Below are positions 1-64,000 of a stretch of 64,000 nucleotides of DNA, one piece after another (within the stretch, counting starts at the first letter, position 1; each line of letters begins with the position of its first letter). Under the pieces are notes generated by a model, which saw only the letters and a program-made list of their open reading frames with translations, searched no databases and was not told the origin of the DNA. The translations under genes and the position numbers were made by a program. Source of the stretch: Thermincola carboxydiphila (lineage in GTDB: Bacteria > Bacillota > Thermincolia > Thermincolales > UBA2595); assembly GCA_016841725.1 (NCBI GenBank), contig JAENYP010000014.1, positions 1-64,000 on the forward strand, read 5' to 3'.

Positions 1-112
1 AATTTACTAAAAATTTTTGACCTTAGGGTCTTGACATATTACCATAGGTCTTTAAGTTCCTTTTATGTTCAAGGTTTTTCACCCTGGATCTTTTTCTTTC
101 GGCATTGGCTCC

Positions 113-203
113 GGAAATGGCCATGGAATATGGTGAGACGTTGTACAAGATTTCTCCGGCGGCAGTGCGGAAAACCGGTACAACACCTTACCATGGTTGC
201 AAC
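113..203. repeat. Palindromic repeat element, copy A (shortest)
   Basis: Imperfect inverted repeat. The left arm runs from GGAAATGG through GGTGAGACGTTGTAC. The right arm, GTACAACACCTTACC, is its near complement. The core keeps the CGGCGGCAGTGCGG block found in the other three copies (10168-10568, 29618-29785, 41157-41462). The outer GGTCATTTCC end is missing on the right, so this copy is truncated. No ORF and no obvious target-site duplication. Confidence 0.75.
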
Positions 204-225
204 CACAAAGGTTAACAGGTATAAT
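197..225 (+). promoter_or_regulatory. Candidate sigma-A promoter for thiL
   Basis: TTGCAA (197-202), a 17-bp spacer and TATAAT (220-225). It lies 37 bp upstream of the thiL start. The -35 hexamer overlaps the right edge of palindromic repeat copy A, so the repeat may supply part of the promoter. Only sequence match supports this. Confidence 0.5.
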
Positions 226-261
226 AATTCTAGTATTTTATCACAGGAAGGCCGAATAAAC

Positions 262-1284
262 ATGAGAATCAGGGAAGCAGGAGAATTTGGGCTGATTGAT
301 ATCCTCGCCGGAAAAATACTGCCGTACTCCGGCAGTGTGGTAAAGGGAATCGGTGATGATACTGCCGTGATGAAGCACGAACCCGGCAGGTTATTATTAA
401 TGACAACAGATATGCTGGTAGAGGGCATTCATTTCAATCTGAAATACTTTCCCCTGAAAGCGGTGGGCTGGAAGGCCATGGCTGTTAATGTCAGTGATAT
501 TGCAGCTATGGGCGGAGTGCCCGGTTTTGCGGCTGTATCTGTCAGTATTCCTCAGGACTGGGAGGTCGAACAGATTGAAGAATTATACTCCGGCCTGATT
601 GACTGTTCCAGGGAATATGGAATCGACATTGTTGGCGGTGATACTGTAAGTTCAATCAAAGGATTGACCGTTAACGTAGCCCTCACCGGTTATGTAGAAC
701 CTGACCGGGTGATCTACCGTTCCGGCGCTTCTCCGGGAGACATAATTATGGTCACCGGTCCTCTGGGCAGTTCGGCAGCCGGTCTGCATGTCCTTAACAA
801 TTCCCTGCCCGAAGATATGCCGGGGATGAAACCAGGGATAACAGAAAAAGTCATCAGTGCCCACCTTTATCCCAGGGCACGTCTCCGGGAAGGCCGGATA
901 TTGGGCGGCTTGGGCTGCATAAGTGCCATGAATGACATTAGTGACGGGCTGGCCAGTGAAATCCTGGAAATATGCCGGGCCAGCAGTACCGGCTGCGAGC
1001 TGTATGAAGCAGCCCTCCCTTTTTCGGAAGCGGCAGCTGTAGTGGCTGAAGGAGCAGGGGTATCCCCCTCCCGGTGGGCGTTATCCGGAGGGGAGGATTT
1101 TGAGCTGGTTTTTACCGTGAAGCCAGGCGGACTGGAAGCAGTAACCTCTGCCCTTAGGGAAGCCGGCGCTTTTTCCAGGGAGGTGGGCAGGATTGCCGCG
1201 CCCGGGCAGGGCTGCCTGCTGATTGACGCCGGGGGCCGGCGCAGTGAGCTTAAGCCCCGGGGATATAACCATTTCGGAGAATAG
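262..1284 (+). CDS. thiL: Thiamine-monophosphate kinase ThiL
   Basis: Phosphorylates thiamine monophosphate to thiamine pyrophosphate using ATP, the last step of thiamine cofactor synthesis. The 340-residue product has the usual family length. It shows GIGDDTAV near residues 29-36, DMLVEGIHF near 50-58, VNVSDIAAMG near 75-84, a GGDT motif and a DISDGL motif, which are the metal- and ATP-binding signatures of the ThiL/PurM/SelD superfamily. The open frame extends upstream to about position 31, but the ATG at 262 is chosen because an AGGAAGG SD sequence sits just before it and the upstream extension translates repeat DNA. It heads the t6A gene run. Confidence 0.93.
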   Translation: MRIREAGEFGLIDILAGKILPYSGSVVKGIGDDTAVMKHEPGRLLLMTTDMLVEGIHFNLKYFPLKAVGWKAMAVNVSDIAAMGGVPGFAAVSVSIPQDWEVEQIEELYSGLIDCSREYGIDIVGGDTVSSIKGLTVNVALTGYVEPDRVIYRSGASPGDIIMVTGPLGSSAAGLHVLNNSLPEDMPGMKPGITEKVISAHLYPRARLREGRILGGLGCISAMNDISDGLASEILEICRASSTGCELYEAALPFSEAAAVVAEGAGVSPSRWALSGGEDFELVFTVKPGGLEAVTSALREAGAFSREVGRIAAPGQGCLLIDAGGRRSELKPRGYNHFGE

Positions 1285-1290
1285 CAGAAT

Positions 1291-1360
1291 CACCGGGTGT
1301 TATAATATTACAGGTATTATAGAACACGGGTGTTATAATATAACGGGTGTCATAATAACC
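1291..1360. repeat. Degenerate short tandem repeats carrying TATAAT-like hexamers
   Basis: Between thiL and tsaE the unit CGGGTGTTATAAT recurs in exact or near form about three to four times, some copies diverged. Each copy contains a TATAAT-like hexamer. Units are AT-rich and overlap a weak inverted repeat. The stretch may provide several -10 boxes or be a simple slippage array; no clear -35 boxes were found. Confidence 0.5.
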
Positions 1361-1396
1361 ACAGGCGAAGCATGTTTTGCCGGAGGAGATTACCGG

Positions 1397-1885
1397 ATGA
1401 GGGTATTTAGTAATTCATCGGAAAAAACTATTGACATAGGTCAGGCTCTGGGTACCATGCTTAGAGCAGGAAGTGTAGTCTGCCTGGATGGTGACCTGGG
1501 TACGGGAAAAACTCATTTTGCCAAGGGTATTGCCCGTGGCCTTGATATCAGTGAGCACGTCACCAGTCCTACATTCACCATTATTAACGAATATGAAGGG
1601 CGGCTGCCTCTTTACCATGTCGATGCTTACAGGCTGGAGGAAGAAGAGGAGGCATATGAACTGGGGCTGGAGGAATACCTTTATGGCAGCGGGGTTACCC
1701 TGATTGAATGGCCGGAGCGTGTCAGTGGTCTTCTTCCGGATGAATATCTTATGATAAGACTTATCAGGGCTGAAAACGACGATAATTCCAGGGAACTGGA
1801 GTTTCAGCCCTTTGGTCAGAACTATGCAGAACTCGTTGCCGGACTGTTTGAGGAGTTGAAAAAAATTGTACATATTGGGGATTGA
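1397..1885 (+). CDS. tsaE: tRNA t6A biosynthesis ATPase TsaE
   Basis: ATPase that supports the TsaB-TsaD complex in forming N6-threonylcarbamoyladenosine at tRNA position 37. The product has 162 residues, typical for the family. Walker A GDLGTGKT is at about residues 32-39. SPTFTIINEY, HVDAYRL and LIEWPERV are characteristic TsaE blocks. The ATG at 1397 follows GGAGGAGAT. The same frame is open further upstream but runs through the tandem repeats, so the shorter start is preferred. The 3' end overlaps tsaB by 20 bp, suggesting translational coupling. Confidence 0.93.
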   Translation: MRVFSNSSEKTIDIGQALGTMLRAGSVVCLDGDLGTGKTHFAKGIARGLDISEHVTSPTFTIINEYEGRLPLYHVDAYRLEEEEEAYELGLEEYLYGSGVTLIEWPERVSGLLPDEYLMIRLIRAENDDNSRELEFQPFGQNYAELVAGLFEELKKIVHIGD

Positions 1886-2570
1886 CACAGCCACACGGGT
1901 GGCCGGGGCAGCAGTTGCCGGAGATGGCAGACTGGTTTCGGAACGGTTTATTCACAACCTGAAAACACATTCCCAGAACATTATTCCCATGATTCAGCAG
2001 GTTATGGATGATGCCGGCATTAAACCGGCAGACCTGGACGGTATTGCTGTTACCGGCGGTCCGGGGTCATTCACTGGGCTGAGGATAGGGATGGCTGTTG
2101 CCAAAACAATGGGGCAGGCGCTGAATATACCTGTAATGGGAGTTTCTACCCTGAGGGTTTTGGCTTGGAATTACTACCGGACATCAGGGCTGATTTGCCC
2201 TGTCCTTGACGCCAGAAGAAATGAGGTTTACACTGGAATCTACGGGTCAGGCCCGGAAGGGCTGGAGGAACTGGTAAAACCTGCGGCCATGTCTGTGGAA
2301 CAGCTTTTGGATGAACTGTCGCGACGCCGCGAAACGGTGATTTTCCTGGGTGACGGAGTTCCGGTTTACAGGGATACAATGATAACCCGGCTTGGCTCCC
2401 AGGCTTTATTTGGGACCATGATTAACAGTTTTCCCAGGGCCGGGGCTGTTGCCGAACTCGGGACGATTAAGCTGCAGCAGGGTTATACAGAGGATTATAC
2501 CTTCCTGCAGCCTGTATATCTCAGGAAGTCGGAGGCTGAAACCACCTGGGAGAAAAAACACGGGCAATAA
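1866..2570 (+). CDS. tsaB: tRNA t6A biosynthesis protein TsaB
   Basis: Inactive ASKHA-fold partner of TsaD in the t6A-forming complex. The 234-residue product begins with the family signature ILGIDTAT and carries GPGSFTGLRIGMAVAKTM near residues 66-83. The start is a TTG at 1866 inside the end of tsaE, with GAGGAG upstream. Position between tsaE and rimI-tsaD matches the usual Firmicute order. Confidence 0.93.
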   Translation: MYILGIDTATRVAGAAVAGDGRLVSERFIHNLKTHSQNIIPMIQQVMDDAGIKPADLDGIAVTGGPGSFTGLRIGMAVAKTMGQALNIPVMGVSTLRVLAWNYYRTSGLICPVLDARRNEVYTGIYGSGPEGLEELVKPAAMSVEQLLDELSRRRETVIFLGDGVPVYRDTMITRLGSQALFGTMINSFPRAGAVAELGTIKLQQGYTEDYTFLQPVYLRKSEAETTWEKKHGQ

Positions 2571-2586
2571 GGTGAGGCGAAACCAG

Positions 2587-3057
2587 ATGGATAATATGAA
2601 AACACAGGTCCGGTTTAAACGGATGACCAGGGCATATCTCGACGAGGTCGTGGCCATAGAAAACACATCATTTCCAACGCCATGGTCACGAATGGCATTT
2701 TCTCATGAAATTGATAATAATGATTTTGCTTATTATATTGCTGCCCTTGAGGGGGAGAAGGTTGTCGGTTATGCCGGGATGTGGATAATTCTTGATGAGG
2801 GGCATGTGACGACCCTTGCGGTCCATCCTTCCCACCGGAGGAAACGGGTCGGGGGTGCACTGATTTGTGAACTTTTTAAAGAGGCCCTCAGCAGGGGTTG
2901 TCTAAAAATGACCCTCGAAGCAAGGCCATCCAATTTTGCAGCCCTGAAACTTTACGAAAAGACAGGGTTTGTTTCTTATGGGGTTAGGCCCGGTTATTAC
3001 TCTGACACCGGGGAAGATGCAGTTATCATGTGGAAGAACCTTCGTAGAGATACCTGA
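2587..3057 (+). CDS. rimI: Ribosomal protein S18 alanine N-acetyltransferase RimI
   Basis: GNAT-family acetyltransferase expected to acetylate the N terminus of ribosomal protein S18. The 156-residue product shows [12 protein letters not shown] near the N terminus, the acetyl-CoA-binding segment [14 protein letters not shown], and the C-terminal [17 protein letters not shown] typical of RimI. The ATG at 2587 follows GGTGAGG; an upstream in-frame extension overlaps tsaB and is rejected. Placement between tsaB and tsaD supports the assignment, though other small GNAT substrates cannot be excluded. Confidence 0.88.
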
Positions 3058-3070
3058 AAGGTGTGGTCAA

Positions 3071-4096
3071 GTGTCGGCAGAGGCAATCATACTTGGAATA
3101 GAAACATCTTGTGATGAAACATCGGCTGCAGTAATTGCAGATGGCAGTAGAATTATGTCAAATGTCATCTCATCACAGGTTCCGGTGCACCAGAGGTTTG
3201 GTGGCGTGGTCCCCGAAATAGCGTCCCGGAAGCATGTGGAACTGATAAACTCGGTGATCCGGCAAAGTCTGGACGAAGCCGGTGTTACTTTTAAAGACCT
3301 TACCGCTGTTGCGGTAACTTATGGTCCCGGACTGGTTGGGGCGCTTCTGGTCGGTGTTTCCGCTGCCAAGGCCCTGGCGTACACCCTTGATCTGCCCCTT
3401 ATCGGGCTGAACCATGTAGAATGCCATATTTATGGCAATTTCCTCACCAAGCCTCCGGAGCTGCCGGTGGTTTGCCTGGTGGTTTCCGGTGGGCATACGG
3501 ACCTGATCTTTATCGAAGCACACGGAAGTTATCAACTCATCGGACGGACCCGGGATGATGCTGCCGGAGAAGCTTTTGACAAGGTGGCCAGGGTTATGGG
3601 GCTGGGATACCCCGGCGGTCCTCTGATAGACCGGCTGGCAGCTGAGGGAAATCCCGCAGCTATTGATTTTCCCAGGGCTTACCTGGAAAATGACAGTTTT
3701 GATTTCAGCTTCAGCGGCCTTAAGTCATCTGTTCTCAATTACCTCAATAAGGCTAAAATGAGAGGTGAAGAGATAGACCAGGCCGACCTGGCGGCAAGTT
3801 TCCAGGGAGCGGTGGTCGATGTGCTTACTGATAAAGCTGTGGCGGCTGCAGTGAAATATGGGGTTAATACCGTTCTGCTTGCCGGTGGGGTTGCTGCTAA
3901 CACCGGACTCAGACGGGAATTGACACGAAGGGCCCAACCTTTTGGCATCAGTGTCAGGTATCCGGAACCGGTATTTTGTACCGACAATGCCGCCATGGTG
4001 GCCTGTGCCGGTTATTACAAGTATCTGCGGCGCGAATTTGCCCCTCTTACTCTCAATGCTGTACCGGGTCTGAAGCTTGGTAAAGATGCCTATTGA
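3071..4096 (+). CDS. tsaD: tRNA N6-adenosine threonylcarbamoyltransferase TsaD
   Basis: Transfers the threonylcarbamoyl group to A37 of tRNAs reading ANN codons. The 341-residue product begins [15 protein letters not shown], has the metal-binding HVECH motif near residue 117, [20 protein letters not shown] and the C-terminal [10 protein letters not shown]. These are hallmark TsaD blocks and the length is normal. The start is GTG at 3071, 14 bp after the rimI stop, preceded by AAAGGTG. A longer frame beginning at 2969 overlaps rimI and is not used. Confidence 0.95.
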
Positions 4097-4138
4097 ACTC
4101 AAAAATATATTTTTCAGGGAATACGGGAACACCTGTTT

Positions 4139-4218
4139 TGTGGATGAAAAGTACCTGTGGATAATGTGGATAAGTCTGTTGATAACTTGAAAAACGGGGA
4201 GTTTTACATGTGTAAAAC
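4139..4218. promoter_or_regulatory. DnaA-box-like cluster between tsaD and lgt
   Basis: Two perfect copies of TGTGGATAA, the complement of the DnaA box TTATCCACA, lie head to tail with no spacing (4156-4164 and 4165-4173). One-mismatch copies flank them: TGTGGATGA at 4139-4147 and TGTTGATAA at 4177-4185. More diverged forms follow at 4246-4263. A GTTTTACA/TGTAAAAC inverted repeat lies at 4201-4218. DnaA binding is inferred from consensus only. Confidence 0.6.
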
Positions 4219-4320
4219 ACTTTCGTCCACAGAGCAGCAGGCCGGTGTGGATTTTGTGGAAAAGTGCCATCAGAATGTATTCTGTAAGGAACAGGAGATG
4301 TGGAAAAGGAGGGGATTTAT

Positions 4321-5094
4321 TTGCTGCCGGTTCTTTTTGAATTTGGGTCTTTTACTGTTTACGCCTGGGGATTCACCCTGAGTCTGGCAATTCTGCTGGG
4401 GACGATGGTTGCTGTAAGACTCGCCCGGGGAATCGGAATGGATTCCGACCGGATACTGGACCTTGTCATTGTTCTTGTTGTGGGGGGAGTGGTTGGCGCC
4501 AGGTTGTTTTACGTTTTAGTCTATGAGCCTGGAAGATATTTGCAGGAACCCCTGCAGATATTTGCTATCTGGAAGGGCGGACTCGTTTATTATGGGGCTC
4601 TGATAGGAGGCTTTATAACCGGAACCTGGTATGTGATCAGAAAAAAGCTTCCTTTCTGGTCCCTGGCTGACCTGGTGTCGCCTCCTCTGGCCCTGGGCTA
4701 TGGGATAGTACGACTGGGATGCTTTATGAATGGCTGCTGTTACGGAAAAGAAACTGAGTCCTTCATTGGAGTTGTTTTTCCGTATATCGAGGGAGCGCCC
4801 TGCCCTGACTTGATTGCCCGCTACCCTACCCAGCTTTTTTCTTCAGCTATCGGATTTCTGCTTTTCGGGGTCTTGATGTTTGTCTGGCGCAGTAAAAAAT
4901 TTGACGGGCAGGTATTTTTATTATTCCTGATACTTTATGGGATTGGCAGATCAATTGTGGAATCCTTCCGGGAGAACCTGCTGGTATTCGGCAATGTCAC
5001 GGTATCCCAGTTGGTAAGTGCCATTATTGTTCTGGCTGCAATTGTTTTCTACCGCTTGCGAAGCCAACAGAAACGCCATGGAGGGGGAGAATGA
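4321..5094 (+). CDS. lgt: Prolipoprotein diacylglyceryl transferase Lgt
   Basis: Membrane enzyme that transfers diacylglycerol from phosphatidylglycerol to the lipobox cysteine of prelipoproteins. The 257-residue, mostly hydrophobic product shows VVGARLFYVL, the WKGGLVYYGALIGG block and the Lgt signature RLGCFMNGCCYG. The start is taken as TTG at 4321, placed correctly after AAAGGAGG (4305-4312); the alternative GTG at 4300 has its only SD two bases away. Lipoproteins at 27318 and 53522 would be substrates. Its stop overlaps the next gene as ATGA. Confidence 0.93.
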   Translation: MLPVLFEFGSFTVYAWGFTLSLAILLGTMVAVRLARGIGMDSDRILDLVIVLVVGGVVGARLFYVLVYEPGRYLQEPLQIFAIWKGGLVYYGALIGGFITGTWYVIRKKLPFWSLADLVSPPLALGYGIVRLGCFMNGCCYGKETESFIGVVFPYIEGAPCPDLIARYPTQLFSSAIGFLLFGVLMFVWRSKKFDGQVFLLFLILYGIGRSIVESFRENLLVFGNVTVSQLVSAIIVLAAIVFYRLRSQQKRHGGGE

Positions 5095-6422
5095 TAAAAC
5101 CTCCCGAATACCTGATATATGAATCTGCTTTCAGGGGGAATATTCTGCCGGTAACATCTTTATGTAATGTAGGCTGCATGTTTTGCAGTCACAGACATAA
5201 TCCCCCGGGCATACAAATATATAAAACAGGGCCCCGGTCGCTGGAAGAAGTAGCACAAACCCTGCAGTTTATCTCACCTGAAGCTAAAATAGTTATTGGA
5301 GAGTCTGTAACCAGGATTGTGGAAGGGGAACCTTTTACCCATCCGTTTATCCGGCAGATCCTTTTGATGATAAGGGAACATTTCCCCGGGACACGTATTC
5401 AGATCACTACCAACGGGACTCTCCTCGATGCTGAGACTGCCGGTTTTCTGGCCGGACTGGGGGATGTGGAGATTTATTTATCCCTGAACAGTTCCAATCC
5501 GGCTGCCCGACGGCGGCTGATGAACGACTCCATGGCTGAGCAGGCCGTGAATGCAGCGCGCTGTCTGGCAGACTCAGGGGTGTCATTTCACGGCAGCATT
5601 GTGGCAATGCCCCATATAAACGGCTGGGAGGACCTGAGGGAGACGGTGTTCTACCTTGCGGAATGCGGTACTGAGACTATCCGGGTTTTTTTACCAGGTT
5701 TCACCAGATATACCCCGGAACACCTGAAGTTTAAACCCGGGATGCATGAGGAACTGGCAGAATATATTGATTCCATCAGGGCTATGGCAGCGGTACCGGT
5801 TACCGTTGAGCCACCTGTAATCAAAAACCTTAAGGCGGTGGTTACGGGAATCATCTCCGGTACTCCTGCTGATAAGGCAGGCCTTTTGAGAGACGATATC
5901 ATCCTGTCTGTTGACGGAACCCGTTGCTTTTCCAGAGTACATGCCTTTAACATGGTCAGGAAGGGCGGACCTGTGAAGGTAGAAATCCAAAGAAACAGCC
6001 AGGCCTTTGAGGCTGATATTAAGATAAAACAAGGCCAGGCCTCCGGGATTGTAATGGATTATGATATTGCTCCGGAAACGCTTGCTGCAGTGGAAGCTGC
6101 GGCAGCCAGGCACAGATGTCTGAAACTCCTGTGTTCTGTTTTGGGTGTGGAAGTTCTCAGGATGGCATTGGAAAAATCACCCCAGAGGGATGTCATTGAT
6201 ATAGTGCCGGTGGATAACCTTTTTTTCGGAGGTTCGATTGCCGCTGCCGGCCTGCTTACGGTCAGCGACTTTGTTGAGGCTGCCGGGAATTTAAGAATTG
6301 AATCCGGCAGAGATGTACTAATTGTTCCGGCTATTGCTTTTGATGTCAGGGGGAAGGATTTGACAGGGAGAAGTTACCTGGAATTGCAGGAAAAGTTCGG
6401 CACCAAAGTTGAAATTCTCTGA
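5091..6422 (+). CDS. Radical SAM protein with internal PDZ and DUF512-like C terminus
   Basis: Function unknown. Residues 25-32 (CNVGCMFC) form the CxxxCxxC [4Fe-4S]/S-adenosylmethionine motif, followed by a TIM-barrel-like region to about residue 235. Residues 245-315 form a PDZ-like domain (VVTGIISGTPADKAGL, DDIILSVDG). The C-terminal third has DNLFFGGSIAAAGLLTVSDF and VLIVPAIAFD, resembling the C-terminal part of DUF512 proteins. In DUF512 proteins the PDZ domain precedes the radical SAM core, so this order is permuted. No signal peptide. Coupled to lgt by an ATGA overlap. Confidence 0.75.
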   Translation: MIKPPEYLIYESAFRGNILPVTSLCNVGCMFCSHRHNPPGIQIYKTGPRSLEEVAQTLQFISPEAKIVIGESVTRIVEGEPFTHPFIRQILLMIREHFPGTRIQITTNGTLLDAETAGFLAGLGDVEIYLSLNSSNPAARRRLMNDSMAEQAVNAARCLADSGVSFHGSIVAMPHINGWEDLRETVFYLAECGTETIRVFLPGFTRYTPEHLKFKPGMHEELAEYIDSIRAMAAVPVTVEPPVIKNLKAVVTGIISGTPADKAGLLRDDIILSVDGTRCFSRVHAFNMVRKGGPVKVEIQRNSQAFEADIKIKQGQASGIVMDYDIAPETLAAVEAAAARHRCLKLLCSVLGVEVLRMALEKSPQRDVIDIVPVDNLFFGGSIAAAGLLTVSDFVEAAGNLRIESGRDVLIVPAIAFDVRGKDLTGRSYLELQEKFGTKVEIL

Positions 6423-6535
6423 AATTTTTCTAATAAAGCAGGAATTTAATAGGTTTTTGTGGAAATAATTAAAAATTTTTTAGACATCCAAAGCGGGTCT
6501 GTGACCACAAAAGTGAAAATAAAGGAGAGGGCATT

Positions 6536-7831
6536 ATGTATAATCCTGAGAGTGAATCTATGCCCCGGGAACAGCTCAGGCAGCTGCAGCTGGAACGTTT
6601 GCAGAAGACTGTGCGCCGGGTATATGACAATGTACCGTTTTACAAGGAAAAATTCAGAGATAAGGGAATTGAGCCGGGAGATATCAAAACGTTGGAAGAT
6701 CTGACGCTGCTGCCCTTTACCGTTAAGCAGGACCTCAGAGACAATTATCCCTTTGGGCTGTTTGCTGAGCCAATGTCAGAAGTGGTAAGGATTCATGCCT
6801 CTTCCGGGACAACCGGTAAACCAACAGTTGTCGGCTATACTCAAAACGATATTGACACATGGTCTGAACTCATTGCCCGCTGTGTGGCTATGGTTGGCGG
6901 CACCAAAGGAGACGTGGTTCAAGTGGCCTATGGTTATGGGCTGTTTACCGGGGGGCTGGGCCTGCACTATGGGGCGGAACGGCTGGGTGCGTCCGTTATT
7001 CCGATTTCCGGAGGCAACACCAAGCGCCAGCTGATGCTGATGGAGGATTTCGGTACCACCATACTCTGCTGTACCCCGTCATATGCTCTTTTCCTTGGTG
7101 AAGAAGCAGGGGAGTTTGGGGTAGACCTGGTTAATGGCAAGCTTAGGGCCGGTATTTTTGGCGCTGAGCCATGGTCGGAGAAAATGCGGGACGAACTTGA
7201 AAAGAACCTGGGAATCAAGGCATACAACATTTATGGCCTGAGTGAGATTATGGGGCCGGGTGTTTCCATGGAATGTGAATGCCAGTGTGGGATGCATGTT
7301 ATGGAAGACTATTTTATTCCTGAAGTTATCGACCCACAGACCGGAGAACCCCTGCCTTATGGCTCAAAAGGGGAAATTGTTTTTACCACAATCACCAAGG
7401 AGGCATTCCCTCTCCTGAGATACAGAACCAGGGACATATCTGTTCTGACTGAGGAAAAATGCGAATGTGGCCGCACTTTTGTGAGAATGGACCGGGTGAT
7501 GGGACGTACCGATGATATGTTGATTATACGCGGAGTGAACGTATTTCCCTCACAAATTGAAAGTGTGCTGCTTAATTTCGGGGAAACCGAACCCCATTAC
7601 CTGCTGGTTGTTGACAGGCAGGGTACTCTTGATACTCTTGAAGTACTTGTGGAAGTCTCGGAAAAGATGTTTTCTGATGAGGTACGTAAAATGGAAGAGC
7701 TTGAAAGGAGGCTGGGCCATGAAATTGCCAGTCTTCTCGGTATATCTGCAAAGATTAAGCTGGTGGAACCAAAGACTATTCCGCGGAGTGAGGGCAAGGC
7801 AAAACGTGTCATAGATAAAAGGGAACTATAA
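6536..7831 (+). CDS. paaK: Phenylacetate-CoA ligase family protein
   Basis: Adenylate-forming ligase that activates an aryl or related acid to its CoA thioester using ATP. The 431-residue product shows the AMP-binding motif [14 protein letters not shown] near residues 86-99, [24 protein letters not shown] and a C-terminal domain with [11 protein letters not shown]. Length and motifs match PaaK. The ATG at 6536 follows AAGGAGAGGG. It is paired with an ACT-domain gene, an arrangement common in anaerobes where the substrate may be phenylacetate, indoleacetate or another acid. The exact substrate is not determined. Confidence 0.85.
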
Positions 7832-7844
7832 GGAGGGAAAGCCA

Positions 7845-8276
7845 TTGAAAGTACAACAGATTTCTGTTTTTCTTGAAAATAAGTCCGGAAGACTTGCTGA
7901 ACTGACCAATGTTTTGGGTAAAGCAGCAATAAATATTAGGGCTCTGTCCATAGCAGATACCTCTGATTTTGGGATTCTGAGGCTTATTGTTAATAAGCCG
8001 GAAGAGGCTTTCAGGATTTTAAAGGATGACGGGTTTAGTGTGAGTATTACTGATGTAATAGCGGTGGAAGTTCAGGATGAGCCGGGAGGCCTTGCCAAGG
8101 TGCTGGAAATTTTGCATTCTGCAGGGATAAATATAGAATACCTGTATGCTTTTTTGGAAAAGTCATCAAATGGTGCCCTGGTAGTGTTCCGGGTGGAACA
8201 GGTAGATGAGGCCGTTGAACTTCTGGCAAAACGCAGTGTTAATGTACTGAAAGGCAGTGATGTTTATAAGCTGTAA
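7845..8276 (+). CDS. Tandem ACT-domain amino-acid-binding protein
   Basis: The 143-residue product consists of two ACT domains (about residues 1-68 and 70-140). The first begins [22 protein letters not shown]; the second has [25 protein letters not shown]. Such stand-alone double-ACT proteins bind amino acids and commonly lie next to paaK-type ligases, suggesting a regulatory role for the ligase pathway; that role is inferred. It starts with TTG 13 bp after paaK, behind AAGGAGGG. Confidence 0.85.
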
Positions 8277-8366
8277 AAATTGGGGGGGATTTACCGTGAG
8301 TTTGGGGTAATGCCCCTTTTGTATTAATTACTGTCCATGCAAAAAAAAGCTAAGGGGGGAAATGCT

Positions 8367-8858
8367 ATGAGGAAGAACCTGCCGTTTTTGATTCTCTTTG
8401 CGGTGGTGGCAGTGGTTATCGGCGGTTACCTCGGTTACACTTCCCTGAATGAAGAGAAAACTGTAATCCCGGAAAACAGGGATATTAAGGCGGCGCCGCC
8501 GCATATAGCAGATGATGAAAACGATTCCGGCAATAAGCCCCAAGATGGTAACAGGGAATCGGACTTATCTCCGCAAACTCTTGAGGAAACCAATGTGGAG
8601 AATGTGGACCCCAAAGCCGGAGAGATGATTGTCTGGGGAGAGGTTAAAGCCGTGGATATTGAAAAACGGATAATTACCATTGACCAGGAAATGGATGATA
8701 ATAGTGTCAAAATCAGTCCTAATGTTGCGGTGAAAAAAGATGCAGTTGTGCGTACCAGGGAGGATGTTATTTCCCTGGAAAGGATTAAAGCGGGAGATGT
8801 GGTTGGCGCTATCATAACCAGTGACGGGAACGCACGGGCTGTGCTGGTTAATTATTAA
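8367..8858 (+). CDS. Membrane-anchored extracytoplasmic protein of unknown function
   Basis: The 163-residue product starts with a single transmembrane segment (LPFLILFAVVAVVIGGYLGY, residues 4-23) with positive charges before it. A low-complexity acidic linker follows to about residue 90. The C-terminal globular part contains VWGEVKAVDIEKRIITID, compatible with a small beta-barrel fold. No lipobox is seen. The ATG at 8367 follows AAGGGGGGAAA. No specific family recognised. Confidence 0.6.
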   Translation: MRKNLPFLILFAVVAVVIGGYLGYTSLNEEKTVIPENRDIKAAPPHIADDENDSGNKPQDGNRESDLSPQTLEETNVENVDPKAGEMIVWGEVKAVDIEKRIITIDQEMDDNSVKISPNVAVKKDAVVRTREDVISLERIKAGDVVGAIITSDGNARAVLVNY

Positions 8859-8924
8859 AAAGGTCTAAAGTTTTTGTCCCGATTCATCGATAAAGAAATA
8901 AGGGTATTTTGCCCTTCCGACAAA

Positions 8925-9024
8925 GGCAAACCCGTCGAAAGGCGGGGACGCAAAACTACGGGTCTAAAGCAGATTGGCGGTTAGCTATGAAGCCGCTGTG
9001 ATGCCATGACAGCCGGGTTGCCGG
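8925..9024 (+). promoter_or_regulatory. Cyclic di-GMP-I (GEMM) riboswitch
   Basis: Shows the GEMM-I layout. A P1 strand GGCAAACCCG (about 8935) pairs with CGGGTTGCC (about 9015-9022). A hairpin with a GAAA tetraloop (CCCGTC-GAAA-GGCGGG) follows. Next come the conserved GGACGCAAAACTACGGGTCTAA segment in two adjoining blocks, and a second helix ending near GACAGCC. The tetraloop and the internal CTAAAG-type receptor are both present. It lies upstream of the small membrane protein gene at 9126, so it should make that gene respond to c-di-GMP. Confidence 0.87.
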
Positions 9025-9090
9025 AGAATTGGGTTGGCTCACGGCCTGTCTTCGGCTTTTCTTCCGGAGACAGGCCTTAGTGTTCTCCGG
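9021..9090 (+). promoter_or_regulatory. Hairpin downstream of the c-di-GMP aptamer
   Basis: CCGGAGAA (9021-9028) pairs with TTCTCCGG (9083-9090), and inside it GGCCTGTC (9043-9050) pairs with GACAGGCC (9069-9076). There is no T-tract after it, so it is not a standard terminator. The first two bases of its outer stem overlap the P1 stem of the aptamer, so it could be part of the expression platform. The mechanism is unproven. Confidence 0.55.
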
Positions 9091-9125
9091 ATATCACACA
9101 ATTTAAGAGGATGGAGGTGATACTG

Positions 9126-9425
9126 ATGGCTACGTCCACTGTTTTCAGGCATTTGCTGGCAGTATTATTCGGGGCTTTTGCCTGGTGGTACTATTATACA
9201 GTGGAGCCGGTGGTAGATTATCCCACGTGGATGGGAAGTATAATTGCAGCTTTTGTTATCACTCTTATTGTAGTGATTATTTCGGAGAACATAGCACTGG
9301 GTCTCGTAATTATTATGGCGGTTTATGTGGTGTACGGCCCTGGTCTTACCTGGGCGGTAAGCCAGTTCCTGCCTCTGTTTGGCGGGGTAGTGGGGGCAAC
9401 TGCCATATGGAAAATAGTAATCTAA
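9126..9425 (+). CDS. Small three-helix membrane protein under c-di-GMP riboswitch
   Basis: The 99-residue, very hydrophobic product has about three transmembrane segments (residues 5-20, 36-58 and 60-90) and short polar loops such as VEPVVDYPTW. No enzyme motif is seen. The ATG at 9126 is chosen because GGAGGTGAT (9113-9121) precedes it. A GEMM-I riboswitch lies about 100 bp upstream and a strong terminator follows, so it is a single-gene c-di-GMP-responsive unit. Function unknown; a role in motility, adhesion or sporulation would fit c-di-GMP control. Confidence 0.7.
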   Translation: MATSTVFRHLLAVLFGAFAWWYYYTVEPVVDYPTWMGSIIAAFVITLIVVIISENIALGLVIIMAVYVVYGPGLTWAVSQFLPLFGGVVGATAIWKIVI

Positions 9426-9437
9426 AGAGGGTAAATT

Positions 9438-9468
9438 CAGCTTGGACTTTGGTCTAAGCTGTTTTTTT
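9438..9468 (+). terminator. Rho-independent terminator
   Basis: CAGCTTGGAC (9438-9447) pairs with GTCTAAGCTG (9452-9461) with one G-U pair, followed by seven T residues. It ends the riboswitch-controlled unit. Confidence 0.85.
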
Positions 9469-9578
9469 GATTTACTAAAAACTTGCCCTGCCACAGGTTT
9501 TCTTTTGAGTCAAATTAAAATATAATGTTGGTATGTACTGGTATACAGAAAGAGATTAAGTCTAATTCAGAGAGGCGG

Positions 9579-10175
9579 GTGTTACAGTTGTCTCAGGAAT
9601 ATTCGGACAACATCGATGATCCAGGAGATTCTTCACAAAAGGCATGGAGGTTTCTGAAGGATATTTTGCAGATTATTATCTTTGCACTTATATTAACCTT
9701 CTTTTTGCGCACTTACGTGATTGAAGCAAGGCTGATTCCGTCAGAGTCCATGCTGCCAACACTTGAAATCGGTGACAGGCTTCTGGTGGACAAGATTGTA
9801 TTTAAATTCAGGGAACTGGAACAGACCGACATAGTTGTCTTTGCTCCTCCTCCGGAGGCACAGCGGGGAGCGGGTGATGATGACCTTATTAAGCGGATTG
9901 TCGGTTTGCCGGGTGATACAGTGGAAGTAAAAGAGGGCAGGGTATTTGTTAACAAGAAGCCTCTGGATGAGCCATATATTGCCGAGAGGCTTAACTATGC
10001 CTATGGGCCTGTTGCCGTTCCGGAAGGATACCTGTTTGTGATGGGGGATAATCGCAATTACAGCTTTGACAGCCACGCATGGGGTTTTTTACCTCTGGAG
10101 AATCTCAAAGGAAGGGCGTTTTTCAGGTTTTGGCCTCTGGATAGATTCGGATTAATTGATGACTCCTGGAAATGA
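9579..10175 (+). CDS. lepB: Signal peptidase I
   Basis: Membrane serine protease that removes signal peptides from exported proteins. One N-terminal transmembrane helix lies at about residues 28-45. The catalytic Ser57 is in SESMLPTL, the general-base Lys105 in LIKRIVGLPGD, and GDNRNYSFDSHAWG is the conserved box E. The GTG at 9579 gives 198 residues; TTG at 9588 is an alternative. An upstream ATG at 9524 overlaps a TATAAT -10 box (9521-9526) and is unlikely. The last two codons and stop lie inside palindromic repeat copy B. Confidence 0.9.
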   Translation: MLQLSQEYSDNIDDPGDSSQKAWRFLKDILQIIIFALILTFFLRTYVIEARLIPSESMLPTLEIGDRLLVDKIVFKFRELEQTDIVVFAPPPEAQRGAGDDDLIKRIVGLPGDTVEVKEGRVFVNKKPLDEPYIAERLNYAYGPVAVPEGYLFVMGDNRNYSFDSHAWGFLPLENLKGRAFFRFWPLDRFGLIDDSWK

Positions 10176-10568
10176 CCGGGATGAATATAGTGAGCTGTTG
10201 TACCGATTTTCAGCACTACCGCCAATGAGTCTAAGCTGCCACCCCCCGGCAACAAGGCAGCGTCCCCGAACTCGATGGCTCATTGGGCTTACTTTATACT
10301 ACAAGAATATATCTTTTCCACATATGTGGAAAAGGCTAAGGAATGTAGTACAGAAAAGCGCGCTTATAGGGAACTGAAATATGCGCGCTTTTCTAGTAAG
10401 ATGGCCGCCTCTCGTTTTGGCGGGCCAAAACTTCCCGGCGGCCTTCGCCATCTTCGGACATGCGGGGACTCTCTGCCTTGTTGCCGGTGATTTGCAGCAA
10501 GACTCATAGCGGCGTTAGTGCTAAGAAAATCTTGTACAACAGCTCGCCATATTCTACAGGTCATTTCC
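10168..10568. repeat. Palindromic repeat element, copy B (longest, with nested insert)
   Basis: A 401-bp imperfect palindrome bounded by GGAAATGACC (10168-10177) and GGTCATTTCC (10559-10568). Outer arms carry GTGAGCTGTTGTACC and its complement. Inner blocks GAGTCTAAGCTGCCACC and GGCAACAAGGCAGCG match copy D. In the centre about 110 bp (near 10290-10400) are absent from copy D; this insert itself contains palindromes CTTTTCCACATATGTGGAAAAG (two halves) and AAAGCGCGC/GCGCGCTTT. The left end supplies the lepB stop codon. No coding capacity, so it would need a transposase in trans. Confidence 0.85.
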
Positions 10569-10681
10569 TGAGCCACCATTGAAGGGAAAAGAATTGATGG
10601 CGTAAAATCCTAGATATAAAGGAATTTCAATTTTCGTGAGACTTATATATTAATTTAATAAATAGAAAAGGGGTTTGGGGA

Positions 10682-11251
10682 ATGAAAAAACAGCTTAGGA
10701 AAGAGATCATTGCGGCCAGGATGGCCCAGACAGATGAAGAGGCTGCCGAAAAGAGCGCGCGTATAATAAAACAGCTGGGGGAACTGCCGGAGTTTCAAAG
10801 CGCCGGATTAATAATGTTTTATCTTGATTTCAGGAAGGAAGTTGCTACCGGGAATTTAATTGCCAAATGCCTGCAAGATGGGAAAAGGGTGGTTGTGCCC
10901 ATTACTGACACCAAAAATATCAGGCTTATCCCTTCTGAGATAATTGATTATCCGGGGGACCTCACTTCAGGTACCTGGGGCATACTGGAACCAAAACCTG
11001 AGTGTGTTAGACCTGTTGAGCCAACCGAAATAGACTTTGTGGTGGTGCCGGGGGTATCTTTTGATACTGTTGGGAACAGGCTTGGCTATGGCGGCGGCTT
11101 TTATGACCGTTTCCTGAGACTGCTCCGTCCAGAGGCCTCATTTGCCGCCCTGGCCTTTGAACTACAGATTAGAGACGATGTCTATCCTGAAGCACACGAC
11201 TATCCGATGAGGTATGTAGTGACCGAAAACCGCGTTATCAAATGTGGATAG
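10682..11251 (+). CDS. 5-formyltetrahydrofolate cyclo-ligase
   Basis: Converts 5-formyltetrahydrofolate to 5,10-methenyltetrahydrofolate with ATP. The 189-residue product begins KKQLRKEIIAAR and has the family signature VPGVSFDTVGNRLGYGGGFYDR split over residues 122-143, with the C-terminal HDYPMRYVVTENRVI. Length matches the family. The ATG at 10682 follows AAAAGGGGTTTGGGGA. It stands alone between palindromic repeat B and IS remnants. Confidence 0.92.
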   Translation: MKKQLRKEIIAARMAQTDEEAAEKSARIIKQLGELPEFQSAGLIMFYLDFRKEVATGNLIAKCLQDGKRVVVPITDTKNIRLIPSEIIDYPGDLTSGTWGILEPKPECVRPVEPTEIDFVVVPGVSFDTVGNRLGYGGGFYDRFLRLLRPEASFAALAFELQIRDDVYPEAHDYPMRYVVTENRVIKCG

Positions 11252-11295
11252 GGCGGTTGGTTTAAAACTTCGTCTAACTGCGTCAAAAAATAATC

Positions 11296-11333
11296 AGGAG
11301 TCCTCGACGTACCACGGTACGACTCGGACTCCT
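11296..11333. repeat. Imperfect hairpin at the edge of the IS110 remnant
   Basis: AGGAGTCC (11296-11303) and CGTACC pair with GGTACG and GGACTCCT (ending 11333), separated by a 4-base mismatch bulge. It sits between the cyclo-ligase gene and the truncated transposase, and appears to be the point where the IS110 sequence was cut. The motif TTCGTCTAAC just before it (11269-11278) is the inverse of GTTAGACGAA at 12062-12071. Confidence 0.55.
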
Positions 11334-11343
11334 CAAGGCTTTA

Positions 11344-11826
11344 ATTTTGGTAATTTTCTCGCTGAGATTAAAAAAGTTGTCCAGGGCAATTCTTATTTTA
11401 TTAGCTTGAGTTTCAGTGAGTTCTCCCCTTAAAGCTTCCATAAGTTCAGGAATTTTGCTGCGTAACTTCTTAAGGACAATTAACTGAAGCAAATCTTCAG
11501 TAATTTCCTCTTTGGCGAGAAGGGCAAATATAATATTCATGCCTGATTTGCCAAAGGTATCGGTAGCAACTGATGAGATCATTATATTGGACACAATGAG
11601 AGAATTTTGCACCCTTAATCCAGTGCTTACCAGTACTTTCTAAGGCGATGTCCAAGCAGTTGCTTTGCAGGAGCCATTCACGGGCAGACAGTATACCTGC
11701 CTGCATAGTTGAAAAAGTCTTGGTCCGGACAGAGTATGTGCCGTTAGCTTTAGTCTCATTCAATGCTATTGTGAAGGACTTTTTGTGAATATCGATACCG
11801 GCACAAATGGGATGAATAACCTTCAA
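11344..11826 (-). pseudogene. IS110-family transposase, copy 1 (internal deletion, truncated)
   Basis: Reads from 11826 down. The first 68 codons (GIDIHKKSFTIAL, the RuvC-like catalytic aspartate, then ALESTGKHWI) match copy 2 almost exactly. About 230 bp present in copy 2 (14207-14436) are then missing, and the sequence resumes at VQNSLIVSNIMISS (out of frame with the N terminus) and continues into genuine IS110 middle sequence (ELMEALRGELTETQANK) that copy 2 lacks. The C-terminal half of a normal 350-400 residue transposase is absent, so it is inactive. Confidence 0.88.
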
Positions 11827-12073
11827 GGCCTGACCTCCTTTGAAATATTTTGCAGGCAGCCAAAAAACAACCTGTCACACTTGAAAATGGTTAGGCTCGG
11901 GTTTATCCCAGGATTGGATTCACCAATCGGTACCTCGTGCTCTTAATGCTGTCTGTAATATCATGATAATGGAAGAAAGAGACCTGTGAAAGAGGGAATA
12001 GTGACCTTGTTTTCATATATTATTTATGCCGCGAAGCATACAGCGGCGCGGCATGGGGATGGTTAGACGAAAT
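11827..12073 (-). other. IS110 non-coding end, copy 1 (candidate bridge-RNA region)
   Basis: About 247 bp upstream of the transposase start, nearly identical to 14649-14896 and ending at the same GGTTAGACGAAAT boundary. It contains a hairpin, ATGCCGCG (12026-12033) with CGCGGCAT (12047-12054). The last base pair is G-C here and T-A in copy 2, a compensatory change. In IS110-group elements such a non-coding end encodes the bridge RNA that selects target and donor sites; that function is inferred here. Confidence 0.55.
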
Positions 12074-12122
12074 CGATACATTCTTTGGGGCAAAAGAAAA
12101 ACCATAGGGTCGAATCCTATAG

Positions 12123-12401
12123 TTAGTTAACCGGAAAAACTTCGTCGTGTGTTCCAATGATATAGAATAAATTAATCTGGTCATCTGCTTCTGAATAAAC
12201 TTCAACTATTATTCTAATAGACATGTTTACGCTTATTTCAAAGAAATTATCTGTACCTTGAACTTTTTTAAATCTTAATGAAGGGTGAGAAGGGTCCCTC
12301 ATAAATAATTCAATAGTTTTTTTAGTCTGTTTGATTGATTTCTGATCAAGAGCCCTAAATTGTTTATCGAACTTCTTAGTTGATCTAAATTTCCTAGTCA
12401 T
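12123..12401 (-). CDS. RelE/YafQ-like mRNA interferase toxin
   Basis: A 92-residue basic protein with features of RelE-superfamily toxins: FDKQFRALDQKSIKQTKKTIELF near the N terminus, HPSLRFKKVQGTDNFFEISVNMSIRIIVEV in the middle (split over residues 38-68), and a C-terminal YIIGTHDEVF. It would act as a ribosome-associated or free RNase. It overlaps the upstream AbrB-type gene by 8 bp, the normal antitoxin-toxin order. Pairing of RelE-type toxin with an AbrB-type antitoxin is less common than with RHH or HTH partners. Confidence 0.78.
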   Translation of the reverse strand: MTRKFRSTKKFDKQFRALDQKSIKQTKKTIELFMRDPSHPSLRFKKVQGTDNFFEISVNMSIRIIVEVYSEADDQINLFYIIGTHDEVFPVN

Positions 12402-12696
12402 TATTTAGACCTTCCATGAACTCGTCAATGTTATTGAATTCTCTGGTTCTACCGGATTCTTTATCTCTTTTAGCTTCTACCATATCATTTTGGGTTTTCT
12501 GGGTCCAAAAGTATGCTTGGCTCGAGGGGATTAGCTTATAAGGCTCCATGACAATTTTATTACCTTCAATACGAACATCTAATACGTCCCCTTCACCAAT
12601 GTTGAGCTTTTCTCTTACATCTTTCGGCAAGCTGATTAAATTTCGTTTTTGAACGGATATCCTATGAGATCTAGAAATTTTTTTGGGAGTTGGCAT
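12394..12696 (-). CDS. AbrB/MazE-type antitoxin
   Basis: The 100-residue product has an N-terminal SpoVT/AbrB swapped-hairpin DNA-binding domain (residues 11-52: ISVQKRNLISLPKDVREKLN, then GEGDVLDVRIEGNKIVM). The acidic C-terminal tail (REFNNIDEFMEGLNND) likely wraps the toxin. It lies directly upstream of and overlaps the RelE-like gene. A 12-bp perfect palindrome 23 bp upstream could be its operator. SD GGAGGTGT precedes the ATG at 12696. Confidence 0.8.
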   Translation of the reverse strand: MPTPKKISRSHRISVQKRNLISLPKDVREKLNIGEGDVLDVRIEGNKIVMEPYKLIPSSQAYFWTQKTQNDMVEAKRDKESGRTREFNNIDEFMEGLNND

Positions 12697-13088
12697 TTGT
12701 ACACCTCCAACGATTAATCTGTAATTACAGTATAACTGTTAAAACGTAAAAACGCAAATAAATACTAAAAGATATTCTGAGGTCTGTATCGACATCGCCT
12801 AACATTTTAGCCGTGTTTCCGCAGTTGAGCATGCAAAAACACCGGCAAAGCACTGGCCCTGCCGGCGTTAAGTCAATACTCAATATGCTCAATTGCGGCA
12901 ACACGTGTTGGACGAAGCCGCGTGTTCAGAAACACTTATGGGGATTCAAAGTTTTGTAAACCCCGGTTAAACTCTTGATAACAGCAGAAAGTCAACAGTA
13001 TTCATACATAAAACGTCATTTATGATATAATTTGGTAAAACAATAGATGCACTTTCCCCCTCCCCAAAATCAGCAAAAATTTATGTAG
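12697..13088. other. Non-coding region with TA operator candidate and a large hairpin
   Basis: No gene seen. CTGTAATTACAG (12719-12730) is a perfect palindrome just upstream of the AbrB-type antitoxin and is a candidate autoregulatory operator. At 12813-12904 GTGTTTCCGCAGTTGAGCAT pairs with ATGCTCAATTGCGGCAACAC with few mismatches, enclosing a CCGGC/GCCGG inner stem. This 92-nt hairpin may be a transposon terminus (IS91-type ends carry hairpins) or a small palindromic element. The remainder is AT-rich. Confidence 0.55.
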
Positions 13089-14648
13089 TTAAGCCACAAT
13101 CGGCGGGGAGCAATTCCTGGGTTCAAGTTTCATCTTCTTTAGCATTTCGCCTTTGCCACACTGTGGACAAAGAGTAATATCCTTACCTGTCAGCTTCAGG
13201 AGCAGTTCTGCAATGTCTGTGATTTTCGTCCTGGATGTACTCAATTTAAATAGCTGCTTACAGGTATTCAGCTTGGTATTACGGTTCCTGTTGCTCAGAA
13301 TCCCGTAGTGACGAATCTTGACGAACCTCTATGGCAGAATATGCAGCAGGAACCGGCGAATAAACTCCTGTGCCCCAAGGGTCATCAGTTTAGTTTTGTT
13401 ATTGTCCCGGTAATCCCGCCATTTAAAGGTAACCTTGCTGTCTTCAACCTTAATAATTCTATTGTTAGAAATAGCAACCCTGTGAGTATACTGTCCCAGG
13501 TATTGCAAGACTTTCTCCGGCCCGGCAAATGGAGGTTTGCAGTAGACTACCCAATTGGCCTTGTAAAGCGGACTGAGAAAAGCGCTAAACCTGTCCCTGC
13601 TGCCGAAAGATTCAATCTTACCCGGGAAAACAAGCTTGTCAAAAAGAAAAGCCTGTTTTAAAAAAGCAAGGAACTTGCCCCGGAAAAGTGTCGCCATAAC
13701 TCTAACCGGGATAAAGAATTTCTTCCTGGAATTAACCCAGCGCCTGCCATCCAATGACAGGCCGCCACCGGTAACAACGCAGTGGACATGAGGGTGAAAC
13801 ATAAGGTTTTGCCCCCAGGTGTGCAGGACAAGGGTAGCGCCAATTTGTGCACCCAAATACTTCTAATCACGGGCAAGTTCCTTCAGGGTATCTGATGCAG
13901 CCTGGAACAGGATAGAATACACTTCCTTCTGATTCCTGAGAGCAATTTGGATAAGCTCTCCAGGCATAGTGAAAACCACATGAAAATATCCCACCGGCAA
14001 CAAATCCTGGTGCCTGTCCTCCAGCCACTCCATAAGTTCAGGAATTTTGCTGCGTAACTTCCCGAGGACAATTAACTGAAGCAAATCTTCAGTAATTTCC
14101 TCTTTGGCGAGAAGGGCAAATATAATATTCATGCCTGATTTGCCAAAGGTATCGGTAGCAACTGATGAGATCATTATATTGGACACAATGAGAGAATTTT
14201 GCACCCTGTTTTTTTCAGCGGAGCGCATTTTAATAAGTTTAGTCCTGTACCTGGTCAGTTCACGTAACTCCCTAATATCTCTGGGGGGAATGAAGCTGGG
14301 GTCAACAAGTCCAATTCTATGTAATTCGGAAAGCCATTTTGCATCGCGGACATCAGTCTTTTTTCCGGGAAAAGTTTTGGTCCGTCTGGGATTAGCGAGA
14401 GTAATGTCAAAATGATCTTCAAACAGGTTAAAAACAGGAATCCAGTACTTACCAGTACTTTCTAAGGCGATGTCCAAGCAGTTGCTTTGCAGGAGCCATT
14501 CACGGGCAGACAGTATACCTGCCTGCATAGTTGAAAAAGTCTTGGTCCGGACAGAGTATGTGCCGTTAGCTTTAGTCTCATTCAATGCTATTGTGAAGGA
14601 CTTTTTGTGAATATCGATACCGGCACAAATGGGATGAATAACCTTCAA
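13089..14648 (-). pseudogene. Chimeric IS110::IS91-type transposase pseudogene (copy 2)
   Basis: Reading from 14648 down, residues 1 to about 206 are an IS110 transposase N terminus (GIDIHKKSFTIAL; TDVRDAKWLSELHRIGL; IRELRELTRYRTKL). At about 14030 it passes in frame into an IS91-family transposase: LLPVGYFHVVFTMPGEL, LVLHTWGQNLMFHPHVHCVV, YLGQYTHRVAISN, and a C-terminal CPQCGKG. Two in-frame TAG codons (13863-13865 and 13326-13328) interrupt the IS91 part. The IS91 N terminus with its zinc-binding segment is lost. Both parent elements are therefore dead. Confidence 0.85.
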
Positions 14649-14896
14649 GGCCTGACCTCCTTTGAAATATTTTGCAGGCAGCCAAAAAACAACCTGTCAC
14701 ACTTGAAAATGGTTAGGCTCGGGTTTATCCCAGGATTGGATTCACCAATCGGTACCTCGTGCTCTTAATGCTGTCTGTAATATCATGATAATGGAAGAAA
14801 GAGACCTGTGAAAGAGGGAATAGTGACCTTGTTTTCATATATTATTTATGCCGCTAAGCTTACAGCGGAGCGGCATGGGGGATGGTTAGACGAAAT
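14649..14896 (-). other. IS110 non-coding end, copy 2 (candidate bridge-RNA region)
   Basis: Near-identical to 11827-12073. The hairpin here is ATGCCGCT (14848-14855) with AGCGGCAT (14869-14876), preserving pairing by a double change relative to copy 1. Ends at GGTTAGACGAAAT, where similarity to copy 1 stops, so this marks the element boundary. About 300 bp from the transposase start to the next gene contain nothing else. Confidence 0.55.
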
Positions 14897-14951
14897 TTTG
14901 TTTGCTTTCTTTATGGCGAAAAAAATAACCTCTTTAGCAGAGGTTAATAGT

Positions 14952-15389
14952 CTAAGGCTTAAAATGTCTTGGGCCAGATAGCCGTTTTCTATATTTTGTT
15001 AAACGTTTTACGGCCGTATGATATACTTCCTTGTTGCGTCTGTTGCCAATAACTAATACCAGAACATTTTTCTTTTTGATCACTCTATTTCCTTCTGTTA
15101 TTGGAGGTTCTAAACCATAAACGATTCTGATTCCAATTGACCTAAGTTTCCAATAAAGAGCAGGTCTGCCGTCGCCGGTATCCCGATCTTTTTCTAATAG
15201 AGTACCTGTCCCACCATCTTCTTTAGGTAGAGGGTTTGAATGTCCTTCTAATATTGCTGCCAATATAGTTTCAACTAAACCGGTTTTTTCGTAGTATCGT
15301 AAGTCTTTTATAGCCTCTTTTGAAAACTCAAGACCCCATTCGCGTTCAATTATTAAACGTTGGAGAACATCAATTACATTTTCACTCAT
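14952..15389 (-). CDS. Putative RelE-fold toxin of a second toxin-antitoxin pair
   Basis: A 145-residue basic protein. The segment FSKEAIKDLRYYEKTG, the central YWKLRSIGIRIVYGLEPP and the C-terminal LVLVIGNRRNKEVYHTAVKRL resemble the helix-strand pattern of RelE/HigB-type toxins, though it is longer than usual. Its ATG overlaps the stop of the upstream gene as TAATG, implying coupled translation. Toxin assignment rests on weak similarity and gene order. Confidence 0.5.
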   Translation of the reverse strand: MSENVIDVLQRLIIEREWGLEFSKEAIKDLRYYEKTGLVETILAAILEGHSNPLPKEDGGTGTLLEKDRDTGDGRPALYWKLRSIGIRIVYGLEPPITEGNRVIKKKNVLVLVIGNRRNKEVYHTAVKRLTKYRKRLSGPRHFKP

Positions 15390-15859
15390 TATTCCAGCAA
15401 ACTGCCTTCCTGATTTTCAATAGTCTTAAGGAGTTGGCCGGGGTCAATTTTAAGTTCAGTTATAGTTTCCATTAAATTGTATCTTTTTGAATTTGAATCC
15501 CAACGTTTAAGCGATTCTTCCAATAAAGCACTGTCTTCATATTTTTGAAGATGTTCTATTAAGCTGTTTAGGGTATCTTGTGCTTTAATCATATTTTCCA
15601 ATAGAGAAAGTGAAACAACTGCACCAACATTTTGATTGTTTTTTGAAATGATATAGATATTTTGTGAAGAGTCTTGGTTTTCTTCAAGTTTACTAATAAG
15701 TTCACTGAGTTCATTGCGTAAATCTGAAACAGATTTTGTATTAGATCTTAAAATATGTATCCAATCAGATGATTGCATCCGGAAAAAGAGTTTGCGACCT
15801 TCTTCAGTTAAGTCGATAATTTCTCTGGGTAATGCTTTTTCCATAAAGTTCACCGCCAT
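15389..15859 (-). CDS. Putative Phd/YefM-like antitoxin
   Basis: A 156-residue acidic protein upstream of, and coupled to, the RelE-like gene. The segment SVSDLRNELSELISKLEENQDSSQNIYIISKNNQNVGAVVSL (residues 43-84, given here only as key text) resembles a Phd-type N-terminal domain followed by helices rich in E and L. GGCGGTGA lies 5 bp before an internal ATG at 15844, which may be the real start (151 residues). A preceding 42-residue N-terminal part is unusual for Phd. Confidence 0.5.
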   Translation of the reverse strand: MAVNFMEKALPREIIDLTEEGRKLFFRMQSSDWIHILRSNTKSVSDLRNELSELISKLEENQDSSQNIYIISKNNQNVGAVVSLSLLENMIKAQDTLNSLIEHLQKYEDSALLEESLKRWDSNSKRYNLMETITELKIDPGQLLKTIENQEGSLLE

Positions 15860-15986
15860 TCTTTATTTATTAGATATTATAACGAAATACACAAATATTA
15901 TACAAAAAACATGCACAAATATCTAAATAAATTATACCAGAAATAACTTCTGTCTTCAAGATGTTTCGGGTCGCAAACAAAACATC

Positions 15987-16097
15987 GTCTAAACAACGGG
16001 CTAAATGGCTCGGCTGCGCCTCCGATGAACGAGCAAAAACCGCTTGCCCTTGACATCCATTGACCTGGGACTAACTGGCCGAATGGATTGTTTAGAC
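15987..16097. repeat. Short DNA element bounded by a 10-bp inverted repeat
   Basis: GTCTAAACAA (15987-15996) and TTGTTTAGAC (16088-16097) are perfect inverted repeats 111 bp apart overall. The interior is GC-richer than the flanks and codes for nothing convincing. The motif resembles the TTCGTCTAAC/GTTAGACGAA pair around the IS110 remnant, suggesting a related mobile fragment. Confidence 0.45.
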
Positions 16098-16259
16098 AGG
16101 ATGAGGGAGCCTTCGTTTGCTTCCATAACCGTTAGTAACCTGGTAAGAGAATTTAAAGTTAGCAATTCCCATTCAATACGCTGATTATATAATATTTTCA
16201 ACTAAAATGAGAAGCAAAATACCTTAGATTTTTATTGGGGGACTCCGTTTTTGATAGCC

Positions 16260-17534
16260 TTACTCCTTGTAATTCTCAGTCAGGTACTGTTTTATCCAGT
16301 TGATAACTGCCGGATTGTTCAGGGGAACATCTTCGAGCTGTTCCCTGAGTTCCCGGGCATCGAAGATTATTTCCCGGTCATTGATTTTATGGACAAAGGT
16401 CAGGTCCAGATTTGGATTACCCACAATAAGGTTAACGATAGTGTCTATAATGTTTCCCAGGGGAGCCCTGTCAATATGACTGTGGCGGAACGAGGCCTTC
16501 AAGGTGGTCCCTTTTCCGGGAGCTGATTCTATATCCATACTGCCGTCACAGCGTTCCGCGGCAGCCTTGAGCAGGGGAATGCCCAGCCCGACTCGTCTTG
16601 TTGTCCTGGTGGTAAAGAAAGGGTCCATTACTTTAGCCCTGAGTTCTTCGTCCATACCCCGCCCATTATCTGATATTTCAATGTTAAAGATGTCTCTCGC
16701 AGTATTTTCACTTATCGCCAGCTTCACTTCCGTTGCTTCTGCCTCAATGGAATTTTGAACTATGTCTATAATGTGCATGGCCAGGTCTTTCATTTTTGCC
16801 AACACCTTTCTACCGGAAATGTTTTTTATGGCTTTTACCAGGTCACTGAAATCCGGGGGAGCTGCTGAATAAATTACTGAAGGGTTTGCACCAATGTCCT
16901 GAAGGCAGTGAGCATCAGATGAACTAATAAAGGTATATCCGGACAGTGCAGGCAGGAGAAGCGCCGCTTCGTCTGCAGACATTTGCCGGGATAGTTCCAT
17001 GGCCATTACTGACAGGTCAGGGGGCACAAAACCCAAAGCAGCCATGAGACTGTAAGAAGGTCTGTCCACGTGGGCAGGTATGCAAAGTCCTCCCAGGCCG
17101 GTGACGGTGCCGGCAATTGTTTCCACAGACATATCTGTTGATATCAGGAGCATTTTGTCCAGTTCCCGGATAACCCTGCCGGTGCTGTCCATAACAGACT
17201 GGGAACCAAAAACTCCGGGGTTGTTTAATTGATTCGGAAGATTGTGATACACTATTTCCTGGCAGGCAAGACATGCTTCAAGGTCAGGAAAGAGACAGAC
17301 CATGTGGACCTCTTCACGGGTCTGGATTTCCATGCCTGGAATAACAAAAATGCCGCTCCCTTCAGCGGCCTTAATAGTTGCTCCCGTGTTTTCGGCAGTG
17401 TTATGGTCGGTTATTGCAATCATCTTAAGGCCTTTGGCCCTTGCTGCATGGATTATTTTGGGCGGTGTCATCTCTTGTTCGGCGCAGGGTGAGAGGGCTG
17501 TATGGATGTGGAGGTCTATTTTATAAGGGATCAT
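16260..17534 (-). CDS. PHP-domain phosphoesterase fused to histidine-kinase-type ATPase
   Basis: A 424-residue fusion. Residues 1-240 form a PHP domain: metal-binding DLHIHTALSPC (residues 6-16), ITDHNTAEN (40-48), GMEIQTREEVH and SSSDAHCLQDIG. Residues about 246-390 form a GHKL ATPase: MKDLAMHIIDIVQNSIEAEA (N box), ISDNGRGMDEE (G1), TRRVGLGIPLLKAAAE and GKGTTLKASF. In related organisms, as I recall them, these are separate adjacent genes; here no stop separates them and an internal Met marks the old start. Last gene of the minus-strand sensor operon. Substrate unknown. Confidence 0.82.
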   Translation of the reverse strand: MIPYKIDLHIHTALSPCAEQEMTPPKIIHAARAKGLKMIAITDHNTAENTGATIKAAEGSGIFVIPGMEIQTREEVHMVCLFPDLEACLACQEIVYHNLPNQLNNPGVFGSQSVMDSTGRVIRELDKMLLISTDMSVETIAGTVTGLGGLCIPAHVDRPSYSLMAALGFVPPDLSVMAMELSRQMSADEAALLLPALSGYTFISSSDAHCLQDIGANPSVIYSAAPPDFSDLVKAIKNISGRKVLAKMKDLAMHIIDIVQNSIEAEATEVKLAISENTARDIFNIEISDNGRGMDEELRAKVMDPFFTTRTTRRVGLGIPLLKAAAERCDGSMDIESAPGKGTTLKASFRHSHIDRAPLGNIIDTIVNLIVGNPNLDLTFVHKINDREIIFDARELREQLEDVPLNNPAVINWIKQYLTENYKE

Positions 17535-17551
17535 TGGTTACCACCCCTAGT

Positions 17552-17887
17552 TTACTTTTTCAGGAGGCTATAGAGTCTGCCGGCTGCTTCAAAGGTCGGC
17601 AGCTTTGTTGTCAGTATAGGAATATTTTCCTGGGCAGCTTTGGCAATAGTTTCCGGGTCAGGTTCTGCGCCCCTTGAGATTAATATGGCAGACAGTCCAA
17701 TAAGTGATGCCACGGCAACAATATTGGGATGGGTCTGCAGGGTAATCCAGATGCTGTCTTTTTTGGCGTTTGCCATGACATCACTCAACAGGTCTGAACA
17801 GTAACACCAGCTTACGTCCCGGTCCGGTAACAGTTTACAGCATTTAAATTCTGCTTCCAGTTCATTGACGGTTTCCTTAAGTTTCAT
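17552..17887 (-). CDS. DRTGG-domain protein (short)
   Basis: A 111-residue single DRTGG-like domain: CYCSDLLSDVMANAKKDSIWITLQTHPNIVAVASL in segments, then GLSAILISRGAEPD and ENIPILTTKLPTFEAAGRL. Such domains are believed to sense ligands. Its ATG overlaps the stop of the Fe-hydrogenase-like gene (ATGA), and the PHP-ATPase fusion follows 17 bp later. It is a paralogue of the gene at 19815. Function inferred only from context. Confidence 0.8.
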   Translation of the reverse strand: MKLKETVNELEAEFKCCKLLPDRDVSWCYCSDLLSDVMANAKKDSIWITLQTHPNIVAVASLIGLSAILISRGAEPDPETIAKAAQENIPILTTKLPTFEAAGRLYSLLKK

Positions 17888-19227
17888 TTTTTGCTCCCCT
17901 TTCCCATGTCTCTGATACGTTTTTCTTTCTTTAAAAGGTTCAGCATATCCTGGGCTGAATCCTGAATATTTTCCAGAAGCTTGAATATACAGTCAGTAAC
18001 AGAGGCATACCCCTGGGCGATATCCTCGGCGAGAGCCCGGCAGCTTGGGGAACCGCAGGAGCAGCAGTCAAGTCCCGGAAGTGTTCTTAAAATTTCTTCT
18101 GCCCGGCTGACCATTTGGATAGCCTTGGAAATGTCCTGATTCAAAGTCATGACCGAATGTGCTTCAATTGTCTTGCTGTGATGGAAATAACCCTTTTGGT
18201 AGAGATCGTCTGCTGTCTTAAGGGTCTCCGGGGGAAGGGAATCAGGCAGTTTTTTAATCAGGTCCCTTGTCATTATCCTGGCTAAAAAGGGATTTTCCAC
18301 AGTCAGCGGACCACCCACACAGCCTCCCTGACAAACCAGGCACTCTATATAGTCAACATCCTTAAAATGCCCCATTTCAGCTTCCTCAAATATACTGATG
18401 ACATTATTAAGGCCATCTGCTACCAGGTAGTTTGGCGCATTTACGGCAATAGTCTCTCCGCCGGAACGGGCCCATCCTATGGCCATCCCGGAAGCCTTGG
18501 CCAGGCTGCTGTCATCGGGGACAGTATTGAGGGCATTTAAAATATTACCATAAAGGTGAATCATGGCAATTGCTCCATCAATGGGGGATTTGTCAATACC
18601 GACCGGCCTTTTGATAGATGTGACTTTGGCGGTGCAGGGGGTAATCATAAAAATGCCAATCTGGTCTTCGGGGATGCCCTTATTCCTGCTAACCTGTTCC
18701 CTGGCCAGTTTGGCCGCAATTTCCATTGGTGACAGGAGTGGGGCTATATTATCGATCAGGCTGGGGAAACGCACCTGGATAAGTTTTACGACTGCGGGAC
18801 ACGCGGACGATATAACCGGCTTTTTCAGCCGGCGCGACTTAAGCAGGTTCCGGGCAGCAACCATGAATGCATCAGCGCCTATGGATTCCTGGAAAACATC
18901 ATCAAAACCAAGGGCTTTTACGGCATTTAAAATTTTCCCCGGCGGCATCACCCTGTGGAATTGGGAATACAGCACCGGTGAACAGAGGGCTATGGTGTAC
19001 TTGAATTCCCTCAAACGCCTCAAGTCCAAAGGGTCGGTAATGGCAATTTTGGCATGGTATGGGCATGTCCTGATACAGTTGCCGCAGTTAATACACCGCT
19101 CCTCAATGGTAATGGCTGTACCCTTTCTGACCCTGATAGCTTCGGTAGGGCAGTTCTTGACACAGTTGGTACACCCATTGCACTTTTCGGCATCCACAAT
19201 ATCACAGAGAAAATGCTTTTTAGTCAC
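17884..19227 (-). CDS. Fe-hydrogenase-like iron-sulfur protein, probable redox sensor
   Basis: About 447 residues. Two N-terminal [4Fe-4S] sites (CNGCTNCVKNCP and CINCGNCIRTCP) are followed by an Fe-only hydrogenase C-terminal domain. The H-cluster cysteines are retained in altered motifs: SSACPAVV for TSCCPAW, ITPCTAKVTS for PCxxKK, and ECLVCQGGCVGG. A C-terminal CCSCGSPSC cluster site ends the protein. The altered motifs resemble sensory or non-classical group proteins rather than a catalytic hydrogenase. GTG at 19227, behind GGAG, is preferred over the GTG at 19236. Confidence 0.8.
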   Translation of the reverse strand: MTKKHFLCDIVDAEKCNGCTNCVKNCPTEAIRVRKGTAITIEERCINCGNCIRTCPYHAKIAITDPLDLRRLREFKYTIALCSPVLYSQFHRVMPPGKILNAVKALGFDDVFQESIGADAFMVAARNLLKSRRLKKPVISSACPAVVKLIQVRFPSLIDNIAPLLSPMEIAAKLAREQVSRNKGIPEDQIGIFMITPCTAKVTSIKRPVGIDKSPIDGAIAMIHLYGNILNALNTVPDDSSLAKASGMAIGWARSGGETIAVNAPNYLVADGLNNVISIFEEAEMGHFKDVDYIECLVCQGGCVGGPLTVENPFLARIMTRDLIKKLPDSLPPETLKTADDLYQKGYFHHSKTIEAHSVMTLNQDISKAIQMVSRAEEILRTLPGLDCCSCGSPSCRALAEDIAQGYASVTDCIFKLLENIQDSAQDMLNLLKKEKRIRDMGKGSKK

Positions 19228-19261
19228 GGGTTTCACTCCAGACTCTATTTGGTTATTAACA

Positions 19262-19337
19262 GATTTCTTACGTCAGGTGGAGATTGAACTCCAACTGACG
19301 TAAGAAATCGTTATCCGGGAGCTTAGCGCCGCTAAGC
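19262..19337 (-). promoter_or_regulatory. Two strong intercistronic hairpins in the sensor operon
   Basis: GATTTCTTACGTCAG (19262-19276) pairs with CTGACGTAAGAAATC (19295-19309). After one G-A mismatch, TGGAG pairs with CTCCA, leaving a 6-base loop. Next to it GCTTAGC (19321-19327) pairs with GCTAAGC (19331-19337), containing the stop codon of the ATPase gene. No T-tract follows on the minus strand, so attenuation, RNA processing or a protein-binding palindrome are all possible. Confidence 0.75.
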
Positions 19338-19781
19338 AGTCGGGTAGATTACAACCGTCAGTGTTGTGCCCCTTCCCAAAGATGAATCGAGTGTGAACTC
19401 ATCAGAAACATTCCTAATATTGGGAAGGCCCATTCCGGCTCCGAAGCCCATTTCGCGTATATGGTCGGGAGCAGTAGAATATCCTTCTTTCATGGCCTGG
19501 TCGATGTCAGGAATGCCTGGACCGGTATCAGCTGCAATGATTTCAATTCTTTCGGGGCTGATTGATGTTATCAGGACTCCTTCCCAGGCGTGAATGACAA
19601 TATTCATCTCTGCCTCATAGGCAGCAATAGCTGCCCGCCTAATGACGGCAGGGGCAAAGCCTATCAACTGCAAGGTATGCTTTATGTTGCTGGAGGCTTC
19701 CCCGGCGGCAACAAAATCCATGCCTTTGATGGAGTATTCATGTTTGATGTCTTTGGTTACCGGTTTTTTTTGTTTTTCCAA
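19332..19781 (-). CDS. RsbW-like ATP-binding regulatory protein
   Basis: A 149-residue GHKL ATPase-only protein. It has AAYEAEMNIVIHAW (N box), IIAADTGPGIPDIDQAM (G1), MGFGAGMGLPNIRNVSDEF and SLGRGTTLTVVIYP. Layout matches anti-sigma factor/serine kinase proteins of the RsbW/SpoIIAB group, but no sigma factor or anti-anti-sigma is nearby. Starts with TTG at 19781. Second gene of the operon after a DRTGG gene. Confidence 0.8.
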   Translation of the reverse strand: MEKQKKPVTKDIKHEYSIKGMDFVAAGEASSNIKHTLQLIGFAPAVIRRAAIAAYEAEMNIVIHAWEGVLITSISPERIEIIAADTGPGIPDIDQAMKEGYSTAPDHIREMGFGAGMGLPNIRNVSDEFTLDSSLGRGTTLTVVIYPTA

Positions 19782-19814
19782 TTTAACTACCCTTTCATGA
19801 CCGGGCCTGAATAA

Positions 19815-20189
19815 TCAGTATTTTATTTCGTTTTTGGCTGTCTTCATGGGAACATTCTTCAAACCGGCTTCATACAAAAGTCCGCACGTTAAATAAAATG
19901 TATGGTCTGTAGTCAGCAGAGGGATACTTTTGATTCTGGACAGGTCTAACATCTCGTCAGTAGGGTTTTTGCCGCGAATAAAGATTACGGCCGCAATATC
20001 AAGCATCTCTGCGGTTCTGATTACCTGGATATTGACCAGACCGGTAACGAGCAGCGCATTAGGTTCGGAAAACATCAGGATATCACTCATCAGGTCACCG
20101 GCACAAACATAAGATATTTCGTTTTCCAAAGATTCTTCACAGCAGTGTATCTTGGAATCAAGAAGCTTGGACAATTCTCGCAGATTCAA
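19815..20189 (-). CDS. DRTGG-domain protein, first gene of the sensor operon
   Basis: A 124-residue protein with the same pattern as the gene at 17552: ISYVCAGDLMSDILMFSEPNALLVTGL in segments, IAAVIFIRGKNPTDEMLDL and SIPLLTTDHTFYLTCGLLYEAG. TTG start at 20189 behind GGGGGGGA. It is transcribed divergently from the formate dehydrogenase operon. Ligand unknown. Confidence 0.8.
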   Translation of the reverse strand: MNLRELSKLLDSKIHCCEESLENEISYVCAGDLMSDILMFSEPNALLVTGLVNIQVIRTAEMLDIAAVIFIRGKNPTDEMLDLSRIKSIPLLTTDHTFYLTCGLLYEAGLKNVPMKTAKNEIKY

Positions 20190-20713
20190 GTCAGTCCCCC
20201 CCTTATGTATCGGGAATCTTGGTTCCTCTTTATGAAAAGTACTACAGACAATTGTAAATCACGTTAATATTAGTTCTTCCTGTTTCAGGAAAATCCTTTT
20301 AAAAACTATGCTTCAGGGGACTAGTCGCAAAATTAAGACTTTTCAGGCAGGAATTCTGCAAGTTTTGTCAAATCAAATAATGAATAACTTATAGTTTGCT
20401 CATGAACCGTTTTCCAATAATATCTTCCAATAAATACTTCCTGAAATACTTCCTGAAATACTTCCTGAAATACTTCCTGAAATACTTCCCGGTTAATATG
20501 GAATGTTTTTCAATTAATGAAATAATTCTATACTGCTTGGCAATTTCCTGCCTGATTCGGATGGTATATTCAAAAAATTGAGACAGCTCTGGCAGGAATA
20601 ACGGTTTTTTTGTCTAATACTTTACTGTTGCCCTTGTTTTCCGCATTATTGCCTTCACAATTTCATATCCAAAAAAATAAACGAAAGACTTAAGGAAGGA
20701 GGGGAAGAAAATC
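20190..20713. promoter_or_regulatory. Divergent regulatory region with a 12-bp tandem repeat array
   Basis: 524 bp separate the minus-strand sensor operon from the formate dehydrogenase operon. At 20432-20490 AAATACTTCCTG is repeated head to tail four times perfectly, with a fifth diverged copy (AAATACTTCCCG). A further partial match (AATATCTTCC) precedes it. The 12-bp period is near one helical turn, which suits an array of regulator-binding sites. An in-frame reading gives only a KYFL repeat peptide, judged non-coding. No convincing promoters identified. Confidence 0.6.
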
Positions 20714-21199
20714 ATGTGTCAGTGTAACTGTGAGGAACCCAAATCAAATGAAGCCCTTGAACTGGAAAAGGTGTATGTTAAGTATGAGGGCAAAAAAGGA
20801 GCCTTAATCCCTGTTCTTCAGGCGGCTCAAGACATCTATGGATACTTGCCTGCAGAGGTGCTGAAGGATATTTCCGCCAGACTGCGGATTCCTGTGAGCA
20901 AGATTTATGGGGTTGTTACTTTTTATGCCCAGTTCCACCTGAATCCCAGAGGCCGCAATATTGTCCGGGTGTGTCTTGGAACTGCCTGTCATGTGCGCGG
21001 CGGCGCTAAAATCGCTGAAGCGGTGACTAAAGCTATCGGGATTAAGGACGGTGAGACAACAGAAGATCTCAGGTATACCTTTGAGTCTGTTGCCTGTCTC
21101 GGTGCCTGCGGTCTGGCTCCTGTTATGATGGTCAATGATGAAACTCATGGCCGTTTAACTCCGGACAAGATTGCAGCTTTACTGGAAAAATACGAGTAA
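20714..21199 (+). CDS. NuoE-like [2Fe-2S] subunit of the formate dehydrogenase complex
   Basis: The 161-residue product has the NuoE/thioredoxin-like fold: LIPVLQAAQDIYGYLP, then ARLRIPVSKIYGVVTFYAQF, and the four cluster cysteines in CLGTACHVRGG and CLGACGLAPVMMV. It passes electrons between NuoF-type flavoprotein and other clusters. The ATG at 20714 follows AAGGAGGGGAAG. First gene of a five-gene operon ending in the catalytic subunit. Confidence 0.93.
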   Translation: MCQCNCEEPKSNEALELEKVYVKYEGKKGALIPVLQAAQDIYGYLPAEVLKDISARLRIPVSKIYGVVTFYAQFHLNPRGRNIVRVCLGTACHVRGGAKIAEAVTKAIGIKDGETTEDLRYTFESVACLGACGLAPVMMVNDETHGRLTPDKIAALLEKYE

Positions 21200-21237
21200 A
21201 TATGGAATCATCCTATTAAATAAGGAGGTGACCCTTG

Positions 21238-21603
21238 GTGATTAAAAGTTTCGAAGACCTCAAGCGCCTCAAGGAAGAAGCCAAGGCGCTGACCGGTATT
21301 CGTGCCGGTCAGGGTGTTGAAATAATTGTCGGGATGGGAACCTGCGGTATTGCTGCAGGCGCCAGAGAAGTAATGAGCGCCATCCTCGAAGAACTCAACA
21401 AGCGTGAATTATCCGATGTAAGGGTTACTCAGACCGGTTGTATCGGTATGTGTGAAAAAGAGGTTCTGGTGGATGTCGTCCGTCCCGGGGAAAAAAGGAT
21501 TACTTATGGCAACGTTCAGCCCCAGGATGTATCCAGAATATTCAGTTCCCATGTAATTAACGGTCAGATAGTTGAAGACATTGTAGTTGCCAAGCTTGAT
21601 TAA
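21238..21603 (+). CDS. Thioredoxin-like [2Fe-2S] ferredoxin
   Basis: A 121-residue protein with VGMGTCGIAAGAREV and QTGCIGMCEKEVLVDV, supplying the four cysteines of a thioredoxin-like [2Fe-2S] cluster as in subunits of bifurcating hydrogenases and formate dehydrogenases. GTG at 21238 lies 6 bp after AAGGAGGTGA; TTG at 21235 is possible but closer. Located between NuoE and NuoF genes. A similar domain is fused to the N terminus of the NuoF protein. Confidence 0.88.
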   Translation: MIKSFEDLKRLKEEAKALTGIRAGQGVEIIVGMGTCGIAAGAREVMSAILEELNKRELSDVRVTQTGCIGMCEKEVLVDVVRPGEKRITYGNVQPQDVSRIFSSHVINGQIVEDIVVAKLD

Positions 21604-21632
21604 ATTTCGGGAGAGAGAGGAGGGAATTTTAA

Positions 21633-23426
21633 ATGCAGTTATATCGTGGTCACGTGCTGGTTTGTGGCGGGACGGGCTGTGTGTCTTCAGGATCAAAGAA
21701 GATTCAGGAGGTCATGGCCAACGAACTGACCAAACAAAATCTTGATAAGGAAATAAAACTTGTTGAGACCGGATGTCACGGTTTTTGTGAAATGGGTCCG
21801 ATTGTTATTGTTTACCCTGAAGGAACTTTCTACTGCCAGGTACAGGTTGATGATATTGCAGAGATTGTATCTGAGCACCTGCTTAAAGGCCGGATAGTAC
21901 AGAGGCTGTTATTTAAAGCCCCGGTTACCGAGGAACAGGTACCTTCCTACAAAGATATTGCCTTCTATAAAAAACAGCACAGGGTTGTTCTAAGGAACTG
22001 TGGGCATATTGACCCTGAGCATATCCAGGAGTATATTGCCAGGGAAGGTTATGAGGGTCTTGCCAAAGTCCTGACAACCATGACCCCCCAGCAGGTTGTT
22101 GATGAAATGAAAAAATCAGGTCTCAGGGGTCGTGGAGGCGGTGGTTTCCCGACAGGGCTCAAATGGGAATTCGCTTCCAAATCCCCCGGGCCTAAGAAAT
22201 ACATTATCTGTAATGCAGACGAGGGTGACCCCGGAGCTTTTATGGACCGGAGCGTCCTTGAGGGAGACCCCCATAGTTTGCTTGAAGGGATGCTGATTGG
22301 CGCTTATGCCATTGGCGCAGACGAAGGTTATATCTATGTCCGGGCCGAGTATCCCCTTGCCATCAAACGGCTGAAAGTAGCTATTGCTCAGGCTGAGGAA
22401 CTGGGACTTCTGGGTGATAATATTATGGGTACCGAATTCAGCTGCCAGCTGCATATCAAAGAGGGTGCCGGAGCCTTCGTATGTGGTGAAGAGACAGCTC
22501 TGATGGCTTCCATAGAAGGTTCCCGCGGGATGCCAAACCCGAGACCGCCTTTCCCGGCAGTCAAAGGCCTTTGGGAAAAACCGTCAAATATAAACAATGT
22601 GGAAACATATGCCAACGTACCTGTTATTTTCCTTAATGGCGCTGACCAGTTTGCCACCCTGGGAACGGAAAAAAGCAAGGGTACTAAGGTATTTGCCCTG
22701 ACAGGTAAACTGAGGAACACCGGTTTGGCTGAAGTTCCCATGGGCATTGCCCTGAGGGAAATCATCTTTGAAATCGGCGGCGGTATCATGGATGACAAGA
22801 AGTTCAAGGCTGTCCAGATAGGCGGCCCCTCAGGAGGATGTATCCCAGAGCAGCATCTGGATACTCCGGTTGACTATGATTCCCTGATAGCTCTTGGGGC
22901 TATGATGGGTTCCGGTGGTCTTGTGGTCATGGATGAGACTTCCTGTATGGTTGATGTGGCCAGGTTCTTCCTTAACTTTACCCAGAAGGAGTCTTGCGGA
23001 AAGTGTACACCATGCCGTGAGGGTACAAAGAGAATGCTGGAAATCCTCCAGAAAATCTGTGACGGTAAGGGTGTTCCGGAAGACATTACAACCCTGGAGA
23101 CCCTGGGTGCAGTTATTAAAAATACTGCCCTCTGCGGTTTGGGGCAGACAGCTCCCAACCCGGTTCTGGCCACTCTGAGGTATTTCCGCCATGAATATGA
23201 AGCTCATATAAATGACAAGAAGTGTCCTGCAGGCGTTTGTTCTGCTCTGCTTGAATACAAGATTGTTGCCGACAATTGCAAAGGCTGTGGCGCCTGTGCC
23301 CGTGTCTGCCCCGCTGGAGCTATTACCGGTGAGAAGAAAGAACCTCATGAAATCGATACTTCCAAGTGTATCAAATGTGGAAGCTGCATCGAAAAATGCA
23401 AATTTAACGCCATCGTTAAAGGTTAG
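21633..23426 (+). CDS. NuoF-like NAD(P)H/FMN subunit
   Basis: The 597-residue product has three parts. The N terminus (about 1-95) is a thioredoxin-like [2Fe-2S] domain (GGTGCVSSGS, ETGCHGFCEMG). The middle is NuoF: GLRGRGGGGFPTGLKWE (NADH site), CNADEGDPGAFMDR (FMN site) and SCGKCTPCREGTKR ([4Fe-4S]). The C terminus has two [4Fe-4S] ferredoxin motifs, CKGCGACARVCP and CIKCGSCIEKC. This layout is that of diaphorase subunits in NAD(P)-linked, often bifurcating, hydrogenases and formate dehydrogenases. Bifurcation itself is inferred. Confidence 0.93.
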   Translation: MQLYRGHVLVCGGTGCVSSGSKKIQEVMANELTKQNLDKEIKLVETGCHGFCEMGPIVIVYPEGTFYCQVQVDDIAEIVSEHLLKGRIVQRLLFKAPVTEEQVPSYKDIAFYKKQHRVVLRNCGHIDPEHIQEYIAREGYEGLAKVLTTMTPQQVVDEMKKSGLRGRGGGGFPTGLKWEFASKSPGPKKYIICNADEGDPGAFMDRSVLEGDPHSLLEGMLIGAYAIGADEGYIYVRAEYPLAIKRLKVAIAQAEELGLLGDNIMGTEFSCQLHIKEGAGAFVCGEETALMASIEGSRGMPNPRPPFPAVKGLWEKPSNINNVETYANVPVIFLNGADQFATLGTEKSKGTKVFALTGKLRNTGLAEVPMGIALREIIFEIGGGIMDDKKFKAVQIGGPSGGCIPEQHLDTPVDYDSLIALGAMMGSGGLVVMDETSCMVDVARFFLNFTQKESCGKCTPCREGTKRMLEILQKICDGKGVPEDITTLETLGAVIKNTALCGLGQTAPNPVLATLRYFRHEYEAHINDKKCPAGVCSALLEYKIVADNCKGCGACARVCPAGAITGEKKEPHEIDTSKCIKCGSCIEKCKFNAIVKG

Positions 23427-23440
23427 AGGGGGGCTAAATT

Positions 23441-24376
23441 ATGGCCAATGTTACTTTAACCATAAATGGGCAAAAGGTTACCGTGCCTTCAGGAATTATG
23501 GTTCTTGAGGCTGCGGAAATGTGTGGTTATTCTGTGCCGACATTCTGTCATGAAAAGGACCTGACAGCGCCCGGCGCATGCCGCATATGTGTTGTGGAAA
23601 TTAAGGGCTGGAGAAACCTGCCTCCTTCGTGTGTGACAGCTGTTGCTAAGGGAATGGAAGTTGAGACTGAGTCTCCTAAGGTTATTGAGGCAAGAAAGAC
23701 CATCCTTGAGCTGATGGTTGCCAATCACCCGCTGGATTGTATGACTTGTGAGAAGAGCGGCAGCTGCAAGCTTCAGGACTATGCCTACCGCTATCAAGTG
23801 ACCAGTCCGACTCCATATGAAGGTGAGAAAAAACAATTTGCTGTTGATGACAGCAACCCTTATATCTACAGGGATCCCAACAAGTGCATTCTCTGTGGTA
23901 AATGTGTAGCCATATGTAAGGCTGTCGCCGACAGAAATGTAATTGACTATGCTTTTAGGGGATTCAATACCAAGATTGCCACATTCATGGATACTGAGCT
24001 GAAGGATTCTGCCTGTGTCTATTGCAACCGCTGTGTCTCCATCTGTCCTGTCGGAGCCCTTTCTGACCGGAACATGATGGGTAAGGGACGCACCTGGGAT
24101 TTTACCAGGGAGGAAGTTACCTGCACTTTCTGTGACTCCGGATGCAAGTTTGATGTTAATTATAAGAACGGAAAAGTAGTTGGCGTTACTGCCAAGAACC
24201 CTTCTGCCGGCAGGCCTTTGTGCCTGAAGGGCCGGTTGGGTACCGAGTTTATGAAGAATGCTGACAGAACAGACCTGCCGCTGATCAACAAGGATGGCGA
24301 GTTTGTTGAGGTCTCATGGGAAGAAGCCCTCGGTATCGCTCCGATTGTGGAAAAAATCAATGCACTGAAAAAATAG
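23441..24376 (+). CDS. Truncated paralogue of the formate dehydrogenase N terminus (iron-sulfur protein)
   Basis: The 311-residue product aligns with residues 1-300 of the next gene. It keeps the [2Fe-2S] cysteines (C36, C46, C49, C63), the NuoG-type HPLDCMTCEKSGSC site, two ferredoxin sites (CILCGKCVAIC, CVYCNRCVSICP) and the molybdopterin-oxidoreductase Fe4S4 motif CTFCDSGCKF. It stops at VEKINALKK just where the catalytic molybdopterin domain would begin, so it is an electron-transfer subunit without active site. The clean stop and good SD suggest a functional subunit rather than decay. Confidence 0.85.
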   Translation: MANVTLTINGQKVTVPSGIMVLEAAEMCGYSVPTFCHEKDLTAPGACRICVVEIKGWRNLPPSCVTAVAKGMEVETESPKVIEARKTILELMVANHPLDCMTCEKSGSCKLQDYAYRYQVTSPTPYEGEKKQFAVDDSNPYIYRDPNKCILCGKCVAICKAVADRNVIDYAFRGFNTKIATFMDTELKDSACVYCNRCVSICPVGALSDRNMMGKGRTWDFTREEVTCTFCDSGCKFDVNYKNGKVVGVTAKNPSAGRPLCLKGRLGTEFMKNADRTDLPLINKDGEFVEVSWEEALGIAPIVEKINALKK

Positions 24377-24394
24377 GAAGGAGGGGAAGCTGAT

Positions 24395-27097
24395 ATGGCT
24401 GACAACGTAACCCTTACCATAAACGGCCGGAAGGTGACGGTCCAGGCGGGGATAACCGTACTGGAGGCTGCTCAGCAGAATGGGATAGACATCCCGACCT
24501 TCTGTCATGACCCTGAGCTGTCCAAGCCAGGGGCATGCCGGATATGTGTGGTTGAAATAAAGGGCTGGCGCAATCTTCCGCCTTCATGTGTAACCGCGGT
24601 TACTGAGGGTATGGAAGTAGAAACCGAATCAGAAGCCGTAGTGGAAGCCCGGCGAACCATCCTGGACCTGCTCCTGGCCAACCATCCGCAGGACTGTATG
24701 ACCTGCCAGAAGTTCGGGGACTGCCGGCTGGCTGATTATGCATACAGGTATGGGCTGAGGAAGACCACTTTTATTGGAGAACAAACCAATGTGCCGGTTG
24801 ACGAATCCAGTGCGGTAATCACCAGGGATGTTAATAAGTGCATTCTCTGCGGCAAATGTGTCCGTGTCTGTGCTGAGATAGTGGGCCGTAATGTGGTTGA
24901 TTTTGTTTCCCGCGGTTTTACTACAATAGTAAGCCCGGCCCTTGAAATGGGACTGGGTGAGAAAGAAGCCGGCTGTGTAAACTGCGGCAGTTGTGTTGCC
25001 GTTTGTCCGGTAGGAGCCCTGACAGAGAAAAATATGCAGGGTATCGCCCGCCCATGGGAAGTTGAAAAGGTCAAGACAACCTGTCCGTACTGCGGCTGTG
25101 GCTGTAATTTTGATCTTAATGTTAAAGACGGAAAGGTTGTGGGTGTAACCTCCAACCCGACCAGTGCAGTCAATGGCCGGCATCTTTGTGTCAAAGGCCG
25201 TTTCGGCTATGACTTTATCCACAGTTCTGACCGCCTGACACTGCCGCTGATCAAAAAAGGCGGCAAAGATGGCGATTTTGTTGAGGTTTCCTGGGATGAA
25301 GCCATCAGGTATGTGGCTTCCAGGCTGAAAGAAATCAAGGAGGAAAATGGCAGTGAAGCTATGGGGATACTCAGTTCCGCCCGCTGCACCAATGAGGAAA
25401 ACTACCTCATGAACAAGCTGGCACGGGTGGCTTTGGGTACCAACAATATAGACCACTGCGCGCGTCTCTGACACTCCGCTACTGTTGCCGGTCTGGCAAC
25501 TTCATTTGGGAGTGGCGCAATGACTAATTCCATTGGAGAAATCAGTGAATGTGATTATCTCTTTGTAATCGGTTCGAATACCACTGAGACCCACCCCATA
25601 ATTAGCCTTCAAATGAGAAAAGCTGTCAGTCGTGGGGCCAAACTGGTGGTAGTTGACCCGAGAAAAACTGAAATAGCTGAACTTGCCGATGTGCATGTTC
25701 CCCTGAGACCGGGGGCCAATATTCCGCTGCTTAATACGATGTGTAATGTAATCATTGCCGAAGGACTGTATGACAAGGAATTTGTGGCCAACCGCACCGA
25801 AGGCTTTGAAGAACTGAAGTTAGCTGTGGAAAACTTTACCCCGGAGAATTATACCGGTATCATTGGTGTTCCGGCAGAAACTATCAGGGAAATTGCCCGC
25901 GGCTATGCCAAGGCGGGCAGTGCGGCAATCTTCTATACGATGGGGATTACCCAGCATACTTCCGGTACCAATAACGTCCTGGCTGTCGCTAACCTGGCAA
26001 TGCTGACAGGTCAAATAGGCAAACCCAGCAGCGGCGTGAACCCCCTCAGGGGCCAGAACAACGTTCAGGGCGCTTGCGATATGGGGGCGCTGCCAAATGT
26101 GTTCCCCGGATACCAGGGGGTTGCTGTTCCGGAGAATGTTGAAAAATTTACCAAGGCGTGGGGCGTTCCTCAGTCCGCTAAAGCTGGTCTTACTGTTGGT
26201 GAGATGATGGATGCAGCCCACCATGGTGACATGAAAGCAATGTATATCCTTGGTGAGAACCCTATGCTCAGTGACCCGGATATCACTCATGTCCAGCAGG
26301 CTCTGGAAAATCTGGAATTCCTGGTTGTCCAGGATATCTTCCTGACAGAAACCGCCATGCTGGCTGATGTGGTCCTGCCTGGAGCCAGTTTTGCCGAGAA
26401 AGACGGTACCTTTTCCAATACCGAGCGCCGCGTGCAGCGTGTACGTAAGGCAATTGAGCCACTGGCCGGCAAGGCTGACTGGGAGGTTATCTCAGAAGTC
26501 CTTACTGCATTGGGATATCCCCATGAGTATGGCAGCGCCTCTGAGATATTTGATGAGGCCGCCAGGGTCACCCCGCAGTATGCTGGTATCTCCTATGCCC
26601 GCCTTGAGGAAAAAGGCCTCCAGTGGCCGTGCCCCAATACGGAGCATCCGGGGACCATTTACCTTCATGATGGTAAATTCTCCCGCGGTCTGGGCAAGTT
26701 TACCGGGGTAGACTTTGAACCTCCGGCAGAGCTGCCGGATGAGGAGTACCCGTTTGTACTCAACACGGGACGCCGCTTGTATCATTATCATACAGGCACG
26801 ATGACCCGCCGGACCAAAGGGCTGAATACCATCTATAGTGAGGAATCTATCGAAATAAATCCTGCAGATGCGTGCAAACTGGGCATCAGTGACGGTGAAC
26901 TGGTTAAAGTCAGTTCCCGCCGCGGTTCAATCAGCGTTAAGGCCCAGGTTACCGATATGATACAGCAGGGTATGGTATTTACTTCATTCCACTTCGCTGA
27001 AGCTCCGGTCAACTTCCTGACAAACAGTGCGCGTGATTCTATTTGCAAGATACCTGAACTGAAGGTAGCTGCGGTTAAGGTGGAAAAAGTAAGCTAA
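24395..27097 (+). CDS. fdhA: Selenocysteine formate dehydrogenase catalytic subunit
   Basis: Oxidises formate or reduces CO2 at a molybdo- or tungstopterin centre. The reading frame contains TGA at 25469-25471 (residue 359) in the context CARL-U-HSATVAGL, the formate dehydrogenase selenocysteine motif, with a SECIS hairpin directly after it. Read through, the protein has 900 residues: [2Fe-2S] (C37, C47, C50, C64), HPQDCMTC site, two ferredoxin motifs, Fe4S4 CPYCGCGCNF, the catalytic domain, and a C-terminal molybdopterin-dinucleotide-binding domain. Simple ORF calling would split it in two. Confidence 0.95.
25469..25507 (+). promoter_or_regulatory. Bacterial SECIS element in fdhA
   Basis: After the TGA, GTTGCC (25484-25489) pairs with GGCAAC (25495-25500) around a GGTCT apical loop. 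The apical loop is identical to the key GGTCT of the E. coli fdhF SECIS, and its distance of about 18 nt from the TGA is as expected for SelB binding. Confidence 0.88.
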
Positions 27098-27109
27098 AAT
27101 GTAATATGG

Positions 27110-27228
27110 ACAGGGGTAGATGAGTTCCGTGTTCCGGAACACATCTACCCCTGTTATATTTAACATTTTAGTGGCTCAAAAATGATAAACCCTCTACATT
27201 TAAGCTGTTCCGGCTAAGTAGAGGGTTT
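27110..27228 (+). terminator. Two terminator-like hairpins after fdhA
   Basis: ACAGGGGTAGATG (27110-27122) pairs with CATCTACCCCTGT (27142-27154), followed by TTATATTT. A second stem, AAACCCTCTAC (27187-27197) with GTAGAGGGTTT (27218-27228), follows. Together they separate the formate dehydrogenase operon from the convergent lipoprotein gene and could act bidirectionally. Confidence 0.75.
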
Positions 27229-27317
27229 ACTATTATATAGAAGAGTTTGGGTTGAGTAACTGCAAAATCGAAATGGTTTTGGATTATTAATTTAGATATA
27301 TAAAACACGGTTCCAAG

Positions 27318-27536
27318 TTAATTAGAATTTAATAGACGTAATTCGAATTGTTCTTTATTTCCATTCCATTCCACAGATACCTTTATAATTTCATCCTCTT
27401 TTAATAGAGCAATAATGAGTTGAGCCTTCCAATGTTGACTTTCACCAACAAAAGTTAAAGTATCGGTACTGATATTTGACTTGCTACATCCTGAGACTAA
27501 GAGAAATGTTAGTAAAACCAATATTATTCGACGCAT
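27318..27536 (-). CDS. Small lipoprotein of the GESxHW type
   Basis: The 72-residue product has a signal peptide and lipobox (LTFLLVSGC, Cys17). After the cysteine come FVGESQHWKAQL and VSVEWNGNKEQFELRL. The same two blocks, FEGESSHWTASY and VTLEWNGMSETLEL, occur in the lipoprotein at 53522, which has about 65 extra residues between them. They are thus paralogues. Function unknown. Confidence 0.7.
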   Translation of the reverse strand: MRRIILVLLTFLLVSGCSKSNISTDTLTFVGESQHWKAQLIIALLKEDEIIKVSVEWNGNKEQFELRLLNSN

Positions 27537-27626
27537 TTAATAAGTCACTCTCCATTACTAATATATGTTTTAATTAGAATTAAGGTGGCTCAAGTTAAGG
27601 TGATTAACCCAAGCCATCGTTGGTAT

Positions 27627-28167
27627 TTAGCACGAGAGTACACTCCAACCACCAGTCACTTTGGTTAAATCATAATAATTAATACCACCGATAGTACTTG
27701 TGGTCCAATATATTGTGGAATAAGCCGTAACACCACCGGTCTTGTCCTTCCCATCATCAGTTAGTGACCCCATAATGTAAAACGTTTTTGGGAATAGGTC
27801 TACGTAAAGTATCAAATGAGTTAGTCAAATCCGGAGTTTCAGCAAAAAAAGTTGTTGCATATGTGTATAAATACTCTCCATCTTTAATTTCTTCAATTCT
27901 TAACAACTGGTCTGTACTCAAAACGTCTAATGTAATTTCTTTGCCTTTATCATTCTTTACTTTAGCTTTTGATACAAACTTAACTTTGCCATTTGAGTCA
28001 GTAATTTTTAACAAAGCACGTTCATGTAGCTCCTTTAAGTCGGTGAATTCTTTTGCTTCGAAAACAATTTTACCCCCTTGTTCAGCCGCAAAACTAAAAG
28101 GAGCCACTCCAATCACTAATAACAGAATAATTATTAGGGTCAAAAATTTTTTTTGAATTTCCTCCAT
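27627..28167 (-). pseudogene. Frameshifted secreted protein of unknown function
   Basis: The first 125 codons encode a signal peptide (FLTLIIILLLVIGVAPFSFA) and a soluble region ending LTNSFDTL. The frame then runs into RRPIPKNVLHYGVTN and stops. In the next frame, starting at about the same point, YVDLFPKTFYIMGSLTDDGKDK and TIYWTTSTIGGINYY continue plausibly to GGWSVLSC. A one-base shift near 27800 explains this. It may also be a truncated relative of longer secreted proteins. Confidence 0.55.
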
Positions 28168-28182
28168 ATTTTATAATAGGCT

Positions 28183-28262
28183 CTCGGCATTCGCCGAGTC
28201 AGATGGCACAAGGCTTTGCTTGAACCATCTATATTGAATTCCTCCTACTTTTCGGTAGGGGG
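28183..28262 (-). promoter_or_regulatory. Three adjacent hairpins upstream of the secreted-protein gene
   Basis: CTCGGC/GCCGAG (28183-28198), AGATGG/CCATCT (28201-28230) and CCTCCTAC/GTAGGGGG (28241-28262). On the minus strand they form a leader immediately before the gene at 28167. No known riboswitch consensus was recognised. The last could be a terminator of an upstream unit. Confidence 0.4.
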
Positions 28263-28440
28263 ATTTCGTTTTATTAAGCACCCAACTGGAAACTCTGATT
28301 GGAAATTTTCTTTCAAAACATGCTCAAAAACACTTGGCTTTTTGAAAACACCCATATAATCGCCGTGGAAGGAATTATTTTCCTTACTAACAACATTTGG
28401 GGTGTTTGTTGTGAAACCTGTTGTTACTCTGCACGAAACT

Positions 28441-28932
28441 TAACAAGAATTTGTCATCGAACAACTGCATCAACACTATTCCGGCGGGCTGCTCGTTCTT
28501 GTTAATAAGGACTGGCCCCATCCCCGCATCTATTCTCAACCAGACTGCAATTCCGGCTGGGACAGCTCAGAACGCTATTTTAACGGATACCACCTGTACA
28601 TGCTGACTGCAGCAACCAGTCCGTATGACTTGCCGTTGTATCCACGTCTGCACCCTGCTTCCCGACACGATGCAGTAAGCTTTGTCGTCAACTCGGTTGA
28701 GTTTTCGCAACGTTTCACCTTGGGCATGGTGGACAAGATTCTACTCGACGCTGCCCATGATGCCGGGCCCATCTATGACCTCTTACTCCACCAGAATATT
28801 GAACCGTTTATCGATCTTAATGTGCGCGGCACCAAGAACCTGGAAATTAACTGCAATATTAAGATTTCACCCGCTGGCATCCCGATTTGTTCCCGTGGAA
28901 AGAAGATGAAGCATGATGGCTTACTTAAATAA
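28441..28932 (+). pseudogene. DDE-type transposase fragment
   Basis: A continuous frame without a good start: FVIEQLHQHYSGGLLVLVNKDWPHPRIYSQ, then LPLYPRLHPASRHDAVSFV, KILLDAAHDAGPIYDLL and IEPFIDLNVRG. The LLDAAHDA and EPFIDLN blocks match catalytic regions of DDE transposases common in Peptococcaceae. The N terminus is cut off by an in-frame TAA and the C terminus ends early at KMKHDGLLK. Inactive remnant. Confidence 0.65.
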
Positions 28933-29097
28933 ATATATATGGAAAAATGTTTATAATTTACGTATAAGCAGATATTTGTCCATCCCTAATTTCAACTCAA
29001 AAAATGCCCAGAAGAATCAGGGCATCAGGGATTCACTTGGGATAATTGCCTCATTCTACGATCGACTTTGGATGATAGCAAAGAAAAACCTGACTTT

Positions 29098-29330
29098 GAT
29101 AAAGGAAACATAGCTGCAATTGACTTGGGCGAGATATACACCATAGCGTCTATTTGCATCGATGGCCAGAACATTATTGTCACCGTAGGTATGGTCAATA
29201 AAGCGGCTCCATAATAAAAGGGTAGGGGAGTTATTCCACAAACTAAGCAAATGCGTCAAGGGTAGCCGACAATGGAGCCGATAAGCATGCTTTTCGGTAA
29301 ACAAAATTCAAATCCCCGAGACAACCGGAT
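29098..29330 (+). pseudogene. TnpB (IS200/IS605-type) remnant
   Basis: One frame gives NIAAIDLGEIYTIASICIDGQ, matching the RuvC-I AAIDLGEIHP segment of TnpB proteins. About 30 codons later a different frame gives HKLSKCVKGSRQWSR, matching the following KLSKCKKGSRRWRRL segment. Stops and frameshifts intervene, so it is a decayed copy. No end sequences or omega RNA region were identified. Confidence 0.5.
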
Positions 29331-29376
29331 ATTTTGTTAATTCAGATTACAAATATGTACGTTAAGTGGTGTATCG

Positions 29377-29617
29377 TTCCAGAGAAACAACTAGGCTTTT
29401 TAATCTTCCGGATGATTTTAACTTTAAAGATGGCTTGACCGTCATCTTTGAGCAGTTGAAAAACCGAGTGGACTACAAAGTAGGCTGAATCTTGGCTAAA
29501 ACTATTAAAGAAAAGCTACTGGCGTCCTCGGCGAAAGATGTTCGGTTGGCTGTTAAGGAGGTGAAAAAGACAGTCATTTTCGGGGTTTTATGTGGCATAC
29601 CCTTTCTTGATATTTTG
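29377..29617 (+). pseudogene. Two gene fragments cut by palindromic repeat copy C
   Basis: A frame ending FEQLKNRVDYKVG stops at 29490. A second frame begins at TTG 29492 (MAKTIKEKLLASSAKDVRLAVKEVKK, then TVIFGVLCGIPFLDILL) and runs straight into palindromic repeat C at 29618. This suggests the repeat inserted into an existing gene. Neither fragment is recognised. Confidence 0.35.
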
Positions 29618-29785
29618 CTGTGGGAAATGACTCTTGAATGTGGTGAGGTGTTGTGCAAGATTTTCCTGGCACTGCCGCCGTTGTGAGTCTTGGCTGCCGG
29701 GGGGGTGGCAGTTTAGACTCACAGGCGGCAGTGCGGAAAATCGGTACAACACCTCACCACATTTACCTATAGTCATTTCCCACAG
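29618..29785. repeat. Palindromic repeat element, copy C (168 bp)
   Basis: Ends are perfect 15-bp inverted repeats, CTGTGGGAAATGACT (29618-29632) and AGTCATTTCCCACAG (29771-29785). The arms continue GAATGTGGTGAGGTGTTGT and complement, then GGCACTGCCGCC and GGCGGCAGTGC, with a short GAGTCTTGGCTGCC core. It is intermediate in length between copy A and copies B and D. Confidence 0.85.
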
Positions 29786-29941
29786 CTACCTATACAGAGC
29801 AAGAGTATAATGTCATAATACCGCGATAACTTATTTCCCCCGCCATTTTATTTTTTAGGCATTCGACAAACCTGATTTTATATAATAGGTTTGAGCAAAC
29901 CGGAGCAGTCCAAAAAAATAATATTAAAAAGGCGGGTAGCT

Positions 29942-30499
29942 ATGGATATTTGTTTTCATTACAGTGATGTTGAAGGACAAAAAAACCTGTTAAATTCTCT
30001 GACGACACTTTCAATGGGTTACCATGAACTGGTAATTGTATGTGTGGGGACCGACCGGGTATCAGGTGACAGTCTGGGGCCCATGGTAGGTACCTTCCTG
30101 CTGGAAGAATGCAGGTATGCCAATGTTTACGGTACTCTGGACAGGCCGGTACACGCCCAAAACCTTGATGTAACTATTGAAAGCATAAACCACCTGCATG
30201 CTGATGCCTTTGTGATAGCAATAGATGCCTGCCTGGGCAGGGCAATGAATGTCGAAAAGATTACTTTTGCCAGAAAACCGTTAAGACCGGGAACCGGGGT
30301 GTCCAAGAACCTGCCTGAGATAGGGAATGTGAATATCCAGGGAATTGTCAATATTGCCGGGTTCATGCCCCAGATGGTGATTCAGAATACCAGGATGAAT
30401 ACTATTTACAATATGGCCAAGGTAATATCCGGAACCCTTGCCCAAACGGTTATTGCCCATAAAAACATTTTTCCTGTTTACAGGTTGAAACAGGCGTGA
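29942..30499 (+). CDS. yyaC: YyaC-type spore protein
   Basis: The 185-residue product shows VIVCVGTDRVSGDSLGPMVG, LDRPVHAQNLDVTI and AIDACLGRAMNVEKI, the conserved blocks of YyaC, a sporulation protein related in fold to the GPR germination protease and hydrogenase maturation proteases. It marks the organism as a spore former. ATG at 29942 follows AAGGCGGG. Confidence 0.9.
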   Translation: MDICFHYSDVEGQKNLLNSLTTLSMGYHELVIVCVGTDRVSGDSLGPMVGTFLLEECRYANVYGTLDRPVHAQNLDVTIESINHLHADAFVIAIDACLGRAMNVEKITFARKPLRPGTGVSKNLPEIGNVNIQGIVNIAGFMPQMVIQNTRMNTIYNMAKVISGTLAQTVIAHKNIFPVYRLKQA

Positions 30500-30516
30500 A
30501 GGTCGGAAATCCTCTC

Positions 30517-30551
30517 AATGCAGCTATCCTTTTTCAGGATGGCTGCATTTT
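30517..30551 (+). terminator. Rho-independent terminator after yyaC
   Basis: AATGCAGC pairs with GCTGCATT and ATCCT with AGGAT, loop TTTTC, followed by a short T-run. Confidence 0.8.
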
Positions 30552-30725
30552 GCGTTCATTTCTCTAATGCATTAAACAAAGTAGTATTACCTGGATACAT
30601 TTAGTAGTATTAAGGGAATTAAAGATTGAATTAAGAAATTGGAGGAAAATTGTCAATGATTGTAGAAGTATTCAATTAAATTCTAGAAGATTTAATTAAC
30701 CTGATAAGAAAAAGGTGGCATTACC

Positions 30726-32837
30726 GTGGGTTTTATTACACAGTCCAGAAGGGAACTAAATAGGCTTAGCATGAGAACCAAGGTCATAGTTATGTTCCTG
30801 GTAATTATGGGTGTCTTTGTCTACCGGATAAGTTCCTCGACTCATCACTATATTGTGGAACTCCAGGGTGAGGACAAAGTAAACGAAATTTTGAGTTTTG
30901 CCCACAGCTACCTTTACAGCAGCACCGACAGCTTTTCCTTAAAAACAGATTTATTAGCCCGGGAAATTAACCATATTGGCCCAAATGTCGATACATTTCG
31001 GATGGTATGCCGGGAGTCAAAAACCTGGGATCGGCCCCTCAGACCTGACCTGGTGTTTTACATAGATACCGGAGGGAATATATTATTTTCCTGCAACCGG
31101 ACTTATAGTTCGAGTGATTATCCCGGGATCAAAAACAGTTTTATGTCCCTGCAGGCTGTGCAAAAAGGGCTCAAGGGCCAGAGTGTCAGCGGTTTTGACA
31201 TTATTCCAGCTGATGTTCTCTCGGCAGAAGGCCTGTTGGATATGATTAAGGTTCCGGTTGTGCCGACACCGAATTCCAGGGGGGTTAAATATCCGGTGGA
31301 AGAACGTGCCATGGCTATGTTTTCGGCTAAACCTGTTTATCTTAGCGGTCAAATGCATGGGGTCTTTGTGACGGCACGTATTCTTAATAACAGGTTTGAC
31401 ATTGTTGACCGGCTCAACAGTGAATATAATATCAGTGCTACAATTTTTATGGACAACATCCGCATTTCTACAACAGTTCCCGATAAAGAAGGCAAAAGGG
31501 CCATGGGTACCCTGCTGTCAACGCCGGTGGAAGATACGGTCCTGGTTAAGGGAGAAAAGTATCTGGGGCGGGCTTTTGTGGTAAATGACTGGTATGTTAC
31601 TGCATATGAGCCTATTCGGGATATTAACAACAGGGTCATCGGTTCCCTGTATGTTGGTCTGAAAGAGGCGCCACTGCTGCAGATGCAGCACGAGATGGAT
31701 AACGAAATCAAGATTACCCTGGCAGTTCTTACTCTTATTTTTGTTTCAGCCCTGTACTGGCTGTACAGGTCTATAGTGATACCACTGCAAAGCATGTCGG
31801 CTTCAGCTATCAGTTTTGCCAGGGGTGAACTGGAAGTCCAGATCCCCACAGATAACCCCAACAGGTGCTGGATTATTAAGCAGTGCGAGTTTCCCGAATG
31901 TCCGGCATATAACAGCCCAAATCTTAAATGCTGGCTTGTACCCAAGACCAGATGCTGTGAATCCGGTAAAGGTAATCATCAGGGGGACGCCTGCAGTCGC
32001 TGCACGATTTACCGGCAGCTGGCAGGTAATGAAATCGAGCAGCTTGCTGATGCATTCAATTATATGGCAGCATCCATTCAGGAGTATACCCATTCCCTTT
32101 ATGAGCTGAACCTTGAGCTTGAAGGTAAGAACGATGAACTCACAGATCAGAGGGATGAACTGGAGTGCCAGAAACAACAGTTAATGGCGCTTAACCAGGA
32201 ACTGGAGGCTTCCCTGAAGGCCATTGATGACAGCCAGAGTATAATTTACGCCCTTGCTGTTGCTGTTGAGGCCAAAGACCCTTATACCAGGGGGCATTCC
32301 GAGAGAGTTGCAGAGTTCAGTGTCAGGCTTGCCGATGCTTTGGGATTATATACCCGCGATTTTGGCATAATCAGGGGGGCTGCCCTGCTGCACGACATTG
32401 GTAAAATTGGAATTAGCGGCTCAATTCTCCGAAAGCCGGGTTCACTGACCGGTATAGAGTTTCAGCAGGTAAAAAAACACCCGGGAATCGGTGAACGTAT
32501 TTGCCTGTCCCTGAAGTTTGCCAGGGATATGCTGCCAATAATCAGGCACCACCATGAGCGCTTTGACGGAAAGGGTTATCCCGACGGCCTGAAGGGAGAA
32601 AAGATACCCCTGATGGCAAGAATAGTGGCTGTGGCTGATGCCTTTGATGCCATGACTTCTGACCGCCCGTACCGGCCCGGGATGACTGTTGATGAGGCTC
32701 TTAATGTACTTGGTGAGGGCGCCGGTTTTCAATGGGATGCTGAACTAGTGGCTGTTTTTATTAATATGATAAGGGAAAGTGGCAGTGTTGACCTTGTTGC
32801 CATAGCCCTTGAACGTAAAGATCAGGATATAAATTAG
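30726..32837 (+). CDS. Membrane sensor HD-GYP c-di-GMP phosphodiesterase
   Basis: A 703-residue sensor. A transmembrane helix at about 19-36 precedes a large extracytoplasmic Cache-like domain (to about 330), a second helix (about 331-350) and a HAMP-like region. A cysteine-rich insert lies in the latter (CWIIKQCEFPECPAYN, LKCWLVPKTRCC, CSRCTIYRQ), resembling the two-CW domain. A coiled coil precedes the C-terminal HD-GYP domain: LLHDIGKIGI, HHERFDGKGYPDGL, ADAFDAMTSDRPYR. It likely degrades c-di-GMP. GTG start at 30726. A 9-codon leader ORF (30650-30679, TTG start, SD GGAGG) lies upstream. Confidence 0.88.
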   Translation: MGFITQSRRELNRLSMRTKVIVMFLVIMGVFVYRISSSTHHYIVELQGEDKVNEILSFAHSYLYSSTDSFSLKTDLLAREINHIGPNVDTFRMVCRESKTWDRPLRPDLVFYIDTGGNILFSCNRTYSSSDYPGIKNSFMSLQAVQKGLKGQSVSGFDIIPADVLSAEGLLDMIKVPVVPTPNSRGVKYPVEERAMAMFSAKPVYLSGQMHGVFVTARILNNRFDIVDRLNSEYNISATIFMDNIRISTTVPDKEGKRAMGTLLSTPVEDTVLVKGEKYLGRAFVVNDWYVTAYEPIRDINNRVIGSLYVGLKEAPLLQMQHEMDNEIKITLAVLTLIFVSALYWLYRSIVIPLQSMSASAISFARGELEVQIPTDNPNRCWIIKQCEFPECPAYNSPNLKCWLVPKTRCCESGKGNHQGDACSRCTIYRQLAGNEIEQLADAFNYMAASIQEYTHSLYELNLELEGKNDELTDQRDELECQKQQLMALNQELEASLKAIDDSQSIIYALAVAVEAKDPYTRGHSERVAEFSVRLADALGLYTRDFGIIRGAALLHDIGKIGISGSILRKPGSLTGIEFQQVKKHPGIGERICLSLKFARDMLPIIRHHHERFDGKGYPDGLKGEKIPLMARIVAVADAFDAMTSDRPYRPGMTVDEALNVLGEGAGFQWDAELVAVFINMIRESGSVDLVAIALERKDQDIN

Positions 32838-32875
32838 ACTTTACCCATTCTTTGGCGTTTTTTTGGTGAATTATA

Positions 32876-32915
32876 AAACCTCCTCTGGCGTACTAGTTAC
32901 AAAGGGGGTTTTTTT
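32876..32915 (+). terminator. Terminator-like hairpin abutting the next start codon
   Basis: AAACCTCC (32876-32883) pairs with GGGGGTTT (32904-32911), followed by a T-run directly before the ATG at 32916. The GGGGG of the stem is also the only SD of the next gene, so the hairpin could both terminate and mask the ribosome site. Confidence 0.6.
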
Positions 32916-33446
32916 ATGATTATAATAATCAGGAAAATCAGGTTACTGATACTTGCTGCAGCGCTAATTATGACAGCCGCAGGTTTTGCCGTTTTGCAGA
33001 ACTATGATATCGGCACAGGCGCTGAAGAAATGGATTACCGTGTTTTTGTGGCCGGCATAGGGACAGTTGCGGGGAAATGGTGCGGACAGGCGGGAATCGC
33101 TGTGATCGGTGTGGAAACCAGACCGGCGGTTGAGGAGGACATGGAACTGAAAATTATTGACCTGCTGGTAGCCAACAGCGCCAAGACGCAGCTGGACTTT
33201 GACCCTGATATAAGTGTTACCGTGAAAGATGGCAAAAAATATGGGCTGCAGGGTTCAACTCAGCCCCAGGTAGCGATAAAACCGGGCACACTCTCACAGG
33301 GGACTATCATAATCAGTATTCCCAAAGGTATTCCGGACACTGACTGCTCTCTTGAAATCAGAGGAGGAAGTTTAAAAGGCGGGGTAACGCTCCCACTAAA
33401 GGTGATTAAAGTAGAGTATAAAACCCCGGATACTGGCAAGAATTAG
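32916..33446 (+). CDS. Anchored extracytoplasmic protein, unknown function
   Basis: The 176-residue product has an N-terminal hydrophobic segment (LLILAAALIMTAAGFAVL) and a soluble remainder rich in beta strands (VAIKPGTLSQGTIIISIPKG; LKGGVTLPLKVIKVEYK). It may fold as an Ig-like or DUF4352-like domain but no family is recognised. Lies between the HD-GYP gene and selA. Confidence 0.6.
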   Translation: MIIIIRKIRLLILAAALIMTAAGFAVLQNYDIGTGAEEMDYRVFVAGIGTVAGKWCGQAGIAVIGVETRPAVEEDMELKIIDLLVANSAKTQLDFDPDISVTVKDGKKYGLQGSTQPQVAIKPGTLSQGTIIISIPKGIPDTDCSLEIRGGSLKGGVTLPLKVIKVEYKTPDTGKN

Positions 33447-33581
33447 AAGTACAGGGAATTAATCTGTCAAAACGGATTGCCGTAAAAAGGAAATAAGGCG
33501 GTATTGTAGAAATAAATCATATTGAAGATAAATGGTAATATTGCGAGATTTAGCGAGAACAAATGGAGTTAGGGGTATTAT

Positions 33582-34991
33582 ATGGACAATAAACAGAACT
33601 TATTAAGAAAACTGCCGGCAATAAATATAGTCCTGGAACAGGCCGGAATTAAACAGCTTGAATTACGCTGCCCGCATGCCCTGATTTCCGAAGCTGCCTC
33701 AGAAACGGTCCAGAGTATCAGGGAAGCTATTCTGGCCGGTGAAAAATCACTGGACACAATAACCGAACTGGACAAAATTGTGGACCTGGTAGTAAAAAGG
33801 GTCGCGGAAAAGACCAGCCCCAACCTGAGGAAAGTCATTAATGCAACCGGGATAGTCTTACACACCAATTTGGGCCGTGCTGTCCTTGCCGGTTCAGCAG
33901 TCAAGGCCATTAATGATGTGGCTGCCAATTATTCAAATCTTGAACTGGACCTGACCACAGGCGAACGGGGGACACGATATGCACACATTGAGAAACTGCT
34001 GTGCCGGCTGACCGGGGCTGAAGCAGGAATGGCAGTAAATAATAACGCCGCTGCAGTGCTATTGGTATTAAACACACTGGCGAAGGACAGGGAAGTTATT
34101 GTCTCCCGGGGTCAGTTGGTGGAGATTGGCGGTTCTTTCCGAATCCCGGACGTGATGTCACAAAGCGGCGCTGTCCTGGTGGAGGTCGGTACTACTAACA
34201 AGACCCATTTGCGGGATTATGAAAGCGCTGTCACTGAAGATACTGCGCTGCTGTTAAAGGTACATACCAGCAATTATAAGGTGATTGGTTTTACGGCTGA
34301 GGTGTCAGGCGGGGAACTGGTAAGCCTGGGCAGGACAAGAGGCATTGCCGTTTATGAGGACCTGGGCAGCGGAGTACTGGTTGAATTTATGAAATACGGT
34401 ATCTCACATGAGCCTACTGTTAATGAGAGTATCAAAGCAGGTGTGGATATCCTGACGTGCAGTGGGGATAAGCTTTTCGGCGGACCCCAGGCAGGCATTA
34501 TTGTGGGCCGGAAATATATTATCGACAAAATTAAGCAAAACCCGCTTACCAGGGCTCTCAGAGTGGACAAGTTTACCCTGGCAGCCATGGAGGCAACACT
34601 GCGCCTGTACTTTGACGAGGAGACGGCTGTTGCCGAGATACCGACACTGAGGATGATTATGATGCAGCCTGAGGAAATACGGCTAAGGGCAGAGAAGCTG
34701 CAGGATCTGCTGCGGGAAAAAACAGGGGACAGCATCGATACAGAGATTATTGCCGGTTTTTCTCAGGTAGGCGGAGGCGCTCTGCCGGAAGAAAACCTGC
34801 CGACATTTCTTGTTTCCGTCAGGCCGCTATCTCTGAGTGTGAACAAATTGGAAAAAATGTTCAGGGAGATGGAGCCTCCCGTTCTGGCCAGGATACAGAA
34901 AGACAGGCTGCTATTTGACCCAAGGACACTGCTTGACAAAGACTGTGAAGTTATTGCCATAAACCTGCAGAGAATCATGGAAATGGGGTGA
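33582..34991 (+). CDS. selA: L-seryl-tRNA(Sec) selenium transferase SelA
   Basis: PLP enzyme that converts seryl-tRNA(Sec) to selenocysteyl-tRNA(Sec). The 469-residue product shows NATGIVLHTNLGRA, NLELDLTTGERGTRY, the PLP lysine in SGDKLFGGPQAG, and FSQVGGGALPEENLPT. Length and motifs are normal. ATG at 33582 follows GGAGTTAGGGG. It overlaps its role with selD immediately downstream, and fdhA is the visible client selenoprotein. selB and selC are not in this window. Confidence 0.95.
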   Translation: MDNKQNLLRKLPAINIVLEQAGIKQLELRCPHALISEAASETVQSIREAILAGEKSLDTITELDKIVDLVVKRVAEKTSPNLRKVINATGIVLHTNLGRAVLAGSAVKAINDVAANYSNLELDLTTGERGTRYAHIEKLLCRLTGAEAGMAVNNNAAAVLLVLNTLAKDREVIVSRGQLVEIGGSFRIPDVMSQSGAVLVEVGTTNKTHLRDYESAVTEDTALLLKVHTSNYKVIGFTAEVSGGELVSLGRTRGIAVYEDLGSGVLVEFMKYGISHEPTVNESIKAGVDILTCSGDKLFGGPQAGIIVGRKYIIDKIKQNPLTRALRVDKFTLAAMEATLRLYFDEETAVAEIPTLRMIMMQPEEIRLRAEKLQDLLREKTGDSIDTEIIAGFSQVGGGALPEENLPTFLVSVRPLSLSVNKLEKMFREMEPPVLARIQKDRLLFDPRTLLDKDCEVIAINLQRIMEMG

Positions 34992-34995
34992 GGAT

Positions 34996-36054
34996 TTGAC
35001 GGAAGATAAGACAGTTTATACACTGACATCACTTTCATGCAAAGCCGGCTGAGCGGCCAAAATAGGTCCGGAGGACCTTGCCGAGGTACTCAGTATGCTG
35101 CCGCCATCCCTGCCTGACCCGAACCTGCTGGTTGGACTGAATACCAATGACGATGCCGGGGTTTACCGGCTTAATGAGGACACAGCTCTGATCCAGACTG
35201 TGGATTTTTTCACACCTGTGGTTGATGACCCATATCTGTTCGGTCAGATTGCGGCAGCAAATTCGCTGAGCGATGTTTATGCCATGGGGGGGAGACCCCT
35301 CACGGCCATGAATATTATCTGCTTTCCCACCAGTAAACTGGAACTTGTGGTACTTGCCGAAATTTTAAAAGGGGGTGCCGATAAGGTCAGGGAAGCCGGG
35401 GCTGTGCTGGTGGGCGGCCATTCTGTAGAGGATGATGAACCCAAATACGGCCTGGCAGTTACCGGAATTGTTCACCCCGACAGGGTGATGGCAAATTCGG
35501 GCGCTAAACCTGGTGATGCCCTGGTATTAACAAAACCCCTTGGCATAGGTATCATCACTACAGCGATTAAAGGCGGCCTGGCCTCTGCTGAAGAAACCGA
35601 GTCTGTCTGCATGGTGATGTCTGCCCTCAACAGGGATGCCGCTGAGGCTATGCAGGAAGTTGGCGCTAACGGCTGTACCGATGTCACGGGTTTTGGACTG
35701 TTGGGCCATGCATCTGAGATGGCGCGGGGCAGTGATGTATCTATCAACATATATGCATCGCGGGTCCCTGTCCTGGGACCCGCTTACGGGTATGCAAAAA
35801 TGGGGATTGTACCCGCAGGCACAAGGGGGAATCTCAAGTATATCAGGCAGTTTGTCGATTTTGAGCCTGAAATTGATGAGACTCAGCAATTGATACTTGC
35901 TGATGCGATAACATCAGGAGGGCTGTTGATTTCCCTTCCAGGGGAGAAGGCCTCCCTGCTGACAGAAAACCTGCATCGCAGGGGTAATACAGAAGCCGTT
36001 ATAATTGGTGAGGTTACCGGCGCCGGCGGGGGCCGGATTACTGTGAAGCCATAA
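34996..36054 (+). CDS. selD: Selenophosphate synthase SelD (selenocysteine-containing)
   Basis: Makes selenophosphate from selenide and ATP. TTG start at 34996, 4 bp after selA, with GGTGAGG. Codon 19 is TGA (35050-35052) in the context SCKAG-U-AAKIGPEDL, where active-site Cys or Sec normally lies; a SECIS-like hairpin follows. Read through, the protein has 352 residues with DDAGVYRLNEDTALIQTVDFF, GGHSVEDDEPKYGLAVTG and TDVTGFGLLGH. A caller treating TGA as stop would start at 35095 and lose the catalytic residue. Confidence 0.95.
35050..35082 (+). promoter_or_regulatory. SECIS-like hairpin in selD
   Basis: AGGTCC (35064-35069) pairs with GGACCT (35073-35078) around a GGA loop, 17 nt from the TGA to the loop, equivalent to the fdhA element. 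The loop is shorter than in fdhA. Confidence 0.65.
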
Positions 36055-36075
36055 CATTTTGAAGGAGAGAGAGTC

Positions 36076-37698
36076 TTGAGACTGGAATCTGCTGCTGTAC
36101 AATATAAGAGCCCATTGGTCAATATGTACCTGAATGATTTTCCGCGGGTTGCCCACCTCTTTGAACACGACCCCCGGAATCCCGGTTCTTTTTCTGACAG
36201 GTATGACATAATTATGCGGGATTATCATACGGACCGGAAAACCCTGGTCCGTATTTTAACTGAATACAACGAAACACTGCAGTGTGGCGACCTGACCAGG
36301 CAGAACCTGCGAAAACTGGAAGCCTCTGATGCCACCGTGGTAATCACCGGGCAGCAGGCAGGCGTCTTTACAGGTCCCCTGTATACAATTTATAAGGCCA
36401 TTACCGCTGTGCAGCTTGCCGCAGAACTTACTGCCAGGACCGGGAGAAATGTTATTCCCATGTTCTGGGTTGCTGCTGAGGACCATGACTTTGCTGAAGT
36501 TGACCACATTTACGTGGTTAACAGGGAGAAAAATATTGAGCGCATTAGGCTGGAACACGACCCTGGAGGGAAGTATTCAGTGGGACATATCCCTGTAACT
36601 GAAGCCGTGTTTGATTTAATACGCAGGCTGGAGGAAAATACAAACCCCTCGGAATGGAAGGGGAAGATTTTAGATAAAGTTAGTGAAATGGCTCGGAACA
36701 GCGCTAACCTTGCCGAATGGTTTGCCCGTATCATGGCCTGGCTCTTTAAGGACCACGGACTGGTTATGGTGAACCCGCTGCTCAGGGAGCTGCGCCGCCT
36801 GTGGAGCGGTACTTTTGAGGAATTCCTCAGCAAGAGCGCCCCGGTCAGTGAAAAACTGAGCGCCGCAGCTGGTCTGGTAAGGGATTTGGGTGTGGAACCC
36901 CAGGTTGAGAAAAACAAAGCCAATGTTAATATGTTTATTTATGTAAATGGTGAAAGGCTGCCCCTGTTCAGATTGGGCGAAAGCTTTGGCGTAAGGGGTG
37001 GATCAGGGGAATGGACCCTGGAGGAACTGCTGGCAGCTGCCGGGGAGACCCCTGACCTGTTCAGTCCCAATGTGGTTTTGCGTCCGGTGGCCCAAGACGC
37101 GCTGCTTCCAATAACGGCCTATATTGCAGGACCTGGTGAGATTTCATATTATGCCCTTTACCGGGATATCTACAGGCTGTTTAACCAAAGGATGCCTGTT
37201 ATTTATCCAAGGGCTAATATTTCGTTGCTTGAACCGGGTATTGCCAGAAACATGAAGGAGTATGGGATTGTACTTGCCGAAGGTATTGACGGCCTGCACA
37301 GGAAACTGCAGATACAGCTTGAAGACAGGGATGTAATTGGAATTGATACAATGTTTGATGCTTATGTGGCCGAGGTGGAACAGTCATACCGGAATTTCAT
37401 CCTGAAGGCTGCCGGAACTGATAAGGAACTGACCAGACATGGGGAAGAAAGCCTGGGCAAGCTGATCTACCAGTTGGAATACTTCAGGAAAAAAACCCGC
37501 CAGTGTCACCGGAAGTCCTGTGACACACTGGTCAGCAGGTTTAATAATATTGAAAACCAGGTATTTCCGCGCAACAACTGGCAGGAGCGGGTTCATAACA
37601 TTTTTCCGTTCCTGTTCAAATACGGGACCGATTTTATAAATGAGCTGGCACGACTTCCTCTGCTGGATAATAACGACCATAAGCTGGTGCATATTTAA
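36076..37698 (+). CDS. bshC: Bacillithiol biosynthesis cysteine-adding enzyme BshC
   Basis: Ligates cysteine to glucosaminyl malate in the last step of bacillithiol synthesis. The 540-residue product shows TVVITGQQAGVFTGPLYT, PMFWVAAEDHDFAEVDH and YIAGPGEISYYALYRDIY, all BshC blocks. TTG start at 36076 after AAGGAGAG. bshA and bshB are not visible nearby. It marks a Firmicute background. Confidence 0.9.
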   Translation: MRLESAAVQYKSPLVNMYLNDFPRVAHLFEHDPRNPGSFSDRYDIIMRDYHTDRKTLVRILTEYNETLQCGDLTRQNLRKLEASDATVVITGQQAGVFTGPLYTIYKAITAVQLAAELTARTGRNVIPMFWVAAEDHDFAEVDHIYVVNREKNIERIRLEHDPGGKYSVGHIPVTEAVFDLIRRLEENTNPSEWKGKILDKVSEMARNSANLAEWFARIMAWLFKDHGLVMVNPLLRELRRLWSGTFEEFLSKSAPVSEKLSAAAGLVRDLGVEPQVEKNKANVNMFIYVNGERLPLFRLGESFGVRGGSGEWTLEELLAAAGETPDLFSPNVVLRPVAQDALLPITAYIAGPGEISYYALYRDIYRLFNQRMPVIYPRANISLLEPGIARNMKEYGIVLAEGIDGLHRKLQIQLEDRDVIGIDTMFDAYVAEVEQSYRNFILKAAGTDKELTRHGEESLGKLIYQLEYFRKKTRQCHRKSCDTLVSRFNNIENQVFPRNNWQERVHNIFPFLFKYGTDFINELARLPLLDNNDHKLVHI

Positions 37699-37789
37699 CT
37701 AATCTTTAACTCAGGTAGAAATAAAGGAAACCGGGCAGCTGTGTCGAATACTATGTTAATACAGTTAAGACATGAAAGGCGGCGATATT

Positions 37790-39166
37790 TTGAAAAAGAT
37801 CTTTATCATCGATACAAATGTCTTGCTCCATGACCCTTTGGCTGTCTTCAAATTTCAAGACAATGATGTGGTCATCCCGTTGATAGCAATTGAGGAAATG
37901 GATAACCAGAAGCGCAGGCAGGATGAAGTAGGCAGGAATGCGCGCCGTGTCGCCAAACTGATTGATGAACTGCGTCACAAGGGTAAAATATTTGAAGGGG
38001 TACTGTTAGAGACAGGCGGGACTCTGAAGGTAGAGTTGAATCACCAGAAGGTACAAAATTTATCTGGCGCTTTAGAGCAGTTTAAGGCGGATAATAGGAT
38101 TCTCTGTGTTGCTATGGCATATAAGGAAGAGTTCCCGGACCGGAAAGTTATCCTGGTGACCAAAGACACCTATCTCAGAATTAAGGCTGATGTTGCCGGA
38201 GTTGAAGCAGAGGATTACAAAACAGATAAGGTAAATATTGAGGAACTTTATTCCGGTAGTCTTGAGATAAAAGTGGCTCCTGAGATGATTAACCAGTTTT
38301 ACAGCAATAGTTTTCTTCCGTGGGATAAGCCTGAGGATGACCCGGAGGAGTTGTATTCCAATCAGTTTGTATCTATGGTGGATATCAATGAAACAGGTCA
38401 GTCCGCTCTGGCCCGGTATAATCCGGAGAAGAAGGGTCTGGTGCCCTTAATTCATGCCGGCGCAGAAGCCTGGGGCATCCGGGCCCGGAACAAGGAACAG
38501 CGCTATGCCATGGAGCTGCTGATGGATGATAACATCAAGCTGGTAACTCTGGTAGGCCAGGCCGGTACGGGAAAAACCCTGCTGGCAGTTGCAGCCGGAT
38601 TGGAAAAGACCATTGATGCCGAAAGTTATAAGAAACTCGTGGTAACCAGACCGGTAATACCCCTTGGAGGCGATATTGGTTTTCTCCCCGGTGACAAGGA
38701 AGAAAAAATGCGGCCATGGATGAGCCCCATTTATGATAACCTGGAATATATTTTCGGTGTCGGGAAAGAGACCAAAAAAGAGAAAGTTGACCGGGGTGAC
38801 CATGATAAACCCAAGTCTACTAATATCGATACAATGATCCGTTACTTTAAAGACAAAGGACAGCTCGAACTGGAAGCCCTGACCTATATCAGGGGACGGA
38901 CTATGCCGCGGCAGTACATCATAGTTGATGAGGCCCAGAACCTGACACCTCATGAAGTTAAGACTATCCTGACCAGGGCAGGCGAAGGTTCCAAGGTAGT
39001 CCTTACCGGAGACCCCTACCAGATTGACCATCCCTATCTTGATTCCAGCAGCAACGGCCTGACATATGTTGTGGAAAAATTTAAGGGGGTTAAGCTGGCC
39101 GGTCATGTAACCTTTGTTAAGGGTGAGCGCTCGGAACTGGCCCAGATTGCGGCTGAACTGATCTAA
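37790..39166 (+). CDS. PIN domain-PhoH family ATPase
   Basis: A 458-residue protein with an N-terminal PIN RNase domain (IIDTNVLLHDP; acidic residues in IAIEEMDNQK and TKDTYLRIKA) and a C-terminal PhoH ATPase (Walker A GQAGTGKTLLAV, Walker B YIIVDEAQNLTP). Related proteins act in RNA processing or decay. TTG at 37790, 7 bp after AAAGGCGG, is favoured over ATG at 37772. Confidence 0.9.
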   Translation: MKKIFIIDTNVLLHDPLAVFKFQDNDVVIPLIAIEEMDNQKRRQDEVGRNARRVAKLIDELRHKGKIFEGVLLETGGTLKVELNHQKVQNLSGALEQFKADNRILCVAMAYKEEFPDRKVILVTKDTYLRIKADVAGVEAEDYKTDKVNIEELYSGSLEIKVAPEMINQFYSNSFLPWDKPEDDPEELYSNQFVSMVDINETGQSALARYNPEKKGLVPLIHAGAEAWGIRARNKEQRYAMELLMDDNIKLVTLVGQAGTGKTLLAVAAGLEKTIDAESYKKLVVTRPVIPLGGDIGFLPGDKEEKMRPWMSPIYDNLEYIFGVGKETKKEKVDRGDHDKPKSTNIDTMIRYFKDKGQLELEALTYIRGRTMPRQYIIVDEAQNLTPHEVKTILTRAGEGSKVVLTGDPYQIDHPYLDSSSNGLTYVVEKFKGVKLAGHVTFVKGERSELAQIAAELI

Positions 39167-39186
39167 AATTAACCATGAAACCAAGG

Positions 39187-39214
39187 AAAGTGGCAGATAT
39201 CTGCCACTTTTTGT
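39187..39214 (+). terminator. Rho-independent terminator
   Basis: AAAGTGGCAGAT pairs with ATCTGCCACTTT as a near-perfect palindrome, followed by TTTTG. Confidence 0.85.
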
Positions 39215-39289
39215 TTTATTGTCTTTTTCATGTTCCGGGGAATAGAATAAACCAGTAAAAAGAGTCTTTTGCAGAAAGGAGTATGGAAA

Positions 39290-40015
39290 ATGGCGCCTAA
39301 AATAGTAATAGACCCGGGACATGGCGGGCATGACCCGGGTGCACAGGGCTATGGTCTACAGGAAAAGAATATTAACCTGGATATAGCTCTGAAAATCCAG
39401 AATAAGCTGGTTAATTATGCCGATGTAAGCCTGACGAGAGATAGTGATGTTTTTGTCAGCCTTTCCGACAGGGCCGCTGTTGCCAATAGGAAGGGTGCGG
39501 ACCTTCTTGTTTCCGTACATGTTAATGCAGGTGGGGGAACGGGTTTTGAAAGCTACATTTATCCGGCCGCTTCCCCTGCATCACGGGAAATAACGAGAGA
39601 TATCCACCGGGCGGCGGCGGAATTTTACCTATCTGCCGGTTTTCTTGACAGAGGGTTTAAAGAGGCCAATTTTGCCGTTTTGCGGGAAACAGATATGCCT
39701 GCAATTCTGACGGAAAATTTATTTATTGATACAAAGGAGGATGCTGCCCGGCTTCAAGACCCTTTGTTTCGGGATAAAATTGCCGCCGCAACCGTCAATG
39801 GCATCATCAAGGCTCTGGATATGGCACCACAGCAGCCGGCGCCTCAGCAGCCGGAAGCGCCTCCCCACTGGGCTGTAGAATACTTTAAGCGCCTTAGGGA
39901 TGAGGGTTTGGTAGACAGCAGCCATAACCTGGATGCCCCGGTCACCTGGGGGGAATTTTCCGCAGTAATCTCAAGGCTGCTGGATAAGCTCAACCGGTCT
40001 ATGCCTGCTCAGTGA
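39290..40015 (+). CDS. N-acetylmuramoyl-L-alanine amidase
   Basis: Zinc amidase cleaving the peptide stem from peptidoglycan. The 241-residue product shows [15 protein letters not shown] (zinc His), [36 protein letters not shown] (zinc His) and [14 protein letters not shown] (catalytic Glu). No signal peptide, so it may be spore- or lysis-related like CwlC. A proline/glutamine linker ([13 protein letters not shown]) leads to a C-terminal helix-rich module similar to SLH-type or spore-cell-wall binders. Converges on and overlaps the YbjQ gene. Confidence 0.88.
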
Positions 40016-40319
40016 CTACAGCAGTTCCGCTTACAGTAACCATCAGCATACCTTCCCTGATAACCTCATAATCAAGATCAACCCCGACCACGGCATTAGC
40101 TCCCATACGCTCTGCCCTTTCTGACATTTCCTTGATGGCAATTGTCCGGGCATCAACAAGCTTGGTTTCATAAGCCCCGGAACGACCCCCGACGATGTCA
40201 GTGATACTTGCGAAAAGGTCTCTGACCACATTTGCTCCCATAATAGCCTCACCGGCGATAAGACCGAGGTAACGGGTGATTTTTTGCCCTTCAATACTGT
40301 GTGTTGTAGTAATAATCAA
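39999..40319 (-). CDS. YbjQ/UPF0145 family protein
   Basis: A 106-residue protein beginning [20 protein letters not shown], with [23 protein letters not shown] and [14 protein letters not shown], which define the YbjQ family (pentameric, possible metal binding). TTG at 40319 is 7 bp after AAAAGGAG; a GTG at 40328 is less well placed. Its 3' end overlaps the amidase gene by 17 bp. Confidence 0.85.
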
Positions 40320-40328
40320 ATAAAACAC

Positions 40329-40654
40329 TCCTTTTCATATTTAGGTTTTCACATTAATATTTTACCATAATCAGAGGTCAGGTATGTAGAGCCTGCTTTC
40401 AAAAATATTGGTTAATTGTTGTTGGGGCACCGGTGTTTCTCTATAATATTTTTATAGGGGTCATTCCTGAATTTTCATAACTCATTTAAAAACTCGCTGG
40501 GAGGTAAGCATCATATCACATCCGCTGGAATTTATTAATCCCAAGTCCCTGAAGCATTTAAGTGAACAACTTCAGGAAATTATCAAGAATATTTAAAACC
40601 ATATCGGTAAAACTATTCCTGGTTCGATAATAAAAAATTTAGGAGGACACACTA
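40329..40654 (+). promoter_or_regulatory. Promoter region of the coiled-coil peptide gene, with a possible ORF fragment
   Basis: TTGTTG (40419-40424), a 17-bp spacer and TATAAT (40442-40447) form a good sigma-A promoter. A 27-codon frame at 40513-40596 (PLEFINPKSLKHLSEQLQEI) follows GGGAGG but begins with ATC/ATA rather than a normal start. It could be a gene fragment or a tiny ORF with a rare start. No other gene seen. Confidence 0.5.
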
Positions 40655-40843
40655 ATGAAAAACCAGGAAGTCGAGAAAAAATTGAATAATGCTGAAAACA
40701 AGTTAATGGAACTTGACAAGCTTTCCGACCAACTGAAAGCAAAATCTGAATTTGCTGCTGAAGTCGGCGCCCTTGAAAAAATGAAAAAATTGGCCCAAGA
40801 AGCCAAAATGGAAGTGGCTGAAGCAAAATCAAAGAACCAATAA
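40655..40843 (+). CDS. Small charged coiled-coil protein
   Basis: The 62-residue product is nearly all helix with heptad spacing (KLNNAENKLMELDKLSDQLK; AAEVGALEKMKKLAQEAKME), rich in K, E and A, and without cysteine or membrane segment. ATG at 40655 follows TTAGGAGGAC. A hairpin (CTCCGGAC/GTTCGGAG, 40855-40877) follows. Function unknown. Confidence 0.7.
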   Translation: MKNQEVEKKLNNAENKLMELDKLSDQLKAKSEFAAEVGALEKMKKLAQEAKMEVAEAKSKNQ

Positions 40844-40925
40844 CTGATAAACTGCTCCGGACTTAAACAGTTCGGAGTATTTGTTTGTATAAAAGGGAGT
40901 TTTCCGGTACTGCCACCTATGTTTA

Positions 40926-40954
40926 TTGCGAAAAGCATTTAAAAAAGGTATAAT
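40926..40954 (+). promoter_or_regulatory. Sigma-A promoter of the Moco riboswitch transcript
   Basis: TTGCGA (40926-40931), a 17-bp spacer and TATAAT (40949-40954), about 20 bp before the riboswitch-like structure. Confidence 0.65.
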
Positions 40955-40971
40955 GTAAAAAAAAGATAAAA

Positions 40972-41087
40972 CAACTCCGAGTTGGCATGGCCTAAGACCT
41001 TCGGTTACGGCCCGTCAACCGCTGCCGGGTAACCGGTAAAGGGTATCACAGGAAACTGTGATGCCTCCCGTATTTGGAAAGGAGATT
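40972..41087 (+). promoter_or_regulatory. Molybdenum-cofactor (Moco-type) riboswitch
   Basis: CTCCGAG near 40975 pairs through CTCC with GGAG at 41081-41084. Inside are GCCGGGTAACCGGTAAAGGGT, given in two overlapping halves, a GGAAAC-capped stem (ATCACAGGAAACTGTGAT) and the conserved GCCTCCCGT ... TTGGAAAGGAG block, which match the Moco RNA motif seen upstream of molybdopterin genes. A molybdopterin operon follows. Recognition is from consensus memory; a tungsten-cofactor version is possible. Confidence 0.75.
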
Positions 41088-41099
41088 AATGGTATTATG

Positions 41100-41124
41100 A
41101 CACCCCTTTCCCAGGGGTGTTTTT
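41100..41124 (+). terminator. Terminator of the Moco leader
   Basis: ACACCCC (41100-41106) pairs with GGGGTGT (41114-41120), followed by TTTT. It follows the riboswitch and a three-codon ORF (ATG GTA TTA TGA) and is a candidate expression platform. Confidence 0.8.
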
Positions 41125-41156
41125 GCGTAATATATGTTTTTTACAATCAGTAAGCC

Positions 41157-41462
41157 CTGGAGATGCTTGGAATGAAATATGGTGAGGCATTGTATCAATT
41201 TTCCGCACTGCCGCCTATGAGTCTAAGCTGCCACCGCCCCGGCAACAAGGCAGCGTCCCCGAACTCGATGGCTCATTGGGCTTGTTTCATATGATGGCCG
41301 CCTCTCGTTTTGGCGGGCCAAAACTTCCCGGCAGCCTTCGCCATCTTCGGACATGCGGGGACTCCCTGCCTTGTTGTCGGTCATTTGCAGCGAGACTCAT
41401 AACGGCGGCGGTGCAAGGAAAACCTTATACAATACCTCACCATATTTCGCGGTCATTACCAG
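41157..41462. repeat. Palindromic repeat element, copy D (306 bp)
   Basis: Bounded by CTGG and CCAG, with arms GAAATATGGTGAGGCATTGTATC and complement in two halves, then GCACTGCCGCC, GAGTCTAAGCTGCCACC and a long inner palindrome centred near 41290. Its sequence is very close to copy B minus the nested insert. It lies between the Moco riboswitch/terminator and the first gene of the operon. Confidence 0.85.
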
Positions 41463-41560
41463 AGCCCAAGTTAAAGAAAAGAACATAAAGTATAAGCGCA
41501 AAACCCGAATTAAAAGGAAATGTATTTCCGAGAGACTTTAATAAGGGGAGGTGAAATAAG

Positions 41561-41740
41561 ATGGATAAGATTCCTGAAAAGGTTTTGGAAGCGGTAAAGG
41601 AAGCGGCTCCTGAGGGCAGGCTGAGTTGTGCTGATGCCCATGACCTGGCAAAAAGGCTGGATGTGGAATTGCTCATGGTCGGAAAAGCAGCTGATGAGCT
41701 GAAGATTAAATTAAAAAACTGCCAGCTGGGGTGCTTTTAA
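41561..41740 (+). CDS. Small protein at the head of the Moco operon
   Basis: A 59-residue protein: MDKIPEKVLEAVKEAAPEG, LSCADAHDLAKRLDVELLM and the end KIKLKNCQLGCF. The helical pattern resembles a short winged-helix or HTH domain, and the C terminus carries a CxxxC pair. ATG at 41561 has an excellent SD (GGGGAGGTGA). It is 36 bp before moeA and in the same direction. It may be a small regulator or metal-binding accessory; no family name is recognised. Confidence 0.75.
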   Translation: MDKIPEKVLEAVKEAAPEGRLSCADAHDLAKRLDVELLMVGKAADELKIKLKNCQLGCF

Positions 41741-41776
41741 CAGAAAGCTTAGCCTTTTAGAAAAATGGAGGTTCCA

Positions 41777-43015
41777 ATGACTGAACTCTTTAAACTTACA
41801 AGTGTTGCTGAAGCCTGGAAGGCTTTTAGGAATAATATTTCCCTCAACCAATTGGCGGAGGAGCAGGTGCCTGTTCTTGATTCCCTTGGCAGGGTTCTAT
41901 CCCGGGATATTGTTTCCGGGATTGATGTCCCAGGTTTCACGCGTTCCACCATGGATGGGTTTGCTGTCAGGGCAGCCGATACCTTTGGGGCTGCTGAAGC
42001 CATGCCGGCCATGCTGGAGGTTTCCGGTGAGGTTATGATGGGGGAAGAAGCCCAGACCGTCCTGGAACCCGGTCACGCAGTGAGGATAGCAACCGGAGGA
42101 ATGCTGCCGGTAGGCGCTGATGCTGTTGTTATGGTAGAATACACCGAAGAACTGGACAGTGCGACTATCCTGGTCGTCCGGCCGGTGGCGCCGGGAGAGA
42201 ATGTTGTCCAAAAGGGAGAGGACATCAGACAAGGTCAGGTTCTGGTAAAGACCGGGACTGTTATCAGACCTCAGGAAATGGGTGGGCTGGCCGGCATCGG
42301 GATTGTATCCTGCCATGTTGTCCGCAAACCGTTGGTAGGCATTTTATCAACCGGTGACGAGATTGTGGAACCTGATAGGACACCGGGTCCCGGACAGATC
42401 AGGGATATTAATTCATATGCCATTGCCGGACTTGTGGCTGAGGCCGGTGGACAGGCCGTGAACTATGGCATTATCAGGGACGATTTTGCCAGGCTTGAGG
42501 AGACCGTAAAAAAGGCGGTAACAGAAACTGATATTGTTGTTGTATCAGGGGGCAGTTCAGTAGGGACAAGGGATGTTACTTCCCGGGTGCTTGATACCAT
42601 CGGTAAACCGGGTGTCCTGGTTCACGGGGTTTCGGTGAAACCGGGTAAACCGACCATCCTTGGAGTGGTCAGCAATAAGCCGGTTCTGGGACTCCCCGGC
42701 CATCCTGCTTCAGCAATGGTTTTAGCTGATATATTCCTGGTTCCTCTGGTGAGAGCAATGCTGGGCCTGGGTTTTACCTCCCCGGACCGCAGGACTGTGC
42801 GGGCCCTTATGGGCAGGAGCATGGCTTCAGCCAGCGGACGACTGGACTATATCAGGGTGGCCTTGAAAGACGAAAACGGAGGACTTAGAGCTGAGCCTGT
42901 TCTGGGAAAATCGGGCCTGATAATGACGATGGTTAAAGCCGACGGGGTAGTGATTGTCCCTATGGCTAAAGAGGGAATTGAATCAGGAGAAGAGGTTGAG
43001 GTAGTTCTGTTTTAA
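41777..43015 (+). CDS. moeA: Molybdopterin molybdenumtransferase MoeA (first copy)
   Basis: Inserts molybdate (or tungstate) into adenylylated molybdopterin. The 412-residue product shows VDVPGF-type sequence DVPGFTRSTMDGFAVRA, GEAVRIATGG-type HAVRIATGGMLP, STGDEIVEPDRTPGPGQIRD, VVSGGSSVGTRD and GLPGHPASAM. Length is normal. ATG at 41777 follows ATGGAGGT. A second moeA follows directly. Confidence 0.93.
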   Translation: MTELFKLTSVAEAWKAFRNNISLNQLAEEQVPVLDSLGRVLSRDIVSGIDVPGFTRSTMDGFAVRAADTFGAAEAMPAMLEVSGEVMMGEEAQTVLEPGHAVRIATGGMLPVGADAVVMVEYTEELDSATILVVRPVAPGENVVQKGEDIRQGQVLVKTGTVIRPQEMGGLAGIGIVSCHVVRKPLVGILSTGDEIVEPDRTPGPGQIRDINSYAIAGLVAEAGGQAVNYGIIRDDFARLEETVKKAVTETDIVVVSGGSSVGTRDVTSRVLDTIGKPGVLVHGVSVKPGKPTILGVVSNKPVLGLPGHPASAMVLADIFLVPLVRAMLGLGFTSPDRRTVRALMGRSMASASGRLDYIRVALKDENGGLRAEPVLGKSGLIMTMVKADGVVIVPMAKEGIESGEEVEVVLF

Positions 43016-43054
43016 GTTTTTTCAACTCTGTTGATTGGGTTGGTGGTAATTTTG

Positions 43055-44980
43055 GTGAAACGAAATGTCTATTTAGATAATACTCCTCTGGAGGAGGCTG
43101 TCGGCAAGTACTCGGAAAGGCTCAGGGAATTGGGCGCCCTGAACCCGCTGCCCGGTGAGACCATATCTGTGGATGAGGCTTTGGGGCGCGTCACCGCTGA
43201 GCCTGTCTTTGCGCAGGTGTCATCACCCCATTATCATGCCTGTGCTATGGACGGTATGGCAGTTAGGGCTGAAAATACATTTAGGGCCACAGAGACCAAA
43301 CCGGTGAGACTGAGGGTTGGTTCAGGGGCATTTCCGGTGGACACGGGGGACCCCCTGCCCGAAGGCTGTGATGCCGTAATCATGATTGAGCAGGTGCATT
43401 TTGCTGCTGACAGTGAAATCGAAATTATTGCCGCAGCAGCTCCCTGGCAGCATGTCCGGCCCCTGGGTGAGGATATCGTAGCTACAGAGATGATTGTTCC
43501 GGCTAATCATGTACTCCGCCCTATGGATATCGGAGGAATTCTAGCCGGTGGGGTGACTGAGATCAAGGTCCACAGGCAGCCGGTGGTTACCGTAATGCCA
43601 ACCGGGACTGAGCTGGTTCAGCCAGGGACAGACCTGAAAAAAGGAGATATCATAGAGTATAATTCCAGGGTCATCGGGGGGCTGGTCCGGGAATGGGGCG
43701 GACAAGCTGTGCGGACCGCTATTAATGCCGATGAATATGATGTCTTAAAGGAACAAATCCGGAATGCCGTTGAGCAGTCAGATATAGTTGTTGTCAATGC
43801 GGGTTCTTCCGCAGGATCGGAGGACTTCACCTCGGCAATTGTAAGGGAACTGGGTGAAGTTGTGGTCCATGGGGTTGCCATCAAACCCGGTAAGCCTGTA
43901 GTTCTCGGAATTATTGCCGGCACACCGGTATTGGGTATACCGGGCTACCCGGTATCAGCAATCCTCGACTGTGAGCTGTTTTTAAAACCTGTGATTGCAG
44001 CAAAAGCGGGGATTGCTTTAGCTGGCAGGCCGGTGATGAATGTCTCCCTGTCACGCAAGCTTGTTTCTCCCCAGGGAGTGGACGAGTTTGTCCGGGTAAA
44101 ATTGGGCCGGGTTGGTGAAAAGGTGATTGCCACCCCGATTTCCCGGGGGGCAGGGGTGCTGACCTCCCTGATCAAGGCTGATGGAATCCTGAAAATCCCC
44201 AGGTTTATGGAGGGACATGATGCCGGTACTGAGGTGGAGGTCGAACTCCTGAGGGATAAAAACGAGATTGAAAATACCATGGTTATTATCGGCAGCCATG
44301 ATGTCTCCCTGGATATACTCGGCAATTCCCTGAGACTGATGTATCCCGGACGGAGCCTGTCTTCAGCCCATGTAGGCAGCCTTGGCGGGCTTTTGGCCTT
44401 AAGGCGCGGGGAAGCGCATCTGGCGGGGGTCCACCTCCTGGATGAGGCTACGGGGGAGTACAATATCGCTTATGTTGAGAAATTGCTGGCCGGGGTTCCG
44501 GTAATATTAATCAATCTGGTCCATAGGGAGCAGGGTTTTATGGTGCCCCGCGGGAACCCGCGGAGTGTCCGCAGTTTTGTGGACCTGGCAAGGCCCAATA
44601 TGAGGTTTATTAACCGGCAGAAAGGCGCGGGAACCAGAATCCTGCTGGATTATTACCTGAAAAAAGAGAGGGTTGACTCTGAAGATATCGAAGGATACGA
44701 TAGGGAGGAATACACCCATATGGCTGTTGCTGCAGCCGTTGCCGGGGGCAGCGCTGATGTCGGGCTCGGCATAAGGGCTGCAGCCAATGCCCTTATGCTG
44801 GAATTTGTACCGGTAACCGAGGAGAGGTATGACTTGGTTATCCCACAGGCCCACTGGGATACCGGACATATTATAAGCCTGCTGGGCGTCCTCAATGATA
44901 CCGGTTTTCGGGCTGCAGTGGAGAGCCTGGGCGGATATAGTACCCGGACCATGGGGCAGGAGGTCTATCGGAGAGATTAA
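43055..44980 (+). CDS. moeA: MoeA fused to a periplasmic-binding-protein-like domain
   Basis: The product has about 641 residues. Residues 1-400 form a second MoeA (VSSPHYHACAMDGMAVRA, PTGTELVQPG, VVNAGSSAGSED, GIPGYPVSAI). Residues about 405-640 form a PBP-like domain (MVIIGSHDVSLDIL, FINRQKGAGTRILLDYYL, EEYTHMAVAAAVAGGSADVGLG) like that of ModE/LysR-associated molybdate sensors. Fusions of this type occur in sulfate reducers and clostridia. Two MoeA versions may serve Mo and W. GTG at 43055 is preferred over TTG at 43031. Confidence 0.9.
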   Translation: MKRNVYLDNTPLEEAVGKYSERLRELGALNPLPGETISVDEALGRVTAEPVFAQVSSPHYHACAMDGMAVRAENTFRATETKPVRLRVGSGAFPVDTGDPLPEGCDAVIMIEQVHFAADSEIEIIAAAAPWQHVRPLGEDIVATEMIVPANHVLRPMDIGGILAGGVTEIKVHRQPVVTVMPTGTELVQPGTDLKKGDIIEYNSRVIGGLVREWGGQAVRTAINADEYDVLKEQIRNAVEQSDIVVVNAGSSAGSEDFTSAIVRELGEVVVHGVAIKPGKPVVLGIIAGTPVLGIPGYPVSAILDCELFLKPVIAAKAGIALAGRPVMNVSLSRKLVSPQGVDEFVRVKLGRVGEKVIATPISRGAGVLTSLIKADGILKIPRFMEGHDAGTEVEVELLRDKNEIENTMVIIGSHDVSLDILGNSLRLMYPGRSLSSAHVGSLGGLLALRRGEAHLAGVHLLDEATGEYNIAYVEKLLAGVPVILINLVHREQGFMVPRGNPRSVRSFVDLARPNMRFINRQKGAGTRILLDYYLKKERVDSEDIEGYDREEYTHMAVAAAVAGGSADVGLGIRAAANALMLEFVPVTEERYDLVIPQAHWDTGHIISLLGVLNDTGFRAAVESLGGYSTRTMGQEVYRRD

Positions 44981-45016
44981 GGGTGTTCCCCACCTGAGCC
45001 AGGAAGGATGATCCTG

Positions 45017-45994
45017 ATGAATGATGCATTTCAACGTAAAATTAACTATCTTAGGATATCTATAACCGATAGGTGCAATCTCAGGTGTGTTTACTGTATG
45101 CCTGAAGAGGGTGTTGAGCTTTCAAACCATGAGGAAATCCTGAGCCATGAGGAAATCCTCAGGGTGATTAACAGTGCGGTCATGGTTGGCATCAGAAAAA
45201 TCCGCTTTACTGGAGGAGAACCGCTGGTGCGTAAGGGAATTACGTCACTTATTGAGAGGGTTAACGAAATTCCTGAAATTGATGACATTGCCCTGACCAC
45301 TAATGGATTACTGCTGCCTAAAATGGCTGTGGAGCTGAAGAAAGCCGGATTGAAAAGGGTAAATATCAGTCTGGATACCCTCTCGCCGGAAAAATTCCGC
45401 CGGATTACCAGGGGCGGCAGGCTTAGCGAGGCTTGGCTCGGTGTGGAGACTGCCCTTGAAGTCGGATTTGATCCTGTTAAAATAAATGCAGTAGTCATTC
45501 GCAGCTTCAATGATAATGAAGTCTATGACTTTGCCCAACTAACTGCGAAGATGCCGCTCAATGTCCGTTTCATTGAATTGATGCCAATTGGTGTAAGTGA
45601 TTTAAGGGGCCGGGACAGCTTTATGGCAACTGCTGAATTGATTGAAATGCTGCAGAACAGGTATGATCTGGTTCCTGAGAAGGTCGCCGGGAACGGGCCG
45701 GCCAAATCTTACAGGATACCGGGCGCTATGGGGACCATAGGCTTTATCAGCCCTATCAGCAATCATTTCTGTGCTGACTGCAACAGGCTGCGCCTTACTG
45801 CTGAAGGTCAGCTGCGCCCGTGCCTCCAGTCTCCGCAGGAGATTGACCTGAAGACCCCCCTGAGGGGCGGAGCTTCACCTGAGGAACTGGCCCAGGTCAT
45901 CCGGCTTGCCATCAGCAGTAAACCGGAAAAGCATAATATGGAACAGGCGGGCTGGGCAGGGAACCGGCGCTGCATGCCCCAGATAGGCGGATAG
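45017..45994 (+). CDS. moaA: GTP 3',8-cyclase MoaA
   Basis: Radical SAM enzyme that begins molybdopterin synthesis from GTP. The 325-residue product has CNLRCVYCMPEEG with CxxxCxxC, FTGGEPLVRKG, and a C-terminal second [4Fe-4S] site (FCADCNRLRLTAEGQLRPC). The tail ends in RCMPQIGG, matching the functional GG terminus. ATG at 45017 is 9 bp after AGGAAGG; ATG at 45008 is also in frame. Confidence 0.95.
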   Translation: MNDAFQRKINYLRISITDRCNLRCVYCMPEEGVELSNHEEILSHEEILRVINSAVMVGIRKIRFTGGEPLVRKGITSLIERVNEIPEIDDIALTTNGLLLPKMAVELKKAGLKRVNISLDTLSPEKFRRITRGGRLSEAWLGVETALEVGFDPVKINAVVIRSFNDNEVYDFAQLTAKMPLNVRFIELMPIGVSDLRGRDSFMATAELIEMLQNRYDLVPEKVAGNGPAKSYRIPGAMGTIGFISPISNHFCADCNRLRLTAEGQLRPCLQSPQEIDLKTPLRGGASPEELAQVIRLAISSKPEKHNMEQAGWAGNRRCMPQIGG

Positions 45995-46042
45995 ACAGGT
46001 GCGACTTCCATGACTGGATAGACAGGAGTGAATTCCATGAGT
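45989..46042. repeat. 27-bp tandem duplication at the moaA-moaC junction
   Basis: GGATAGACAGG-containing units at 45989-46015 and 46016-46042 match at 22 of 27 positions. Each includes an SD-like AGG, a TTCCATGA start-like site and TAG. Copy 1 contains the moaA stop and creates the three-codon ORF ATG ACT GGA TAG; copy 2 provides the real moaC start. Confidence 0.7.
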
Positions 46043-46540
46043 GAAATGACCCATTTTAATAAGGATGGACGGGCCAGAATGGTAGATGTGACTGCTAAAA
46101 ATGAGACCGTGCGGGTCGCCGTGGCCAGAGGGGAAGTCAGGATGAAACCGGAAACCCTGAAGGCTGTCAGGGAAGGCGGGATAGCCAAGGGCGATGTCCT
46201 GGCAGTGGCCCAGATAGCCGGGATTATGGCTGCCAAACAGACAGGTGACCTTATTCCTATGTGCCACCCACTGTTTATAACAGGGGCAGACCTGGAGTTT
46301 AGACCGGATGAAGCCGGGTCCAGGGTAGAGATTCAGGCCACGGTCCGGACAACCGGTAAAACAGGTGTGGAAATGGAGGCTCTGACTGCGGTTTCTGTGG
46401 CCGGGCTGACCATCTACGATATGTGTAAAGCGATAGATAAAGATATGGTAATAGGGGAAACCAGGCTGGTGGAAAAAACCGGTGGTAAAAGCGGCCGGTA
46501 TGGAAGGGAAGGAGAAGAGAAATGGGTGGAAAAATTATAG
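46037..46540 (+). CDS. moaC: Cyclic pyranopterin monophosphate synthase MoaC
   Basis: Converts the MoaA product to cyclic pyranopterin monophosphate. The 167-residue product begins [20 protein letters not shown] and has [34 protein letters not shown] and [11 protein letters not shown], all diagnostic. ATG at 46037 follows AGGAGTG. Its end overlaps the MOSC gene by 19 bp. Confidence 0.95.
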
Positions 46541-46956
46541 CTGTCTGTACCAGTGAAAAAAAGGGTATGCGGAAAAAGAATATCGGTGAGGGAATATTAA
46601 GACCTGATCACGGGCTTGAAGGTGATGCCCATGCGGGGGACTGGCACCGGCAGGTTAGCCTGCTGGCCCTTGAAAGCATCGAAAAAATGCGGGCCAAGGG
46701 ATTGGATGTAAATCCCGGTGACTTTGCTGAAAACCTTACCACAGAAGGAATGGTGCTGGTTGACCTGCCTGTGGGGACAAAACTCAGGATTGGCAGTGAG
46801 GCCCTGGGGGAGGTCACTCAGATTGGCAAGGTGTGCCATGACAGGTGTGCCATCTATTACCAGGCCGGTGATTGTGTAATGCCCAAAGAAGGGATTTTTA
46901 TCAAGGTTCTCACAGGAGGACCGGTAAGAGTTGGAGATGCAGTGGAGTTAGCATAA
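46522..46956 (+). CDS. MOSC-domain protein
   Basis: The 144-residue protein is a stand-alone MOSC domain: [39 protein letters not shown] and [14 protein letters not shown], where the conserved cysteine may handle sulfur during molybdopterin sulfuration. It is translationally coupled to moaC and followed by mog. Confidence 0.9.
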
Positions 46957-46972
46957 CAGGGGGAATTGATTT

Positions 46973-47461
46973 ATGTATAAAGTGGGAATTATCACAGCCA
47001 GTGACAAAGGCAGCCGGGGTGAGCGGGAAGATATCAGCGCCGGTGTGATCCGGGAAGAAGTTGCCAGAATAAACGGAGAGGTCCTGGAATACATAGTAGT
47101 TCCAGATGAATGTGAAACAATAAAGGATAAACTGATTGAATTTGCTGATGTAAAAAAACTTGATCTTATATTTACCACCGGTGGAACCGGGTTCAGCCCC
47201 AGAGATGTGACCCCTGAGGCAACTCTTACGGTTGTTGACCGGATGGTTCCGGGAATACCTGAACTAATGCGCCGGGAGGGGTACAAGGTAACTCCAAGAG
47301 CTGTTCTCTCAAGGGCGGCAGCCGGAATCAGAAAACAGACCCTGATTATAAACCTTCCCGGCAGTCCCAGGGCTGTACGGGAAAACCTGGGATGGATTCT
47401 GGAGTGCCTGCCCCATGGGTTGGATATACTCAAGGGGACAGATTCGGAGTGTGCCAGGTAG
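46973..47461 (+). CDS. mog: Molybdopterin adenylyltransferase (MogA/MoaB type)
   Basis: Activates molybdopterin by adenylylation before metal insertion by MoeA. The 162-residue product has GIITASDKGSRGEREDISAG, LIFTTGGTGFSPRDVTPEA and NLPGSPRAVRENL. Last gene of the operon. The ATG at 46973 follows AGGGGGAATTG. Confidence 0.92.
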   Translation: MYKVGIITASDKGSRGEREDISAGVIREEVARINGEVLEYIVVPDECETIKDKLIEFADVKKLDLIFTTGGTGFSPRDVTPEATLTVVDRMVPGIPELMRREGYKVTPRAVLSRAAAGIRKQTLIINLPGSPRAVRENLGWILECLPHGLDILKGTDSECAR

Positions 47462-47793
47462 CGGTTGTTTATTGATAGCCAAGGGTTATCAAAATTTCAG
47501 AAAAGTACGGGAATAAATGTATAAATTTATCTCACAATGGAAATTAATATTGTGTAGGAATTTACTTGGATTTGAAGGAGAAACTCAATTTAAAGAAATT
47601 AAATGATAATGCAAGAAAAATAAGGTAAGATTAACGTAAAATGAGATTTTGGACTAAAACACTGTAATTTTGACGATTACAGGAAGTTGATTTTCCAATT
47701 CTCATTTTATATTATAAATAGTGTATTAGCACTCGACTCTGTTGAGTGCTAACAAAAAAGAAATTACTTAAATCCAATAAAGGAGGGGTCGTC
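47462..47793 (+). promoter_or_regulatory. groESL control region with promoter and CIRCE operator
   Basis: TTGATT (47687-47692), a 17-bp spacer and TATTAT (47710-47715) form a sigma-A promoter. TTAGCACTC-N9-GAGTGCTAA at 47726-47752 is a perfect CIRCE element, the HrcA repressor site. A CTGTAAT/ATTACAG inverted repeat lies at 47662-47682. The remaining 200 bp after mog hold nothing recognised. Confidence 0.95.
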
Positions 47794-48081
47794 ATGAATG
47801 TAAAACCTTTAGGTGACAGAATCTTAGTAAAACCTTTGGCTGCTGAGGAGAAAACCGCAAGTGGGATAGTACTTCCCGATACCGCCAAGGAAAAACCACA
47901 GCAGGGGGAGGTCCTGGCAGTAGGAAGCGGCAGGCTTCTGGAAAGCGGTCAGAAAGTAGACCTGGAGGTTAAGGTCGGTGACAAGGTTATCTATTCCAAG
48001 TATGCCGGCAATGAAATCAAGATTGATGGCGAAGAATGCATGATCATGAATGAACGAGACATTCTGGCAATCGTTGAATAA
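47794..48081 (+). CDS. groES: Co-chaperonin GroES
   Basis: A 95-residue protein beginning [19 protein letters not shown], with the mobile loop TASGIVLPD and the C-terminal [19 protein letters not shown] at 47794 follows AGGAGGGG. Controlled by CIRCE/HrcA together with groEL. Confidence 0.97.
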
Positions 48082-48132
48082 CAATTCAAACGCAGATTGT
48101 CAAATTAACGAATCCAAGTTCGAGGAGGTTGA

Positions 48133-49764
<1,632 letters not shown>

Positions 49765-49783
49765 TCTGGAATGATGTATAAAG

Positions 49784-49812
49784 AAGGCCCCCACAAATTT
49801 GTGGGGGCTTTT
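49784..49812. terminator. Terminator after groEL (bidirectional)
   Basis: GCCCCCACAAA pairs with TTTGTGGGGGC, followed by TTTTC on the plus strand and preceded by an A-rich run that serves the convergent gene. Confidence 0.9.
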
Positions 49813-49815
49813 CTA

Positions 49816-51234
49816 TTACATCATTTCCATCAGTTCGGCTGCTTCCTGAACCAGCCGTTTATCATTGCTGGTGAGGGCTTTGGAGACAAGCTGCTTTAGG
49901 TAGGCAGGGTTACCGGTATAGGCGTAAAGTGAGTCAATGATTCGTATTTTATCCTGCCTGGGAACCTGATCATATAGTTCACTTAGAAAGTTCATTGCCT
50001 CTATTGAGTCCAGCGCTGCTACTGCTCTCATGGCCTCATGCCTTACCCTGGGGTTTTTGTCCAGGCACAGCATTTGAAATGTGGGCAGGAGTTTGGGGTC
50101 AAACAGCGTTCCCAGAGCTTCTATGGCTCGGACTCTGACAACTGTTGCCCTGTCATCCAGGCATTTTGTGAGGATTGTCTTCCGTGTCCTGCTATAGAAA
50201 CGCCCTATGCCCTGAACAGCTGCTTCCCGTACATGCTGGATGGAGTCCTGTAGGCCCTTTAGGAGATAACCCCTGGCATCGCTTAAATAACAGTTTGCCA
50301 TAAACAGCATGGCTTTTCTGCGCATATCCGGGTCTGGATGAGATAGTTTGGGGATGATTTCTGAAAAAGCTTCTCCTTCCATACGGAGAAGCCCGGTAAG
50401 GGCACACTCACACCCTTCGGGTTCGGTAAAATATATTTCAAGGAGTATTTCGAGAACCTCATTTTTGCCGGTTTTGCCAAGGAGCTCACACAGATGCTCC
50501 AGAGTATGTATATCGAGTGACTTAAAATTCTTAAAGAGCCCAAATACTTCGTTATATCCCTTGTCTCCCAGTTTGAGGAGTGTTCTGAAAAGGTCGTAGG
50601 CAAAAAAGTCATTGACAAACTGTTTGCCGTCAGGACCTGTCTCCAGAACGAGGAACCGGTTTTTCAGAACCGGGATAACACTTTCGTCTTTTGACTCTCC
50701 AAGGGCAATAATAGCTTTGAGCACATTATAAATATCATCATCATTCAACCGTTTCAGTATATGGGGCACTAACTGCGGGGCCGGGTAGAGAGTTGCCGAT
50801 AACAGGGCATTCCACCTGATATTGTGGTGTTCATCTGTCAGGTATCGGATTATTTCTGCGGGATTTTCGGTAACTCCGGTCCTCTTGCGGCAGAATGCCA
50901 CCTGCCTGTGATGGCGGTCTTTGTATAGAATAAATTCATGCCCGGGAAATAATTCGGGCAGCCTCTTTTGCCAGATTTCTTCAACTTTGGCAGCAGATGC
51001 TTCGAAGGCCTCCAGGTCCAGGGTAATTCCGGAAAATTTAAATATATCCTCTTTGGCAAAATCAAGGTGTTCATGTGTGGCAAAGAGTTCGTATGCAGTC
51101 GGGTTGCGTCTGGTGTAACCATCATCCCAGACAACATCAGAATTAATGCAGTCTTTTAACTCTGCATAGTCAAGAGAACTTAAGTTATCAAGATAATTTT
51201 TAAATGACCGCAGCATTTTTCGGTATTTAGCCAA
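49816..51234 (-). CDS. HEAT-repeat protein
   Basis: A 472-residue soluble protein. The N-terminal 150 residues have no recognised domain. From about 155 on there are repeated helical pairs of HEAT/PBS-lyase type (for example DDRATVVRVRAIEALGTLFD, KNPRVRHEAMRAVAALDS). Such proteins act as scaffolds. TTG start at 51234. Convergent with groESL; no partner is apparent. Confidence 0.8.
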   Translation of the reverse strand: MAKYRKMLRSFKNYLDNLSSLDYAELKDCINSDVVWDDGYTRRNPTAYELFATHEHLDFAKEDIFKFSGITLDLEAFEASAAKVEEIWQKRLPELFPGHEFILYKDRHHRQVAFCRKRTGVTENPAEIIRYLTDEHHNIRWNALLSATLYPAPQLVPHILKRLNDDDIYNVLKAIIALGESKDESVIPVLKNRFLVLETGPDGKQFVNDFFAYDLFRTLLKLGDKGYNEVFGLFKNFKSLDIHTLEHLCELLGKTGKNEVLEILLEIYFTEPEGCECALTGLLRMEGEAFSEIIPKLSHPDPDMRRKAMLFMANCYLSDARGYLLKGLQDSIQHVREAAVQGIGRFYSRTRKTILTKCLDDRATVVRVRAIEALGTLFDPKLLPTFQMLCLDKNPRVRHEAMRAVAALDSIEAMNFLSELYDQVPRQDKIRIIDSLYAYTGNPAYLKQLVSKALTSNDKRLVQEAAELMEMM

Positions 51235-51434
51235 ATTAATCTCCTCCTGACTGAACTTTACTAATCTAATTCGGCAGATTATTCCTCTTCACCTTCCAGA
51301 TTAAGATATTTTTCTCTGTGGTTATGAGCAAGCCTCTGGCGGTTTTGAATTAATAATTATAATTCAAGCAGGATTTAGAGGGCATTTAGCAGAATTCAGT
51401 AACATTTATATAATCTATCTACCGGGTGAGAGAT

Positions 51435-52526
51435 ATGAAGAAATTACCTACCGAAAAGGCTGAAAAAGGAATGGTGATAGGAAAAGCCGTTTGTGCTTCC
51501 GACGGTTCTGTTATGCTTACTCCCGGAACTGTGATTAATGAATATCATTTAAAACAGCTGTCCAGTTCCCAAATAAAATATGTTGAAATAATTGAAACAG
51601 ACAGTGAGGTGGTACATAAACTCTTTTCAGCAGCAGAAAATGAGTTTACCAGATTAGAGATTGCGCTGACCATAAAAAGCATTTTCAGGGAAATCACTCT
51701 GTCCAGCCAGTTAAACAAGGGGACAATTAAACGCACAGTAGACAATATGCTGCGCATGGTGTTAAAAGACAGGGCGGTCCTGCTGCACCTTACGGAAGTC
51801 AGAGAACTGGATACTTATATATTTGGGCATTCCCTTAATGTCTGCATGCTTTCCCTGATATTAGGGCTGTTTCTTAAACTAAAGAGAGGGAAGCTTAAAA
51901 ATCTGGGCATAGCGGCACTGCTTCACGATGTGGGAAGGGCCAGGATACCCAGGCACATATTATATAAGCCCAGTCCGCTGACTGTAGAGGAGTTCGCAGA
52001 AGTCAAAAAGCATTCGGCTTATGGCTGTGAAATTATCAAGGAGTGCGGCCACCTGCCTGAGGAGGTTACTCTCGCTGTCCTGCAGCACCATGAGCGGCTG
52101 GATGGTTCCGGGTATCCTGGAGGGCTCAGGGGAGATGAAATCGGCCTGTTTGCCCGGATACTGGCTGTGGCCGATGTTTTTGATGCGCTCCTGGCCGACC
52201 GGCCTTTCAGGCAAGCCTTTTTTCCACACCAGGCTGTGGACATCATTATTAACTCAAGCGGTCAGTTTGACCCTGAAGTCCTCAGGGTATTCATAGAGAA
52301 TGTGGCCATATATCCTGTAGGCAGCGTGGTTTCCCTGAACACAGGTGAAACCGGGATAGTTGTGGATGTTAACAAGGGCCAGCAGACCCGGCCGGTGATC
52401 CGGGTAATGTATGATTCCAATGATATTAAAATACAGTCAATAATAGAAATAGACCTGTCCAAAAACCCGGATACCTTTATAACCAGAGTACTCAGGGAAG
52501 AACAGGTGGAGAATATTATTGGATAG
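51435..52526 (+). CDS. HD-GYP domain phosphodiesterase
   Basis: The 363-residue cytosolic protein has a DUF3391-like N terminus (TPGTVINEYHLKQLSSSQIK) and an HD-GYP domain: LLHDVGRARIP, HHERLDGSGYPGGL, ADVFDALLADRPFRQA. It probably hydrolyses c-di-GMP. ATG at 51435 after GGGTGAGAG. The second HD-GYP in the window, with no sensor domain in the membrane. Confidence 0.88.
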   Translation: MKKLPTEKAEKGMVIGKAVCASDGSVMLTPGTVINEYHLKQLSSSQIKYVEIIETDSEVVHKLFSAAENEFTRLEIALTIKSIFREITLSSQLNKGTIKRTVDNMLRMVLKDRAVLLHLTEVRELDTYIFGHSLNVCMLSLILGLFLKLKRGKLKNLGIAALLHDVGRARIPRHILYKPSPLTVEEFAEVKKHSAYGCEIIKECGHLPEEVTLAVLQHHERLDGSGYPGGLRGDEIGLFARILAVADVFDALLADRPFRQAFFPHQAVDIIINSSGQFDPEVLRVFIENVAIYPVGSVVSLNTGETGIVVDVNKGQQTRPVIRVMYDSNDIKIQSIIEIDLSKNPDTFITRVLREEQVENIIG

Positions 52527-52600
52527 CAGTATCAATAGATTGTGATGTACCTGAAATTATGCTGTAACAGGGCTTTTAATGCCCACGATTTTTCTTTGCT

Positions 52601-53119
52601 CTATTTGCCAAATGCGCCCCCGCTCAGGCCAAGTACTGACATGGCATCACTTACCTTGACCTGTGATGTGTCTGCGTGTTTATCTTCATAGAACATGTCC
52701 AGGGCTTCAATAAACCAGTCTGCATCTCGTTTTACCTGAACTCCGGTTACCTCCCAGTTGGACATAGCCCTTTTGACAACATCCAGTTTCTCTTTCTCTG
52801 ACATGGCCGTCCAGGCTGTACCGTCTGTCTGCCCCGGAACTTTGTCAAGCTCTATGTCAGCAGGCAGAGGTTCATTAGCGGGCGGCTTGTTCCCGGACGG
52901 TTCATACCCGGATGGCTGCTCACCGGTTTCGGAAACCGGCGGGCGGTTATCGGAAACCGGCTGTCCTGTAGGAGCATTCGCCCAGCTTAACACTATCAAA
53001 GTAAGTGTAATTATGCCGACAACCGTCAGGGATATAATGCTGAACCGGGACCAGTTTTTATCACCGGTTTGTTTTCCGGAAGTATTATGTCTGGTGTTTT
53101 TGTTTTTGGCAGCAGTCAC
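52601..53119 (-). CDS. Membrane-anchored protein of unknown function
   Basis: The 172-residue product has a basic N terminus, one transmembrane helix (IISLTVVGIITLTLIVLSW, residues 28-46), a proline-rich linker with PxSxxG and EP repeats (to about 95), and a C-terminal soluble domain of helices. GTG start at 53119 with AGGAGG. Convergent with the HD-GYP gene. Confidence 0.6.
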   Translation of the reverse strand: MTAAKNKNTRHNTSGKQTGDKNWSRFSIISLTVVGIITLTLIVLSWANAPTGQPVSDNRPPVSETGEQPSGYEPSGNKPPANEPLPADIELDKVPGQTDGTAWTAMSEKEKLDVVKRAMSNWEVTGVQVKRDADWFIEALDMFYEDKHADTSQVKVSDAMSVLGLSGGAFGK

Positions 53120-53222
53120 TTTGCAGTCCTCCTGTTGATATGTATGACCAAAACTCCATATAAGTAAGTTTCTTTTATATTAACATAACCGTGCCGTCCA
53201 ATCCAACAGAAAATTGTCCCTG

Positions 53223-53251
53223 TTGCCTTTGGGGGAAATGTTTGTTATAAT
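53223..53251 (+). promoter_or_regulatory. Promoter of tRNA-Thr
   Basis: TTGCCT (53223-53228), a 17-bp spacer and TATAAT (53246-53251), 20 bp before the tRNA. Confidence 0.75.
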
Positions 53252-53271
53252 ATTTGTTGCAGCAAATTGAT

Positions 53272-53346
53272 GCCGAAGTAGCTCAGTGGTAGAGCAACGC
53301 ACTCGTAATGCGTAGGTCGAGGGTTCAACTCCCTTCTTCGGCTCCA
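53272..53346 (+). tRNA. tRNA-Thr (anticodon CGT)
   Basis: Acceptor GCCGAAG pairs with CTTCGGC; D arm GCTCAGTGGTAGAGC; anticodon arm CGCACTCGTAATGCG with loop CTCGTAA, giving anticodon CGT for ACG threonine codons; T arm AGGGTTCAACTCCCT. The 3' CCA is encoded. Surrounding 150 bp on each side contain only the promoter and a short AT-rich leader. Confidence 0.95.
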
Positions 53347-53521
53347 TAGAAAATCAAGGCTTTGCGGGTTTCCCCCCGGAGGCCTTTTTGTATTTAGTGC
53401 CCTATCTGGGTCCCGATTAACTTTATAATGCCGTATGCAGGAATATTATGAAAATTATGCAGGAATACAATAACTAATTAAGAATTAGTTGATGATAATT
53501 TAGAAAAGGAGGATTAATTCG

Positions 53522-53941
53522 GTGTGCCGTTTTCTTATAATCTTATTGGTTTCCACGTTGTTTGTAAATGGATGCAATGATGGCAGCGGTATAACATTTG
53601 AGGGTGAGAGCAGCCACTGGACAGCCAGCTATGTTGAGAAAATACATGAAACCGGGATAAAAAATTTGTCCGGCAAATTCAGTTATAGCAATTCGGTTTC
53701 CCATAAGCTAAGTTTGAAATATAAAGGTCCAAACTTGTCAAATGTAGGGCCTGTCAAGTATTCATATGATACAGAGCATGGCGGAGGGGAGGGAGAGACC
53801 TCCCTGGACAGGAACGGATACCTTAACATAACAGGCGGCATTAGCGGAGAAGACGCAGCCCTGACAAGCTGCATTGATACTATTGCCGTAACCTTGGAAT
53901 GGAATGGTATGAGTGAGACTCTTGAGCTAACTGCCAGGTAA
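53522..53941 (+). CDS. Small lipoprotein of the GESxHW type (larger paralogue)
   Basis: The 139-residue product has a signal peptide and lipobox (LLVSTLFVNGC, Cys18) and then FEGESSHWTASY, a central segment of about 80 residues, and VTLEWNGMSETLEL. The first and last blocks are shared with the 72-residue lipoprotein at 27318. Two cysteines remain apart from the lipobox region. GTG start at 53522 after AGGAGG. Confidence 0.7.
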   Translation: MCRFLIILLVSTLFVNGCNDGSGITFEGESSHWTASYVEKIHETGIKNLSGKFSYSNSVSHKLSLKYKGPNLSNVGPVKYSYDTEHGGGEGETSLDRNGYLNITGGISGEDAALTSCIDTIAVTLEWNGMSETLELTAR

Positions 53942-53968
53942 AGTAAATTAACCATTATATAACAAAGA

Positions 53969-54002
53969 AGAGTTCTAATAGTAGTATTGGACTCTTTTTT
54001 TT
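53969..54002 (+). terminator. Rho-independent terminator
   Basis: AGAGTTCTAATA pairs with TATTGGACTCT (one G-U) followed by seven T residues. Confidence 0.85.
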
Positions 54003-54147
54003 GTATTCCTAACCATTCAAGGGTGGCTGATTACATTTTAACCCCCAAAAAAGACATTCTGCCAATTGCCGGCAGGGAAATGTAAAATAATGTAGAAAAA
54101 TGTAACAATATTGTATCTAAGCATAATTGATAAGTGGGGTGAAAATT

Positions 54148-54999
54148 ATGGCGTTAAAGGACAACAAAGCCCAAATACCCTTGGAGGTAATGGAAGCTTA
54201 CCAAAAGGTGGCTTCCTACATGGGACAAATCACGTTTAATGAAATATCTACCGGAATTACAGACACAGAAAAGTTCATCGCATATTATAAAGGAACATAC
54301 CTGGATCTCGGTATTAAGGTGGGGGACCCGGTGAGACCCGGTTCCCCGGCAGAAGTGGCCATGCGGGAAAAACGCCGGGTAGTCAAGAATATTCCCAGTG
54401 AGGTTATCGGAATTCCCTACATAATTACGGCATGCCCGGTTATTTCCCCGGACGGTAAAGTGGTTGGCGCTATCGCTACAGGGACCACTACTGAAAAAGA
54501 AACACTCATCAAGGAAACATCCGGCGCCCTGGCCTCTGCGATAGAACAAATAAATGCGGCTGCCAATGACCTGGTACGGGAGACAGAGAAATTTTCAGCC
54601 CTCAATGATGACCTGCTGGGTTTTTCAGCCCGGACTCAGGAGGAGGTTGCCAATACCAATGAAGTGATTGAATATATCAAGGATATTGCTGATGAAACAA
54701 AGGTTCTCGGCATCAATGCATCAATTGAGGCTGCCAGGGCCGGAAATTACGGCCTTGGGTTTGGGGTGGTAGCCAAGGAAATTCAGAAACTCTCGGCTAA
54801 CAGCCTCAAATCTGTAAAACAAATCGAAAAGACTCTCGGTACTATTCAGAGTACGATAGAATTGTTTGTTTCCAAGGTCGGCGAATTCAATAGTGTTGCC
54901 CATGCTCAGATGGCGATGACAGAGGAGACCTTCGCCACAATAGATGAACTTAAAAAAATGTCTACTAACCTCACCGAATCAGTTAAAAATATTATCTGA
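54148..54999 (+). CDS. Soluble methyl-accepting chemotaxis-like protein
   Basis: A 283-residue protein without transmembrane helices. Residues 1-115 form a small sensor domain (IPYIITACPVISPDGKVVGAIATG, resembling a Cache/PAS end). The rest is an MCP signalling domain with the hairpin tip DETKVLGINASIEAARAGNYGLGFGVVAKEI in segments. It is short for an MCP, so the coiled coil is abbreviated. ATG at 54148 after GGGGTGA. Confidence 0.82.
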   Translation: MALKDNKAQIPLEVMEAYQKVASYMGQITFNEISTGITDTEKFIAYYKGTYLDLGIKVGDPVRPGSPAEVAMREKRRVVKNIPSEVIGIPYIITACPVISPDGKVVGAIATGTTTEKETLIKETSGALASAIEQINAAANDLVRETEKFSALNDDLLGFSARTQEEVANTNEVIEYIKDIADETKVLGINASIEAARAGNYGLGFGVVAKEIQKLSANSLKSVKQIEKTLGTIQSTIELFVSKVGEFNSVAHAQMAMTEETFATIDELKKMSTNLTESVKNII

Positions 55000-55116
55000 G
55001 TATTTTTCTCAATTATGTTTGTATGATAAAATATAAACAGGACAGCATACAACTATATGTGTGAAATTTGCGGTAGTTGGCAGCACATGTGATTGAGATT
55101 TACGGGAGGGCTTCTG

Positions 55117-55776
55117 TTGATAGGTTTTGATGAAATAAAGAAGGATGCCGAAATAGATTCTTATTTTCAGGCGACAAATGTTTACCTCGCTAATATGGGA
55201 GCTATTGTTCATGACTATGAGCATTCCATTACTGTGGCTGAGAACAGCAGGCGGATTCTGGAGGCCCTGGGATATTCCAAAAGGGAAACGGAATTGGCCG
55301 AAATTGCCGGATATCTGCACGATATTGGGAATGTTATTAACAGGTATGATCATGGCAGAGTCGGGGGTGCCCTGGTATTTTCTTTTCTGCTGCGCATGGG
55401 CATGGACCCTGAGGAAATAGCAGTAGTGGTGTCTGCTATCGGAAACCATGAGGAACAAACCGGAAGTCCGGTGAGCAGTGTGGCGGCTGCGGTTATTATT
55501 TCGGATAAAGCAGATGTGCACCGGGTGAGGGTCAGGAAAACCGATTTTTCTTCATTTACCACCAGGGACCGGGTGAATTATGCTGTAGAACAAAGCCAGC
55601 TGAAGATTGACCTTGATCTCAGGAAGATTACCATGGAACTAACCATTGACCTGGAAATCAGTTCAGTAATGGAGTATTTTGAGATTTTCCTTACCCGGAT
55701 GGTTTTATGCCGGCGTGCTGCCGCTCACCTGGGATGCGAGTTTGAACTCCTCATCAATGAGGCCAGGTTTTTATGA
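55117..55776 (+). CDS. HD-domain phosphohydrolase
   Basis: The 219-residue product has an HD domain: HDYEHSITVAENSRRIL, GYLHDIGNVINRYDHG (HD doublet), IGNHEEQTGS and SDKADVHRVRVRKTDF. Substrate is not determined. TTG start at 55117 after GGGAGGG. Ends in an ATGA overlap with ogt. Confidence 0.82.
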   Translation: MIGFDEIKKDAEIDSYFQATNVYLANMGAIVHDYEHSITVAENSRRILEALGYSKRETELAEIAGYLHDIGNVINRYDHGRVGGALVFSFLLRMGMDPEEIAVVVSAIGNHEEQTGSPVSSVAAAVIISDKADVHRVRVRKTDFSSFTTRDRVNYAVEQSQLKIDLDLRKITMELTIDLEISSVMEYFEIFLTRMVLCRRAAAHLGCEFELLINEARFL

Positions 55777-56348
55777 GGGCTGTGTCCGGGAAACATGGTT
55801 CAGGGGGATCTCGGTCGGGGAAATATACTGTTTTTCCGACTGAGGCCGGCTGGATGGGGCTGGTGAGTAATGACAAGGGAATCTGCGCTTCTGTTCTGCC
55901 CCGGAAGACAGAGACTGAAGCCAGAGACCGGCTTTTTTCCCTGGCGGGGTTCATCCCGGATTTTTCCGGTTCTGCCTTTAAAGATTTGGAAAGGCTGTTG
56001 CAGGCTTATTTCAGGGGAGAAGAGGTATGCTTTAACTGTAACCTTGACTGGGCCTGGGCCACCCCATTTCAAAAAAGGGTGCTGGAAACTACCGCCCTTA
56101 TTCCCAGAGGGGCATTTATGACTTATGGAGAGTTAGCTTCCCGGATAGGAATACCTAAAGGCGCACGGGCCGTGGGAGGAGCGTTGGCAGCCAACCGGAT
56201 TCCTGTAATCATTCCCTGTCACCGGGTTATCGGTGCAAAAGGACGGCTGGGCGGTTTTACCGGGGCTGGGCTGCAGCTTAAAGCACATATGTTAGGGATG
56301 GAGGGAGTTAAGCTGAACCTTAGTTCACTAACACCTGAAAGTAAATGA
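55773..56348 (+). CDS. ogt: Methylated-DNA-protein-cysteine methyltransferase
   Basis: Repairs O6-alkylguanine by transferring the alkyl group to its own cysteine. The 191-residue product has TPFQKRVLETTALIPRGAFMTYGELA in segments (DNA-binding helix), the active-site motif IPCHRVIG and GGFTGAGLQLKAHML. It is coupled to the HD gene by an ATGA overlap. Confidence 0.92.
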   Translation: MRAVSGKHGSGGSRSGKYTVFPTEAGWMGLVSNDKGICASVLPRKTETEARDRLFSLAGFIPDFSGSAFKDLERLLQAYFRGEEVCFNCNLDWAWATPFQKRVLETTALIPRGAFMTYGELASRIGIPKGARAVGGALAANRIPVIIPCHRVIGAKGRLGGFTGAGLQLKAHMLGMEGVKLNLSSLTPESK

Positions 56349-56351
56349 AAA

Positions 56352-56383
56352 GAAAACAAGGGACATTTCTGTCCCTTGTTTTC
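56352..56383 (+). terminator. Rho-independent terminator after ogt
   Basis: GAAAACAAGGGACA pairs with TGTCCCTTGTTTTC, loop TTTC, 14 bp. Confidence 0.85.
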
Positions 56384-56740
56384 TATGTGTGTATTTTTTC
56401 TAGTCTGCCCTTAATCCTTGGGGGGAGAGGGCTTTCTTATAAATAAGTTTACCAAAACCTACACATGTAGTAATTACTTTATCGGCGAAATGCAGAATTT
56501 GGAGGTCCAGCGGTCGAAATCGGGCATTAAATTAACTACATATGTAGTAGATGGGGTGTACATCATAGTATTCACTATATAATAGATATGTGATAGAGTT
56601 TATGTGAAAGTACAGCGTAATAGGTACAGGAATAAAAATCAAATTTGAAAATATTAATGAAATAGGCAGATTTGAAAAAATTAATAAAACAGGCATAATA
56701 TATTTTTTATATCAGTAAAAATATATTAATGGAGGAGGGG
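56384..56740. promoter_or_regulatory. Intergenic region with paired palindromes and a 27-bp tandem repeat
   Basis: No gene. CTACACATGTAG (56459-56470, one mismatched pair of positions) and the perfect palindrome CTACATATGTAG (56536-56547) lie 77 bp apart, start to start. At 56641-56667 and 56668-56694 a 27-bp unit with TTTGAAAA-TTAAT-AGGC is duplicated with a few changes. The palindromes could be operators for the gene at 56741. Confidence 0.5.
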
Positions 56741-57454
56741 ATGACAGTGCAAATCATGGGGAAACATATTGCCGCCAGATGGCTTGTTGTTCTTTTCCTT
56801 TTGGTTATCTGTCTGTGTACGGCGGGATACTACCTGTTTCCGGCTGCCCCTGACAGTCCTCCGCGGGAAGTAATCGGTGAAGCTTTGAAAAACACTGAAA
56901 AAGCAAAACGGTATGAATATACTATCAAAATGTCTACCACCATTGATGGCACAGAAAAGCAGGTCAGTGAGGTTGAGGGGCGGCGTGAAAGCCAGGAACG
57001 AATACACATCAGTGGCAGCATTTTTGATTCCGAAATTGAATTCTATTTGTTCGACAACAGTACATTTACCAAAGATCAGCTAACCGGTGAGTGGGTTAAG
57101 CTTACCGGAAACCAACTCAACCAGCAGGAGATTTTCATGGCAGAGCTGAACCCTCTGGCCAGCTTTACATACAGGGAATTGGAAGAAGCAGCATTTGAAG
57201 GGATAGAAGGGGAGGGCGCCGGAAAACTGCTGGTCTATTCGGCTGTTCCGGTCATTGATAACCCGTATATGGAGGTGCTCTGGAAGGATTTCAGATATAA
57301 ATTCTGGCTGGAACCCCGCAGTTTTCTTGTCTATAAGGGAGAGGTCACCGCAGTCAGCAAAAACAATTCTGCTGATAAGCTGCGTCTGGTGGTTGAATTA
57401 CGTAATTATAACAGTGATATCAAGATAAAGCCTCCTGAAGTTAAGAACCAATGA
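56741..57454 (+). CDS. Anchored extracytoplasmic protein, possibly LolA-like fold
   Basis: A 237-residue protein with an N-terminal signal anchor (WLVVLFLLVICLCTAGYYLF, residues 14-33). The remainder has alternating beta strands: YEYTIKMSTTIDGTEKQV, RIHISGSIFDSEIEFYLFDN, FWLEPRSFLVYKGEV. The pattern recalls LolA/LppX-like lipoprotein folds, but the match is weak. ATG at 56741 after GGAGGAGGGG. Confidence 0.55.
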   Translation: MTVQIMGKHIAARWLVVLFLLVICLCTAGYYLFPAAPDSPPREVIGEALKNTEKAKRYEYTIKMSTTIDGTEKQVSEVEGRRESQERIHISGSIFDSEIEFYLFDNSTFTKDQLTGEWVKLTGNQLNQQEIFMAELNPLASFTYRELEEAAFEGIEGEGAGKLLVYSAVPVIDNPYMEVLWKDFRYKFWLEPRSFLVYKGEVTAVSKNNSADKLRLVVELRNYNSDIKIKPPEVKNQ

Positions 57455-57455
57455 A

Positions 57456-57481
57456 CCGCCCCGACCGGGTGGATTTTTTTT
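57456..57481 (+). terminator. Rho-independent terminator
   Basis: CCGCCC (57456-57461) pairs with GGGTGG (57467-57472) with one G-U, then TTTTTTTT. Confidence 0.75.
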
Positions 57482-57576
57482 AGTAACAGGAATATCTAAA
57501 CTCTAGAGGAATTTGATGGAATGTGTCGAAATTTTATTCTATGAATTCTATTTCATGAATTATCCGGAGGTAGTAT

Positions 57577-58512
57577 ATGAAGGCTATTCAGGAACTGCTG
57601 GAAAAACTAAGGCAAAATATTCATACTGTTATTGTTGGTAAAACAGAGGTAGTGGAACTAATAATGATTTCTCTCTTGTGCCGGGGACATATGCTGTTGG
57701 AAGATGTACCGGGAATGGGCAAGACTATGCTGGTGCGAACCCTGGCCAAGTCCTTGGGGTGCGCCTTTAAGAGGATTCAGTTCACTCCTGACCTGCTGCC
57801 TTCAGATATTCTTGGTGTTTCCATATATAATCAAAAGACTCATGAATTCGAATTCAGGCCGGGACCGGTAATGGCCCAGATAGTACTGGCAGATGAAATC
57901 AACCGTACTTCGCCGCGAACCCAGGCGAGTCTTCTGGAATGCATGGAAGAAGACCAGATTACCATTGACGGGATCGGTTATAAACTGCCCAAGCCGTTTT
58001 TAATCCTGGCAACACAGAATCCTATCGAATATGAGGGTACATTCCCCCTGCCGGAAGCCCAGATGGACAGGTTTCTCATCAAGGCACACCTGGGCTATCC
58101 CTCATATGATGAGGAAATGGAAATCCTGGACCGCCTGGAAAAAAGACATCCGATTGCTGACATCAAACAGGTGTTTGACCTCAGTGAGCTGATAAACCTC
58201 CAGGAAAAGGTGGCCAATGTCCATATAGATGATTCACTTAAGGACTATATTGTCAAAATCGTACAGGTTACCAGACACCATCCTGAAGTAGCCCTGGGAG
58301 CAAGTCCCCGGGGATCTCTGGCTCTGATGAAAGCAAGCAAGGCCAAGGCCGGTCTTGCAGGACGGGAGTTTGTTATTCCAGATGATATCAAGTCCCTGGC
58401 AGGTTCTACGCTGGCTCACAGGTTAGTACTGAAGACGGAAGCGCATCTTAAAGGGAAGAACTCTGAGGAGATCATAAATGAAGTGTTGACACAGGTTCCT
58501 TTGGATATTTAA
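57577..58512 (+). CDS. MoxR-family AAA ATPase
   Basis: The 311-residue chaperone-like ATPase has Walker A EDVPGMGKTMLVRTLA, Walker B IVLADEINRTSPRTQASLLE, and sensor ATQNPIEYEGTFPLPEAQMDRF. First gene of a MoxR-DUF58-transglutaminase operon, usual companions whose exact role in cell-envelope or proteolysis is not settled. Confidence 0.92.
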   Translation: MKAIQELLEKLRQNIHTVIVGKTEVVELIMISLLCRGHMLLEDVPGMGKTMLVRTLAKSLGCAFKRIQFTPDLLPSDILGVSIYNQKTHEFEFRPGPVMAQIVLADEINRTSPRTQASLLECMEEDQITIDGIGYKLPKPFLILATQNPIEYEGTFPLPEAQMDRFLIKAHLGYPSYDEEMEILDRLEKRHPIADIKQVFDLSELINLQEKVANVHIDDSLKDYIVKIVQVTRHHPEVALGASPRGSLALMKASKAKAGLAGREFVIPDDIKSLAGSTLAHRLVLKTEAHLKGKNSEEIINEVLTQVPLDI

Positions 58513-58571
58513 GCGGCGGTTTTTCCAGAGAGCAATTCGACAGGGTTGCTTTTTTAGGGTGGGGGTTGCAG

Positions 58572-59804
58572 ATGGATATTGGGGCAATTATAAAAGCAGT
58601 TATCTGGTTGGGGCTGGTATTCCTTTATGCCTTTGGGGCCGGGGGGAAGGTGCCCTATTTTCTTTTTTACACCAGCCTTGTTATTTTTGCTGCCGGTTTT
58701 GTATGGTCGTTCATTAATCGCAGAGTCAGTGCACATTGCTATACCGAATCCCTCAGTACACAGGTTGGTTCAAAGGTGAAATTTATACTTGAGGTTGAGA
58801 ACCGTTCCGGCTGGCCTGTGCCCTGGGTTCAGTGCTGGGTGCAGATGCCCGGAACCTTCGGTTTGCCTGATAATCTGGGGTGCTATACCCTTTCCCTGAA
58901 AGCCCATGAAAAAAAGGTTCTCCATGAAGAACTTGAATGCAGGCAGCGGGGCCGGTTTGGCTGGGGGAGCATGCTGGTGCGCACCGGTGATATATTTGCT
59001 GTTTTTACCAGTTCACAGCATATGGGAGAAATGAAACAAATAGTTGTTTTGCCGGAAATATGTGACCTGGGTGATGACCTGGGGATAATTTACTCACAGG
59101 GATTGGGCATGAACCATGGTCTAACCGTCAGGAGGGGACGTTCCGGCAGTGAATTTATGGGAGTTAGGAAATATGACAGCGGTGACGGCATCTCCAGAAT
59201 TCACTGGAAGGCTTCAGCCAGGTCCCAGAACTTGATGGTAAAGGAATTCGAGGAAAATAACAATTATGGTTTTCTGATAATTCTTGATGCCGCTGAGAAA
59301 CATCACCGGGGCAGGGGACCCGAATGCAGCCTGGAAAAGGCAGTAACTCTTGCTGCCTCACTGGCGGCAATGGGGTCACGAAATAGCTATGGTACTGGAA
59401 TTGCTGTCTGTGGCGCTGAAATTGCCCGGGTTCCCCTAGGGTATGGCAAAGGGCACTTTAATCTGATTTTGGAAACACTGGTAGGTGTCAGGACGGAAGC
59501 AGGTCCTGATTCCTGGGATAGGTTCAGTGACTCTGTTTTTTCGGGAAAAAGATGCGGCACATATTTGATAACAGGTTTTATTGACAGTAAACTGGGTGAC
59601 AGGCTTATCGGGATGAAGAACCGGGGCTGGGAAATTGTTGTTTTCCTGCTGCAACTGGAGAGTTTCGGCGGTCAGGACATCAGGGCTGAGAACAGGCAGA
59701 AAGAAGCGCTTCGTTTGCGGGCCGGGGGAATATCTGTGGTTATAGTGGAAAGGCAGACAGACCTGCGTTTGCTGTTTAGGGGGCTGGAGTATGGCAACTG
59801 CTAA
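58572..59804 (+). CDS. DUF58 domain protein
   Basis: The 410-residue product has two N-terminal transmembrane helices (to about 48), a beta-rich part and the DUF58/von Willebrand-A-like domain with FMGVRKYDSGDGISRIHWKASARSQNLMVKEFEE in segments. Follows the MoxR gene by 59 bp. ATG at 58572 is chosen over TTG at 58566. Its end overlaps the next gene by 14 bp. Confidence 0.88.
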   Translation: MDIGAIIKAVIWLGLVFLYAFGAGGKVPYFLFYTSLVIFAAGFVWSFINRRVSAHCYTESLSTQVGSKVKFILEVENRSGWPVPWVQCWVQMPGTFGLPDNLGCYTLSLKAHEKKVLHEELECRQRGRFGWGSMLVRTGDIFAVFTSSQHMGEMKQIVVLPEICDLGDDLGIIYSQGLGMNHGLTVRRGRSGSEFMGVRKYDSGDGISRIHWKASARSQNLMVKEFEENNNYGFLIILDAAEKHHRGRGPECSLEKAVTLAASLAAMGSRNSYGTGIAVCGAEIARVPLGYGKGHFNLILETLVGVRTEAGPDSWDRFSDSVFSGKRCGTYLITGFIDSKLGDRLIGMKNRGWEIVVFLLQLESFGGQDIRAENRQKEALRLRAGGISVVIVERQTDLRLLFRGLEYGNC

Positions 59805-61908
59805 AGGGGTTAAAGGAACTGCGCTGCTGCCGGTACTGGTTTTTGGTTACCTGGAGACTTTACGCCGGGCAACTTTTCATTCCTTTGGATGGACCGGAAA
59901 CGGGCAGGCTCTGACAATAGTTGTACTGATAGTTTTGGCTTACCAGTTTACGGATTATTTTTACCCCTCAGGAGTCAGGAGGAAGGTCACCGGTACGGCG
60001 GCCATCCTGTACGCTGTTCTTGTCTGGTATATTAACCGTTCTAATGAACCCGGGGAAATTTCCAAGGCCGGGGAGTTCTTTTTTGGTCTGCCTCATTTCG
60101 GCCTTGGCTCCATCAGTCCCGAATACTACGGAGCCTTTTGCTTTTTCGTGGTTTCATTTTATGCACTTTTGGTGTTCCTGATGACAGGATATATTATTGA
60201 AAAAAATAACCTCACAGAGATGTTTTTTTTCGGCATCCTTCTCATGGGTGTACTTATTATTGTATCAGGGGAAAGTATCATGGGATATGTGATTTTAAAT
60301 GTTTTTTTCAGTATTGGACTGAGGAGTCAGGTATACCTGCTGGAGATGGAAAGTGATTTCAGGGTGAGACGGGTCCGGGGAGCGGGGCTCAATATCCGGT
60401 CATGGAGCTGGATAAGCCTGGCAATGATTATTCCAGTTATGCTGGCAGCATCAATGCTCCCGACCGGGAGACCCAGGATAGACCTGGCGTCCACCGGAAA
60501 CAAGCTTGCCATGGAGGTGGCCGGTAAATCTGCTGCAGTAAAACAGGCAGCGGCGGGGAGCTATGATGTATTCTGGGGGCGGCTGCAAAACTTTGACTTA
60601 AAAGGCGAGGTAGTAACCGAAAACAGGCCTGTTATGTATGTGAAATCGGAACAGCCGTTTTATTGGCGCGGTGACACCGCGGATTTCTACACCGGAAAAG
60701 GCTGGCGGAATACCCTTGTTGCCCGGAGCCTTAATGATGGCGAAATTTTCAATCCATACTCGCGTCATGTGGCTGTGGACAAGGTTGAACAGGTATTTGT
60801 CCTGGCGCCGGGAGTTACGTCACAGGTGATTTTCAGTCCCGGGCTTCCGGCACAGGTGGAACTGCAGGAAGAAGACATCAGAATTGACACCGGGGGCAAT
60901 CTATATACATCAGGTTTAAATCCCGGAGGCACATACAGGGTGGTATCATATATCCCGAAACGTGATGAAGCCCAACTGAAGCGGAGCATTGATGAATACC
61001 CCCTTGATATAAAACAGCTTTACTTACAGCTTCCCTCAGGCGTTCCGGAACGTGTCGGCAAACTGGCCGAAAAACTGACTGCCCATGTCCGGAACCCTTA
61101 TGATAAGGCGGTCATAATCGAAGATTACCTTTCCTCAAAGTATGCCTATGACCTTTCAGTAAGGCCGGCATCCGCTTCCCGTGATGTAACTGACTATTTT
61201 TTATTTGACCTACAGAAAGGGTATTGCACGTATCATTCCACCGCCATGGTGGTAATGCTGAGGTCAATCGGGATTCCTGCAAGGTGGGTCAAGGGCTTTA
61301 CCACTGGTGTTTTTAATCCTGAAAATGAGGTATATGAAGTAACCATGGGTGATGCCCATGCCTGGGTGGAGGTGTATTTTGCTGGTTATGGCTGGGTGCC
61401 TTTTGAGCCGACTCCGTCCTTTGCCCTTACAGGGGCTGGTATTGCAGCCAATGATGCCCTCGCGGGTGCAGAAACCTCCGGGCATGAAACAGAATTCCAG
61501 GGGCTTTCTCCTGAGGAGATATTAAATACCAAAAATGAAGGATTCCCCTGGGGGACGGCGTTTGTCCTGGTGATAACTATTACTGGTATTGCTGTGGTGT
61601 TTTACTTATGGCAGACCAAAAACATATTTAAAATAGGTACCGGAGACCAGATCAGGGATATATATATTGCCCTTGTGGAAATGCTGAGGCGTAAGGGATA
61701 TCCCCGGAAATCCAGCCAGACGCCTCTGGAATATTTGCGTGGTTTGTCTGACCAGCTTCCTGATGACTATTACAGTATTTTTACGGTCACTAATGCATAC
61801 CTTACTGACAAATATGGCAAAGGAAAGCTGGGTAGAGAAGACTTGGAAGAGGTCAGGTCTGTTTGGCGGGCACTGTTAAAAAAGTGGACTGAAAAGCCCG
61901 GGGATTGA
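59791..61908 (+). CDS. Membrane transglutaminase-like protein (TgpA type)
   Basis: A 705-residue protein: about six N-terminal transmembrane helices (to about 230), an extracellular region with the transglutaminase core (Cys in KGYCTYHSTAMVVMLRSIGIPARW, His in DAHAWVEVYF, Asp-equivalent region WVPFEPTPSF), another helix at about 586-605 and a C-terminal cytosolic DUF4129-like segment. Companion of MoxR and DUF58. Confidence 0.9.
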   Translation: MATAKGVKGTALLPVLVFGYLETLRRATFHSFGWTGNGQALTIVVLIVLAYQFTDYFYPSGVRRKVTGTAAILYAVLVWYINRSNEPGEISKAGEFFFGLPHFGLGSISPEYYGAFCFFVVSFYALLVFLMTGYIIEKNNLTEMFFFGILLMGVLIIVSGESIMGYVILNVFFSIGLRSQVYLLEMESDFRVRRVRGAGLNIRSWSWISLAMIIPVMLAASMLPTGRPRIDLASTGNKLAMEVAGKSAAVKQAAAGSYDVFWGRLQNFDLKGEVVTENRPVMYVKSEQPFYWRGDTADFYTGKGWRNTLVARSLNDGEIFNPYSRHVAVDKVEQVFVLAPGVTSQVIFSPGLPAQVELQEEDIRIDTGGNLYTSGLNPGGTYRVVSYIPKRDEAQLKRSIDEYPLDIKQLYLQLPSGVPERVGKLAEKLTAHVRNPYDKAVIIEDYLSSKYAYDLSVRPASASRDVTDYFLFDLQKGYCTYHSTAMVVMLRSIGIPARWVKGFTTGVFNPENEVYEVTMGDAHAWVEVYFAGYGWVPFEPTPSFALTGAGIAANDALAGAETSGHETEFQGLSPEEILNTKNEGFPWGTAFVLVITITGIAVVFYLWQTKNIFKIGTGDQIRDIYIALVEMLRRKGYPRKSSQTPLEYLRGLSDQLPDDYYSIFTVTNAYLTDKYGKGKLGREDLEEVRSVWRALLKKWTEKPGD

Positions 61909-61934
61909 CAATCGGTCAGTTCCTCTGCTATGCT
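61905..61934 (+). promoter_or_regulatory. Promoter of hpt overlapping the previous stop codon
   Basis: TTGACA (61905-61910), 18-bp spacer, TATGCT (61929-61934). The TGA stop of the transglutaminase gene lies inside the -35 box. Confidence 0.75.
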
Positions 61935-61975
61935 TTGATATGTAGTATTGCACAAAAAGTTTTGGAGGTAAATAG

Positions 61976-62515
61976 ATGTTAAACGATGTTGAAAAGTGTC
62001 TGATCTCCAGGGAGCAGATTGCCGAGAAGGTTGCCTTGCTTGGACATCAGATATCTGGAGATTACAGGGGTAAGGACTTGATTGTGGTGGGAATCTTAAA
62101 AGGTGCGGTAGTATTTTTATCAGACCTTATAAGGGAGATTTCCATACCTTTGTACATCGATTTCATGGCTGTTTCCAGTTACGGTTCGTCCACCGAGTCT
62201 TCGGGGGTGGTCAGAATCCTGAATGACCTTGATATGAGCATAGAAGGAATGCATGTCCTGATAGTTGAAGATATAGTTGATACCGGACTGACTCTCAAAT
62301 ACCTTGTGGAAAACCTGAAGAATAGGAAAGCCGCTTCAGTTAAAGTCTGTACACTCTTGGAGAAGCCTGCCCGGAGGAAGGTCAAGGTTGACTTAGATTA
62401 CAATGGGTTTGTGATTCCGGACGAATTTGCGGTTGGTTATGGCCTGGATTATAACAACAAATACCGCAGCCTGCCGGGAATTTATGTGCTAAAGAAAGAA
62501 GTTTACTCCAGTTAG
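61976..62515 (+). CDS. hpt: Hypoxanthine phosphoribosyltransferase
   Basis: Salvages hypoxanthine and guanine with PRPP. The 179-residue product has VGILKGAVVFLSDLIREI, the PRPP motif VLIVEDIVDTGLTLKYLV and FVIPDEFAVGYGLDYNNKYR. ATG at 61976 after TTTGGAGGT. Next to guaA, as expected for a purine cluster. Confidence 0.95.
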   Translation: MLNDVEKCLISREQIAEKVALLGHQISGDYRGKDLIVVGILKGAVVFLSDLIREISIPLYIDFMAVSSYGSSTESSGVVRILNDLDMSIEGMHVLIVEDIVDTGLTLKYLVENLKNRKAASVKVCTLLEKPARRKVKVDLDYNGFVIPDEFAVGYGLDYNNKYRSLPGIYVLKKEVYSS

Positions 62516-62560
62516 GGAAGCAAGAAAGAACAAAAGATTATCGAGGGAGGATATAAAGGG

Positions 62561-64000
62561 ATGTCAAGAGATAAGGAACTGGTGCTAATCCTGGATTTCG
62601 GCGGTCAGTATACTCAGTTGATTGCCCGGCGTATCAGGGAGTGCAGGGTATATTGTGAGATAATTTCTTACCGTACCCCTGCTGCAGAAATTGCAGCAAT
62701 GGGACCAAAGGGCCTCGTCCTTTCCGGGGGGCCTTCCAGTGTTTATGTGGAAAATGCCCCTGTCTGTGACCTGGAGATTTTTAACCTGGGGATACCCATT
62801 TTGGGGATTTGTTACGGGATGCAGCTTATGGCCCAGGTCTTGGGCGGCAATGTCAGCAGGGCTGATAACCGTGAATATGGGAAGACAAAGCTGCAGGTTC
62901 TTGAAAAGAACAGCCCTCTCTTTAAGGGACTTCCCGAAACCCTTCAGGTATGGATGAGTCATGGCGACTTTGTGGCAGCGCCGCCGCCAGGGTTTAAAGC
63001 CATAGGATGTACCGGCAGTACCCCTGTGGCAGCTCTGGGCAGTGATGAAAAGAAACTCTATGGAGTGCAGTTTCACCCGGAAGTGGTCCATACGCCGGAA
63101 GGCCAGCGGATGCTGGAATTTTACCTCTTTGATATCTGCCGTTGTTCGGGAAACTGGACAATGGAGTCTTTTATTGACCAGACGGTGAAGGAAGTCAGGG
63201 AAGCAGCAGGTGACAAGAAGGTACTCTGTGCCTTAAGCGGCGGAGTGGATTCCTCTGTGGCGGCCGCGTTGGTCCATAAGGCAATCGGGGACCAGCTTAC
63301 CTGTGTTTTTGTTGACCATGGTCTGCTGAGAAAGGATGAAGCCAAACAGGTAATTGAAACATTCCGCAACCAGTTCCATATCAATCTTATCGCTGTGGAT
63401 GCTTCAGAAAGGTTCCTGGACAAGCTGGATGGGATAACTGAACCGGAACGGAAGAGAAAGATTATCGGAAACGAGTTTATCCGCGTGTTTGAGGAAGAGT
63501 CCCGCAAGCTTGGCGAAATAGATTTCCTTGTCCAGGGCACTCTGTACCCTGATGTTGTGGAAAGCGGTACAGATACTGCCGCAGTTATCAAATCACACCA
63601 TAATGTGGGCGGTCTCCCTGAGGACATGGAACTGGAGCTTATCGAACCCTTGAAATGGCTGTTTAAGGATGAGGTTCGCCTGGTCGGGGAACAGCTGGGG
63701 CTGCCGGATCAAATTGTGTGGAGACAGCCATTTCCCGGACCGGGACTGGCCATTCGGATACTGGGTGACATAACCAGAGACAAACTGGATACCCTGAGAG
63801 AAGCTGATGCCATCCTTCATGAGGAGATAATCAAGGCAGGTCTGTACCGGGAAATCTGGCAGTTTTTTGCTGTCCTCCCCTCCATGCGTTCCGTCGGTGT
63901 CATGGGGGACGAGCGGACCTACAGCTACACCTGTGTGCTGCGTGCGGTCACCAGCCATGACGGGATGACAGCCGACTGGGCCAGGATACCCTATGATGTG
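62561..64000 (+). CDS. guaA: GMP synthase (3' end outside the window)
   Basis: Converts XMP to GMP with glutamine and ATP. The 480 codons seen include the class-I amidotransferase ([18 protein letters not shown]; catalytic Cys in [22 protein letters not shown]), the PP-loop [17 protein letters not shown] and the start of the C-terminal dimer domain. About 30 residues are missing. ATG at 62561 after GAGGGAGG. No purine riboswitch seen upstream. Confidence 0.96.

Follow-up and report, generated by a model that had tools for sequence, protein, structure and literature searches.

Hydrogenases of group D are called H2 sensors, and in the work cited here the signal that they sense and the route by which they signal are an open question. 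The window analysed here, 64,000 nucleotides of Thermincola carboxydiphila (contig JAENYP010000014.1), encodes a homologue of this group, HydS, next to the genes of a formate dehydrogenase (FDH). Many genomes retain the HydS operon, paired with an FDH, although they lack the enzymes for assembling the H2-binding site, which makes the question of whether it serves as an H2 sensor or as a redox sensor directly testable.

Two divergent operons and their conservation

The earlier note had placed a compact operon, encoding an Fe-hydrogenase-like protein, two DRTGG proteins, an RsbW-like ATPase and a PHP-ATPase, at 17884-20189. All five open reading frames were present with the stated domains on the minus strand at 16260-20189. 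DRTGG1, RsbW and HydS lie inside the proposed range, whereas DRTGG2 and PHP-HATPase lie outside it. The domain matches were significant in the operon genes, except for DRTGG1, which on its own scored below threshold but forms a clear family in the locus survey.

16260..17534, minus strand: PHP phosphoesterase domain fused to a GHKL ATPase (PHP-HATPase; Pfam PHP E=3e-10, HATPase_c E=2e-16)
17552..17887, minus strand: DRTGG2 (Pfam DRTGG 1.4e-7, 31.7 bits, cut-off 25.2)
17884..19236, minus strand: HydS, 450 aa (Fe_hyd_lg_C E=7e-35, C-terminal FeS E=1e-10, two Fer4)
19332..19781, minus strand: RsbW/SpoIIAB-like GHKL ATPase, operon-specific subfamily (HATPase_c 1e-8)
19815..20189, minus strand: DRTGG1, first gene of the operon, TTG start (E=1e-4, below cut-off alone)

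The reading frames of HydS and DRTGG2 share 4 bases. PHP and HATPase are separate genes in most genomes and fused in the window family. As the earlier note had also stated, the operon faces formate dehydrogenase genes: across an intergenic gap of 524 bp, nuoE, a ferredoxin gene, nuoF and a selenocysteine fdhA run divergently from it.

20714..21199, plus strand: NuoE-like thioredoxin-fold 2Fe-2S subunit (Pfam 2Fe-2S_thioredx 9e-54)
21235..21603, plus strand: 2Fe-2S ferredoxin-like subunit, Fd2 (NCBIfam fdxn_Clost 4.5e-14, below cut-off; conserved place beside NuoE/NuoF)
21633..23426, plus strand: NuoF/HydB-like NADH-FMN subunit (Complex1_51K 1.3e-46)
23441..24376, plus strand: 311-aa Fe-S protein resembling NuoG and the HydA N-terminus (NuoG 2.9e-70 over the N-terminal half; Molybdop_Fe4S4)
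24395..27097, plus strand: selenocysteine formate dehydrogenase alpha subunit, FdhA (TIGR01591 E=5.7e-270)

The in-frame TGA of fdhA at 25469-25471 encodes selenocysteine (U359), and readthrough gives a protein of 900 aa. NuoE, NuoF and FdhA with a NuoG-like N-terminus make this an NADH-linked (NuoEF-type) formate dehydrogenase by its gene content, and the NuoE/NuoF-type complex is NADH-linked and probably also ferredoxin-linked.

A phylum sample of 398 genomes was searched for HydS. Matches at E<=1e-30 were obtained in 179/398 genomes, and about 155 genomes, as counted from the match listing, carried a group-D-like HydS at E<1e-80. The neighbourhoods of 100 HydS loci plus named loci were examined, and family matches on the same strand from -2.6 to +3.8 kb of HydS were counted as neighbours. 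DRTGG1 was found at 97, RsbW at 98, DRTGG2 at 97 (the two DRTGG profiles cross-match) and PHP at 88 of the 100 surveyed loci, and thus the association of the five genes is not due to chance. The common gene order across the survey is DRTGG1-RsbW-HydS-DRTGG2-PHP-NuoE-HATPase-Fd2-NuoF-HydA. The neighbourhood survey that the earlier note had proposed could have found the operon mostly without hydrogenase or FDH genes; instead, of the 68 loci at which 8 kb or more was available to either side, 55 had HydA or FDH and 60 had NuoF. At 4 of the other 13 loci, an FDH cluster lies just outside the fetched stretch.

As an old and widespread gene set that has appeared in print for Halanaerobium, the operon is known in outline and not new in itself. 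Halsa_1862-1871 of Halanaerobium hydrogeniformans comprises the same gene set (HydA, NADH dehydrogenase, ferredoxin, histidine kinase, NuoE, PHP, Fe-S and hydrogenase proteins and an anti-sigma Ser/Thr kinase) and was printed as a putative operon for which no function was proposed (PMC4237134). It is one co-directional operon with HydA, whereas the window operons are divergent.

HydS and the putative relay proteins

Judged by its sequence hallmarks (the HydS tree comprises survey relatives only), HydS is a putative sensory [FeFe]-hydrogenase homologue of the group D (M2e) type, and thus of a recognised kind rather than an unknown protein; it carries every hallmark tested, as given by Land et al. 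(PMC8163306). It consists of two N-terminal [4Fe-4S] motifs, an H-domain and a C-terminal Cx2Cx4Cx16C motif (C391, C394, C399 and C416), with the PAS domain absent. The altered H-cluster motifs claimed by the earlier note are there: L1 reads SSACP for TSCCP, replacing the proton-relay CpI Cys299 by Ala, L2 reads TPCTAK for MPCxxK (Met353 to Thr), and L3 reads ECLVCQGGC for E(I)MACPGGC (Met497 to Leu). All four cubane cysteines are kept, including the equivalent of CpI Cys503 that bridges to the diiron site, as is the equivalent of CpI-Lys358, the lysine contacting the diiron site. The AF2 model (pLDDT 87.8) matches [FeFe] hydrogenases in the PDB at E ~1e-20. HydS is not a member of the catalytic group A, as judged from its TIGR02512 score of 103 bits against a cut-off of 406 and the Cys299 to Ala exchange.

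The group D/M2e protein TamHydS of Thermoanaerobacter mathranii has the same domain layout and the same active-site substitutions as the window HydS and, as in the window, a GHKL ATPase is encoded next to it, upstream of a NuoEF-type complex (PMC8163306, PMC13104023). The two systems differ in the operon partner, which is a bifurcating group A hydrogenase for TamHydS and the divergent formate dehydrogenase in the window, and in HydEFG, which were not detected in the window genome.

For the RsbW-like protein, the nearest solved structure in the PDB is the anti-sigma F kinase SpoIIAB. The protein has the GHKL fold expected of RsbW/SpoIIAB, its N, G1 and G2 boxes are intact, and N-box E42/N46, G1 D71-G-P-G and G2 GFGAGMGLPN are near-invariant. 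However, its scores are far below the RsbW/SpoIIAB equivalog cut-offs (48.6 against 135 bits and 21.9 against 145 bits), it forms a subfamily of its own, and none of the operon genes was recognisable as a sigma factor or STAS partner. The subfamily is sharply delimited (E<1e-49 inside, next best >1e-17) and present in 12/12 genomes with HydS and 4/63 without. In G008, one of these four, the contig is cut. In G097 all of the operon, with a CBS-RsbW, is present except for HydS, in G044 the DRTGG1-RsbW pair adjoins RseC and Rex, and in G018 Rex is nearby (RseC and Rex read by eye). Because the operon-type RsbW occurs in the last three genomes without HydS, the relay may take another input as well.

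The nine metal ligands of the PHP phosphoesterase domain (H6, H8, D40, H41, E66, H74, H152, D204 and H206, domain numbering) are invariant in 88 relatives, and N14, D42, G44, G46, G69 and G71 of the HATPase are invariant, too. With their ATP-binding and metal-binding residues near-invariant, RsbW, HATPase and PHP look like working proteins. DRTGG2 is assigned by both its Pfam match and its fold: the top Foldseek matches of its AF2 model (pLDDT 94.8) are the DRTGG domain of AF1212 and the CBS-DRTGG region of the C. perfringens pyrophosphatase (3l2b, 3l31). The window DRTGG stands alone, in contrast to this CBS-DRTGG region, while CBS pairs also occur in some operon relatives, fused to RsbW. The CBS-pyrophosphatase is an adenylate-regulated enzyme (PMC11172384), and the predicted likeness in fold makes an energy-charge input to the module plausible.

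Natural fusions between neighbouring parts of the operon, which appear to be new, name likely downstream partners. In six genomes from two families, DRTGG1 and RsbW form one protein; HydS is fused to DRTGG2 in two genomes (G041 and G117), PHP to HATPase in the window family, HATPase to Fd2 in one genome (G053), and a CBS pair to RsbW at L048/L163, L122, L223 and partly L118, Pfam-confirmed for L122. Read as a chain, which is pieced together from different organisms, these fusions would connect the sensor end of the module with its NuoE/Fd end.

Maturases and the formate dehydrogenase partner

The window genome is 99.99% complete at 3.88 Mb. Its best HydG match has E=3e-55, compared to E<1e-130 in most HydG-bearing genomes, its HydF matches are generic GTPases only, and its best HydE match reaches 113 bits against a cut-off of 255. 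HydE, HydF and HydG were all below cut-off in G000, the congeners G005 and G006, G009 and G002; G003, of the same family as the window genome, has HydE, HydF and a strong HydG match. In the whole sample, 45 HydS-bearing genomes lacked a strong HydG match. HydF and HydE were checked in all 45, and HydF was found only in G158 and G336 and HydE above cut-off in G336 and G355; about 42-43 of the about 155 HydS-bearing genomes lack a usable HydEFG set. Weak search sensitivity is an unlikely cause of this absence, since HydG-positive genomes tested for HydF or HydE nearly always yielded these by the same searches (HydF in 30/30 of one set and, in another, in all but the 61%-complete G004). Several of the maturase-less assemblies are MAGs, and those with HydA in the operon (G032, G070, G172, G255, G331, G344 and G365) were treated as possibly incomplete.

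The absence of maturases goes along with the partner of HydS. Among the FDH-linked HydS loci (n=16), 14 are in maturase-less genomes and 2 in genomes with maturases, compared to 8 and 43 of the HydA-linked loci (n=51). Fisher's test gives p=2.9e-7, or p=1.7e-5 with only the ten loci that have FDH inside the fetched stretch, values that overstate the association because the genomes are not phylogenetically independent. The other four FDH loci are those of f29 genomes, with the FDH cluster just beyond the fetched locus. In the HydS tree, this family and that of the window are sister groups (support 94); neither HydEFG nor a group A HydA was found in its five HydS-bearing genomes, and its HydS has Gln in place of the CpI-Lys358 equivalent. 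This lysine is replaced by Q, E or R in 7/40 HydS of maturase-less genomes and in 0/64 others, in the three lineages f29, G035 and G060. The HydS of G035 and G060 have the longest branches, and no group A HydA was found in G060. The absence of maturases from HydS genomes, the linkage to FDH and the loss of the lysine only in maturase-less genomes appear to be new.

As the organism lacks the genes to build a hydrogenase active site, its sensor probably reads the redox state of the cell and not hydrogen gas. We consider it rather unlikely that the window HydS truly senses H2 through a complete H-cluster in the manner of TamHydS, owing to an unrecognised maturation or to maturases missed in the assemblies. 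Such a sensor would fit with the retention of all cubane ligands and Lys204 in HydS, with the activity of TamHydS carrying a synthetic diiron site (PMC8163306), and with a canonical HydA conserved in the window genome and throughout the family; heliobacteria are likewise reported to have hydA without hydEFG (PMC9147875). It is at odds with the joint absence of HydE, HydF and HydG from five related assemblies, the best of them 99.99% complete, while with the same searches maturases turn up in relatives and in almost all HydG-positive genomes that were tested for HydF or HydE. It also conflicts with an FDH as partner in place of HydA and with the loss of the lysine in f29 and G060, whose HydS-bearing genomes lack group A HydA.

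We did not accept outright that missing maturases mean a missing H-cluster, as canonical HydA occurs in many maturase-less genomes, including G236, which is a single contig. In the window genome, this group A HydA (TSCCPGW, MPCVAKK, MACPGGC; L001) is apparently a lone gene. Either HydA also persists without its diiron site or an undiscovered maturation route exists, and for this reason we give the diiron-free redox sensor, as a reading of the HydS of this organism, about an even chance. The occurrence of canonical HydA without HydEFG is a wider puzzle.

The intergenic region and routes to an output

The divergent intergenic regions of the window genome and five relatives were aligned, which revealed a 43-bp element in two copies of the same orientation.

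20331..20373, plus strand: twin element, copy A (AATTnAGAC-N6-GGCAGGAwT-N9-TTTGTCwAAT, conserved in family f1)
20576..20618, plus strand: twin element, copy B, about 95 bp upstream of nuoE

These copies are the sole matches at <=3 mismatches in the 3.88-Mb genome, and an element with exactly two genomic copies, both between the operons, appears to be new. Five relatives have exactly two copies, one 75%-complete genome has a single copy with the strict pattern, and G003 has indel variants. The element was found neither in the family genomes without HydS (G002 and G001), nor in the f29 genomes or the fetched loci of other families. Its fixed spacing and linear conservation favour a candidate protein-binding DNA site, which provides a defined DNA target to assay. 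A sigma-54 promoter reading of copy A was rejected since the -12 GC is not conserved. A SigH promoter is a lead only: AGGAwT agrees with it, but each copy has A or T where the -10 G should be. A partial Rex site at about 20250 is not conserved in the relatives, and the intergenic region gave no Rfam matches.

The gene of the NADH sensor Rex was found on the same strand at 26/100 HydS loci, spread over eight family groups and three position classes, compared to about 1 locus expected by chance (assuming 1.5 rex genes per genome and ignoring relatedness); near the window operon, none was seen. Rex binds hydrogenase operons (PMC8457756), and such binding was also predicted (PMC5886521). The clustering, which appears to be new, supports a role in NADH/ferredoxin balance. 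Of the earlier suggestion that the operon relays hydrogen or redox state, the redox part is well supported by the conserved gene order, intact motifs, fusions and rex, whereas hydrogen sensing is unsupported here because HydE, HydF and HydG were not detectable.

In our best reading, the operon is a redox-signalling module for NuoEF-type complexes and not obligately an H2 sensor. That it is a conserved module of this kind watching a NuoE/NuoF-type dehydrogenase complex, with HydS as a sensor that is diiron-free here, we hold to be slightly more probable than its opposite. What follows is inference as to which way electrons flow, how the signal travels and what kinase or transcriptional output it may reach. 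HydS would watch the selenocysteine formate dehydrogenase and, most likely in the window lineage, sense redox state through [4Fe-4S] clusters while the diiron part of its H-cluster is not completed. Once these clusters are reduced, a conformational change would be passed on to DRTGG2; the C-terminal cluster of TamHydS, however, is not reduced by H2 (PMC13104023). DRTGG1-RsbW and PHP-HATPase may then serve as ATP-dependent transducers and control a transcription factor or a sigma factor that works at the twin elements. The broader version, in which HydS was uncoupled from hydrogen in several lineages and became an all-[4Fe-4S] sensor driving a DRTGG/RsbW/PHP relay over FDH, in the window family via the twin element, we put somewhat below an even chance.

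Alternatively, the transducers may act directly on the NuoE-Fd-NuoF-FdhA complex. In this reading, which we consider less probable than not, sensing is redox-based, and the output, instead of transcription, is control of the NuoEF-FDH complex, either direct or dependent on adenylates, by binding of the ATPases and DRTGG to its NuoE/Fd subunits. In most HydA-type operons, NuoE and Fd2 flank the HATPase gene, and in G053 HATPase and Fd2 form one fusion protein; the fusion of RsbW to CBS pairs in several lineages, the likeness of DRTGG to a nucleotide-regulated CBS-DRTGG region and the lack of a recognised sigma factor or STAS partner in the operon point in the same direction. The unique twin element between the operons, on the other hand, speaks for regulation of at least one of them at the level of transcription, and the clustering with rex suggests a transcriptional layer.

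Some GHKL ATPases act as chaperones, and the operon tracks the catalytic complex whatever its catalytic subunit, as would be expected if the five proteins were assembly or chaperone factors for NuoEF-type complexes and not sensors. We regard this as improbable, given that many sampled genomes have hydrogenase maturases without the HydS operon and presumably assemble their complexes regardless, that RsbW is closest to an anti-sigma kinase, and that rex clusters with the operon.

Among the further neighbours, valS and SPOR genes are frequent but, read by eye, look like plain synteny and were rejected as functional partners. An RseC/MucC gene was present at 15/100 loci.

Hydrogenase-like fusion proteins of G000

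Two other putative hydrogenase-like sensor proteins are encoded by the genome of the window (G000), in which the maturases HydE, HydF and HydG were not detected (coordinates within loci are locus-relative):

L002 (G000:C25:342666-346331), ORF 178-2475, (-): 765-aa hydrogenase-like fusion protein
L201 (G000:C29:54000-64000), 3960-7364, (+): 1135-aa hydrogenase-like fusion protein

The 765-aa protein carries Fer4, a hydrogenase-like domain and C-terminal FeS plus sigma-54 activator and Fis HTH domains; by its predicted domains, this product of a maturase-less genome is a HydS-like sensor coupled directly to transcription. In the 1135-aa protein, the hydrogenase-like domain is joined to HATPase and CheX, and a cheB-like gene lies upstream. 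We regard it as a putative sensory hydrogenase homologue linked to chemotaxis.

The DRTGG1-RsbW pair without HydS

L222 (G044:C6:42500-61500), 4636-10116, (-): DRTGG1-RsbW-RseC-Rex-multihaem cytochrome-NfnAB cluster

In this cluster of genome G044, whose gene names other than DRTGG1 and RsbW were assigned by eye, both of these genes are present and HydS is absent. Judged from gene content, the predicted DRTGG1-RsbW relay pair lies here in a different redox operon.

Canonical HydA in genomes without detectable maturases

L001 (G000:C10:171710-175567), 748-2610, (+): canonical group A HydA

This seemingly solitary gene of G000, which lacks HydEFG, is of a type kept throughout the window family. 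Canonical HydA without detectable HydE, HydF or HydG was also found, in up to four copies, in G024, G050, G090, G120, G124, G236, G287 and others, among them three assemblies of family f43.

Further features of the window

12123-12696: small RelE-like/AbrB-like genes (by eye)
13329-14648: transposase remnants (by eye)
8916-9026: c-di-GMP-I-GGC riboswitch
40963-41100: Moco (molybdenum/tungsten) riboswitch, with molybdopterin genes downstream of it
33582-36054: SelA-like and SelD-like genes (by eye), near the selenocysteine formate dehydrogenase gene fdhA
20433-20490: tandem repeat of about four 12-13 bp units (ttcctgaaatac)

The tandem repeat is flanked by the 43-bp twin elements and, among six genomes aligned, occurs only in G000.
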